This document shows, one piece after another, positions 1 through 64,000 of a DNA stretch of 64,000 nt. Under the pieces are notes generated by a model. The model saw nothing but the letters and a program-made list of their open reading frames with translations. It made no database searches and was not told the DNA's origin. Every line of letters starts with the position of its first letter. The stretch's first letter is position 1. Origin of the DNA: Escallonia rubra (Eukaryota > Streptophyta > Magnoliopsida > Escalloniales > Escalloniaceae); contig JAVXUO010001062.1 in NCBI GenBank assembly GCA_033065855.1, forward strand, positions 186,001 through 250,000, in the 5' to 3' direction. The translations under genes were made by a program, and so were the position numbers.

Positions 1-360
1 CTACCCTCTAACACTCACAATTCATCAAAACCCACACACCCTTCACTGTAAACACACCCGAATGAACACACACTGTAACCATTGAAACACACACACACAC
101 AGTCACACCAAGAACACACCCAGCTCCTCAAAATTCACATACACACACTGAACCTATACTAACCTACCCTACACCACTTGATACACACTCATATCCACAT
201 AAACTCGCATATATACATATATTACATACCCACGCACACACACTGGTGCACTGATATGTGCACCCACACGTAAAAATACACACTGAACACACCCATTAAA
301 AGATGGAAGATTACCCTCAAGGATTTCTCAATTCCTTTCTAGGTCTCAGTGATTTTCCTT
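1..360. repeat. CA-rich low-complexity DNA
   Basis: The first 300 bases are dominated by short CA and ACAC runs mixed with less regular sequence, followed by about 60 bases of ordinary sequence. There is no credible coding frame. Similar CA-rich stretches occur inside the MULE at 56412-57902, so this may be the interior of an element whose ends lie outside the window, but no terminal repeat is visible. Confidence 0.7.
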
Positions 361-660
361 AGCCCGAACTTTGGTTTGCGCTAGCCCCTGCTTTCTTCTT
401 CTTCCTCTCAGTTTCTTGCTTTGTTTCTCTGTTTTTTTTTTCTGCTTCTGTCCACTGTTTGTTCTTCTTCTGTTTTCTTTCTTTTCTCTTCTGTTTCTGT
501 TTTCTGTTTTGGTCTGCTTTCTCTTCTCTTTTCCTCTCTCTGCTTTCACTCTGTTTCTCCTTCCTTCTTTCTTTTCTGTTTGTTTATTTTTTTTATTTCC
601 CGAAATAGCAAGTTTTATTTCCCCCCTCTTTTTTTTTTTCCTCTTTCTTTAATTCCTTAG
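361..660. repeat. Polypyrimidine (CT-rich) tract
   Basis: About 280 bases are almost pure C and T on the plus strand. Frames open here only because low-complexity sequence lacks stop codons, and they translate to runs of F, L, S and C. I see no gene. Confidence 0.75.
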
Positions 661-1530
661 ACCTTATCCTATCCATATCTTGTAATAGCCCCTCAAAGTT
701 TGACGCATCATACCTACTTTAAAGAATTGCAAATTAACCCTTTAAGTTTTCATATTTGCAAAATAGCCCCAAAGTTTCAAAATTTACATTTTTGCCCCAA
801 AATCTTTTTAAACTTCGATACACTACTAAGTACTAACACACGAGTATTGCTCAAAATTATCGCCTGTTTATTTTTTCAGAGCCCATATGGTTATTTAACC
901 CGCTCCCGAAATTCGGGATATTACATATATATATTTTTTGGGTCATGTCTGAATTTGCAGGCCAAGGGATTTTACTAGGATTGGGCACTCATATTCTTGA
1001 GGGGGCCCAAGCCTGGCCTGGCCCACTTTGCTATAAAGCCCGTTGGGCATGGGCTGGCCCAAGCCCTGCCAATTGACACATTTACCTCTACCATCTTGCG
1101 GGCTACCCAACAACAACCATACAAGCCCCTCGCTACCACTACATCAAGGCCACACCCCGCGACTTCTAAACAACCCACCAACATAGCCAATCGTCCCAAC
1201 CTCCACCTTTTGCCTCTCTCTACCTCTACCCTATTGCCCGCTTACCCAGACACAACCTCACAACCCCCGTCGCTTAAACAGCCAGCCACCACAACTAATT
1301 GCCCACCCACCACCGCCATGAACCAACTCCCACCACAAGCGAAAATACCTCAACCCACCATAACCCTGCGCCGCCTTAAGTAATCATCACCACAACTAGC
1401 GGAGATAGAAAAAGAGTGACTTGAAGAACTACAGATCGTGGGTGGGTTTCAGATATGAGGGATCCCACATATGTTTGTACATGTTGTTAATTCCAGTATC
1501 TTTGTAATCTAAGTCCAAAGATATAGTTCT
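661..1530. other. Unexplained stretch with a GGCCC-rich patch
   Basis: I see no gene here. Bases about 990-1060 are rich in GGGCC and GGCCC words, like the subterminal parts of the hAT element at 12010-15618, and could be an old hAT end. The matching other end was not found. Bases 1080-1380 are a CCA/CAA-rich stretch whose open frame reads as low-complexity protein. Confidence 0.4.
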
Positions 1531-2080
1531 TCACTCTGATGTGATCAAGGAAGTGCTAGACTGTGTGATAGGAAGTTTGCGTGTTTGTTCGTCACGATGT
1601 GTGTTTGTGTGTGCATGTTGCTTGTGTGTATTTGCGTATGTGTGTGCGAGATGTGCAGTGAATGGGCAGGGTGGTCCGTCCCGTGGTGGCTGGTTTGGGC
1701 TGACATCAGTAGTAGTAGAAAGTGAAGGTCTCCGGGGGAGGGGTAAGGGGCATACGACGGTGGTGTGATGGCCAGTGTGCGTATGTACACGTTTCTGTTT
1801 GTCTGCTTTGCGTGTATTTGCATGTATTTGGAGGGGGGGGGGGGGGGGGTGCATATGTGTGTGATAGGCAATCAGTGTGTTACTTGTGTGCGTGGGTGTG
1901 TAATGTGCGGTCTTGTGTGCGTCAAGTGTGTGTGCATTGCCGGTGTGTGTCTGTGCGTGATGGGCAGTGAGCAATGGATGGAATGAATTCGGCGGTGGGA
2001 TGTATTTGGATAGGCGGTGGTCGCCAGTGTGTCTCACGGGCAATAGGAAGCCTTTAGGAATAAGAGGAACCAAGGCCATT
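1531..2080. repeat. GT-rich low-complexity DNA with a 17-G run
   Basis: The plus strand is rich in TGTGTG words and holds an uninterrupted run of G at 1833-1849. The long open frames on both strands are His/Thr- or Cys/Val-rich artefacts of the repeat. Confidence 0.75.
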
Positions 2081-2988
2081 TTTGTATTTCATAACAAAAA
2101 AAAGTGTCCTAACTTTTCTTGATCGTTCCCTAATGAAAGTGGGTTTTATGTAACACAATGACAGGGGTGGGAGTTATAAAAATAGGTAGGCAGAGCCATG
2201 TATGTTTTTGAATAAACCTTAGGAATGCTGAGTGCAATTAACTCTAATCTTTATAACCAGTGTTGCTCCACCTAGAGAATCAATTTTATACTTATATCCT
2301 TTAAATTGGTAATTTTTTTTCAAGTATCTGTAACTTTTTTTGGTATATTCCATTAAAAAAGAAATCTTTAAAAGATAAATTCAGGTGTTAAGTCTCTGAG
2401 TTTGGAAGAAAGGAAAAAAAAGTCTCATGAAGAAAAGAAAATAAAAGAAAAACACTAGAAACTTTGTTTGACACTTATTCTTAATTTTAAGTTTCATGTG
2501 TTTTGTTTGTGAAGTCGAGAAAAAAGTTGAGGAACAAAAGTTTATAAATTCACGTTGTTGTGCCCTGTGCCCTTCTTGTAATAAAAAAGAAAGTTAAATT
2601 TACCGGTTTACAACCCAAATCTATCGTCACGTCAGCATACCCTCTAAACCGATCTATATTGATGATATCGAGTATCATTCTTTTCTCCCTTGATTTGCTA
2701 CTAAAGCAGCTGCGGCCGCGGTTTTGTGCTAAATGGCATGTTGAGTGGGTTGGGTGGCGTGGGGAGACAAGGATTTTTAACCCAAAACATTTTCTTGGTG
2801 GTAGTTTGCAGTCTAAAATTGGAAAAGATTTTTATGTACTCCGTATCAGGAATGTAGGGAACCAACTACCAAGTAGAAAAGAGAAGTATAGACATAGGAC
2901 CCAAGTAAAACAAGTCAAATCTTAGGACTCTTTCAAGGTAAGGTCCTAACATAAGGGCGTTAAATTGCAACGAGCAAACTTTGACTCC
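2081..2988. other. Intergenic DNA, no gene seen
   Basis: AT-rich sequence with a short GC-rich island near 2700-2770. One 121-codon frame (2560-2925) has no recognisable domain, and I treat it as chance. Confidence 0.5.
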
Positions 2989-3196
2989 TACTCCGGTTGT
3001 AGGAATCTTCCTTCAACCTTGTATATAGTGACAATTAATAATCTCTAAATTCTTAGAGTGTCTTTTCTATTAATATTTTCAGCGACAATTATTAGCAGCA
3101 TTTTTTTAGTGTCACTACATAAAAGTCACTTGAAGCATTTAACGACCATTAATTGTTCCTATATGAGGGTAGGAGGAAGTTCCCTTTAACTCTGCT
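2989..3196. mobile_element. Palindromic MITE, family M1 copy 1
   Basis: The two ends are inverted copies of each other. The left end, from TACTCCGGTTG through CTTCCTTCAACC to GACAATTAAT, matches the reverse complement of the right end around GGGTAGGAGGAAG. A second copy of the same family lies at 24677-24886. There is no coding sequence. The right boundary is accurate to a few bases, and the superfamily is not certain from the ends alone. Confidence 0.7.
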
Positions 3197-3709
3197 GTGA
3201 GCCAAAAAAAATTCAATTATAATTACTTCTTCCGAGCATTTCAGTTTCGTACATCTGAAGTCACTCAACTTCTTTTGTTGAGCATAATAATTGAGAAGGC
3301 ACGGGATTAACAGCTATCAGAAATGTCCAATATCTGAGGTAGCCTGATAATGCATATAACAATGCGATTTGCCATCCACATAACACATTGATCGTGGTTC
3401 ACCAAAATGCAGTTGCACTGACTATCCTTTATCAGTAGGATTAGTCGAGTACGTGACATACACCTACAGTGCATAATAGATCGACTCTTTAAAATACATA
3501 CCCCAAACTTATAACACACAACCCGGATTAGCTTCCCAAACATCACCTTAATGAAGCAAATATCAGCAACAAGCAAGCAAAGAAAGAAATGCAAAATGAG
3601 AGAGCAAAGCTTCAGTGAGTTTAATCGATTCACTACCTTAACTAAAGAATGCAAAATTTTAACTCCCGGTGTTGCTCTCTCTCTCTCTCTCACACACATT
3701 CATGTATCA
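3197..3709. other. Intergenic DNA, no gene seen
   Basis: A 130-codon minus-strand frame (3307-3699) begins in a CT/CA microsatellite near 3675-3700 and has no recognisable domain. I regard it as chance. Confidence 0.45.
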
Positions 3710-4930
3710 TTCATTTATCTCTAAAGAGCTAAAAGGCATGTTATTGCAAGTAAGTACTCCAACAAAAGCGTTTCTCTCATTCATATTACAAAGCGATGAA
3801 AGTTTAAAGGAGCAGTAAAGCTTCATCTCTTTATTTATGTGAATCCTCAAAATTGAAAAATTTTCCCCACGTCGAATTGATAGTTGAACTATTTAAAGCT
3901 TTTGCCAAGGTGCTTATAGGCAAAATAATAATAATAAGTTGATAAAGATTAGTAAAACTAAATCGGTTAAGTACACTCAACCCACATGAGGTTTGAGCTT
4001 ATTATACTCACCTACTTCAGGTTTGAGAAATTACACGCCCCCTTAGAAATTATAATATGACTGTATTGCCCTTGCAACATTCAGCTACTTATGCATTTAT
4101 TGTTTATCATTACCTTCATTTTCAGAACCCTAGCACCCATCAATAGAAGGCACCCAAATCGAAATTTGAAAATATTTTGTTCGCATGATTGCAATTTTCT
4201 TTGTCATGTATGTCATATCTGACATTTTGAATTATTGATCACACTTTCTAAATTAGAGACCACCACTTTATCTACCATCACCTAAATATGCAAGCCCGCA
4301 ATAAAGCGATCAATATCTCAAATTAGAACCGAGAGCCAAGTCACAGCTTATGAGAAACAATGTGCTTAGTTCATTTCAGATGACACCTCTATTAAAAACA
4401 AATCCCCATATCCATCTGTGTGGTTAGATATCAATGTAAGGTTTATTCTTGAATTTGTGTCTACAAAAGAAGAACAAAACAGAGATACTAGGCAAAGAAG
4501 GGGAGAATGGTGAAGGGACAGGAGAAGGTGGATGGAGATGTTGAATTTTAGTCATAACGCAATATTTCAGTTGTTGCTTAAGGGGAATAAGGGCAGATGA
4601 CAATAAAATCTATTTGAAATTTGATTGGAGGGGCAAAGAGAATCAACTATCAAACTACAACGGGAGAACGGAGAACCGTAGATTTTCAAACTCGACATAG
4701 GTGAGTGTAATAACTTTAAATCTCGTATATCCTTAACAACACCCTATTGGTTGATAAAAGGTGCATTAGCAATACTTTTTTATCTTTTAAATGACAATTG
4801 AGTCTGAATTTAGCCAGCAAACTTTGTGAATTTAGCTTCCCCTTAAAGTTTTCACTAAAGATTAAGTTACATAACTGAATATTCTAATAACTATAGTAAG
4901 TAAAAATAAATGGTTGAACAAATACCCTTA
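3710..4930 (+). repeat. Direct duplicate, copy A (about 1.2 kb)
   Basis: This segment matches 11030-12009 plus 15619-15792 in the same orientation over most of its length. It starts near AAAGAGCTAAAAGGCAT and ends near AATAAATGGTTGAAC. Copy A lacks the hAT insertion found in copy B and so preserves the empty site: a single CTTTTAAATG near 4786-4795, where copy B has two CCTTTAAG flanking the hAT. Copy A keeps a piece near 4650-4735 that is missing from copy B. Confidence 0.85.
3966..4740. mobile_element. Candidate TIR element inside duplicate A
   Basis: The left block around 3985-4030 (GAGGTTTGAGCTTATTATAC and following) matches in inverted order the block around 4685-4735, with about 40 similar bases sharing the core ACTCACCTA. 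This looks like terminal inverted repeats around 700 bp of unremarkable DNA. I could not find a convincing target duplication, so the boundaries are approximate. Confidence 0.4.
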
Positions 4931-5583
4931 CAAGAACAAATTTGTTTTATGTTTTCAAAATTATTATGGTGTAAATATGCGTTAGAATATGCGTTTGAAC
5001 CTGCAAGAACAAATTATTAAGGTGCTCACAAGAACAAATTTGTTTTAAGTAAAATAGTAAATATGCGTTTGAACCTGCAGATGGTGGTGGCAACGGACAT
5101 TGAGGTGCGTGGGCGTGAACGTGTTGGTCATAGGGTATGGGTCTTGGTGCGGCTAGGTGTCCAGTACTCATGAAGGGTTGACTAGGTTGAGTCTATCTTG
5201 TTACCGATAATCGTTTGTAATTATCTTGTTTGTTTCTTATGCTTATCATGGTTGGATTTGTTTAGGAGGCGATGGTCTTTCGTTGTCCTCTTGTTTGTTT
5301 CTTTATTGCCTTTGTAAGGAAAAATAAAAAAAATTAATTAAAAAGTAAGTAATTTAAAAAAACCAAAACAAATAATATTGTTTGTTCTTTAGATTTGCCA
5401 TCCTTGCCCTACTAGGACCTTATATTAATTCTTTAATGTCTTATCCTGCTAGTACCTATTAAATGAGGATGTCTTCCGTGTATTTATGTGTCAATTACCC
5501 TTTACGAACTTGTTGTAAACTTCACTGCTTAGAGTTTTTATTTGTATATAATTTTATTTTTATCAAAAATAAAAAGAAAACAA

Positions 5584-5623
<40 letters not shown>

Positions 5624-5654
5624 GGGCCGATCCACATCCACTGGTGGATGTTAT
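4931..5654. other. Intergenic DNA with TA microsatellite
   Basis: There is no gene. A TA dinucleotide repeat occupies about 5587-5621 and ends at GGGGGCCGA, which may mark the left edge of the transposon DNA that follows. Confidence 0.6.
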
Positions 5655-5875
5655 CCATTCAACCGCAACACTTTGTTGCAGTTGGTTTTCTTCTTCCTAC
5701 CCCCACCCCGCCCCACCCCCCACCAATCGCAACACTTTGTTGCGGTTGGTTATCATTCCTTTTTTTTTCTTTTCTTCCTACTTTTCGTGGCCTCCACCCC
5801 CCAACCGCAACACTTTGTTGCGGTTGTCCTTTACCGTCCAAGGCCTCAAACCGCAACAAAGTGTTGCGGTTCCCC
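5655..5875. repeat. Four palindromic 22-mers (CGCAACA...TGTTGCG)
   Basis: Four near-identical palindromes lie at 5661-5682, 5725-5746, 5803-5824 and 5848-5871. Each has arms CGCAACA and TGTTGCG around a short centre; the fourth is the reverse complement of the others. Spacing is about 45-78 bp, with CT-rich filler between. Regularly placed palindromes upstream of a transposase relic resemble protein-binding sites in a subterminal region, but their link to the MULE at 7349 is inference. Confidence 0.7.
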
Positions 5876-7348
5876 CCTGCCCCACGTGGTCCACGTCCTT
5901 CCCCTCCCCCCCCCCCCCTCGTGACGCCCCCCTTATCCTTTTTCCAGAGCCAGCTCAAAGCTCGGCCGCACAGTCTTCTGCCATTTTTTTTCTTTCACAG
6001 CCTTTGACTACTGCTCACTCACGGATTTTTTTTCTCTGTCTTTTTTCTTCTCTCCCCCTCACTTTTCTCTCTTTCTAAGCCGTTCTCCCCGAACCCTTTC
6101 TTCCACTCTCCATCATCTTTACCAACTCTTTTCATACTCCATATCTCACCTACATAATCTCCACAACAATACAAACAAAAAAACTTTACGCTAGAAGATC
6201 GGTGGATAACCACTAGAAGATCGGTGGATTTTTCTTTAAATATATCAAGTTAAATCAAGTATTTTGAATTTTTTTATAATTCAATGTTAATTTCAAATTG
6301 TTCTTACCAATGGATTGTTTAAATTGTGTTATGCTTAAATTGTTCTTACCATAGTCTAAAATTCGTGTTTTTTGAGAGTTTGAAATTAGGGATTGAACTA
6401 ACGTTTATTAGTGAATATTCATTCGAAGTCCAAAAATAGTCATTGTAGACTAAAATCGAAGATAACGAAAATACAAATTGAACCAAACAAAAATCAGATC
6501 AATCGGAGATCGGATGAGCGGTTTTTAGGGCTTCAAAATTAGGTTTATACAAATCAGAGTATTACATTTATAGATTCCAAAATAGCGATTTTTTACGGCG
6601 TCAAATTTTGGATTTTTCACGAATTTATAAAAAATAGCTAGATCTAGATTTTTCCAAAGTGCAAAAAAAAGACCCCAATTATTTTTAAAAGATCTATATC
6701 AGGGAAAAATTTCAGATTTTTCCAAATACTGGAAAGGGCTCAACTGATACGGGGAACTTTGTAACTTTGCAGTGTAATTTAAAATATCAAGCTAGCACGA
6801 TTTCACGCAAAACTTTTATGAGAACCCTAGGATGTTGGGAAGTTCCATTTCCCAGGAATTTGCGCCATTCCGAAGTCGTTAGCTATTTGTTTGGCCGAAC
6901 GGGCTTTTAAGCGCTCGATCCGGACACCGGTTCGGGATTTTTGGGCAAAAAATCTGGAAAATACTTTTTAGATCAAGAATGAATTCAGGAAGCTTAAAAT
7001 AGCATCTCAAAGCACTTTTGAGATTTTCCGATGCTAGGGGACATTTTGGTAATTTGCCACCCCCAAGAGGGGTATTTTGGTAATTCTACAATGTTAAGTT
7101 TTTCAAACGACTTTTTATACAGAAATGTAAGTAAAACACCTGAAAGGTTGTTTTGAAGTTGATTTGGGGGCGTTAGGGTGATAATGAACCCCCGGGGGCA
7201 TACATGTATTTTGCCGCTCATCGGGGGTATTTTCGTAATTTTTCTTTGTAAAACGGGACACAACTGGAAGAAATAATTTTTATTTTTATTTAATTATATG
7301 ACTTGTTGAGAATGATATAATTTTTATTTTTTAGATTTCAGTATAAAT
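5876..7348. other. Upstream region of the MULE relic, no gene
   Basis: A CT-rich block (5880-6120) is followed by AT-rich DNA. Frames here are short and without domains. By position it is probably the 5' non-coding part of the Mutator-like element, but I could not locate its terminal repeat or target duplication. Confidence 0.45.
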
Positions 7349-9614
7349 ATGGATGCAACTGGAGGAAATAATTTTTGTGACGATTCTGATCCACCTTACT
7401 TGGGTCAAGTTTTTCAAACATTGGACGAAGTTGAAGCATACTATAGAGCATATTCGAAAACGATAGGTTTCGGTATTAGAATTAAGATGACCAGAAAACG
7501 GGCGAATACATATCAAATTTGTGGAAGACTATTTGAGTGTTATAGAGGAGCACCGCATGTATCCCCGGTTGTTCGGATCAGTGACGAAGGGCCAACAAGA
7601 CAAAGAAAACGGGACACATTTCCGGGTACCGGCTGCAAGGCCCATGTGTATGCAGTACACCGAAAAAATGAAAACCACTGGGTTGTGACGGGAGTGGAGT
7701 TGAGCCATAATCATCAGTTGATGACCCCTAGTAAGATTGGTCAAATTCATCAACATCGACAAATAAGCGCGGCACACAGACAACTGATATTTACAATGGC
7801 CGAGGCTAAAATCCCACGTTCTAGAATGATGGGGGTTTTCTCAAGCCATGTTGGGGGGGTTGACAAGTTGAGCTTCAACGAAGTAGACCTTCGAAATGAA
7901 CTTCGTGCTCAGAGGAGAGAGTATTCCTGTAAGAGTGATTCTCAAGCTACACTTGATATCTTCAGGCGCCTTTAGAGTGAGAATTCAAACTTTTTCTATA
8001 GTCTCCAACTGGATGACGAGAACCACATTACTACTATATTTTGGGCGGATGCCCGTTCTAGAGCTGCTTACCAAAATTTTGGCGATGTTGTGACGTTTGA
8101 CACCACATACCGCACAAATAAGTACTCTATGCCTTTTGCTCCGTTCACCGGGGTGAACCACCACTATCAGTCAATCTTGTTTGGCTTTGCCCTGCTTAGG
8201 GATGAGACGGAGGAGTCATTTACGTGGTGATTTGAAACGTGGCTTGAAGCAATGTATCATAGTCCTCCAAAGACCATCATCACCGACCAAGATCTGGCAA
8301 TGAAAAATGCAATCGCTAAGGTCCTTCTAGATACTCACCATGGCTTGTGCACATGGCACATAAGCAACAAATATCCCGAACGGCTTCACAATGTATATGC
8401 AAACCATCCGACATTCAAATAGTGACTTCAATACATGTGTGAAGAAATCGTTGACGGTAGACGTGTTCGAGGAGAGGTGTGCCAAGTTAATGGATGACTA
8501 CTATTTGCACAGTCATGAATGGTTGCAAGTGTTGTATGAGATCAGGACACAGTGGATCGGTTCCTACACCAAAAAGTTTTTTGCAGCCGGAATGACTACG
8601 ACCTCGAGAAGCGAAGGTATGAATGCATTCTTTGATGGGTACGTATGCTTTTCTTCAAGTATAACAGAGTTCGTACTACAGATGCAGAAAGCCCTTGAAA
8701 GGCAATTTTTCCTTGAGAGAGAAACCGACACGACTACAGTTTACAGAGAAAGAGCCATAGCAGTTTTTTCACCTTTGGAGGCTCATGCGGCTCAAGTCTA
8801 TACCAAGGAAATGTTTAGACAGTTTCAGGATGAACTACTAAAGTCGAATCAATATAGCATGACAAAGTTGCACGAGCTATGCAACATATATCTCAAGGTT
8901 TATGCTCTGACAAATGTGACGAATTTTGCCAATCCGTGCTCTTCGTCTGCTCCGAAGAACAGAAGACATTTTACCGTAGCAGTGTGTATAGAGACCGGGT
9001 TTGTTAATTGCAACTGTCAACTGTTTGAGCATAAAGGTATACTTTGTCGACACGCGTTGAGGTTTTTTAGCGCCAAGAATGCTCGTGAAATCCCTCCAGA
9101 GTATATCTTGGATCGGTGGACGAAGGAAGCCAATAGAGTCCACGGTCACATTCCTTACGTGCCCAATGTTTTAGTTGATTTTGAGCAATCTGAGATGCTG
9201 CGATATAATCACCTTTGTAACATCATGCACGGTTTATCATTGGATGCAGCGTCAACATTTGATGGGTACAGGTATCAAGTTGAAGCAGCCGCACGGGATA
9301 AGGCTAACCTTGCACATTTTAGGATGACATTACCAGAAAGACGGGACAATCGAGCTTCACAGCCAGTCATTGACAGCACTAGCCTGCAAGGTAAGGAAGA
9401 CGATATTTTTGATCCAATTATTTCTCAAACAAAAGGGCGAAAACGTGTAATACGTATGAAGAATCCGATTGAGGAAGCAACGGGTCAAAAAAAATTGCGA
9501 AAGTGTGCGTTGTGTAATAAGATGACTAATCATGACAAGAGAAACCATTATAAAGTGCTAGGTATCGAACCTGGCACTATGCTCGAGGAGGACGATGATG
9601 AGGAAGAGTGTTAG
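7349..9614 (+). pseudogene. FAR1/FHY3-type Mutator-like (MULE) transposase relic
   Basis: About 755 codons of a MULE/FAR1-family protein. In order it shows a FAR1-type DNA-binding zinc region (codons 30-130, with YYRAYSKTIGFG and VTGVELSHNHQL); a MULE DDE catalytic core whose acidic residues lie in [21 protein letters not shown] and TSRSEGMNAF; a SWIM zinc finger, CNCQLFEHKGILCRHAL; and a C-terminal zinc knuckle, CALCNKMTNHDKRNHYK. The frame is broken by TAG at 7973-7975, TGA at 8228-8230 and a one-base insertion near 8420; the rest is open. The start is the first ATG of the long frame. Apart from these lesions the domains are complete, which suggests fairly recent inactivation. It could instead be a decayed domesticated FAR1-like gene, but the surrounding repeats favour a transposon. 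Confidence 0.9.
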
Positions 9615-9699
9615 GGTTAATGTTTCAGTTGTTTAAATTGAACTTTTGTAATGTTTAAATTTGTGATTTGGTTTGTGGATTCTTGTCAGTTTTTTTTAA

Positions 9700-10615
9700 A
9701 TTGCACCTTAGGCACGCTAATTAGCCCATTTATCTGAATTTCGGGGAAAATCGAGACAAATAAATTTTTTGATTTTCCTATGAAGGGTCTATTCGCGCAC
9801 ACTTTAGCGCCCAATTCATAACTTCCGAAAAATCTTGTAATTTTTTTATCACTTCATTTTTTGCTCATTGCACCGTAGGCACGCTAGTTAGCCCATTTTT
9901 ATGAATTTTAGACAAATTCGAGACAAATAATTTTTTTGGTTTTTTTATGAAAGGCCTATTCACGCACACTTTATCGCCTAATTCATAGTTTTCGAAAAAT
10001 TTTGTATATTTTTTTGTCAATTTTTTTTGCTCAATATACCTTAGGCACGCTAAGTAGCTCATTTCTATGAATTTCGGCGAAATTTGAGACAAATAATTTT
10101 TTTAGTTTTCCTATGAAGGGCCTATTCGCGGACACTTTATCGCCCAATTCATAACTTCCGAAAAATCTTGTATATTTTTTTGTCAGTTTTTTTTTCTCAA
10201 TATACCTTAGGCACGCTAAGTAGCCCATTTTTATGAATTTCGGCAAAATTTGAGACAAATAATTTTTTTGATTTTCCTATGAAAGGCCTATTCGCGCACA
10301 CTTTATCGCCCAATTCATAGCTTCCGAAAAATCTTGTATATTTTTTTGTCAGTTTTTTTTGCTCAATATACCTTAGGTACGCTAAGTAGCCCATTTCTAT
10401 GAATTTCGGCGAAATTTGAGACAAATAATTTTTTTTGGTTTTCGTATGAAAGGCCTATTCGCGCACACTTTATCGCCCAATTCATAGTTGCCGAAAAATC
10501 TTGTATATTTTTTTGTCAGTTTTTTTTTGCTCAATATACATTAGGCACGCTAATTAGCCCATTTCTATGAATTTCGGCGAAAATCGAGACAATTTTTTTC
10601 CCGTTTTCCTACGAC
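9700..10615 (+). repeat. Tandem array, about 166-bp unit, five and a half copies
   Basis: The anchor word AGGCACGCTA (AGGTACGCTA in one copy) recurs near 9712, 9879, 10045, 10210, 10376 and 10543, giving a period of about 166 bp. Each unit also holds TATGAATTTCGGCGAAA-like and GCCTATTCGCGCACACTTTA-like words. Units differ by point changes and small indels, and the last is cut at about 10615. The 75-codon frames repeating on the minus strand are artefacts of the array. It begins about 90 bp after the MULE stop codon and probably belongs to the element's 3' part. Confidence 0.92.
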
Positions 10616-10624
10616 GCGCCTTTT

Positions 10625-11028
10625 CAGGTTGATGTATAGGTAAGTGGATCCTAGTAATGGTCTGGATCAGATTGTTAGGTATATACCTGGAGAGATCCTG
10701 GACCTTCCAGTTCCCATCTTGAGAAATAAACTTATCAACTGTCAAGTTAGTCTCAAAGTCAGGGTTAGGATTAATGGGCCCATTTCCAGCCCACCAGTCT
10801 TGCCAAAAGGAGATGGACTTGCCATCCTGGACATTCCATTGAACCCCCACATTTAGAATAGGCATGGTTGCTCTAATACTTCTCCAGATGTGAGATCCCC
10901 CACTTTTCTTTGGCCAAACTCTGTGGTTAGCAACATCAGAATATTTGGCCTTAAGAACCTTAACCCACAGGTGATCCTCATTGGAAATAAGTTTCCAGCT
11001 AATCTTAGATGTCAGGGCTAGATTGTTT
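10625..11028 (-). pseudogene. LINE (L1-type) ORF2 C-terminal fragment
   Basis: The minus-strand translation contains WRSIRATMPILNVGVQWNV and DGKSISFWQDWWAGNGPI. This is the conserved region after the reverse transcriptase and before the zinc-finger domain of plant L1-like LINE ORF2. Only about 130 codons survive. Its 3' side abuts the 166-bp array and its 5' side abuts duplicate B, so it is a truncated relic. Confidence 0.85.
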
Positions 11029-12009
11029 ATGTATATCTGAAGAGCTAAAACGCATAGTAATAAATGTTCTAACAAAAGCTTTTCTCTCACTTATATTACA
11101 TTTCTAAAAAATTTAAGGAGCACTAAAACTGCATCCATTTTTTGGTGAATTCAATTTTTCCCATGTTTAAACGATAGGAGAACTATTAAAAAGTTTCGGT
11201 CAATGTTTTTACAGCCAAAAACAAAAATAAGTCGATGAAGATTAGTAAATTTAAATTGCTAAACTACACTCAACCGACATGAGATTTGAGCTTATTACAC
11301 TCACCTACGCCTAAAATTACTATGACTTTTATACCCTTGCAATATTCAACTACTTATCCATTTTTTTTTCTTTTGTATTTTTCATTTTCAAAACCTTAGA
11401 AGATATCAATAGAGGGCCCCCAAATCAAAATTTGAAAATTTTTTGTTCACATATTGTAATTTTCTATGTCATGTAAATCATATCCGACATATTGCATCAT
11501 GGTCACACCTTTTGAATTAGAGGCCACCACTTTCTCCACCATCACCTAAATGCGCAACCCACAACCAAGTGTGAAATCAATATCTCAAATTAAGACAGAG
11601 AGCCAAGTCACTGCCTATGAAATACAATGTGCTTCCCTCGGTTGAATTTGTACTAGTTCATCTCATATCACACCTCTATTAAATCCGACCCCCTCAGTTG
11701 TGGATCCATTTGTGTGGTTAAATGTCTATGTAAGGTTAGTGCTTGAATTTGTGTCCACGAAAGAAAGGAAAATAGAGATACTGGTTAAAGAAGGAGAGAA
11801 GGGTGTAGGGACAGGGGAAGGTGGATGGAGATGCAAAATTCTAGGCATAATGGTAAATTTTCACTTGTTGCTTAAAGGCAATAAGGGTAGATGACAACAA
11901 AATAAATTTGAAATTTTGATTGGAGAGGCAGGGTGCAATCAATTATTATCCTAAATTCACGCTCTATTGGTTGATAAAAGGTGCATTACCAACACTTTTA
12001 ACCTTTAAG

Positions 12010-15000
12010 TAGAGTTGTCAAAGGGCCGGGCTTGGGCCGGCCTAGCCCAAGCCCATCGGGCCTGTAGTGGGGCCGGGCCGGGGCCGGGCCAGTGGAGCTG
12101 CCAACCGGGCCGGGCCTACCGAAGGCAAACCTAGGCCCAGTCCAGGCCCTGGCCCTAGGCCCAATATCTAGGCCCGGGCTTGGGCCGGGCCCGGGCCCTT
12201 TTTTTTTTTTCTTCTTGTTATTCAATTTTAAATTTCATCTCTAGGCAATAGTCACAATTTAACGAACCTAATCTGTATCATTTTATTTCATTATAAGTAA
12301 TATACATATATATGTATGTATGTATATACATATTTATTTGTTAGCCGCTATATTTTTTATTATATGTTAAACATTTTCATACTCTTCTTGGTGAGCTTTA
12401 TTAATAAAATCTTAACACATAACAATTTATATAAAAAAATAATAAATGTGTTCATAGGCCCTCCTCCTTTTATCCGGGCTTGGGACCGGCTGCTTGTAAA
12501 CAAACAGGCGAAGTTACCTATTTTTTTATATATACGAAAAATATATATCTTGCTTGTAAAAATTTATTTTATATATATGGAAAAAAAGTATATTTTGTGA
12601 AAAAAATTATTCTTAAAACTCTAACAATCAAAATAATAATGCATGTCTATCCAAAATATCAGCAATCAAAGATCAAGAAATCTGCAGCGTCAACCAAAAT
12701 GATCAAAAGAAGAAAATAAAAACAAATTACCTAATCATCCAGAAGTACTTCAATATCCGAGTCATTGCTCTTCCTATCATCAATCGGTTTATCTTGCTCG
12801 CGGTATTTCGCATCAAGATAATCCTTCCAACATACACATAGCTCGAGCGACTCGGGGTTAAGACGACTCTTCCTGTCATCCAAAACCCTCCCGCTTGCTG
12901 AAAATGCCGATTCTGAAGCAACCGTGGAGGCTTGCACTGGCAGTACATCCCGTGCAATTTGGGATAAAGTTTTATACATGTTTTGATTTTGTTTCCAAAA
13001 ATTTAACAAATTAAAATTAAATTGTTCTTGCCTTGATAAATCAGAATAATGATCAGTATTTGCATATACATCAATCTCATTAAAAGAGGAAAAAGTATAC
13101 GAACCTCCCGAATTAGAAGTACCTTCACCTGGTAGTTGTCTTGCTACTAGATGTTCAAAGCCTTGAAGGTATGGCGCATAATACCTCTCAGCAGTGGATG
13201 ATGATGTAGCTCGCCCGCGCACGTCAGCAGAATTACGATAGAGGTTGAACAAGTCCTCAAACCTCTTGCTCACTTTTGCTGTGAGCAAGGTTGTGTCATC
13301 TGCTGTGTAGCGCATTAATTTCGATATCTCTTGTATCGAGGCGTTCACGCCATGCAACTTTAACCTAGGATCTAAACAAGTAGCCACAGTAAAAATAGCA
13401 GGCAGTTTACTCCAATATTTATTAAATTTTTGATCCATCACTTGTACTATTTCCCTAAAGGGTCCTATATATCTCCATTTTGTTAACATTGTAGCCATCT
13501 TCAGAATTTCTATTACAGCGAGAGGAGAGGTGGGATAGTACGTACCAGACAATAAATTGGTAGACGTGTAGAATACCTCTAAAAATTCAGCTAGGTATGT
13601 GGCCATCTACCATTCCTCTTGAGTTGGCAAGCCGGTTGGGAACTGGGTTAGTAGAAAATGCGTATAGACTTCTCGGTATGCCAGAATGTGTAAAAGCATG
13701 TGGTATGTAGAGTTCCACCTGTGGACCACATCTGTAACTGCTCTCCTGCGAGGCATATTATATTGAACACACAACGTTTTAAATTGTTGTGTTCTCAAAC
13801 TCGAGCCATTAACATACGCTGTCATACCCCTCATTTTGAGCAGAATATCTCCTGCAGCAGCTAAACCATCTTGAACAATTAAATTAATAATGTGACAAAC
13901 ACAGCGAACATTAAATAATTCACCATGAAGTACAGGTTGAAGCGTCTCCTTTAAAGCTGCAACATCAGCTTTATTATTAGAAGCATTATCAAAACTAACA
14001 CTCATAATCTTATCCTTAATTTTAAATGTGGTGCATGCTTTTAATATAAGAGTAGCAATGTTCATTCCATCGTGCGGATAAGGGAAGTGCTCGAAAGCGA
14101 TGATTCTCTTGTGCATAACCCAATCTGCATCAATCCAATGAGCGGTCACACAAGAATAACTAACAAAAGTATAAGGAGATTGCCAAATATCAGAAGTAAG
14201 ACTAACTTTACCGTCAAATTTATCGAAATAATCGATAAGGCATGCTTTAGCAGCCTTGTACTGTCGGAGTGCATCGGATCTAGTTGTGTTTCTATGAACC
14301 TTTTTGTACAAAGGTTGAACGTATGTGTTCATATATCTAGAGTGCTTAGGATTATCGGCAAAAGAAAAGGCTTGTTCATCATGAATAACAAATTCAGCGA
14401 GACCGTCTCTTTGCTCTCGCTAATTATAAACAAATAACTTACCGTCAAAAGATAACTGCGTTTGGGTAGGTTTGACGTGGCCTTGTCGAGGTGCACACTG
14501 AGGGTAATGCCTGTTAAGATGTCCATTACCACTACCAGTCGAAAATAATTTAAGACAGTACTTACATCGAGCTTTTCGGATGTCGTCCACCGTAACTACG
14601 TCGAAATGATTCCAACACTCGGCTTTCTTCTTTTTCCCCTTTTGGACTTCTGGCACGTTATCGGAGGCATTGCTCGGCCCTTCTTCATCATGACCAGGCA
14701 TAGGGTTGAGATTATGCCACTGAGTAGTAGCTTCGCCAACCGAGCTGCGTCCTTGACTATAATGCGGGGGGTCTTTATCAGGCGTGTATTCAAAATCTGA
14801 AATGTTTTGATTGAACTCCCAATTGGCTTGGGTATCTATCATAGCGCCTGTACTCATTCGTCCACGAACGAATGGTTGTGTTGGTGCTTGGATTGGTGTT
14901 TCTGATGGCCGTGGCGCTGGCGCTTGTGTTGGTGGTGGTGCTTGCGATGATGATGATGTTTTTCGTGATGACGATGCACGCCTAATTCTCTTAATTATTC

Positions 15001-15618
15001 CAGACATATTTCACGCTAAACTTTGTAAGAGTAACTAAATACACAAGTATAAGAGTAGTAATAAGAAATAACAATTAAAAGAATGAACGAGTAACAAATA
15101 TTAGAGAGTTAGTAATTAAAAAGAATTTAGCAAGACTAGTAATTAATAAACAAGAGTACTAATTAGTAAATACTAGTAGTAATTAGCAAGAGTAGTAATT
15201 GGAGAGGAAAATAGTAGCAAAGCTTGTTGTGAGAGTAAGAAGATTGGTGTGAAAAATTAGAGAGAAATGGTGTGAATTTATAGATTTTAGAAACTTCACA
15301 AAAGACCAAAATACCCCTACAAACTATCCGTTTATAGTTGTTAGGGAGGGTAAGAGTGTAAAGGAGTTGAAAAATATAGGTTGAAAAGGGGTGGAAGAAA
15401 GGGGGGGAAAAGCAAAAGATTCAAAAAAGTGGGGCCAAAACCGGGCCGCAGAGCGGGCCAAGCCCGGGCCAAACCGGGCCGGGCCGGGCCGGGCCGTTTT
15501 TCCAGATTTTGAAGGCCTGGTCCAGGCCCAGGCCCCAGGCCCTCTGCACGCGGGCCTCTACTGTTCATCGACGGGGCCGGGCCAGCCCGCGGGCCGCCCG
15601 GCCCGTTTGACAACTCTA
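12010..15618 (-). mobile_element. hAT transposon, 3609 bp, near-complete
   Basis: The ends are TAGAGTTGTCAAA at 12010 and its reverse complement, finishing at 15618. They are flanked by a perfect 8-bp target duplication CCTTTAAG (12002-12009 and 15619-15626). Both subterminal regions (about 12020-12200 and 15420-15605) are extremely GC-rich arrays of GGGCC/GGCCC words. The transposase gene lies inside on the minus strand. An AT-rich spacer at 12210-12725 separates the gene's 3' end from the left end. The empty site survives in duplicate A. Confidence 0.96.
12731..15007 (-). pseudogene. hAT transposase (BED finger, RNase H-like core, hAT dimerisation domain)
   Basis: This is a single 759-codon reading frame. 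It starts with a low-complexity Ser/Pro/Gln leader (codons 1-80), then a BED zinc finger containing CKYCLKLFSTG and HLNRHYPQC (about codons 125-175), the RNase H-like catalytic region with SLTSDIWQSPY, MSVSFDNASNN and RCVCHIINLI, and the C-terminal hAT dimerisation domain with STVASESAFSASGR and WKDYLDAKY. Two in-frame TAG codons interrupt it, at about 14420 and at 13607-13609; no frameshift was seen. Its neighbours are only the element's own ends. The protein is the zinc-finger-BED/RICESLEEPER type. With two stops it cannot make a full-length product, though a younger sister copy could. Confidence 0.94.
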
Positions 15619-16149
15619 CCTTTAAGTGACAATTGAGTATGAATTTTACCTCAAAATTGTGTGAATTTAGCTTCCCCTAAAGATTTTGATTACTTTTATA
15701 TTGTTTATGCCACTAAAGATAAAATTATGTCATTAAATTTTCTTATGACTAAACTATGTAAAAATAAATGGTCGAACACTACATACCCCTTATTACTCGG
15801 TTAATACCATTTTTGTTGGTTGGGATAATTACAGCAAAGTTATTGAGGTTAGGGTAAAATTACAGTCAAAGACATTGAATTTCAAAATGTAGCATACCGT
15901 GACGAAAAACGTTAAAAATGTAACACTTCTGTCCATCTGTTAGGGTTTCGTCCAAAAAGTGTATTATTTTTATGATGTCATCATTATATATTTTGAAAAT
16001 GACAATACTGCCATTCTACTGTATATACTGAATAATTTTTAAAATCTGAAAATTAGGATTTCAAACCCTAATTCGAAAAATTAGGGTTTTGAAACCCTTA
16101 TTTGAAAACTAGGGTTTTGAAACCCTAATTTGAAAACACTATACACACA

Positions 16150-17117
16150 CAGGGGCGGAGCCACGCTTGTACGAGGGGGGGCTAATGTACCCCCTCAGAT
16201 TTTGAAATATATATAGTTTTTTTTTCATAATTTCACACTCTCTCTTCGGCTCTCTCTCTCTCTGACTCTCTCTTCTCACCGACCGACAGGCGACAGTAGA
16301 CTAAGCTGCTCACGGCGCGGCCGACGCCTCACTCCGGCAGCCACGAACCCACGACGGCACGGCACCGACACAAACCCACGACTGACGAGCTGCCGACGGC
16401 GAGCCCACAATCAATCTCTGTCTTCTAGATCTACGCCGATGACGAGTCGGCGACGACACAGCCACACAGGATCTGGATCCAACCTTGAACCTTCAGTTCG
16501 GTCTTCACTCCAAGTCTCCAACAGTCCACTAGCGGCCAAGAACTCCGGCGAGGGGCGGGCGGCGAGTTGGCGACAAGTATGTACTTCCGACTTCTGAAAC
16601 TTTAATTTCACCTTGATGACTTCATTGACTTGATCTTGCCAGTTGCCATCTCTACAAATTTTGTTTGCCATAGGAAATTATGAATGAATTATGGATAATC
16701 TTGAGCAGGATAAATGGATATTCTTGAGCATTGATTAATGAATAATGAATAATGATTATGGATTTATGGATAATGTTTAGCATTGATTATGGATAATCTT
16801 AAGCATTGAATTGATTATGGATAATGTTGAGCATTGATTATGGTTAATGTTTAACATTGATTATGGATAATCTTGAGATATTGAGATATTGATTATGGTT
16901 AATGTTTAGAATTTAGATATTGAGATTGATGGAGGATGGGACTCAATTGGATTGAGATATCGAATGTGTGATTTAGTTGAATGGTGGGTTGAAAAATGAT
17001 TTTTTTTTTTGTGTATTGTCGAAAAATGCACTTTTTTTTGCTATTTTACTTATAACAAAATTTATTAATTTCGATATATATTTCGCCCTCTGGGATGAAA
17101 TCCTGGCTCCGCCCCTG
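16150..17117. mobile_element. Non-autonomous hAT nested in the MULE (968 bp)
   Basis: The ends are CAGGGGCGGAGCCA and its inverted partner TGGCTCCGCCCCTG. The 8-bp flanks are TACACACA and TACATACA (7 of 8 identical). This insertion is younger than its host MULE, whose ends lie outside it. There is no transposase. The interior includes a GC-rich part (16270-16560), a TGATTATGGATAATG-type tandem repeat and a frame of 86 codons without recognisable domains. Confidence 0.88.
16735..16925. repeat. Short tandem repeat TTGATTATGG(A/T)TAATG
   Basis: About seven imperfect units of roughly 20-35 bp, built on GCATTGATTATGGATAATCT, lie within the nested hAT element. The sequence just after the array (16912-16962) is shared with the interior of the CACTA element. 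Confidence 0.75.
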
Positions 17118-17258
17118 TACATACACCCCCGTACCTTGCCGCCGCCGTCCCCTCCCCACCCCCACCCTGTCGTAGCTCCTTTCCTCACCCAAATCCTTAT
17201 TATTTCTCTCATTGGCTTTGTTCATAAACTTGTCCAAGTATCTTCAAATCGCAATCCT

Positions 17259-17690
17259 TGGCACCGGGGAAAGGGATGCAGACAGGTTGCGGCACCGGGG
17301 AATGGGGAGACAGATGGGTTGCGGCACCGGAGAATGGGGAGGCAGACGAGGAAGGGCCGGGGAAGCCAGACGGGGTGCGGCGCCAAGAAAGGGGGAGGCA
17401 GACGGGATGTGGCACCGGAGAAAAGAGAGGTAGATGGGTTGTGGCGCAAGGGAAAAGAGAGGTAGACGGGGTGCAGTGATGGGGAAGATGAAGCCAGACG
17501 GGGTGCGACAACAGGGAATGAGGAGGCAGATGGGGAGGGGGAGGGTGAAGGACAGCAGTGGAGCCGTAGAAGGGAGTTAGAGAGACATAATGAGGGTATG
17601 GGGAGGGTGGAGGACAGCAGTGGAGTCGTGGAAGGGAGTTGGAGAGACGAAATGGGGGTAGGGGGAGGGTGGGGGAGAGAGACAATAATC
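17259..17690. repeat. GC-rich minisatellite and 73-bp duplication
   Basis: About eight units of roughly 32 bp based on GGCACCGGGGAATGGGGAG run from 17259 to 17530. A roughly 73-bp direct duplication follows (about 17540-17685, words GGACAGCAGTGGAG and GGGAGTTRGAGAGAC). Open frames on both strands here are repeat artefacts. Confidence 0.8.
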
Positions 17691-17889
17691 TTCTTTTTTT
17701 CTTGGATAAAGTAATGGCATTTGAAAAAAATAATCTTCTAACTTAAGGGTAACAAAGTCATTTTTATAAGACCGTTAGAGTTTTTAAAATTATGTTTGCT
17801 CAACGGACTTAAATGTAATTTGTTTAAACCAATAGACACGCCTATCTTGTAATTTCACCCGAACTTCAAAGACTCTACTATAATTATCC

Positions 17890-19592
17890 TTGTTTGTTTT
17901 TGTATTCCCAAAATCATAAAAGAAATATTCTTTACAAAACTTAAAAACATGTATGAAATTGTCTGAATATGATATTCTGACCTAAAAGAATTAAAAAATT
18001 CAATAAATATTATAGTGAAAACCTTGAAAACTTCTCAATGATGTTTTTTTTTAAGTTAAAACTTCTCATTGATGTTGATACAAGTACTATTTTCAAATAT
18101 TTACAAGTCAAAATGAGTTGAATGACTTCGAATAATATATATCAAATGATACATTTAATGTCACAGTTAGCAAATAATAATTCAAGAAAATAAATAATAG
18201 TAAGATCACAAAAAACTGAAAAAAAGAAAAATAGAAACAAATAGAGCTTTTCTCGCAAGATCATACTAAATTTGATTCTCAGAGATATTCTGCTCTAAAA
18301 AAGTTACCCTTTCACGGGGCATTAGATGCCATGGCCCAAGCTTCGGTTTCTCTCTGTCGGACGACACACAGTTCGGGATAGCACGAGGAGATGTCAGTTG
18401 GACTTGGACCAACCTTTTGTTTCTGTCTCTCTAATGCTTTGACTCTCCATTCGTGAATCAATTATGACCACCTCTGTCTATCTCTCTTTCCCAGTGGACA
18501 GGCAGAAGTTAATTTGAAACACCCATTCGGCCATTCCCCTGGACTTGTCACAATCTTCTCTTTTCAAGTAATACATCATTTAGGGAGGGAGGGGATGGAA
18601 TCTTGCAGAAATCTGACACATAAGTCATCTGGGACGAATTCTTGACTTTAAATGTTGAAATAACTGTGGATGGAATTGAAAGCTTTTTTTTTAATACTTT
18701 CCGGAGTGTGGTGTCTAACATAAAAAGTCATACAAAATTAAAGATAAGTCTACAGGGTGTAAAAGCGACACGCATCCTTATTTTTAGCCGATATTAGATA
18801 TAATTTAATACCTTTTTTTTTTACCTAAAATATAGAATTAGGTGATGGTCAAATTGGAACTCATATTAAAGCCTAGGCTCTAATAAAAAACCATGTTCAA
18901 AAAAGGAAGAAATCCAGCAGGCATAAGAATCGATTCTAATCCTATTATGTATAGTCGATGCCCGCTCTGATGTATAATGAAAAATATGAGATGATTTTAA
19001 GGCTTGATCCGAGTTAAAGAGACTCTCACATATGGCCTGAAATATGATGTAATGACCTGAAAGCCATAAGCACGCTAAGACCTAGTGCTGATATCATATT
19101 AAAGCATAATTTTCAACTCAAAAGAATGATTGTAGTCAACAAGGTTTAAGAAGCAAATCTAGCACTTATTTATGGCCGACGATGCAAGATGTAACTTAAC
19201 AATACTTTCTCATTCTTTAATAATTGTTTTACTTGATTTTTAACCAATAACTAGTTAGAATATAATTTGCATATATTTTGACCGGCAATGTATCACCTCA
19301 TGAAGAATAGGTAATTTTCTTTTTCACGTTCTCCATCATACTATATAGCGCAACTCTCCAGTGACTTCAATTCGAACTTCAAAGCACTTCCCATATGCCT
19401 TATTTATTTGCTTTTCATTGTTTCTGGCAGGGCAGGGCACAGAAAAAAGCTGCTCGACGCCATTAGAATGAGATGCAAAGGAGGCAGACATTTCTACGAC
19501 TCATGCATACACCTATAAGTATATGATAAAAACTGACCCATTTCTACTTGGGATCAAGCAGTGTAAGTATATTTGATTAGTTACATTCGATT
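17890..19592. other. Intergenic DNA with possible LTR-element fossil
   Basis: I see no gene. Words resembling the reverse complement of a tRNA-Met primer-binding site occur near 18963 and 19080, so a small, old, broken LTR-type (Copia/TRIM-like) fossil on the minus strand within about 18810-19200 is possible. No long terminal repeats could be delimited. Confidence 0.3.
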
Positions 19593-20443
19593 AATTTTGT
19601 AGCCGAGTACAGATGTTCCTTACCTCCTGACATGGATAGAAGTAGCTAAACCGAAATCAATTCTAACTCCCACATGATGAAAAAAGGTCGGTGGTCTTGA
19701 GAAGAAAATGATCATATTTGACCGCATTACATTGCTAACATTAAGAAATGAAATAATCGAGAATCTCGAGTAACTGGCCGAGCCGCTAAAGTAGCTAAAG
19801 TAGTGATGAATCCCGTTAGTAAAATGGGTCCTATAGAAAGTCCATCTATTCCTAATCTCCAAAAAAAAAAAAAAAAATCAATCCATTTATAGTTCTCTAC
19901 GAGTTGGATTAGTGGATCATTTAGTTGGAAATGATAACAGAATGCATAGGTCGTTAGAAGAAGCTCGAAAATACATATACATGTAGTACACCAATGAATC
20001 ACTCTATTTCCGTTATGGGGGAGAAAGAAAATTAAGGAACGTAAAAATATTGGCAAAACTACAATTATTGTTAACCAAGTAAATAATTCATGGTAAAGAC
20101 AAAATACACTTGGATCAGAAACCCCATGCCCAAAAAAAATAATTTTTTTTAACACGGGGTTTTTCGATAAAAAAAATAAAATCAAATGGATTCAAATTAG
20201 AGTTCTCTCAAATGTATCAATAAGTTAGACTCATGCCGCAGGTTGTTTCATGCTATAAATAAACTTGAACACTCGAAAAATCTGTTGGACATGCAGATTC
20301 ACATCTCTTACAACCGACACAGTCTTCTGTTCTTGGATCAGAAATAATTTATGTCTCAATGTGTCATTTCTAATACATCAGTCGGGCATGCTCGGACACA
20401 TTGAGTGCATCTTATACATGTATCATAAATCTTTACTGAAAAT
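19593..20443 (-). pseudogene. Plastid-derived insert: psaC and 5' part of ndhD
   Basis: On the minus strand, 20443 to about 20215 matches plastid psaC from about codon 5 ([22 protein letters not shown]). Bases about 20130 to 19593 match the first third of ndhD ([40 protein letters not shown]). This psaC-ndhD order and orientation is that of the plastid small single-copy region. Both genes are disrupted: psaC carries stops and a deletion around its first cluster, and an A-run expansion interrupts ndhD near 19861-19876. Its flanks are nuclear intergenic DNA. It is a nuclear plastid-DNA (NUPT) insertion with no expected function. Confidence 0.95.
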
Positions 20444-20570
20444 AACATTGGATCTATACATTTTTTAACATTAGAAATTTTTAGTATGGTAAACCTCTAA
20501 ACGAATATTAATTAGATATTTATAAGATTTTAATAGAATATTTTGGAAGACAATAAAGAAGGAAAAAAAG

Positions 20571-21476
20571 AGCAAAAATTGCCCTCCTCCTTCACCTTCC
20601 GTTTAGATTTCGTCCTCGTCCTTTCAATTTTTTTTAATGACGGTCCTTACAAAATAATTTTGTGTTCAAAGTGACCCTTTTCGTCAATTTCATCTGTTAA
20701 ATTCAATTAGGAAACGGCAAACCAAAAAGTAGTTTCCTAGGTGAGCCAAGTGACTTGACCGCCTAACAACTTTTACCACCTATATTGTCTCTAATAAAGT
20801 CTCTGACAACCCTAGGAACAGCAAGCCAACCACGGCGAAGAGGAACACCACCATTCATTAGAGCCCGTTTCAGTCCGCAACCTTGCGACCATCACCATGC
20901 CATCACCCTTTCACGGTCCATCGTTTTAAACCATGCGATAGATGAGGATACCGACTCTTCAGACAACCATACATCCCGACCACGTTGCCGCCCACCTTGC
21001 CATTGTTTTCACCGGAGACCTTGTCAACCCCGCAACATATTATTCCACCTCGCCGATACCATCACCATCTCAGCTTGCCTACCCTACACCACTGCCACGA
21101 CCTTTCGCTTGGATTTGCTATCCACCACCTTCCTTACTCAAATCTATTGCCTGCCACCATCATCACCATTACCCTTCACCCTTTTGCCCTGTCTCTGAAA
21201 ACCAAACAGACCATTATTTTGACCAATTATCCAAAACCATTGCCTTTGGGGTGGCGGCCAGAAGTGGTTGGTTTAGAGAGACGAAGGAGCTTGGTAGAGC
21301 TTTTCTAAGGAAATTATTCTTTTTCCTTTCCCAATTGGATCTAAGGAATGTAATTGACGATGGAAAGGACCTATTAGAACACATAATTTTTCTACAAGGA
21401 CATTTTGAAACATGTTTAAAGTAAAAGGAAGAAGTTAAATTATAACTAATAGCAAAGGAAGAGGACAATTTTTGCT
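20571..21476. mobile_element. Candidate TIR element, about 906 bp
   Basis: The left end AGCAAAAATTGCCCTCCTCC matches the inverted right end AGCAAAAATTGTCCTCTTCC. The interior is CCA/ACC-rich, like the other non-autonomous elements in this window. No target duplication was found, so the termini may be internal to a larger or eroded element. The three open frames at 20785-21424 are low-complexity. Confidence 0.5.
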
Positions 21477-23416
21477 AGTCTTTCACCAACAATTAGAAAA
21501 GGTTTACAGATAATGGTAGCTTATAAATGAACTACATTAAGCTATGGAGTTACTCGAGTTACTCTCAATCCATCATGCTTGTGATTGTCCTCGTAGAGAA
21601 CTTCATACGAACCACAAATACAAATCAAATACTCACCTGGGTTATTTCTTGTTGGGTTCGTGATGAATAGACACACACTACACATCTGAGATATGGGAAA
21701 ACTTGACAACAAACCATAAGTTGCCATGTGTCTCTATATTATGTTTAAAAATTCAAAAGTCATACTTAATATTATTTTGACTCCTATACCTTCGTAGCCA
21801 CACAACACCACCACCCCTATCACCTTCATCATACACCACCATCATGACCTACCACCGGACACTACCACCACTATCACGACCTTCACTAGTGGATCCATCA
21901 CATCAGCTTCACCACGCAACCCACCATCATCACCGTAGCCCACCACCCTAACATCTTCCTCCACGCAACACCACACGCACTGCCACCACTATCGCACCAT
22001 CAATACACTGCATTCACACAAACTCGCGCGACTACCCAATCGTGCAATCGCTCACACGTACACATACATTGCAACCCAGATCTATCTTCTCCATTTCAAC
22101 CAAACTCCATGTTGCATCGTTGCCCCTCGTCAGATCTACGCTGTCAAGCCGCATTTATGTTTTATCACAATATCACAGATTGAGATAGTCATTTTTTTTT
22201 TGGCGCTCTAAGCCTCTATAATGAAGTAGGGCCCTTTGCCTACAATTTTAGAGATCATCTTTTTCTCCTTAGAGCTTTTATACCATTTCGCTTAGAAGTG
22301 ATAAATTATATCTTAAGAGAAACTAGCACTTCATATCTCATTTCTATAGATATTCTCAAGACTCTTGTATCGTAGATCCTTCACAAAGCATTCCCGAGTC
22401 TTCTAGGCAAGCAGACTCGCAAGCTACATATTATTACTTTCTAGGCTAGTCTAGCATAATGTTCTAGAATAATTTCATTTCCCGCTATCACATTTTCATT
22501 TTCAAAAATTATAGAAAATAGTAATTTTATTTCTTAGTTCCAGTCAAAGATCGAGATTTAGGTCACCTCTCGTAGGGTCCGGTCAAATTATGATGATTTT
22601 GATTTGTTCGACCAGTTATTTAGGGCATTTGACCCATGTTGTTGAATCCAAACAAAAAACATAGGACTAGACTAGGGTTTGTTTTATTGAATACTGCATG
22701 TTTATGTGTTAAAAGGCAAAAAATTATTAAAAATAAAGTACAGACCGAAAGAGTTAGGCACCCTATTAGAAATAAAGTTCAGACTGAAAGAGTGTGGCAG
22801 GTGCCTAACACCTTCCCATCATATAACTTATCTCCTAACAGTTTTTCCTGTTTTGACATATTAGTTATTCCTTTGAATATTTTAGAGTCATTTTTATTTT
22901 TTTTTAATTTTCATGCATTTAATTAAATAAGATCGCGATTCTTAAAATCTTTAGATCCCCTATTCAGGGATCCTATAAATTTTTTCGAGGCAGTTCGCTA
23001 TGTACAAAAATCTTGCAACTTTTAAGCCATTCTGCTACCTTTAGCTGCAATATATATAGTTTGTTGTCAACTTTCTTCCTTTGAGATGAGCACGCAATCT
23101 CCTCCATTGTTTGGAAATACTAAATGCTAATGTACTATAGACTACTTACAAGATATCATACGCAGTAAATAGTTTATTTGGACGTCCATAAACCATGCAA
23201 AAGATTGGGAATGGACGTGTGGACGTGTCTTTGCGTCAATTTGCTAGCTACTTACCAAAAGGAAATGCAAACGTGAATGTTGTCTATTTTCACACCATGT
23301 TATAATTTCTTACGATATGTTTTGTGGCTAAAAGTTTATGTTATGCCGCTAATGCATTTTTAGTGACAAAAAAAAAGTGTCGAATAACATACAAAGTCTA
23401 GAAATAGACGGTCTCA
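21477..23416. other. Intergenic DNA, no gene seen
   Basis: A CCA/ACC-rich low-complexity block lies at 21780-22100. Bases 22730-22810 hold a roughly 45-bp imperfect direct repeat with the word AAATAAAGTTCAGACTGAAA. I recognise no coding sequence. A degraded retroelement is possible but not supported by clear landmarks. Confidence 0.4.
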
Positions 23417-23946
23417 CAGGGGCGGAGGTAATGCATGACGAGGGGAAAGTATATTTAAAATAGTTATGAAAATGTTGATATATTGTAAAATTAATGTATC
23501 GGTGTTCTTTTTTGTTGTGTTTTTAATTTTTTGTTCCACCGACCTTCAAAATTTTATCTTTGTCTTTTTCTTGCTCCATCTTCATTTGTCTGCATTTAAA
23601 TTCAAAATCTTCATATTATAAAGAAATACGAATAGACCATAGTTATTTTTTTTTTAGTTTAAGGTCTTATAGCATGTTAACTTATACAAATACTATTGTC
23701 TTCGTATAATTAATTATCACATTAATAGTAAGTATTTACATGTAAGAGATATGTTTCTTTAATGTAAGATTAGTAATTTGTTGACTAACCTTACCAAGTT
23801 AAATAAATCATTATGAATGGTAAAATTATACGATTAAATAAATTATATTTTTATGAACTTTAACATTCCGAAGTTTTTTATGTTAGACATCAACTTTTTT
23901 ATCATTTTTTGGTCCCCTTCGGTTAGACTTCATGGATCCGCCATTC
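23417..23946. mobile_element. Small hAT element, family H1 copy 1 (530 bp)
   Basis: The ends are CAGGGGCGGAGGT and, on the right, GGATCCGCCATTC. They are flanked by a perfect 8-bp target duplication CGGTCTCA (23409-23416 and 23947-23954). It is AT-rich, with no coding sequence. The reverse complement resembles 26254-26777 along most of its length (shared words AATGATTTATTTAACTTGGT and TTACTAATCTT). Confidence 0.9.
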
Positions 23947-23954
23947 CGGTCTCA

Positions 23955-24676
23955 TACGAATTTTGCATGCATTATTAAACAAAACCCTCACAACACGAAA
24001 TAAGCAAAGAAAAAAAACGTAATTTAGCATTTCCCTAACCAACTGAAAGTAGAAAAAAGAAGCTTCTTATAATAATGGTCGTGAAAATTGCATAGGTAGG
24101 GAGACATGAAGCAGCTTGGCATTTTGATGTGATTTCTAAAAGTAAATTTAAAATTTGATGCTCAAGTGCACGTGCACTCATTTGGTCCCATGCTAACCAG
24201 ATGAGTGCATACGAGTGATGAAGAAAGGCACCCATGAAAACAGGAAAATGACCTGATGTACATATATAAAAATAATAATACATAAATACGGAGAGCTAAT
24301 AAAATAACAACGAGACAACTTAATCTAAATTGTCAACGGTATTTGGTTGTCCATCCATCAATAGACGGGCCATATTTATTTTTCATTAAGTAGACATCAT
24401 CTTCCGCTACATTATGTAACATATAGTAAAAATTACGATAATACTCCCCTATTTGCCTGAGAAACTCTCCCACTCATTATATCCTTTCAAGACATTTCGG
24501 TCAAAAATTTTGTCCGCTACATTACGTAGCGAATCACGGAAAAAATTAAATGAAACTTTGATTTGACCGTCCATCCATCGCAAATGGACTGTCAGATCGT
24601 GTTTGCAACTTAGCTTAAGTTGCCTGCGGGGGTAAGGGATCACGTCCATTAGATATAAGGAAAAAAATTTGGCTAC
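23955..24676. other. Intergenic DNA, no gene seen
   Basis: Short frames only. The word TCCGCTACATTA(T/C)GTA occurs twice (near 24401 and 24511) and TTG(T/A)CCGTCCATCCATC-like words occur twice, so this may be another small inverted or duplicated repeat. I could not delimit it. Confidence 0.35.
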
Positions 24677-24886
24677 TACCCCGATTCAAGGAATCTTCCT
24701 CCTACCCCTTATATAGCGACAATCAATCGTCTCTGAATGTTTATAGTGACTTTTATTTAATGATGCTATAAAAGTACTGTTAATAATTCTCGCTGAAAGT
24801 GTTAAAAGAAAAGTCACTAGAAATATTTATCGATTAATAATTATCACTATATTCGGGGTTGGAGGAAGATTTCTATAACCCGGGTA
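24677..24886. mobile_element. Palindromic MITE, family M1 copy 2 (210 bp)
   Basis: The left end TACCCCGATTCAAGGAATCT and the inverted right end TACCCGGGTTATAGAAATCT lead into the shared word CTTCCTCC. The same family as 2989-3196. No coding sequence. A TA duplication is possible but cannot be proven from two copies. Confidence 0.75.
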
Positions 24887-25102
24887 AGAGTCAGAGTTTG
24901 TTCTATATATAATATCAAACTAAAAAATGAGCCATTTTCTTTCTTGGTTATCATTTTAGCCTTTGCACGTGGGCAGGCTTGTTTTCTTTCGGTTTTCGTC
25001 TTTCATCTTTTAGGCGTGAGAATAGGAAACTCAATAACTACCATCGTGTTAGCCTAGGGTGATGAACACTAAACTTGGCAAAGTCCACTCGTGACCCGTG
25101 TA

Positions 25103-26114
25103 TAGACCTGGTAAACGGGTATACCCGGCGGGTACGGGTAAAATCCGATTGGGTCCGAATAAAAACGGGTCGGGTAAATTTTGCCCGATTTTTCCCGGGT
25201 AGACTTTTCCTGGATCCATACCCTACCCAGGCGGGTAGGGTATTACCCACGGGTAAAATATTAAATTTTACAATTTTTTTGAAACAAATATTCGTTTCTT
25301 CTTAAATGTTTTCTTGTCCTTTCTTTCTTCTTTTATTACACAAAATCAGATCTTCAACATTGCTAATTACTACAATAATCAATCTCCTTTATGATCTATT
25401 ACACAACAAACATAAAATAAGATCAGCAATGATGAATATACAAAATAAGGCTAGAAAAAATTCAAGATCAGTAGATCTAGTGGTGACGGTCAACCATAGA
25501 TCGATATTTCCAATTACAATAATCAATCTCCATTAACATCTATTACACAACGTCGATAAAATCAAGATCAGGATTCTTGAAGAAACAAAAAAAAAACTAC
25601 AAGGTCACGATTCTTGAATAAAGAAAATAAAACAAAAAAATACAAGATCAGTGGTCTTGTGGCGACAGTCAACACTCAACAATAGATCTGGCGAAGGAGA
25701 GAAGATCGGCGACGGAGCACGGAGGACGAAGAAACGATCGGCGACGGAGAGACGAAGTCTTACGGTCGGTCACTTGATCGGTGGCTGCCATATCAGATTG
25801 ACGGAGTGAAGGCATGAAGGGTAGTGTTGGTAGATCTCGAACGAGCGGCGGGGACGGTAAGAGAAGTGAGAAGAAGGGTGAAGACTGAAGAAAAATGAAA
25901 GTGAGAGGCTTTAGGGCACAAATGGTTGTATTTATAGTTTGAAAAATGGGTAAATTCGGGTAACCCGTAAACCGACCCGAACATACCCGAAAATTACGGG
26001 TCGGTTCGGGTACGAGTTAGATTTTCGCGGGTAGTGAATGTAGGTACCCGTACCCGGGATTTTTGACCGGGTACGGATCGACCCGCGGGTACGGGCAGAT
26101 TTTTGCCAGGTCTA
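25103..26114. mobile_element. Non-autonomous hAT, 1012 bp
   Basis: The ends are TAGACCTGGTAAACGGG and, inverted on the right, TAGACCTGGCAAAAATC. They are flanked by a perfect 8-bp target duplication CCCGTGTA (25095-25102 and 26115-26122). Both subterminal regions are dense in CGGGTA/TACCCG words, a GC-rich end design like that of the 12010 hAT but with different words. The interior is AT-rich and non-coding, with a purine-rich part at 25680-25900. Confidence 0.95.
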
Positions 26115-26253
26115 CCCGTGTATAGACCATGCCCAGTACCTAAAAATATTGTATGGGCATTTATTTTGTCTATCCGTAATATTACCCATACGCGTCGCAT
26201 AATTGAGTAAAGGCTGGTCGGTCATGGGGATATAGGTAAATAATACTTAGAAA

Positions 26254-26777
26254 TTAGCGGATCCAGAAAATCTAATCGAGGGGGCCAAAAAAGTATTAAA
26301 AAATTGATGGCTAATATAAAAGAATTGCTCAATTTGACTACTAATTATTTAATTTTGCTTCTCATAATGATTTATTTAACTTGGTAAGGTTAATCAAGAA
26401 CGAATTACTAATCTTGCATGAAGAAGCTTAACTCTTACTCTATAGATGAACTACTAATGTGATTATTAATTGTATGAGTACAATAATCACGTATAAGTTT
26501 ACATACTATAAGAATTTAAACTTAAAAAAAAAAAAAAACTAACCTTGATCGATTCGTGTTTTTTTGTGATAAGAAGATTTGAAATATAGAATTTGAAAGA
26601 ACGGAGATGGGACAAAAGAATGAGAAAGAAGAAGATTACGACGACCGGTGGAATAAAGAATTAAAAAATCAACCAAAAAAAATCCTAATGAATTAACGTT
26701 ACGATATAATGGCATTCGTGAAAAACATTTCCCCCCCCCCCCCCCCCCGGGCGGGTCATGCAAAACATCCGCCCATG
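26254..26777. mobile_element. Small hAT element, family H1 copy 2, inverted (about 524 bp)
   Basis: This is the same family as 23417-23946 in the opposite orientation; the shared end word is GCGGATCCA and the interiors align closely. The flanks CTTAGAAA and CTTAGAAT agree at 7 of 8 bases and probably are the target duplication. A run of about 18 C lies at 26731-26748. Confidence 0.8.
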
Positions 26778-26789
26778 CTTAGAATTTTA

Positions 26790-27130
26790 TCTGGCTCTCG
26801 GGTATTTTATTTTCTTCATGAACACTAGAAGTAATTAACTTTGGCTCCTTTGTTGGATCTAGATTTGTTGGTGACTCTTGAATACTAAACTCATTCATCT
26901 GTGAACGTTGCCCCATTTTGGCAAGAACATCCACATAATAGTTACCTTCGCGCCAAATAAACACACATTGGCAATCAAAGGAGTGACTACTAAGGTCCAT
27001 AATACACGAGATGATTGACATTGATGATCAATGTCCGAATTCGCAATTGCCTCCAAGGCTTCAACAAAGTCAGTTTTCAAAAGAATTTTGGTATCCTAAG
27101 ACTCCAAGCAAACTCTTATCGACACCATGA
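26790..27130 (-). pseudogene. LINE RNase H domain fragment
   Basis: Two overlapping minus-strand frames read KTDFVEALEAIANS and then MSIISCIMDLSSHSFDCQ followed by VFIWREGNYYVDVLAKMG. Acidic residues at both ends of a helix-strand pattern ending in REGNxxxDxLAKxG are typical of the plant RVT_3-type RNase H at the end of LINE ORF2. The two parts are in different frames, so at least one frameshift separates them. Confidence 0.7.
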
Positions 27131-28699
27131 AACCTACTTAAGACGCCAGCCATTCATTTATTAGTTCTGTTACATGATATTAGAGAGGAAGAGAAGCACG
27201 GGAGAACTGAGAATAAGCTTGCATTTCTTGGTGTGAATCACAGTGCTGGAAGAGGGAGAATAAATAGATAACATAGTCTTTTTTGTGGGGTAAGCATGTG
27301 TGTAGCTTAGGCAGGCCTTGTAAGCCTAGCTAGAACACAAAAAAAATATTTAGACTAACAAGTTCCAAGCTTAAAGAACCGTCTCTCTTGATATTTTTGG
27401 TTTGGGACGGTACATCAGTATGTAGAGCTATGGATCATTCATGGACGACTTCGTTCCTCCTGTTCCCCAACGAGTGACCTACTTCCACAAAAATCAAATT
27501 CCACCTTGCCCGGGAAATACGAGACGTGATGAAAGCAAAATATTCAGCCCCACCTTGCGCAGCATAATATTCCACTTGATGGATACCACCTATATGTGTA
27601 TGATTGTATGAAGTTGAGCCGCCTCTATGGGACTTGGGTATGTCGTTAGAGCACACAAGAATATCCAGGCAGGACTCATGACCATTTAGATCAACCCACT
27701 TGAATGACTCTGACTAGAGATATTATGTAGTTGGTAAGTATGTGCAATTCACAAGGATGAAATCTGGTTAAAAGAGTATTCGCTCTACCATTATATTTTA
27801 GTGAATTCCTGCTCATTTATTCTAATAAAAGTTCAATCCACATGACACTTTGCCAATGCATAATTTTTAGTATTCTTTTTTTTTATCGAGTCTGTGTTTT
27901 GAAACATATTGAGAATTATTATATTTATTGTTTCTAAAACATGTGCAGGGGTGGGGCCTGTAGCTCCCTGTTCCGGGGTCAAAAGAAGCCTGCTCTTCCC
28001 GTTCTTCTTTTTGGCTGGTGGAGGCCATACCCCTACTGTTGCTTTTTTTTTTTGGGCGATGGCAGCCTGCCACTTCTCTTTTTCTTCCTTTGGCCATAAG
28101 GAAATCTGCCCTATATAAGTGGCCATTCGGCCATCGCAGATTCACACACCAGCATCACATAGACAGAAGCATCACATTACTCACATACCCGAAGCACACA
28201 CACTTTGGTCCAAAATTATATTGTACACTGTATTAATTTTAGTATCCATATATTTTGGTATTGTTTGAGTCGTAAAAAAAGACAGTCAAGAGGGACATTC
28301 GTGAGACTTTATTGCAAGTGCGTGCAAACGGATTTAAGATTATAATCTAATCCTGGAGGTTGCGTGTTATGAAATCCCTTGCACCGAGTCACTAGTTCCG
28401 GGGGACGTGAAACAACTATTTAGGACAAAGTTTCGGCTTGATTCTATAGATTGGTGAGATTGTTCTTATTTATTTTATAACATATCATTATTTGAATTGT
28501 ATTGTAATTTTGTATATGAAAGTGCGATTCTACTCTAAAAATATTGTAAACGGATTTATATCCAACATAAAATGTGTGTGTTTGTTTGTGAAAGTGCTCT
28601 AGTCGTGTTACATTTCTTATCCAATTCTAAGTATATCATATCATATACCAGAATTCAGGAGATGGACAAGTAGACACAGTTATGTTGGGAGGTTGTAGG
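27131..28699. other. Intergenic DNA, no firm gene
   Basis: A 73-codon minus frame (27435-27656) has no recognisable family. Near 28113 CTATATAAG is followed by a CA-rich leader-like stretch to about 28210, a promoter-like arrangement also seen in retroelement terminal repeats. I could not find a transcript or coding sequence after it. Confidence 0.35.
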
Positions 28700-29654
28700 G
28701 GACATTACACAATTATTGGACTTTGAAGCTATCCCAACAGATAAACTTTTGGGTCTGTTTAAAATCACTTCTAGTTTTAATTTTTTGTTTAAAAAAAAAA
28801 ACAAAAACAAAACCAAAATCAGTTTAATTTTTATTTTTTACAAAAACAAATGGGTGCCCAGTTTTTATTTTGACTGTTTAATTACCCAGTTTTTATTTTG
28901 AGTTTTTTCTTTGGTGGTGGTTGCGGTGGCAGTGGCAGTAGTAGGGCGTGGCCGTGACCGGCGACAAGCAGTGGCTGTGGTGGTGGTCTCAAAACAAAAA
29001 CAAAAACTCAAAACTCCTATTTAACTCCTAAATAGGAGTTTTCAAAAACAACCTTATTTTAAAAACTACTGGTTTTCAAAACAAAAAAAAAAAAAGGAAA
29101 ACTGTGTGTCAAACTCGGGCGCACATTTACACACACACACACATTGTTCCTTCGTAATTCAAGGATGCAAAGATTTAAAGCTTATGGGATTTTCGTATTA
29201 TGTTGAATGGGTATCTTTGGATTTCTTAATTGTATAGCTTAAATTGTAGTTCGCTAGGCACGATGTGTGTGTAAATGTGTGCCATCATGCAAGTGTGTGT
29301 GTGGGTTGTGGGTCATGCGTACGTGCAATGAAAATGTGTGTGCACGCGCGTGGAAGTTGGTGGTGGGTGACGGGGGAGGGGTGGCTGGGTGACTCGTTAG
29401 TGTGTGGTGGGTTTATTTGTGGAGGATGGTGGTAGTGAAAGCTAGTGGAGATTTGTGGTGGGTGACGGGCGAGGGTCTATGGGTGTCAGGTGTGAGGTTG
29501 GCAGTAGGGGGGATAGGGAGGGGATGCGGGCTGCTAGTGGTGAGAGGTGGGGATGTTTGTGGTTTATGAGATAATTTAGGGTTAGCATTGAAAATTTTAT
29601 TACTCCGGTAAGGCAGTTAAGTCATTTTAACCAAAATTTTAAAACCAACCACCA
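28700..29654. other. Repeat-rich DNA, TGTTTAAAAT-type repeats and GT-rich DNA
   Basis: Bases 28745-29100 contain A/T-runs, GGTCTGTTTAAAATC-like and AAACAAAAACAAAAACTC words that recur in inverted form at 29660-30740, which suggests further eroded copies of one small element family. Bases 29100-29560 are GT/GGTGG-rich. No gene. Confidence 0.4.
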
Positions 29655-30737
29655 CAATTTAGGGTCACGTTTGAAAGAATTCTTGTTTTCAGTTTTTTGT
29701 CCAATTTTTAAATATTGGATAAACTATCTTTTTTTGGACAATTTTTATTTTTTTCTCCTTCAGTTTTATAAACCAATCTTCAAAATGGGGCTATTTTTGA
29801 AATTTCTGTTTTGGAGTTTTCAGTTATCAGTTTTGCCTTTTTTTTTTTTTTTAGATCTACTTTTCAACTTTTGTTAGAAGCATTTTATGTCTGTTCTTTC
29901 TTTTAATCTTCATCACCAATACATCATATCACCCAAGAACACCAAACCACCAACATTATCGACCACAATACCGTCGCCACCGCCGCCACCATCACCAGCA
30001 GTGACCAACACAATCGAACACCAAATTACAAACACTGCCAACCACCACAACCAATGACCGTCGATCTATCTTTGCCACTAATCAACACACCCAAGCATCG
30101 AACCTGCCAACACCGCCAACCACCATATCCATTAGCCGTCACCACCATCATCATCATTGATCAACACTGACGAACATCGCCAACCACCATATCCACTGAT
30201 AACCACCACCATCATCACCACCATTGACCAACACCGCCGAACACCAAACCTCTAACATGGTCACCACCATGCCACCATCACTCTTCAATATCCAAATCAC
30301 CATCATATCGACCACCATATTCCCTACATCGAACACACCAAAAGATTTCATCCTTCAATTAGCCCTATATCTTTGATTTGCGCAGGTAAATTCCAAGCCA
30401 ATCAAACACATTCACCCAACCAAACCAAGGAAGCCCTAATTCGAAAGCTATGCATTACTGCTGTAGTAGTAATTGAACGGTGGCAGAGTAGATTTGTCAG
30501 TCATGGTGGGGACGCTTTTGGTTGCTGAACATATGAGCTCTTAAGAAGCTTTCAAGAATTGAAAAATGAAAGAAAAGAGATGAGAGGAAAAGTATGGAAA
30601 AAAGGGTAAAAACCAAATTTACAAAATTGTATCAAACAAGCATCAGTTTTGTAAAAAAAAAAAACTCAAAGAGATTTTGATTTTGATTTTTTTCAAAAGA
30701 AAAACTGAAAACTGAAATGGATTTTAAACACACCTAG
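29655..30737. mobile_element. Candidate TIR element with CCA-rich interior
   Basis: The left end TAGGGTCACGTTTGAAAG, followed by TTTTCAGTTTTTTG, resembles the inverted right end TAGGTGTGTTTAAAATCC, followed by TTTTCAGTTTTTC. The interior (29930-30340) is a CCA/CAC-rich low-complexity block. No target duplication was identified, so the assignment is tentative. Confidence 0.4.
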
Positions 30738-30959
30738 GTGTGCTTGAAACCCTCGTGGTTTTTGTTTTTAAGAAAATAAAATATGAGCTCTCTTTTGGTT
30801 TTTCTTTTTTTACAAAAAACAGATATATGTTCGATTAGCCAATTTGTACTTTGAGTTTTTTTTTTTTACTTTTTTCCTTATTTTTTCCATCAACATTATA
30901 CCTAAAGTTGGAGGGTTTTTGGTAATTTTTTCTTTAGGGTAAATACATATAAGATGGCT

Positions 30960-31740
30960 TTTGGGATCAGCCGTCCCAAATATTCTTCTCCTCTATTACA
31001 CGACTTATGGGATCAGTCTATGATTCTGGATTGAGTCTCAATGCAAAAGTCAAAGACATTATTTACAATAATAGTTGGAGGTTGCTTGCTATCAGATCCA
31101 ATGCACTCAGATAATTGAACTCTAAGCTTGAATCTATACCTGGATCTAACTCCCTCATTCAGAATGCAATAGTCTAGACTTTAACTAACTTTGGACAGTT
31201 TTCAATCAAATCTGCTTGGGAAGGGCTCAGAACAAGAGCAAACACAGTTCCTTAGTGGAGAATTTTGTGGTTCCCAGGGCATATACCAAGATGCTATATG
31301 TTGTTATGGTTGCTATGCAATGGAGGATTTAGGACAAAAGCAAAATTAAAAGCATAGAATATTTTGCAAGAGGACATGTGTGTTCTGTGTGGTACTCAAA
31401 TTGAAACTGAAGACTTTCTATTCTGGCAATGCTCATTTGTTAAGGAATTATGGGAATTAGTCCTAAGAAAATTGCATGGTTGATATAAGGCTGTGCACCT
31501 AGAGTGATATGTTACAGCATGCTTGCATCAAGTTTAGAGACAAGAGTTTGAAGGCTAAACTATGTAAACTACTGTTAGCTGCAACTTGTTATGGGATCTG
31601 GCAAGAGAGAAATGCCAGAATTTTCAAACAACAAGCTTCATTTGTGCAAGGTTTTCTGGTTGTTATTCGACAATGGGTAAACTACTGAACATTCAGTTGG
31701 AAAAAAGCCCATGCCAATCCTCTCAATCATACTTTATGTG
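30960..31740 (+). pseudogene. LINE ORF2 relic (zinc-finger RVT region)
   Basis: One frame reads WRILWFPGHIPRCYMLLWLL and then CVLCGTQIETEDFLFWQC, the Cys-rich zf-RVT region that follows the reverse transcriptase in plant L1-like LINEs. Several in-frame stops interrupt it (for example just before WRILW). It is an old relic without visible 5' part, tail or target duplication. Confidence 0.8.
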
Positions 31741-32257
31741 AAATATGGGACATTGATAAACAATTACTGGCAGTAATTGCTTATCAGTAATTGCAATCAT
31801 ACTACCCTACTTCCAGCAGTAATTTACTGTTGGAAGGATGGTAGTATACATGTATTGTTAATGTGGTATATAGGTGGATATATAGAGGGAAAGACAAGAT
31901 GTGTCTTGCAAAATGAATTTGGGAGTAGGTGTATATATGTGGATAATTTTTACATATGATTTTTAATGTTTATATATATTTGTTGTTCATGTAGGAACTG
32001 TCCAATCAGTGTAGCCCATAGCCCAAATAGAATACTTCGTACTCTGATTGGGTGGTTCTTTACTATTGCCAACCACAAAACATTCAATTTAAAAAGAGTC
32101 CATCCAATTCATTTTAAGATAGCGATAATACGCCCGTGGAACTTTATATAAAAAATAGAAACTTAATATAAGGTAGATTTAGGTTTCATTTATAGACCCT
32201 ATAAGAGGGTGTTTGGGATTAACTTGGGCTGATCAAACATGATTAATCTAGATTAAA
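31741..32257. other. Intergenic DNA, no gene seen
   Basis: AT-rich DNA. Bases 32205-32257 (GGGTGTTTGGGATTAAC...) and 33246 onward (GTGGTGTTTGG...) look like parts of another small repeat that the MULE at 32258 interrupted. Confidence 0.4.
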
Positions 32258-33245
32258 GGGATAATTATAATAATATCATTGAGGTTAGGGTGAAATTACA
32301 CTCAAGGACACTAAGTTTCAAAAGGTATCAGCCGTGTCCTTCCGTCATTCGTCTGTTAAAAAATCGTACATTTTGATGATGTCATCCAATACATATTTTT
32401 AAAATACCAATACTACCCTTAGTACAGATTTAAACCATACTTTTTTAATCTTAAAAAAAAAACCCTATTATTTTCAAAATATCTCTCTCTGTGCAACTCT
32501 CTCACCCCGTCGCTGCCCCTTACCCTGTTGTCGCTGCTCTCATCCCCATACCCTATCGCCGCCCCTCCCCCTACCCCTACCTCATCGCTGCCCCCACCTT
32601 CCCCTCATCTTATTGCCTCCCCCTCCTCCCCTCACCCTATCGCTGCCCCCTTCTCCATCTATCAAGTCGCTGCCCTTACCCTTCACTCTACTGCCCCCCT
32701 CCAGCCGCGACATGACTGTAATGATTCCGGCCGTGACAACCGCCGCAAGTCTTGGAGATTTGGGTTGTTGATAGGTTCTTTTTGTAGATTTGATTTATAG
32801 GTTTAGTTTTTAAAAGGTTAGAAATTCATAGCAATTGGTTGTGGTAGATTTTGACTTTGGTAGATGGTGGAAACTGTGGCTGTTGTGAGTTTTGGGTTTA
32901 TTGGATATTGGTAATTGTTGTGGTGGTGGAGGTGACGGTGATGATGATGGGAAAGACTTGCGACAGATGGTTGGTGGAGTTGTGATGATGCAGAGGTGGT
33001 GTAATGGTGGTGTTGAGGTGGTGGTTGAAGTTGCCAGGGATGGGGTGGGAGGGGACTAGGGAAAAGATAACTGAATGGCATTTAAAAAATTAGGTTCCTA
33101 AATCATGGGTAATTTGATCTTTTCGTTCCAAACCGTTATCTATATGAGTTTTCCGTTCGGTCAACGGATATAAGTGTTATTTGTCTAAACTAATGGATAC
33201 GTGTATAATTTCACCCTAACCCAGAAACATTACTGTAATTATCCC
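32258..33245. mobile_element. Non-autonomous MULE, family A copy 2 (988 bp)
   Basis: The ends GGGATAATTATAA and, inverted, GGGATAATTACAG start imperfect terminal inverted repeats of about 100 bp with the shared word GGTTAGGGTGAAATTA. The 9-bp flanks TAGATTAAA and TAGATTAAG match at 8 of 9. It belongs to the same family as 15822-17889, but the interior is different: a CCCTATCGCTGCC-rich block (32500-32720) and a GGTGGTGG-rich block (32880-33040). No transposase. Confidence 0.87.
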
Positions 33246-35593
33246 TAGATTAAGTGGTGTTTGGTAAAAAAGATTAATAGATTTGATATGTCTCAAAAAG
33301 GTAAGAACTGATTTAATCCATAATCCTAATAAGTAAGGGTTATAAAATAATCACTTTTCTCATAAATTTTATAATTAGATTTGACCTTCTAATGTATAAT
33401 ACGATCTCCATATTTCTCACAAAAGGACATTCCATATCCTTTAACTAATTTGAAAAAATTATCTTACTATAAGCATCAATGTGATGTTTTGGGTGTGTTT
33501 AAAATGAGAAGTAAACAACTTTTATAGATGAGTGAAAATAACGTTTTCAATAATTTATTTGTGTATTATAGTATCTACAAATGAAAGTTATGCTAACATT
33601 ACTTCACTAAATCGATAAAATTTATTTATTAAGTATCTTTTATGGTCATTTTGTCATAGTGGAATTGATTTAAGCACTTTTTATTCAAGCAGTTTTTGTA
33701 ACTTTAAGTTAGTTTATAATTACTTTTGTCAAACAACAAATCCATGTCGCTTAAAGTAGATGACATTTAATTTTAAAAACTGATTAAGATTAAAACTGAA
33801 ATTTACTTTTTAGAATTAACCACAAACGGGATCCAACTCGTTCGATCATTTTTAGTTCTTATGAGAGGGCAAGCTAAATGTCACTTTTCATGACTTGGTG
33901 GATAAAAAAAGTTCCTTTAGGCTAAAGTTTGTTGGGCACAAATAGAAGGTATTGTTTACAACGCGATAAGTCCCATGAAGTCCTTAGGTTATTGTTAATC
34001 TTTTCGACGTAGGAGTTGGCTTCGCGTGCTATCTTTGAGGGGAGAACGGGAGCCAAGTGGTATCAAGAAGGCCCAATTATAAATGTGAGTCTACCTTGAC
34101 CTAGAAGTTTAGGTCAAAAGGTTTTGAGTCTCTTGGTATAACGTTCATCTTCTTGGTCAATAGGTTGTGACGTCACCACTTAGAGTTGGACTGAAATATC
34201 TCCCATGCAAGTTGTAGAAAGGTTGCTCACAACTTCATACGTTGTCCGTAACGCCGAATAGCTGATGGCCTTGCATTGCATCAAAGAGAGGACGGACCTT
34301 GCGCCACCATGTTAAGAGACTCTTCCCAAATCATAATCTTGAAGCAGCCCAACTCGGTGAATTAATCGATAAACACAATCTGGCCTAAAATTTTAAGCCA
34401 ATAAATCGTGATTCTTAGTGTATATCAATCTTGATTATTACAAATTTTAACAATAAGGACAAAATATTTTTACAGGCAATCATCTGGCATTGGAGCTGCT
34501 ACATCAGATATTTTTGTCTACTGAACACCGAATATACACCAAGTTATTAATGTCTTTGCTGTTATAGCAACTTTAGTGATAAAAGATTGTCAGTAAATTA
34601 TTTTGCCGATGTTACTATAGTTTATAATGACTTTTTCTTTACCAAAATGTATTTAATAATTTTTTTTTTATTACATGTAAGACCCTGGTCCCATATTAAT
34701 AAAGTTACATGTGTTTGTTTAGCATAAAGAATCATTAACAGAGGATATTTTATAGAAGAAATAGACACTTGACTTGATAAGTGAAGTTGCCCTCATTGAC
34801 AGGCATCACCTAGTGTATAAGTCTTCTGCAATTTTTCTGCATTTCTTTAGATAATTCTATTTGCTTGATACTTTTAGCGACACTCGCTTCCTTTCTTAAA
34901 GTGAATTGGTTTTCCTTAAAACGAATGCATACTTTTATACTTTAAAGTGTATTTCTACAATTTTATCTTCCTTGCTTGCTATATGAAATTTGGCTTCCCT
35001 TGCATTGCTGGTCATAAGTGGCACCCACGAGCTGAAATTTCTAGGTTTGAGGTCTTCCTCATATTATCGCTAAAAATGAATAAGCAAAAATTTTGAGATG
35101 TTGGCCCAGAGATAACCTTTCATCTCAACGACTTAAGTTTTTTTTTTTATGAAGTTAGCAAATGTTGCAAATTGTTTTCTTGGATCTGTGAATACTCGAA
35201 AAAGGAGGCCATATATAATTTTCATAAGACGTTTTAGTTCAATTCAAAAGCAATCAAAAGATTAGCAAGGAAAGGAGTAAAGTTGTCTAACATGGGTTTC
35301 TCAAAAGTTTGACAAAATAATACTGTAGCTCTCACTCTCTATAGTCCCAGAGGTCTAGATCCTAGACTACAGGTAGATTTCCTTCCCTATGCTTCTGATA
35401 AAAGTTAATTTCACCGACAGTAAGAACCTGTAGAGAAAGCCCGTTTGCTTTCCTTTGTGATCAGGTCTCTCAGCTGACTCTCTACATATACTGCTTTAGC
35501 AGTTGGTGTCCACAAAAGCAAGTTTAAAGCTGTTTCTTGAGGCTCATCTCCACACAAACAATTGGGAGGAATCTAACCAAAGCCTCCCTATAC
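33246..35593. other. Intergenic DNA upstream of the P450 gene
   Basis: I see no gene. Bases 33900-34340 have a more even base composition than their surroundings and could be a degraded coding relic on the minus strand, but I cannot assign a family. The last few hundred bases should include the P450 promoter and 5' leader; no unambiguous TATA box stands out. Confidence 0.4.
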
Positions 35594-38794
<3,201 letters not shown>

Positions 38795-39194
38795 GCCTTC
38801 AGTTTTCATTTCTTTTACTGGCAGAGAAAGATTTAAGCATGGAATTTGCAACACTTCAAAATCAGATGGGACACCCATCCGAAGATTTTTTGATAAGAAA
38901 AACCTTCAATCTGCTCGGTTATTCAAGAATTTGAGGAGTTGTACGCTGTAATATATCTGTTTTCTTGTAAATAATCATCCACGATACTTCATTTTTCTTC
39001 TGTATTGGTATATATTCAACAAAGGTTAGCATGCAAATAGCCCAAAAATTAGGGGGTCTACATGTAGATTTATCCCAAACAACATCGTCGAAGAATGTAA
39101 TTAACGCAAAAATAAGAGGCAAATAACGATTGGATATGAATTAAAAGTAGTTATGCAATATGTGAGGTTATACTCATAAAAATATTGTCAGGCA
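38795..39194. other. Shared 3' intergenic region of convergent genes
   Basis: These 400 bp separate the stop codons of the P450 (+) and the subtilase (-). They must hold both 3' untranslated regions and polyadenylation sites, so the two transcripts may overlap. I see no coding sequence and no canonical AATAAA that I would assign with confidence. Confidence 0.6.
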
Positions 39195-44988
<5,794 letters not shown>

Positions 44989-45134
44989 TGCTCCTCCTTT
45001 TGGCAGCGCTCCTCTGTTTGACCCCTTTTGTTTCCTCAGAACCTATGATATGAAGGTCTCCCCTCTGTACCAAAATTTATAATTAAAGAGCTCTGCTTGC
45101 TCTTTTGCTGTCCCTTTCAAAATAGGATTAACAA

Positions 45135-45145
45135 GGTATTTAAAG
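45135..45145 (-). promoter_or_regulatory. Candidate TATA box of the subtilase gene
   Basis: On the minus strand CTTTAAATACC lies about 150 bp upstream of the subtilase ATG (44988). That leaves room for a transcription start near 45105 and a leader of about 115 nt. It is supported by position and sequence only. Confidence 0.45.
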
Positions 45146-48100
45146 TTTCACAACTAGTTCACTTAAAAAGAAGAAGAAACCAGGACGGCTTTCTGATACC
45201 ATGATGCCATCACCAATCCATATAATAGGACCTTTTAAGAATTATCCATGTGATGTGTGCTTCCCCCACGTACGAAATTGTTGCATTATTGCATGGGGGG
45301 AACTTTCCTACCTTAGTACTTTTATGACTTTATTATATATCAAATATTGGAAACGAAACATCAATTTAGCGATGATACGCACGACATTGTATAACTTACG
45401 GATTAGATAGGAGGATATTAAAACTCGAACCCTTTATTGTTTTAAAATTCTTCCATCTTATTAATTTCTACCCGTATGTTTCATCCAAATACTGAATATT
45501 TTGCTTTTGCGGAGTTAGAGGAATAAGTAGATACCAAACAGGCATTTTAACAAACACAAGGAAAGGGTAAGAAAGAATATTGAAACAAGAAGGGAGTGGT
45601 CCAAGAAAATATTTTTTTTTTTTTTTTTTTGGTTCAAAGTCCAAGAAAATATGAGTGGGGGAAAAAGGCTTACCATAAATGGCCTCTTCTCGCTTGGGAT
45701 AACATGACGTGGGAACCCGGAATCCACTATTTCTTGTTGCGTTTGCTCTTGGGTTTGCTTGAGGAGAGGTCACTGAAAGTGCTGGGGCTCTTCAAGGGAA
45801 GTGAACCCCAGAGGGAAATTGGAAAATCATTCGATAAACCATATATTTGCAAACTAAAAAGTATTTATGCTATGTATGACAGGTGGTTTTAGAAAAATAT
45901 ATCTTGGCAGTATTCTGTATATAACTCAAAATGAATTTGATAAAAAAAAAAAAGTATGACAAGTAGTTTCTAAAGGGAGTTAGTGGTGGTGACGGATCGA
46001 GATGGGAACAGTTGGTGGTGGAGGGTGGGTGGTAGTGGCGGTGCGGGATGGTGGGTGATGACCGAAATGGGAGAGGTGGTGGTAGGTGGTGTTGGTAATG
46101 GAATAAAGTGAAAACGTATTCCATTGTCTATGGAAATAATTTTTAATATTTCTTAAACAGTTCTCGTAACGCAAATTATAGTCAGAGCGCTAACACTGGA
46201 GAGGGAGCCGTTGGAAAAAAATTACACTACGTTTAAGATATATTCTCGTGAATGTTTTCCATTGCTTTTGGAAATGATTTTTGTTATCTTTGAAACAATT
46301 CTTGACAATGCAAAGAGTAGCCAAAGTTAGAGGGAGCACCTGTTGTTTGAGAAATATTCTAAAAAACGTAAAGACAGAAAACTATACAAAATGCATAGTA
46401 AATGACAATTTCCAATGATGCAAAGAGAGAATGGAAAGGGATCCCATACCGGCCTTATTCAAAGTAGTATAATTGACATTTTTCTAGAAAAGAAAAGAGA
46501 GAATGGAAAGGGGATCCCATACCAACCTTACAGTACCTGACAATTTTCCAAAAGTGAAAAGATGTAATGAAAAAGCGACCCCATACCGACCTTGACAATT
46601 TTCCAAAAATACATAATAATTGTCAATTTTCCAAAAGTGAAAATGCAAAAAAACAAAAAGAGAATGGAAAAGGATCTCATACCGGCCTTGTACATTTTTG
46701 AACCGTTCATGAATTGGTCAGGAAACTTAATTTTCAATCGGTCCATTACTTCTTAAGTCATAAAAAGGATGTGGTCCATAAGAAATTTTCTCTATTCATC
46801 TATAACAACGCGTAACGAGTATCATTCGATATAACACACTTTTCAAAATAAGGCAAAAACATTCGAGTCTATTGATTCATACCAAGTGACATCAACATCG
46901 TCATACTTGACACTAATTGCTAACCATAACCCGATCTGAAAAATTCCACAAAATTCAATCTATTGACCGGTACAGAGTAGGGACCATTCAGCCAGCCTTA
47001 GCCATTACCAACTGCTACAACTCCCAGAGAGAATGGAAGGATCCGGCAAAGAGAGGCTTGTTCTTTGAGTTTTGACCCAACACCATGTGGCCACTCCCCA
47101 CTTACACGGCTTTGGGGGCCTGCGGTAGCCGCGACCATTGTCATCATGTGCTTGATTGGAGGTTTGAATTGGGACCATGACCGCAGTACATAAAGTTTTG
47201 TTCCAGTGTTTGGGTTCCCCAATGGCATTGAAATTGGAATGCACAAAGTCAACTGCTTGGCTTTTGTACCCACTATAGGTTGGATGGATTGATGCCGTAA
47301 GGCACTAATATAGTAACTAAAAAAGTTCTAGAATTAATTTGAACGGGGGATTTGAGGGGTCAAATTTTCAATTGAAATAACCACTTGAACTGACATAACA
47401 TGAAACTCTTTACTCCAAAAGCGCCTAGCAGAGCAACAGAAGTTGACAGACTACCTGATTGACACCCACAAGTAAAATAAAATCTCCTTGTGCTTGAGGA
47501 TCCAACCCCCTACAGCGGAATAGGCACAAGGAAAGAGCAATAAACCAGCCTCTATGCATTAGATTTGAAAGAACATATTTTTTGGACAAGGTGAACGGAA
47601 ACGGTTCTCTCCCTCCAGCGAAATAGAAGATGTAATCTGTACCGACACATAAAGTTGTTTGCTGCGAAGGGGAATCTTGTTCAGCGAGCAACAGAGAGCC
47701 AGCGGGAAAACTCGGGGACATCCCCAGAACCAGGCTAAAAATCATTCAAAACGATATGTTGTGGTAGAATATCATACGAGTCATAGTTGTTTAGCTCTTA
47801 TTCCGTCATTAGGCAGCAAAAATAAGAAAGCAGCAAGATAGCAAAAGCTATCAGACAAGAGGGCTATTCTCTTAAAGCAGGACGCTACGAATATTAGAAT
47901 TTGTTGTCATCTACTACCAGTTGCCATCTCTCCAAGCCTGGTCATCCAAAGCACGCGAACCTGGAGTCAGAACTTGCCTATTGTGGGGACTTCCTTTCGA
48001 AGCTTCATGGATAGAAGTCATTTCTTAGCTGGGCCCGTTTGCTCCGCAACTCGCTCAGCAAGGAGTCTATTTTTCTGAAGTAACTACTTTAAATTAGTTT

Positions 48101-49129
48101 TTTTTTTTTTTGTCAAAGTCCGTTCATATCTCTCTCTCTCTCTCTCTCCTTCTTTCATTTCAATCTCAGTCATCCGTTCTTCATCATTTATTTCAGCAAT
48201 TCATTTGGAGTTTACATAGTTCAAACCGTAATAATTAGCCTATATATTTTATAGGCTAATTATTAATATTTTATAAAATATTTTAATTTTTTTTTTTAAA
48301 ACTTACTTACAGGAAAACAAACTTAATATTTCATGATATTTTAAAAGTTGTCGAACATCAAACTTTACAAACTTAATATTTTATAAAATATTTTAAAATA
48401 AAGAGATTCTAAATTTCATGATATCTTGTACTCCGTAATTTTTTATTTAAACACTTACTTACAGGAAAACAAAGGGCTTGGTGAGTTTGGCTCATGCACA
48501 AGCACATGCACCACCCACATGCAAGAATGCCCACACTAGCCAATGCGAGGAAAGAAAGATAGTCCCCTCAAAAATTAATGGAGGTGGGCAAATGTTGGGG
48601 GAAAAAACAAGTTGGTTGCCTGAACATGTACTGCTTTTGTGAACGATTCTCTCATGTTATGTGTTGGGATAATTAGGATACTGGGCAACCAGATATTAAG
48701 CTTGATTAGGGTACTTGAAAGTTCTGTGAAACGACTATTTACAGATTTTGATAAACTTTTATATCGTCTGTTATGAAATGACAAAATACTTTCATATGCA
48801 GACTTAACAAGTATAACGAAGAGTTATTCTACTTGCACTCAATCAGAGAAAATTGTTAGTCAAGTATTCAAGTAACCCAATATTTTCATACCAACACGAA
48901 TGTATCCATTTTGGTAGTTCACATTCAAAGAATTTGGGCTAGCCGGCTAGTCATGACATGTTAACACCTCTGTCAAGCCATTGTCTTACTATTCAAAGGG
49001 ACGATAGAAGCATCTACAGAGTGTCCTAAAGAAAATTCCAAATCAAAGTGTTACTTTATGGATGTCCCTCTTCCACACCTCCAAAGCAGATGCAGTTTAT
49101 TTTCAACTCTAGAGATTGCGACACCTTGG
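45146..49129. other. Large intergenic region without a firm gene
   Basis: This 4 kb holds a poly-T run (45611-45630), GGTGG-rich DNA (45985-46090), an imperfect tandem repeat (46420-46700), a 91-codon minus frame (46998-47273) of unknown nature and a segment (about 47400-48080) whose composition differs from its surroundings. Bases 48230-48460 are AT-rich with a duplicated word AACTTAATATTT. No recognised domains. Confidence 0.4.
46420..46700. repeat. Imperfect tandem repeat, about four units
   Basis: Words of the form GAATGGAAA(G)GGATCCCAT followed by ACCGGCCTT recur near 46430, 46500, 46565 and 46660, and ACAATTTTCCAAAAGTGAAA occurs at 46540 and 46625. Unit length varies from about 65 to 95 bp. 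Function unknown. Confidence 0.75.
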
Positions 49130-50170
49130 AAGATCTTGAAGGGACCACGAAAGTTTTATTATTCTTCTCTGGATAGGATTCAGGAGCGACATTGCCTTTG
49201 TCAAAGATTACAAATAATTTAAGAAAATTGAACATGAGCTCCTTAGTTTAACCTTGAAAGCTTGTGAGAGTTTTGCTCTTCCAAGAGTAAAGAGAATTCT
49301 GGACACCATTATACTGCCTCTCTCTGGGCAACAAATCAACCAGAATAAATCATTTCTGATGGTACGCCTGAATACCCCTCTAGCACGCTGTGAGAAATTT
49401 GTTATTTCTTTGGGTTTCACTACCTTGGCCAGCTTTGGATAGTACCTTGGTGGAAATCTGGATATCGTCACCCACCAGGAAGAGTTTTTCATGAACCTTG
49501 TCAATAAAATCTGTCAGAAATGCGCTGGGTAGAAGGGTATCCTTTTCAATGAAGCTGGGAGTGCTACTCTCATCAAATCTACCCTCTCGTCCCTGCTCAT
49601 TGATCACATGCATGTATACCTCTTTCCTAATACGTTTGAAAGCAAATTAACTCTATTCTTGATAAGTTCTATTGGATAGGTAGTGAGAACAGAAACAGTA
49701 CTCATTGGATCAACTGGCTTGCAATTTGCACATCTAAGCAAATGCGTGGCCTTGGCTTTAAGGACTCTCATCTTTTTAATCTGGCTTTATTGGCAAATCA
49801 GGTTGGAGAATTATGACAGAGCCTGATTGCCTCGTAGCCAAAGTTTTCTACGAAAAACATTGTGTCCGAAACAATTTTGACTCGTGCCTAGCCAAAGGCA
49901 ATTTTTCCTAGGGATATAGTTTACTGGATGCCCAGAAAATCTTATTACTCGGTTCAGATAGCGAGTACGTACAGGTCCAAGAATCTCTATTTGGAATGAT
50001 GAGTGGTACCAAGTGTGTCAAGAATCCTTACTAATCTCCTTAGCCTCATCCCAAACCCTGTAACTTCTCCCTCTTTACTTTGTGACCTTATTCGCCAAAA
50101 ATTTTGGAACATCTTGGCTGTCCGAGCATTATTTCCTTTTCACATTTTAAAATAGAATCCTTGTCATCCA
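49130..50170 (+). pseudogene. LINE reverse transcriptase relic
   Basis: The plus-strand translation contains LSGQQINQNKSF, FVISLGFTTLASFG followed by YLGGNLD, and GILFNEAGSATLIKSTLSSL. These are the thumb-side motifs of L1-type LINE reverse transcriptase in the right order, followed by a PDCLVAKVFYEKH-like stretch. Several stops and at least one frame change break it (for example TAG after SFG and after KCAG). No 5' part with the YxDD core, no tail and no target duplication were seen. Confidence 0.85.
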
Positions 50171-50396
50171 CATGTCGCCATGAGTTCTTGCTTAAGGAGT
50201 AGTTCTTGTATTTTATCTTTTTTAGTTATACATCTAGATAACATATACGATTCATGAAAAAGTCTTAGCTATGACTGTGACGATGCAACATACTCTTTTA
50301 GTAACAAAGTAACACCGCATAGTATGGTTCCGCACCGTAGATAAATTCTCAGAAGCAATCAACCATAGTGGGAGTTTTGCTATGGTCACTACAAGA

Positions 50397-50735
50397 AAAC
50401 ACGTTTTTAGCGACGGAGTTTTACCGACGGATAACAATCCGTCGGTAAAAACGAGTTTAACCGACGGATACCACCGTCGGTAAAATTCCGTCGTTAAAAA
50501 CTTATTACCGACAAAGTTACCGTCGGCGAAAGTTGTTGCCGACAATTTTTTTGCGGCGGTCTTTTAGCGACGGAATTACCGTCGCTAAAACTTTTTTATA
50601 AAATTAATTTTTTCGAGGGTTTTATAAAATTGTTTTAGGGACGGAAGGAATCCGTTGCCAAAACTACCGTCGATAGATATCGTGATTTATCGACGGACTT
50701 TTAGCGACGGGCCCAATCCGTCGCTAAAAGTCCTC
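50397..50735. repeat. Left subterminal repeats of the CACTA element
   Basis: More than a dozen GCGACGG, CCGACGG and inverted CCGTCG words in both orientations follow the left terminus. In well-studied CACTA elements, subterminal repeats bind the element-encoded protein; here that role is inference. Confidence 0.85.
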
Positions 50736-50764
50736 GATTAAAACAACCAGATCTGCCTTTCTTT

Positions 50765-51176
50765 CTCTTCCCCTGTTTCTCTCTCTGAAAAATCTCCCAC
50801 CGTTGTTCTGCTCTGGCGACCAACCTCCACGGTGACCCACTTCCGGCGATCCCCCTACACGGTGACCCACTTCCGGCGATCCCCCTACACGGTGACCCAC
50901 CTCCGGCAATCCCGCTCCACGGTGACCCCTCCCTCCACTGCCACCGCATGAAAAGACTACCACCGTCGTCTCTTCCCCCGTTTCCCTCTCTGAAAAATCT
51001 CCCACCGCTGTTCTGCTCCGGCGACCAACCTCCACGGTGACCCACTTCCGGCGATCCCCCTACACGGTGACCCACTTCCGGCGATCCCCCTACACGGTGA
51101 CCCACCTCCGGCAATCCCGCTCCACGGTGACCCCTCCCTCCACTGCCACCACGTGAAAAGACTACCACCGTCGTCG
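50765..51176. repeat. 206-bp tandem duplication with nested 30-bp repeats
   Basis: Two copies of about 206 bp start at 50765 and 50970 (CTCTTCCCC, TCTGAAAAATCTCCCACCG, ACTACCACCGTCGTC). Inside each, a 30-bp unit around GGTGACCCACTTCCGGCGAT is repeated about three times. The two copies differ by only a few bases, so the duplication looks recent. Long minus-strand frames across it are artefacts of the repeat. Confidence 0.92.
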
Positions 51177-51602
51177 CGCCACTGACGCCGCCGCCCTCCA
51201 CTGCCGCCGGCTATTGTGCCTTAAGGTAAGTTCCGTTTAGTCTTATTTATTCAATTCTTGTGCAACATTTATACATATTCTTTGTGTTTTTTATGATTGT
51301 AACGTGTAGTGATCCTATTGCCCCAAGAAGCCATACCCTACCGAATTTTGTTTTCCCTTTTAGTTTATAGAAGGCAAAAGAAGTAGTATTAAACAAAGTA
51401 TGACATGCATGATGCACGTAGAATTATGTAAGCAAAGAGTTAAGATACTTGTTGAGCGATGTAAGCATCGAAGCATTTGTCAAGATGCCTTGTTGGAGAA
51501 TTTCATGCTTCTGTTTGTCTAGTTTGGCATGAAAAATAAGAAAGATCCTTAAAAGTTGCTATGCAATTGATATATTGTCATCCTTCCAATATATTATTAA
51601 CC

Positions 51603-52779
51603 CATAATATCATCCTCAGTAAGATCAAGCACCTCAGGACTGAATACCGATCCATTGTCATACATAGACTGGACTACGAGCCCATAAGAGAATGGCCTTA
51701 CTCCAAGTTTTGAGAGAAGGGCAGACTCAGAGATGATCCCACCTTATCACATTTCTTAATAAGCTCCACAGGAGTGATGATGTCCACAGTACCTTTGTTG
51801 ATCTTCGTTGGGATGTTAAGCACCTAAAAAGTGGATGAAACAAAGTAATTAAAGTGGCTCTATAATTGACTAAGTTCATCAAGACTTAAGAGGAACCTGA
51901 AAGAAGGACGTCTGTGAAGGGTCAAGTCATGTGTTTCCCGGGGGGACAACCACATCAACGGGACCTATAAGGCCGACCCTGGCAGGAGCCCCAACCTGTT
52001 AAGAGGAAAAGTATTGACACTATATTAATAGAAGAAATAAAAAGTCAAGTCTCATTCTTAACCTCTGAGTGGGTGGCAGTACAACCATCGAAATAGGTAA
52101 GTGAAAAGTCAATTAGTTCAGGTTCACATTCGAAACAGGTAATTCCAAACGTGTGGTTCAGAGGAGTAAATAGAAAGCAGCCATTCTCATACAAGTACAC
52201 ATGTTTCTTGGTTAAGAAGGAAGCAAGCAAGTGATTGATTGATATGCTCTAAAGTAAGCATGCGCACAGGGAGCTGACTGTTTCTCATAAGTGATTCAAT
52301 ACATATATCAGTGCTATATATCAGCTGAGAGCACTTTGAGATTACATAAGCCCACATCCCTGATGCTCCACACCTTGTGTTTCCTCAAACCGTTCATCCT
52401 CTAAGTTACCACCAATACAGGTTTAAGATTAGAAAAATGGAAATAAAGGTTGAAGGAAATCATAATGTACAGCGTATATTATGTTCTTATTAGTGGCTCT
52501 CGGTTCTTTTGTGAGCTCTGAAATGTAGGCATGCCCTGTTAAACTTCAAAGTTACCTGGAGAGAGCCTACAAAGATGCCTAGTGAAGGAAAATGAGATGC
52601 AACAGACACAGACAAAAATATGTAAACCGTTTGATGAACCTGATAACGAATGACAAACAGTTGAACTAATTAAATTGCTATGAAAACAGAGGCAAATTAA
52701 AATATCATACCTTATATTTGGCGACCACCTCACTCACTTCCTTCAAGTCACCTTTAGTAAAGATCAGCCCCACGTTACC
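51603..52779 (-). pseudogene. Captured fragment of 60S acidic ribosomal protein P0 gene (RPP0)
   Basis: Three minus-strand exon pieces encode the central part of plant P0: 52711-52779 (GNVGLIFTKGDLKEVSEVV), 51897-51995 (VGAPARVGLIGPVDVVVPPG) and about 51603-51823 ([20 protein letters not shown], then [18 protein letters not shown] and [11 protein letters not shown]). Splice sites AAG|GT, CAG|GT, AACAG| and TTTAG| are preserved between them, so the intron-bearing gene, not its mRNA, was captured. It is disabled: Gly in PPGNTG is replaced by TGA, and a 2-base insertion after DKVGSS shifts the frame. Roughly half of a P0 protein is represented. P0 anchors the ribosomal stalk; this copy cannot encode it. 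It lies wholly inside the CACTA element. Confidence 0.93.
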
Positions 52780-53916
52780 CTAATCCAAAACGAGAGGAAC
52801 AATTACTAATTGTTACACCAAAAAACAACAGCCAATCCACTTCAGAATTAGATTTCAAAAGTCAAGGAAAGGGTAAACAAAACAGGAGTTATAATTTTCC
52901 AGAGCAGGAAACCCAAATCGACGAATAACTCACTGAAGACACAGTTAATATATGTACAGTGCCCAAACTACGGAACGAACATACGTAAGAGCAATATGAA
53001 GAAACTGATGCAGGTCAAGGCCAGGCCTAGTAGGTACGTGGTAAATGCACGCATGGCCCAAAGCACGCGGTAGCATTGAAAGCCATAGATATTCTCGAAT
53101 AACAGATTCATTTATGTAGTGGTAGAAGTATTACAACTCGTCTAAAACAGAGTAGATCATCTCTGAAACAGTCATGTCTGAAATATTAATCTTCTATTCG
53201 AGAAAAAAAAAACAGACCTCATGGAAATAGGCAAATTAAACAAGAACTGCTTCCACAAGTTAATAAGCAACTTCACAACTAAAAGTTCAAATGGAAGAGA
53301 TAACCTACTCTAGAACAGGTAATACAGCCGTTAAAGCACATCAACAAAGGCAAATACAGCTACATCATTGTTTGATTTGTAGTTATGGTGTAACTTCATG
53401 CCTTCTCACGCTCATCATTGTTTGATTTGTAGTTGCTAGGTTTAGTTCATTGGTTATTGGATTGAGTTATTGATCTTTGTTTTGCTTGCATTGCGGATGC
53501 GTTTTCGTTCGCCATTGTTCCTCTCTCAAAACAAATCTCTGGTGCTGGTATAGACTTTTGTATGCCTTTGTGTAGGTAGTAGTAAAGATACAAGATCTGA
53601 ATATTTGAGCGTTCATTTGTCAATAGTGATTTGGATATAGTTATTAGATTTGTTGGTGGTTTTATTAGATAGATGGTCATCTCCTGGTTTTAGAGTCAAT
53701 GCTCATGTAGTCCCCCACCATGTAAGCTACCATGTAAGCTACAGAAAGGGAAATAGTAGAATTTGAACTATGCATTCTCTTAGATTACATTTCCCATTTT
53801 GCAGTAATGCAATAGCTATCTAGGAGACTTTGCAGTAATAGATTTAATTCAGCTATAAAATTGATGCTCATCAATTGAATAATGCCCGATTGGTTTTTCA
53901 TGTTAAAGTAGGTTAA

Positions 53917-54360
53917 ATGGCTTCTGCTTCGGTGAACAGGGATGTTTCAGTCGGCAGGCACTTCTTCAAGGTCATGATGCCTGGTTTTCATGCAGAACTT
54001 GTATGCCATCCCGCTTTCTCTGTGTTTTCGTGCGTGTTAAAAGTTTTATCGTTGGTTAAAAACTTACCTGTCTTATTGTATTATGAATATGTTAGGCCAT
54101 ACCGGTAGCATTTTGCAGATTGCTTACCACATTGAGATTTGAAGCAACTTTAACCAGCCGCAAGGGGTCATGGCCTGTTAAATTGAAGAAGAAGGTTGGC
54201 CAAGAGGAACTTTGCTTCGAAGAGGGTTAGAACGAATTCGTGCAGCAGCATGACCTTCATCTAGGAGACTTTGTAATCTTTGAACACTTGGGGCAAATGT
54301 GTTTTCAAGTGCTGGTGTTTGATCATAGCACTTGTGAAAAAATTACTTTCCCCCAATGTT
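53917..54360 (+). pseudogene. Captured fragment of a REM-type B3-domain gene
   Basis: The first exon piece (53917-54000) starts with ATG and encodes SVGRHFFKVMMPGFHAEL, the opening of a REM-family B3 DNA-binding domain. After a 118-bp intron-like gap with GT...CAG borders, 54119-54360 encodes RFEATLTSRKGSWPVKLKKK, later HDLHLGDFVIFEHLGQM and VLVFDHSTCEK, the rest of the domain. A TAG replaces the conserved Trp in the EEGWNEF-like motif, and the exon junction is out of phase as I read it, so it is a pseudogene. REM proteins are plant transcription-factor-like proteins often active in reproductive meristems. It lies inside the CACTA element, opposite in strand to the P0 piece. Confidence 0.9.
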
Positions 54361-54634
54361 GAACTCTGAGCAGTAATTAGACAATATTTTAAATTAATCG
54401 CATCGGATATATAAATTTTGAACAATTTTGTGTTATTTGAACATTGACTATTTGTTTGATAATTTTAGGTTGTTAATTGTGATTATTGATCGATGATTTT
54501 AGGTTGTTAATTGATGATTTTAGATTGTTAATTGTGCGTTTGAGATATTGAGATTGTTGACGGAGGATGAGACCCAATTGGTTTGAGTTTTTTATTACAG
54601 GTTTAGGAATTAAAAAAAAAAATTTAAAAAAATG

Positions 54635-54940
54635 ACTTTTAGCGACGGATTAATTCCGTCGCTAAAAGTTTTATCCGTCGCTAATTTCCTTAAAAAAGAA
54701 AATAAATTAAAAAACGTAAACATAATTAGCGACGGATATTCCGTCGCTAATTTAGAAATAAATCCGTCGCCAAACGTTTTATATTAGACGACGGATTTTA
54801 TAATTCCGTCGCAAAACTTTTAGTAACGGCCTTTTATACGAGGGATTTTTAGCGACGGGTATTCCGTCGCTAAAGCTTTTAGCGACGGAATATAGGCTTT
54901 TAGCGACGGATTTTCCCGTCGCTAAAAGCCTTTTTCCTTG
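54635..54940. repeat. Right subterminal repeats of the CACTA element
   Basis: About ten copies of TTTTAGCGACGG or its inverse CCGTCGCTAAAA lie in about 300 bp before the right terminus, several arranged as close inverted pairs. They mirror the left subterminal region. Confidence 0.85.
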
Positions 54941-54948
54941 TAGTGGGT

Positions 54949-56402
54949 GTGGCAGTAACTTGGCCGAAGAAGTCCAAAAAATTTAGGCTTTGATGTGAAC
55001 TTTAAACTTTATCATCACATGATTTTCCTATTTACATTGTATCAGAGCTTTTTTTTTCTTAGTTTATTATTTTCTAATAAATAGATTCGAAAAACTAGTT
55101 TATGTTTTAGAACATTTTTTGGTGTTAGCAATTGAAACCAAGTCCCTATCGATCACGTAAAGTTGTAAAATAATAAAATTTATCAAGTTGCGATGCTTTT
55201 ACTTTTTCATGTATGATATCCTCTTCTAAAAGTTTATTTAAAGGAGCTTATTTCTTTATTTTTTTTACGCATCATATATTTTCTTTAAAATAGTCACAAT
55301 CAAGTTCAGATATGCAGTACATAGATTCTCTAAAAGGTTATAGGATTAAATTTGTGAAGTTATAACCGTCAGAATTAATTACGACCAAATAATAACAAAA
55401 GTTAGAATATTGAATATGCGATATATTTATTTATTGTTCCAGATCACCTTAATTTAACTTAAGGCAGTATCGAAGTTAGCAAAATTGTGCGTTCAAGCCT
55501 TCAGTAAAGTTTACGAAAAGTGTTGGGCTAGAGATTGGCCGTAAAGTTTACAAAGGTTTTAGCAAATTGTTGGGCTTGGGCTTAGCAAACTCTATTTCTG
55601 GTCAGAGTTTAGTAATATATCTTACACAAAGCAAGAGACTAACCTACCACTTTGAAGTTAATATTATAATATTTTTATAAGATCAAGCTTGACCCTTAAT
55701 AACTTGTCTATATTTTTTAATGAATCTTAAATTATGAAGAGCAAACAATTAAGTTATTAAATTAAAATTTGGGGTAAAAAATCAAGTATGATATAAGATA
55801 TTTACTTTAACTCTATTTTTGTTAATGAATTTTAATTTGTGAAAACGAAACATAATTATATAGGTAGTTATTTACCAATTAAGATTTTTACTCTATGTCA
55901 TTTCTTAGAAATTTTGTTGGAATGCCACTTGTCATCATTGTAGGTTAGTAGTGATGTAACATCAAAAATGTGTTACGTCAAACCATGTTTTGCCTTAATA
56001 AGTAGTAAGTAGTATAAATAAGAGGAAAAGTAGGGAAAAGGACATTAGAATTATTGGGTGTTTTGCCCAAAAAAATAAAAAAGGTCTAGATTTCTTACTT
56101 TGGCAAAAGTCATGTAAAAAGGGAATATCGCCAACATACATTAACTCATTTGGAACATAATCTTCGGACTTGAATTTTAGTAATTGAGAGTGCTTTTGTG
56201 CCCTTAAATATTTCAAATGATTTGCCATTAGTACGATTCTTTACTAGGTGAATTTCAAGGATTTAAGGCAATCGTAACGCAAGAAGAAAAATATGAGTAT
56301 CAATAAAACGCATAATAGGAGTATTAATTTATGCTAGATACAGTTCTAACACCAACTAAGATAGTGTCGGTTGAAAGTAAAAGCATTTTATTGGTATCTG
56401 AG
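54949..56402. other. Intergenic DNA, no gene seen
   Basis: AT-rich DNA. TTGTATCAGAGC near 55038 resembles the tRNA-Met primer-binding site of Copia-type elements, so a small fossil of that kind may lie here, but no terminal repeats or coding remains were found. A minus frame of 77 codons (55995-56228) has no recognisable family. Confidence 0.35.
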
Positions 56403-56411
56403 TAGAATGAT

Positions 56412-57902
56412 GGGGAAAGTAGGGAATGACCCCCTCTACTTTACACGTTGTGCGATTTGCCCCCCTCCATTTCAAATTTAAGCACTAAACTCCCCCACAG
56501 TTACAGAAAATGGGCACCTTAGACGAAAACCGTTAAATATAACAGCGCGTGGTCAACACGCGCGTTGACTAACGATTTTTTTTTTGTAAATGACGTTTTT
56601 GCCCATTCTGTTAAGTGTAATTAACTAATGACCCCATGTACTATATACAGTGTGCTATTTCTCCCCCCCCCCCCTCTACTTTAAACATAACCACTAAACC
56701 CCCCCACACTACAAAAATTGGGCACTTTAGACGGGACTGTTATGAATATTCGTGAAATGACCAAAATATCCTTATTTCCTTACCCTATTTAAGTTTAATA
56801 CCATTCTTTCAACTTCTTTTTCTCTCCTTTCAGACTTTTTACTCAATCTCACATACACACACTCCACGCACACCCAGTACGCACACACGCACACACACAA
56901 ACATACACACACATACCTTAAACCCACACACAGACGCGCACCCACTGCAAACATACATACACCCTGCTCGTATACGACCGTGGCGGCAACGTCATCGCGA
57001 ATCTGGTGCAGCCCCAGCGGCGTGTAGCCAGTCACGGTGGTCATGTGACGCTGTTTGGCGCGATGTTACGGATTGGGGTGGCACGACGGTGGAGGTTAGA
57101 CCTGCGATTTGGGGATGTGGTCGTTGATCTTGGTGGCAGGGATCTGGACAGATGTGCGACAATCAGACGCCGATATCCTGTGTTTGTGGGGATTGATGTT
57201 ACCGGTGTTGATTGCGTCGGTCGGTTGGTGGCCGATCAAGAAGCCCCACTGGCTTGCAGACGCAAGGTAGTGGGAAATGGCAGCGAAGAGGCAACTCACG
57301 ACAATGTGTAGTCGGATAGTATAAAGTTGGGGAGTTGGCCGGAGTGGTGGTTACTGTGACGCTGATCATGGTAGTTGTTGCGCCGGTGATATATCAACGA
57401 CGACAATCGTGGTTCTTTTTTTCTTTTGTAACTCCCTGGTGGTCGGAGAAAAAGACCAGTGGTTGTGCTCAGTGAAACACCAATTGTATCGGGGTTGACC
57501 AGTGAAGGAGGTGCAGATTGCGGCAATCCTTTGTTTGCGGTGAATCTGGTAGCGCAGAATAGGGTGGGGGACTGGACTGGCGGGTGTAGGGGGGAGGGTC
57601 ATGGGCAAAATTGTAATTTAAATTTAACGGTTTCCATCTAAGGTGCCCAATTTCTGTAAGTGTAGGGGGTTTAGTGGTTAATTTTGAAGTTGAGGGGGGG
57701 AAATTATACACCGTGTATAGTACAGGGGATCATTAGCTAATAAAGAAATAAGGGTATTTTGGTCATTTCACGCTATTCATAACGGACCCGTCTAAGGTGC
57801 CCATTTTTTATAACTGTGGGGGGGTTTAGCGATTAAATTTGAAGTGGAGAGGGGCAAATCGCACAACGTGTAAAGTAGAGGGGGTCATTCCCTACTTTCC
57901 CC
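56412..57902. mobile_element. Non-autonomous MULE with doubled terminal repeats (1491 bp)
   Basis: The outer ends GGGGAAAGTAGGGAATGACC and their inverted partner are nearly identical for about 70 bp and similar for about 150 bp. They are flanked by a perfect 9-bp target duplication TAGAATGAT (56403-56411, 57903-57911). A second, diverged inverted pair lies just inside (about 56621-56760 and 57625-57745; CTAATGACCCCATGTACTAT and CTAATGATCCCCTGTACTAT). The middle contains a CA-rich block (56850-56970) and a GC-rich block (56980-57300) without recognisable protein. No transposase. Confidence 0.95.
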
Positions 57903-57911
57903 TAGAATGAT

Positions 57912-59051
57912 TTGAAGGCATCTAACTCAAAGTCATTTATACTGAGGTTAGATGTACACAAAATCCATATATTAAATTGTTAATTATTTTCTTTTTTATG
58001 TGGGATTATATCTCAACATGCTAGCTCACATGTGCCGGACTTTGTTTGTGTGTCACACTTGGATGAATTAAACTACAGGACGATAAACTTAATATTGAAC
58101 TGACGTTAAGCCTGGATCGACATGCTGTGATATTATATGAAAGCATCTAACTCAAAGTCAAGTGACTATGAGAGAAGAGGCCCATAAAACTTGTATGTTC
58201 AAATGTTACTTGTATTTTTTTGGGGATGAAATCATATCTTAGCAAACAGTACTCTTCAAAATTATGCATACTCAATTGAAGGTGTGTTTGACAATGTAAT
58301 TAAGCACTTAAAAATTATAATTTTAATGATTTTCAATAAAATGTGTTTGATAACGCTTAACCTTGTATCATTTAGCCACAATTAATTTGTTGACAACGCC
58401 ATCTACACACACTAAAGCCACCAACACGAGCATTATCTCCCTTGTCTCCATATCCACCACACTACAACTGTCACCATGACCACCGCCACCTCTCCACCAT
58501 CAACATCGCGTCGGTGGATAAAATCTTAAAGGAAACACATTTGTTTTTTATTTACCAATTATATTATCTTATATATCAGTATAAAAAATTTAACTGCTTA
58601 ACGATTTCAATTTTATAAATTTAACGCTTAAATTTTCAACTAAATTTCAGTTTTATATCCTTTAACTTTAAGGGATGAAAGCTGAATTCGGCCATACCTT
58701 AAATCAATAATACGTCAATCCAAACGGCCGTAAGAAAATCCGTCACACCAGCCAGCCACATCAAGGCTGTCCTTGTCTCATACAGTGGCCTTGTCCCTCG
58801 CCTAAAACATGTTCAAAATTCCCACATTAACCAGTTAAATGTCCCCAAACTCTGTGCAGTGTTAATCTGGGTTTGTGCATATGACGAAAGTGGGGTTGCC
58901 CTTTGGCCTTTTTCCAACGATCTGGTTTTGGATCTATTACATCAGTCCATCTATAATAGTATAATGTGCATAGTGAAAGCCTTCTCCTGCCGCCTAGCTC
59001 CTTTGAGCATTTCTGCTTGGATTATTTGTTGTCTCTCCTTTTCACTACCCC
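57912..59051. other. Intergenic DNA with possible small fossils
   Basis: AAAGCATCTAACTCAAAGTCA-like words occur at about 57917 and 58140, and a degenerate reverse primer-binding-site-like word lies near 58122. A small, old LTR-type (TRIM/Copia-like) fossil on the minus strand within about 57915-58260 is possible. Bases 58275-58700 may be another small TIR element with a CCA-rich interior. No gene. Confidence 0.3.
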
Positions 59052-59060
59052 CTTTAAATA
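59052..59060 (+). promoter_or_regulatory. Candidate TATA box (CTTTAAATA)
   Basis: CCCTTTAAATACCC, preceded by a pyrimidine-rich stretch, lies about 55 bp before the ATG of a 34-codon frame. It resembles a plant core promoter. No other evidence of transcription is available. Confidence 0.35.
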
Positions 59061-59111
59061 CCCTTCCTAGCATGTAAGTTTCTTGCTCACAAATCTCAGA
59101 TAATTATTGAT

Positions 59112-59216
59112 ATGGAGAGTAGTAGTAGTAGAGGTACTAGTAGGCAAGCAATGTATTTGTGTAGGGAGAGAGTGGGGAAGAGAACTTTCTGGCCTCCGTT
59201 GGGCTTTCTGAACTAG
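59112..59216 (+). CDS. Possible 34-aa micropeptide gene
   Basis: ATG at 59112 (context GATATGG) opens a 34-codon frame ending in TAG at 59214-59216. The peptide starts MESSSSRG and ends GKRTFWPPLGFLN: a Ser-rich, basic N-terminal half and a hydrophobic, proline-containing tail, with one Cys. It sits at a plausible distance below a TATA-like box. I do not recognise a family. A frame this short can easily occur by chance, or it may be the first exon of something longer, so this is only a candidate. Confidence 0.25.
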   Translation: MESSSSRGTSRQAMYLCRERVGKRTFWPPLGFLN

Positions 59217-61590
59217 TTTTGCCACTTGCTGGTTGGTTTCAACATTCACAGCTTGAACATAATTAACTAGTAAGTTTAACTTTGATTTAGTTGCCATGCT
59301 AAACTTATTTTTCTTGGTATTTTTCAACTATGATTTACAGTAATTGCTAAAGTAATTAGGTTAACACTATTGAAAAGCATATGTAGCATAATCACTACGT
59401 CGTCCATATGTTTACCTAACAACTTAAATTTTAGTGTCAAAAGTTAATATCCATAATAATGTGTTTCCTTGTAATGTACAAGTCTTAGCAGCCACATCTT
59501 AAATATCTATGTGATAGAAATATGAAGTGAAGTCATTGAAACCTTTTTTGGGAAGGACAAATGCCACTTTACCATGGGGTTTGCACTAAAGTACTTGTAA
59601 GGATTTTATAAGTTCTTGGCCTAATGCTTTGCGGCTAGATTTTGGGAGCATTGTATGTGCGGTTAATTTTTCCTTGAAGGATATATGGGCCGGTCCATGG
59701 ATGCGTAATGTAGATCCAATGTACTGATAGTTTCAATTTGTGGGTTGCATTTGGTAGGATCTGAACCAGGAGGATGCAAGACAATCGGTTGCGCTTTGAC
59801 CAAACAGTTCAGTGATTGATCTGCCTGGCTCCCTGGATGCCATCTAAGAAAGAGCTTGTCAAAAGTGTTGACTCTCTTCCTAGTTGGCACCAGAGGACTC
59901 AGGCAGACCAAAACTAGGAGACCCGGGTGGACATTCAGGTTATTACCTCAACTTTAATTTGTGTGAGCATGCCATATTTCTAGAGGTAGAATTTGGTTTT
60001 CCAGCAATGAGTAATTATCCATCGCTCTAAAAGTAACATGAAGGTTCCAAAAAGTGCGTTTTGGCAATCGGTTAGATAACAATATGAATGTATAAACATA
60101 TTCCCCGTAAAAAAAGCACTTATAAATTACTTTAAACGGTTAAAGAAGATCCAAATTCTCTATTTGTTAAGCATGATAACATTATTTGATCAATTTTCTA
60201 ACATCGAGTAGAAGATAACTTAATATGGTATTAGAGTTCTGGTTTGACAAGGTCTTAGGTTCAATTTTTTCCACTTGTATATTTGATCCCCTTTTATCAC
60301 AGTGCAATTTACACTCAGTTTATTTGTAGTGGTACACCTTGGTTGGTCTCTTCACGTGCAATTGGGGGTTTGCACGTGAGGTGATAATATTATTGGGTCA
60401 ATTCTCTAACGATTTAAGTTTTTAGAGCATATGATAACTTAATACTATTGCATATATTATAATCATTATATGCGCCTTCGTGCTAACCCTATCGTGGAGT
60501 TGCGTGAATTGGGATCGAGAGTCGCTTTGACCTTGAGCTTGTTTATTGGAATACAAGTCTCGCACCAAAGTAATCGTGCTAAATGAAGATTTCATTTTCC
60601 CCCTGGGACTCTGGTTAATGATGTGTGAAGAAATGTGGCTTGCTCATTGAAGTTCAAATGCTCAACTGAAACAGAGATACTCATGACCTTGCCCAGTACG
60701 CGGCAAAGTTTGCAGAGGATGTGGTGAATGATCCAGCGAGACAAAAATGCTCAGAAGTTCTCTGTTTGCTAAGCCCGTGTGATTTCTAGTTTAGTTACAA
60801 CATAAATGAAACAAGAAATCAAGAAACAAAAAAAATCTTTGACAAAAGAAATTAGGGTTGAGCACGAAGTTTTTCTAAGAAATATTTACCATGATTTGTT
60901 AAAGGTTCTACAAGAATATGAGGAACTAGTACTTCGAGTAAAAGTTGCTAGACTAATCAATGTATTAGGATCTTGATTCTTTGTTTCGCTAAGTTATGGT
61001 GGTGAATTTTTTTGTAAATAAGGGCATGCCCTTTTGCCCTTGTAATTGTTGTGCTTCAATAAGGAATACGTTTACCTAATATCCAGGAGTACTATGTTCG
61101 CTAACAGTTTCGAGAAGGTTTCAATGGAATATTATTCTTGTTAAAAATAAAATGTTTGACAAATTTTGGCCCCGTTGCATGAATGGAGATGACCCGTTAT
61201 TAAGGAATGTGACGACTAATGATAACAAGTTTTTGAGCGAACATGGCCCATTGCATCTTTGCATGCATGAAAACCTATTCTTAAGGGCGTAGGACATTCT
61301 TTTACCCATTGGCCATTACGGCGGAAGCACGATTTGACAAGGTGATGATGACTCGTGATCTAATATTAAAATTCCAGCTTGTAACGTCGTAAACAACAAG
61401 AGAACATTTAGCATTTCGAAATAAAAAACATTAGGTATATTGCAAATTGACAGCAGGTCTTAGCTTTAGCAACTATGAAATTTCAGCAAAAAACTCTCTT
61501 CCTCCTTTAATTTCCCTCATCTAATATAGCACCAAATTTGAGCTGAAGTAATCGAGCTGATGAACCCTTCACGTTCAATCTATCTTCAAC
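59217..61590. other. Intergenic DNA downstream of the HMA gene
   Basis: No supported gene. An 82-codon minus frame (59663-59911) reads as ordinary protein composition, but I recognise no family. Bases 60960-61080 look like an AT-rich 3' region with TTCAATAAGG. The last few hundred bases should include the 3' untranslated region of the HMA gene, which is transcribed from the right. Confidence 0.4.
60190..60450 (+). mobile_element. Possible TRIM/Copia-like LTR fossil
   Basis: The phrases TGATCAATTTTCTAACATCG and TGGGTCAATTCTCTAACGAT, each followed by GATAACTTAATA, form a direct repeat about 200 bp apart. TGGTATTAGAG near 60223 resembles a degenerate tRNA-Met primer-binding site. Together they suggest a very small, old and broken LTR-type element without coding parts. 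The boundaries are approximate. Confidence 0.35.
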
Positions 61591-63977
61591 TCACAAGATA
61601 GGGCAGAAGGACTCATTGCTGGGGACCTCATAAATATAAGGAGTTCCACCATGAATAGGAGGGTAAGATACCCAAAAAGGGGGCATGATTGTGGCCTCAA
61701 TTTTCTTCTCTGTATCCTTCTTCTCATCCTGCTTCTTATCCGGGATGACAGTGACCAGCTCCGCAAAGCCCACGTTCTTCCTTAGCAACGTCGTGAGTAC
61801 AACCGCGTCGATTCTATCTCCGACCACCTCTAGCTGATTCTTTCCTTCACCCTTCAAAGCTGCTGATTCTACTCCTGAAAAGATTTGCAAGCATTCAATT
61901 CATTGTGTCGTATGAAACCATATGAAATTAAGCACCAATTATCTACCCGGACGAAGTTAAAAACTTGCATACAACAGCCTTATACCATAGACCGTAACTT
62001 TAGTACATATATACTATTCACTGTAATTCTGAATTACATACCCTTTTAAAAATGTTTGAACCTATTTTGACCACGATTCTAGAAAATGGGATTAATTCCA
62101 ATCAGTACAAGATATGTTTTGTTTGAAAGATATTCAATAAGAATTACCCCACGTAACCCAATACGATAGTTTGCCAAAAACCGAATCGGTTGTTACTCGA
62201 TCCAATAACACATACGTGTAATCCTTTCTGACTGCTATTGACTGATATAAATGAGATAAATGTACATCTTAATTACACTTTATTATACGATAATAATGGA
62301 GGAAAGTGATAGAGCTAAACTCCAAAGAGTTTTATTGACTTGTATTTGTTATTTGAATATTGTAACAATTCATTGCTCTTGGACCGGTTCTCTCTACTTA
62401 TTGCTTATTAGGACTGTTTAACAAACAAATACTTCTTCCCTCCGTCTCTCAAATTCTGTTTCCGTCACCACCGCCGGTGTTTCCGGTGGGTGGTGACGTG
62501 GTAGACTAGCCTAGTTCTAGTTGATTTTCGGGTTTTCTTGGTTGGGTGCTGGGGTGGTTCGGTGAGCTGGGCATCCGTCGATGTCTCGCCGATTGCAACC
62601 GTCAATCCATTGTTTTTGGGTTTGAGTTTTCGGCGTTGGGGATGGTTGGTGGTTTACTACAGGGTAGGTTGTCGGAGTTCCCGAGGAGGTAGATCAGGGT
62701 TGAGGCCGTTGATGTGCTGTTCTATCAGGGTCGTGGTGGTTGCCGGTGGGGGGTTCAGTTCGCCGTTGGGGTGTTGGGTGGTGTGCGACCGTGGGTTGGA
62801 GAGGGTTTTGTTAGTTTAGATCAAGGGTTCTTTTCCTCTAGGGTTTATTTCCCCCTTCCCCCTAGTTGATCCCCCTCCCCCTTGATCTGGAAAGGTTCTG
62901 TGGTGGTGACTGAAGGCTTCGATTTCTGCCCTCTTGTGAGGTTTGTTGTTTTAGGCTGGTTTTGGTCTGAGGTAAGGGCAGGGGTGGTTTCAGTGGTGGT
63001 CATGGTCCGCGGGGGTCGTCGATAGGGTTGCTTCTGATGGTGGTTGGTCAGTCAGCGACGGGTCCTGTCCGGCGACGCTATGACTGTGAGGGTTGTGGCC
63101 GGTGAACTGCGCTAATGGTTTCGATGAAGATGCTATTGGTGATCGGCCCTCTGGGGCTCGGTAATGGTGGATTGGCCGGCGAAGGTGGTTTTCAGACGTC
63201 GGCGTCGGATCGGTGGCCGGCGATGGCGCCGGTATCAGGCTTGGCGGCCGGTAGCGTGGGGCAGTGCAAAGCGGCGTGTGAGCGTGGGGCTCGGCAGGGC
63301 ACTTGCTGTGCATGGCTGACAGCTGTGTAGCTTGGGCAGGCTGCTTCGTTGACTTTTTTGTGTGTTCCTTGGTTTTGGTTTTTTTTGGCTTTTCTTCTCT
63401 TTTTAGTTTTTTGTCCTTTCTTTAGTCGTAGGGTTCGGGACGGGGGTGTTGTCCCTTGTGTATAGTTAGTGTCTTGACTTGGGTAAATGTGTACTAATCT
63501 TTTATGCAGGTAGTCTTCAGTGGAGGTTCCTTGGCGATAAAGCCGTTCTTGTTTTAGCTGCTCTCAAATATTCAAGGATGCCTGGCTATGTGCCGGACCT
63601 TGTCTGGGGTTACATTGCAGGGGATGCGATCACCGGTTATTTTTTCTTTTGTTGTACTCTATCTTATACTACTTACTTATTAATAATATGATGATTGGTA
63701 GGATTTTTACCTACAGTACAAAAAAAAAAACAAAACAAATACTTATAGTGAGCTTAATACCAGCAATAGAGCGCAAGGATTAAGAGTGGAGAGGTATTTC
63801 TTACCATTCGAACCGCCTGAAATCTTCATGGCCTTTGAGCGACGCTTCTGATCATTCATTGACACTTCGATCACGACCTTTTGCTGCAATAACATAGAGA
63901 AACTCAAAATTCAGACAATTGCCTCAGCAAATCAGAAAAGGCTGCGACAAGTGTACCACACAGATGTCTACCTTCAT
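61591..63977 (-). CDS. Atypical heavy-metal-associated isoprenylated plant protein (HIPP-like)
   Basis: Three exons on the minus strand: 63972-63977 (ATGAAG only), 63805-63883 and 61591-61874, all GT-AG and in phase, giving 122 aa. Residues 3-72 form an HMA (ferredoxin-like) domain with QKVVIEVSMND, GVESAALKGEGKNQLEVVGD and LTTLLRKNVGFAELV. The usual metal-binding CxxC of the first loop is absent (MNDQKRRSKAM instead), as in a large group of plant HMA proteins thought not to bind metal in the classical way. A Lys-rich linker (75-88) follows, and the protein ends in CPIL, a CaaX-type prenylation signal (Leu favours geranylgeranyl), so membrane attachment is likely. The tiny first exon coding only MK is usual in this family. 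Intron 2 (1930 bp) contains a retroposon. The role is unknown; relatives act in metal or stress responses. Confidence 0.92.
62435..63731 (+). mobile_element. Retroposon in intron 2 of the HIPP-like gene (about 1.3 kb)
   Basis: A roughly 1.3 kb insert ends in a run of about 12 A and is flanked by a perfect 12-bp direct repeat AAACAAATACTT (62423-62434 and 63733-63744). Poly-A plus a target duplication of this length is the mark of LINE-type reverse transcription. The insert is antisense to the host gene. It is GC-rich (62450-63330, many GGTGG and CGGCG words), then T-rich, and ends with TGATTGGTAGGATTTTTACC before the tail. No reverse transcriptase is visible. It could be a LINE with most of its coding region missing, or a retrocopied transcript. 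Confidence 0.85.
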
Positions 63978-64000
63978 GGTTGATGAGTACGTTGATGACC

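Follow-up and report, generated by a model that had tools for sequence, protein, structure and literature searches.

The window, a 64,000-nucleotide stretch of Escallonia rubra DNA from contig JAVXUO010001062.1, contains at positions 50387–54945 a complete CACTA element of the non-autonomous kind, with fragments of two host genes that are unrelated to each other, one encoding ribosomal protein P0 (antisense) and the other a REM-like B3 protein (sense). Judged from the sequences of its relatives, the order of capture is now known: the B3 piece came first and the P0 piece second, the latter taking the place of an interior stretch in an element that already bore B3. The window element belongs to the multi-gene Pack-CACTA type, which is already known. 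Serial capture by template-switching break repair is the best reading of its history and probably the correct one.

The means by which cut-and-paste transposons acquire gene fragments are still under debate. In this case one genome contains an unusually clear trio, namely the hybrid product, a recipient type without P0 and a donor-like gene, and with ~2% divergence the family is young enough for both junctions to be read base by base.

Structure of the element

The features, in window coordinates, are:
50384–50386, no strand: left target-site duplication (TSD), GGT (read directly)
50387–50416, plus strand: left terminal inverted repeat, starting CACTACAAG, 30 bp, 87% complementary to the right end (repeat pair I3)
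50404–50733, no strand: left subterminal region with AGCGACGG and CCGACGG repeats (repeat pairs D2, D5, I2, I19)
50764–51173, no strand: 205-bp tandem duplication, two copies, 97% identical (repeat pair D1)
51338–51609, plus strand: left-middle segment that stops exactly at the P0 start, common to C1957, C1947, C827 and the P0-free C2358 element
51609–53362, minus strand (antisense to the element): captured ribosomal protein P0 genomic stretch, introns and exons (alignment to C1764)
51609–51823, minus strand: 5' part of a P0 exon, frameshifted, cut at ...VLDLTEDD (C1764 alignment and exon comparison)
51897–51995, minus strand: P0 exon VGAPARVGLI...SQTSFFQ, 94%, one stop (exon comparison)
52711–52779, minus strand: P0 exon GNVGLIFTKGDLKEVSEVVAKYK, 23 aa, identical to the C1764 protein (exon comparison)
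53363–53384, plus strand: 22-bp templated filler CATCATTGTTTGATTTGTAGTT at the P0/element join (repeat pair D14)
53413–53434, plus strand: source from which the filler was copied, 50 bp further downstream in the element (repeat pair D14)
53917–54000, plus strand: B3 exon 1 (MASASVNRDVSVGRHFFKVMMPGFHAEL) (exon alignment)
54001–54095, plus strand: B3 intron, GT...AG (exon alignment)
54096–54362, plus strand: B3 exon 2 through the stop codon, with an internal TAG in the window copy (exon alignment)
54636–54931, no strand: right subterminal AGCGACGG repeats (repeat pairs D2, D6, I14, I20, I21)
54916–54945, minus strand: right terminal inverted repeat, ending CTTGTAGTG (repeat pair I3)
54946–54948, no strand: right TSD, GGT (read directly)

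The CACTA termini and GGT target duplication reported in the initial annotation are thus found where it had placed them, with ends at 50387 and 54945. The outermost 9 bp of the terminal repeats match perfectly, and the outermost 30 bp are 87% complementary. The AGCGACGG units occur in both the left and the right subterminal regions, a trait of the CACTA superfamily. The 205-bp duplication is private to the window copy; each of the 19 other members where the corresponding segment was located has it once.

A scan of all 26 stop-to-stop frames of at least 55 aa detected no transposase in the element. Transposase_21 occurs in the assembly (2,228 first-look candidates, 150 scored), and the element would be mobilised in trans by a CACTA transposase encoded elsewhere in the genome. 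One chance-level match, with a score far under its cut-off, was recorded among the 26 frames.

Sister elements and the P0-free recipient

Relatives were sought in the same 566-Mb E. rubra assembly. Twenty sister stretches were fetched, all picked by their match to the B3 half of the window element (L012 and L012_1 form a nested pair of separate elements; L064 (C827), L065 and L066 were also fetched and stayed unused). The initial annotation had proposed a multi-gene Pack-CACTA that arose by at least two separate captures, and the relatives bear this out and supply the order. Specifically, 12 of the 20 stretches, each at a site of its own, are bounded by CACTA ends between identical 3-bp flanks, and sisters with the B3 half in common differ in the middle. 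A B3 31-mer, allowing up to three mismatches, occurs at 457 places (CACTA status established for part of them only), the P0 junction at five places (four loci), and the undisturbed P0-free junction at 32 places, each with 0 control matches. It is because of these counts among relatives that B3 is placed before P0.

Elements carrying P0 and B3 with complete ends and perfect TSDs are present at three loci: C1447 (GGT), C344 (AAC) and C1717 (TTG). Together with a fourth locus, they contain the same P0-filler-B3 junction. Because such independent copies exist, the view that P0 and B3 were never captured, the CACTA element having landed in or beside decayed genes or the arrangement being an assembly artefact, is already refuted, and we give it next to no credence. 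What spoke for it was that the C311 copy is without its first 106 bp and that the C1717 copy seemed left-truncated; the left end of the latter lies 11.4 kb off, beyond a nested LTR-type insertion, and this copy, which has its right flank in common with C311, is complete. P0 or B3 sequence extending past the CACTA ends, and a P0-B3 arrangement without CACTA ends, either of which would speak against capture, were both sought and neither was found. The B3 and P0 sequence of the window element gave no match of at least 80 bp past the element ends, bar one nested sister element in C1956, and matches between the donor P0 locus (5.7 kb) and the 20 sister stretches are confined to element interiors.

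The P0 stretch took the place of ~1.05 kb in a C2358-type element that bore B3. The C2358 element, which has its own TSD (CAC) and a mutated last base, is 99.2% identical to the window copy over the 641 bp leading to the left join. The replaced middle is present at least partly in 16 of the 20 sisters, the remaining four being P0 copies. In the right half, C2358 is not singled out as the nearest relative: the tree contains a branch with support 0.90 that parts the P0 copies from the other members and does not resolve the recipients, and neither does the left-half tree. Ungapped left-half identity to the window copy is 95–98% for all 19 other rows compared (two further members were without a usable left part). 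Mosaic left halves, suggested by the lower BLAST identity of C344 and C1956, were rejected, the cause being a 30-bp length difference.

The P0 stretch, its joins and the route of capture

The P0 piece is a single contiguous, intron-containing genomic stretch of ~1.75 kb. The antisense P0 fragment that had been annotated at 51603–52779 is present, with a larger extent, ~51609 to 53362 including introns. The parent search located a donor-like P0 gene outside the element, at C1764:62171–67898 (stretches L038 and L032). Its exons are open up to the acidic C-terminus, and for one exon peptide the best solved-structure match is P0 chain 4v7e_Cq (E 1.3e-67). The captured piece is ~98% identical to this gene with gaps set aside and 95% identical counting gaps (1,767 columns), with a K2P distance of 0.020 over 864 sites. 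Two overlapping P0 matches, from 51823 to 51600, are divided by a 2-bp insertion relative to C1764. The captured allele differs from C1764 by several indels, including a ~40-bp block and a 5-bp one, and all P0 copies have in common six substitutions relative to C1764, which could have arisen on either side; the actual donor may therefore be a close relative of C1764 and not C1764 itself. In the examined P0 coding stretch, 207 of 394 21-mers match the element's antisense strand perfectly.

The left P0 join has 1 bp of microhomology (A, 51609), and the right join has the 22-bp filler copied from the element itself. The filler is seen in all five P0 copies, which therefore descend from one event; its junction is confined to P0 elements. 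The left microhomology and the self-copied right filler point to break repair by copying. An ancestral CACTA element acquired a B3 gene piece and then multiplied, and this piece now occurs at hundreds of places. One C2358-type copy subsequently lost ~1.05 kb of its interior, for which a single contiguous ~1.75-kb P0 copy, from the C1764 gene or a close relative, was substituted. The trigger was probably a double-strand break or gap within the element, following excision or in replication; filling synthesis would then have switched template to the P0 gene, briefly to the element 50 bp downstream, and back to the correct place. The hybrid retained both CACTA ends and hence transposed to at least three other sites, and in one branch a further replacement inserted an NLR-like LRR fragment.

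According to two papers, a mechanism put forward for Arabidopsis Pack-CACTA elements, and applied to further Pack-TYPE elements as well, has two neighbouring elements lose their inner ends and then move jointly (PMC13317346, PMC8903248). Applied to the present case, two B3-CACTA elements would have flanked a P0 stretch, lost their inner ends and moved as one hybrid. Such tandem insertion predicts the same layout of left piece, gene and right piece, and end-joined junctions with filler are also a possible outcome. However, C1764 is uninterrupted across both breakpoints, one within a P0 coding exon and the other within an intron, and 5.7 kb of the C1764 locus contains no other element match of at least 80 bp. 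Moreover, the element resumes near the recipient's continuation, with only ~1.05 kb missing, an outcome that two independent inner deletions need not give. We thus regard tandem insertion as unlikely and favour template-switching repair.

The window element has in common with the Pack-CACTA elements of Arabidopsis, rice and maize the CACTA ends, the 3-bp TSD, internal host gene pieces and the lack of a transposase. Pieces from several loci are on record there too. Most CACTA Pack-TYPE elements are described as low-copy in rice and maize, whereas in the present genome the B3 piece occurs at 457 places. A further difference is that product, P0-free recipient type and donor-like gene are open to base-by-base comparison here. 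According to the accessible part of its description, the soybean CACTA element Tgm-Express1 (wp allele of F3H) similarly bears gene pieces, intronic as well as exonic, from five genes unrelated to one another (PMC1947982). Tgm-Express1 is described there as intronic, with its exons spliced into chimeric transcripts, whereas a scan of ten window frames for neighbours recognised no gene that encloses the window element. CACTA elements of Chenopodium contain fragments of host genes, among them an 80-bp one of AP2 present in three species, located upstream of the element's own coding region in the excerpted account (PMC8978399); the window element, in contrast, is without a coding region of its own, and its later captures replaced the middle. 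Excerpts of two further studies report that rice transposon breaks are repaired with copied foreign segments, the filler averaging 13 bp (1–123) (PMC4423477), and that maize Ds-like elements contain internal filler DNA, sometimes gene-derived (PMC3260210). Compared with the rice excision-site filler so described, the present case has ~1.75 kb of a gene and a 22-bp self-derived filler, both within the element.

The B3 reading frame and later captures

The sense fragment of a B3 (REM-like) gene noted in the initial annotation is confirmed as two exons with a GT–AG intron, and the family majority sequence matches Pfam B3 with E 1.4e-14. The spliced exons encode 116 aa; the window copy is interrupted by an internal stop (TGG to TAG). 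In the hunt for a host REM parent, 20 of the 150 listed B3 places were read; three are diverged copies of the same piece, and the 17 informative places yielded 14 alignments, among which no parent was found (best amino-acid identity 40%).

Purifying selection on the B3 frame, assessed in 60 rows (L009 and L010 both counted, though two versions of one locus; L080 left out as too short), is unsupported in the main subfamily and ambiguous in the small and old subfamilies. The main subfamily (44 rows) has omega values of 1.10 (private changes) and 0.95 (shared changes). Its exons are at least as variable as the intron, and there is no shortage of nonsense changes (8 of 124; 3.6% expected); the frame looks neutral there. 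Private-change omega is 1.03 in the W subfamily and 1.39 in the M subfamily, and NG86 omega across all 15 subfamily pairs spans 0.45 to 1.38. These values, and the internal stop in the window copy, argue against retention of the frame for protein use, whether in the host or as an accessory DNA-binding protein of the element. Consistent with such use, start, splice sites, frame and stop are intact in 35 of the 60 rows, and three old subfamily copies (83–86% DNA identity) have NG86 omega of 0.45–0.60 against the main majority sequence, with transition bias uncorrected. Shared changes also lean synonymous in W (8 of 14; p = 0.009 before multiple-test correction) and M (3 of 7), and the W intron is more variable than the exons in private changes (22 at 95 sites versus 55 at 351). 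On balance, we consider protein use very improbable. It is likewise highly doubtful that B3 is an element-encoded DNA-binding protein (116 aa spliced, from some of the ~457 copies) that aids family spread or escape from silencing, while the P0 and NLR-like pieces yield small RNAs cross-matching essential genes; the gene pieces presumably have no cellular role. A B3 domain at hundreds of places, with no clear sign of selection, calls for caution with B3/REM gene counts in such genomes.

Successive captures within one lineage thus comprise B3, P0 and an NLR-like LRR fragment, the last two having replaced the interior while the ends stayed. The NLR-like fragment, gained later, is present in two sister loci, C344 and C1956, and has a matching gene cluster on C2794/C2148/C2795 and others. 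One of its three peptides matches LRR_14 with E 4.6e-10, slightly short of Pfam's cut-off. Two informative P0 sites contradict the grouping implied by the shared NLR-like piece. A GT8-like piece in the middle of L016 (Pfam E 0.0054, short of the cut-off) is not claimed. At C55, a B3-family sequence and a transposase copy lie at most 5 kb apart.

Structure and relatives of the CACTA element

The element at 50387–54945 of the window starts with CACTACAAG, finishes with CTTGTAGTG and is flanked at left and right by GGT. The CACTA ends and GGT target duplication given in the initial annotation were thus read directly. The ends are 87% complementary across 30 bp, and AGCGACGG-type repeats make up the left and right subterminal regions. 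A Pfam scan of all 26 stop-to-stop frames of at least 55 aa gave no transposase match, and one frame had a chance-level match (E 0.0041, 17.6 bits versus a cut-off of 38). The element is complete and non-autonomous, and lies outside the following neighbouring frames of the window:

7316–9611, FAR1 and SWIM domains (frame scan)
12734–13606, C-terminal part of a hAT transposase (frame scan)
36039–38127, cytochrome P450 exons (above the cut-off in one of four frames)
39198–42232, subtilase exons (frame scan)

To its right lies an imperfect inverted repeat (56412–56782 and 57618–57902; 72–84% over 118–324 bp). Similar sequence occurs near the sister element on contig C1123 (92.5% over 107 bp), suggesting a small repeat family. 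A 205-bp tandem duplication at 50764–51173 is private to the window copy, and all 19 other members in which the unit was found carry it only once.

A first look for the CACTA transposase domain in the assembly (566 Mb, 3,222 contigs) gave 2,228 candidates, with many long open frames among the 150 scored. Because such candidates are present, a source of transposase in trans is likely. Dozens of the matches share an E-value of 1.6e-84 and most of these have open frames of 761 aa, which suggests that an autonomous CACTA family has recently undergone a burst.

The host genome was also searched for sister elements, as had been proposed, using places from the 40 scored among 6,617 DNA candidates. 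Among 20 stretches picked for matching the right part of the window element, 12 have CACTA ends and identical 3-bp flanks, with nine different triplets. Two stretches, L019 and L024, may be one locus counted twice, because they share a flank and almost their entire sequence. The left part is common to most of the 20, while the middle is variable. One 6.3-kb sister (L016, contig C718) has two unique middle blocks at element positions 979–4348. One frame there weakly resembles glycosyltransferase family 8, with an E of 0.0054 that does not reach the Pfam cut-off, and may be a further captured gene fragment. A B3-exon 31-mer, with up to three mismatches, occurs at 457 genome places, CACTA membership being shown for only some of them (reversed pattern, 0).

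Probable donor of the P0 piece and order of captures

The antisense P0 fragment proposed initially was borne out: window ~51609–53362 is one contiguous genomic stretch of a ribosomal protein P0 gene on contig C1764, in antisense orientation (1,767 aligned columns; 95% counting gaps, about 98% without). The source was DNA rather than mRNA, because introns are retained. The C1764 gene is among five genome places with a Ribosomal_L10 domain, and its exons are open up to and through the acidic C-terminus. Among solved structures, its 135-aa exon peptide matches best to chain 4v7e_Cq (E 1.3e-67), the 60S acidic ribosomal protein P0 of wheat. The match of a further P0-like gene, on C2371, to the element is limited to 73 bp (82%), and the stretches compared have no 21-mer in common. 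K2P distance to the C1764 gene is 0.020 (864 sites) and 0.021 (a further 766 sites). At a substitution rate of about 1.3e-8 per site and year, a divergence of 0.02 would give an age of roughly 0.7–0.8 million years, an estimate from a single gene.

P0 sequence running past the CACTA ends, named beforehand as a refuting result, was not found, the 5.7-kb donor locus matching the 20 sister stretches inside elements only. An 81-bp stretch at window 33749–33829, 79% identical to sequence upstream of the first C1764 P0 exon, belongs to a small dispersed repeat and has no connection with the capture.

A P0-free sister on C2358 and the window element share 99.2% identity across the 641 bp that end at the left P0 edge, beyond which the sister has ~1.05 kb absent from the window element. 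Its type of middle was found, at least partly, in 16 of the 20 sisters and the remaining four stretches are P0 copies, so the P0-free state is ancestral. The earlier reading of a multi-gene Pack-CACTA with at least two captures is supported, P0 having joined B3-bearing elements later. Genome-wide, the P0-free junction occurs at 32 places and the P0 junction at five, on C1447 (the contig of the window element), C344, C1956, C311 and C1717. Judging from their alignment (99.6% across 4,267 columns, about 0.9 kb of right flank included), C311 and C1717 represent the same locus in two versions. The P0-bearing elements on C1447 (GGT), C344 (AAC) and C1717 (TTG) have both ends complete and perfect TSDs; C1956 has outer ends without a perfect TSD.

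At the left join, recipient ...CCCATAATA and donor ...GATCATCC give ...CCCATAATATCATCC, with 1 bp in common. At the right join, donor ...ACAGCTA is followed by CATCATTGTTTGATTTGTAGTT and then recipient ATGGTG. This 22-bp filler reproduces 53413–53434 of the same element exactly and occurs in each of the five P0 copies. We propose that a break in the element was repaired by template switching, because such repair would be expected to leave joins of this kind, to remove recipient sequence and to insert filler copied from the element itself. In rice, filler has been documented at sites of transposon excision (PMC4423477), and maize Ds-like elements contain filler DNA, their authors citing break-repair replication errors as a suggested capture route (PMC3260210). 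The current Pack-CACTA model (PMC13317346, PMC8903248) would instead join two neighbouring elements into one with the P0 DNA between them. This is less probable here, as the C1764 locus is undisturbed and one breakpoint lies within a coding exon, which favours repair.

Multi-gene CACTA elements have been described before, among them Tgm-Express1 (PMC1947982) and maize Pack-CACTA (PMC8903248). Titles and abstract openings listed from an open-access library yielded no case of the present family; its value is a clear stepwise capture record, not a new kind of element.

A 414-nt C1764 coding stretch that spans the captured exons and extends about 30 nt past them has 394 21-mers, of which 207 match the element antisense strand perfectly, in runs of up to 69 nt. 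Small RNAs, if made from the element, could therefore match the mRNA of P0.

Later insertions and an NLR-like piece

Two P0 copies carry nested insertions:

C1717:~32,083–43,475 (stretches L010/L108), nested insertion of ~11.4 kb in the C1717 copy, within its P0 exon
C1956:~65,023–73,971 (stretches L005/L012/L034), P0 + NLR-like + B3 element with a nested sister

The first, with TG...CA ends and TSD CTCAG, moves the left part 11.4 kb away and is absent from C311, though the right flank is common to both. It is apparently an LTR retrotransposon, judged from its ends and TSD. The second is a B3-CACTA element, ~85% similar, inserted in opposite orientation within the P0 part of its host (TSD AAA).

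On C344 and C1956, about 500 bp replaces window ~51338–52376. This segment matches a locally repeated gene cluster (C2794, C2148, C2795, C2796, C2702 and others; 32 candidates scored). One of its three peptides resembles the LRR region of plant NLR genes (LRR_14, E 4.6e-10, 39.2 bits versus a cut-off of 40), the NLR label being our reading; the other two gave no domain match. This capture is later than that of P0, because part of the P0 piece is cut away in both copies. At two P0 sites C344 goes with the window copy and C311/C1717 rather than with C1956, a mild conflict with the pairing by the NLR-like piece.

The B3 piece

The sense B3 fragment was confirmed as two exons, separated by a GT-AG intron, that encode from start to stop codon a single B3 domain of 116 aa (Pfam B3, E 1.4e-14 for the family majority sequence). 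Its single, weak solved-structure match is At1g16640 (1yel, E 8.3e-5). The frame is intact in 35 of 60 sampled rows; the window copy has a TGG to TAG change. In the main subfamily (44 rows), omega is 1.10 for private and 0.95 for shared changes, and nonsense changes are not depleted (8 of 124 versus an expected 3.6%, p 0.09); the many intact frames are therefore read as reflecting youth, not selection. Against that reading, shared changes are synonymous in 8 of 14 cases in the small subfamily W (11 rows; p 0.009, uncorrected), which varies more in the B3 intron than in the exons, and in 3 of 7 in the small subfamily M (5 rows). Private-change omega is 1.03 in W and 1.39 in M. NG86, which tends to underestimate omega if transition bias is present, gives 0.45–0.60 for three old copies against the main majority sequence and 0.45–1.38 across all 15 pairs of subfamilies. 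Weak constraint may have acted on the frame long ago, as the shared changes in W and M and the old-copy values lean that way.

Of the two parent loci sought, RPP0 was found as the donor-like gene on C1764; a REM parent was not, the 20 B3 places read out of 150 listed containing no close host REM gene. Three of the 20 are diverged copies of the same transposon-borne piece (83–86% DNA identity, judged from B3 sequence), and 14 of the other 17 aligned with it, at best at 40% identity. Many B3 matches in the genome are the transposon-borne piece or diverged copies, and B3 gene counts in Escallonia rubra could be inflated by them. Several B3 matches cluster on contigs C1471, C2145 and C1869.
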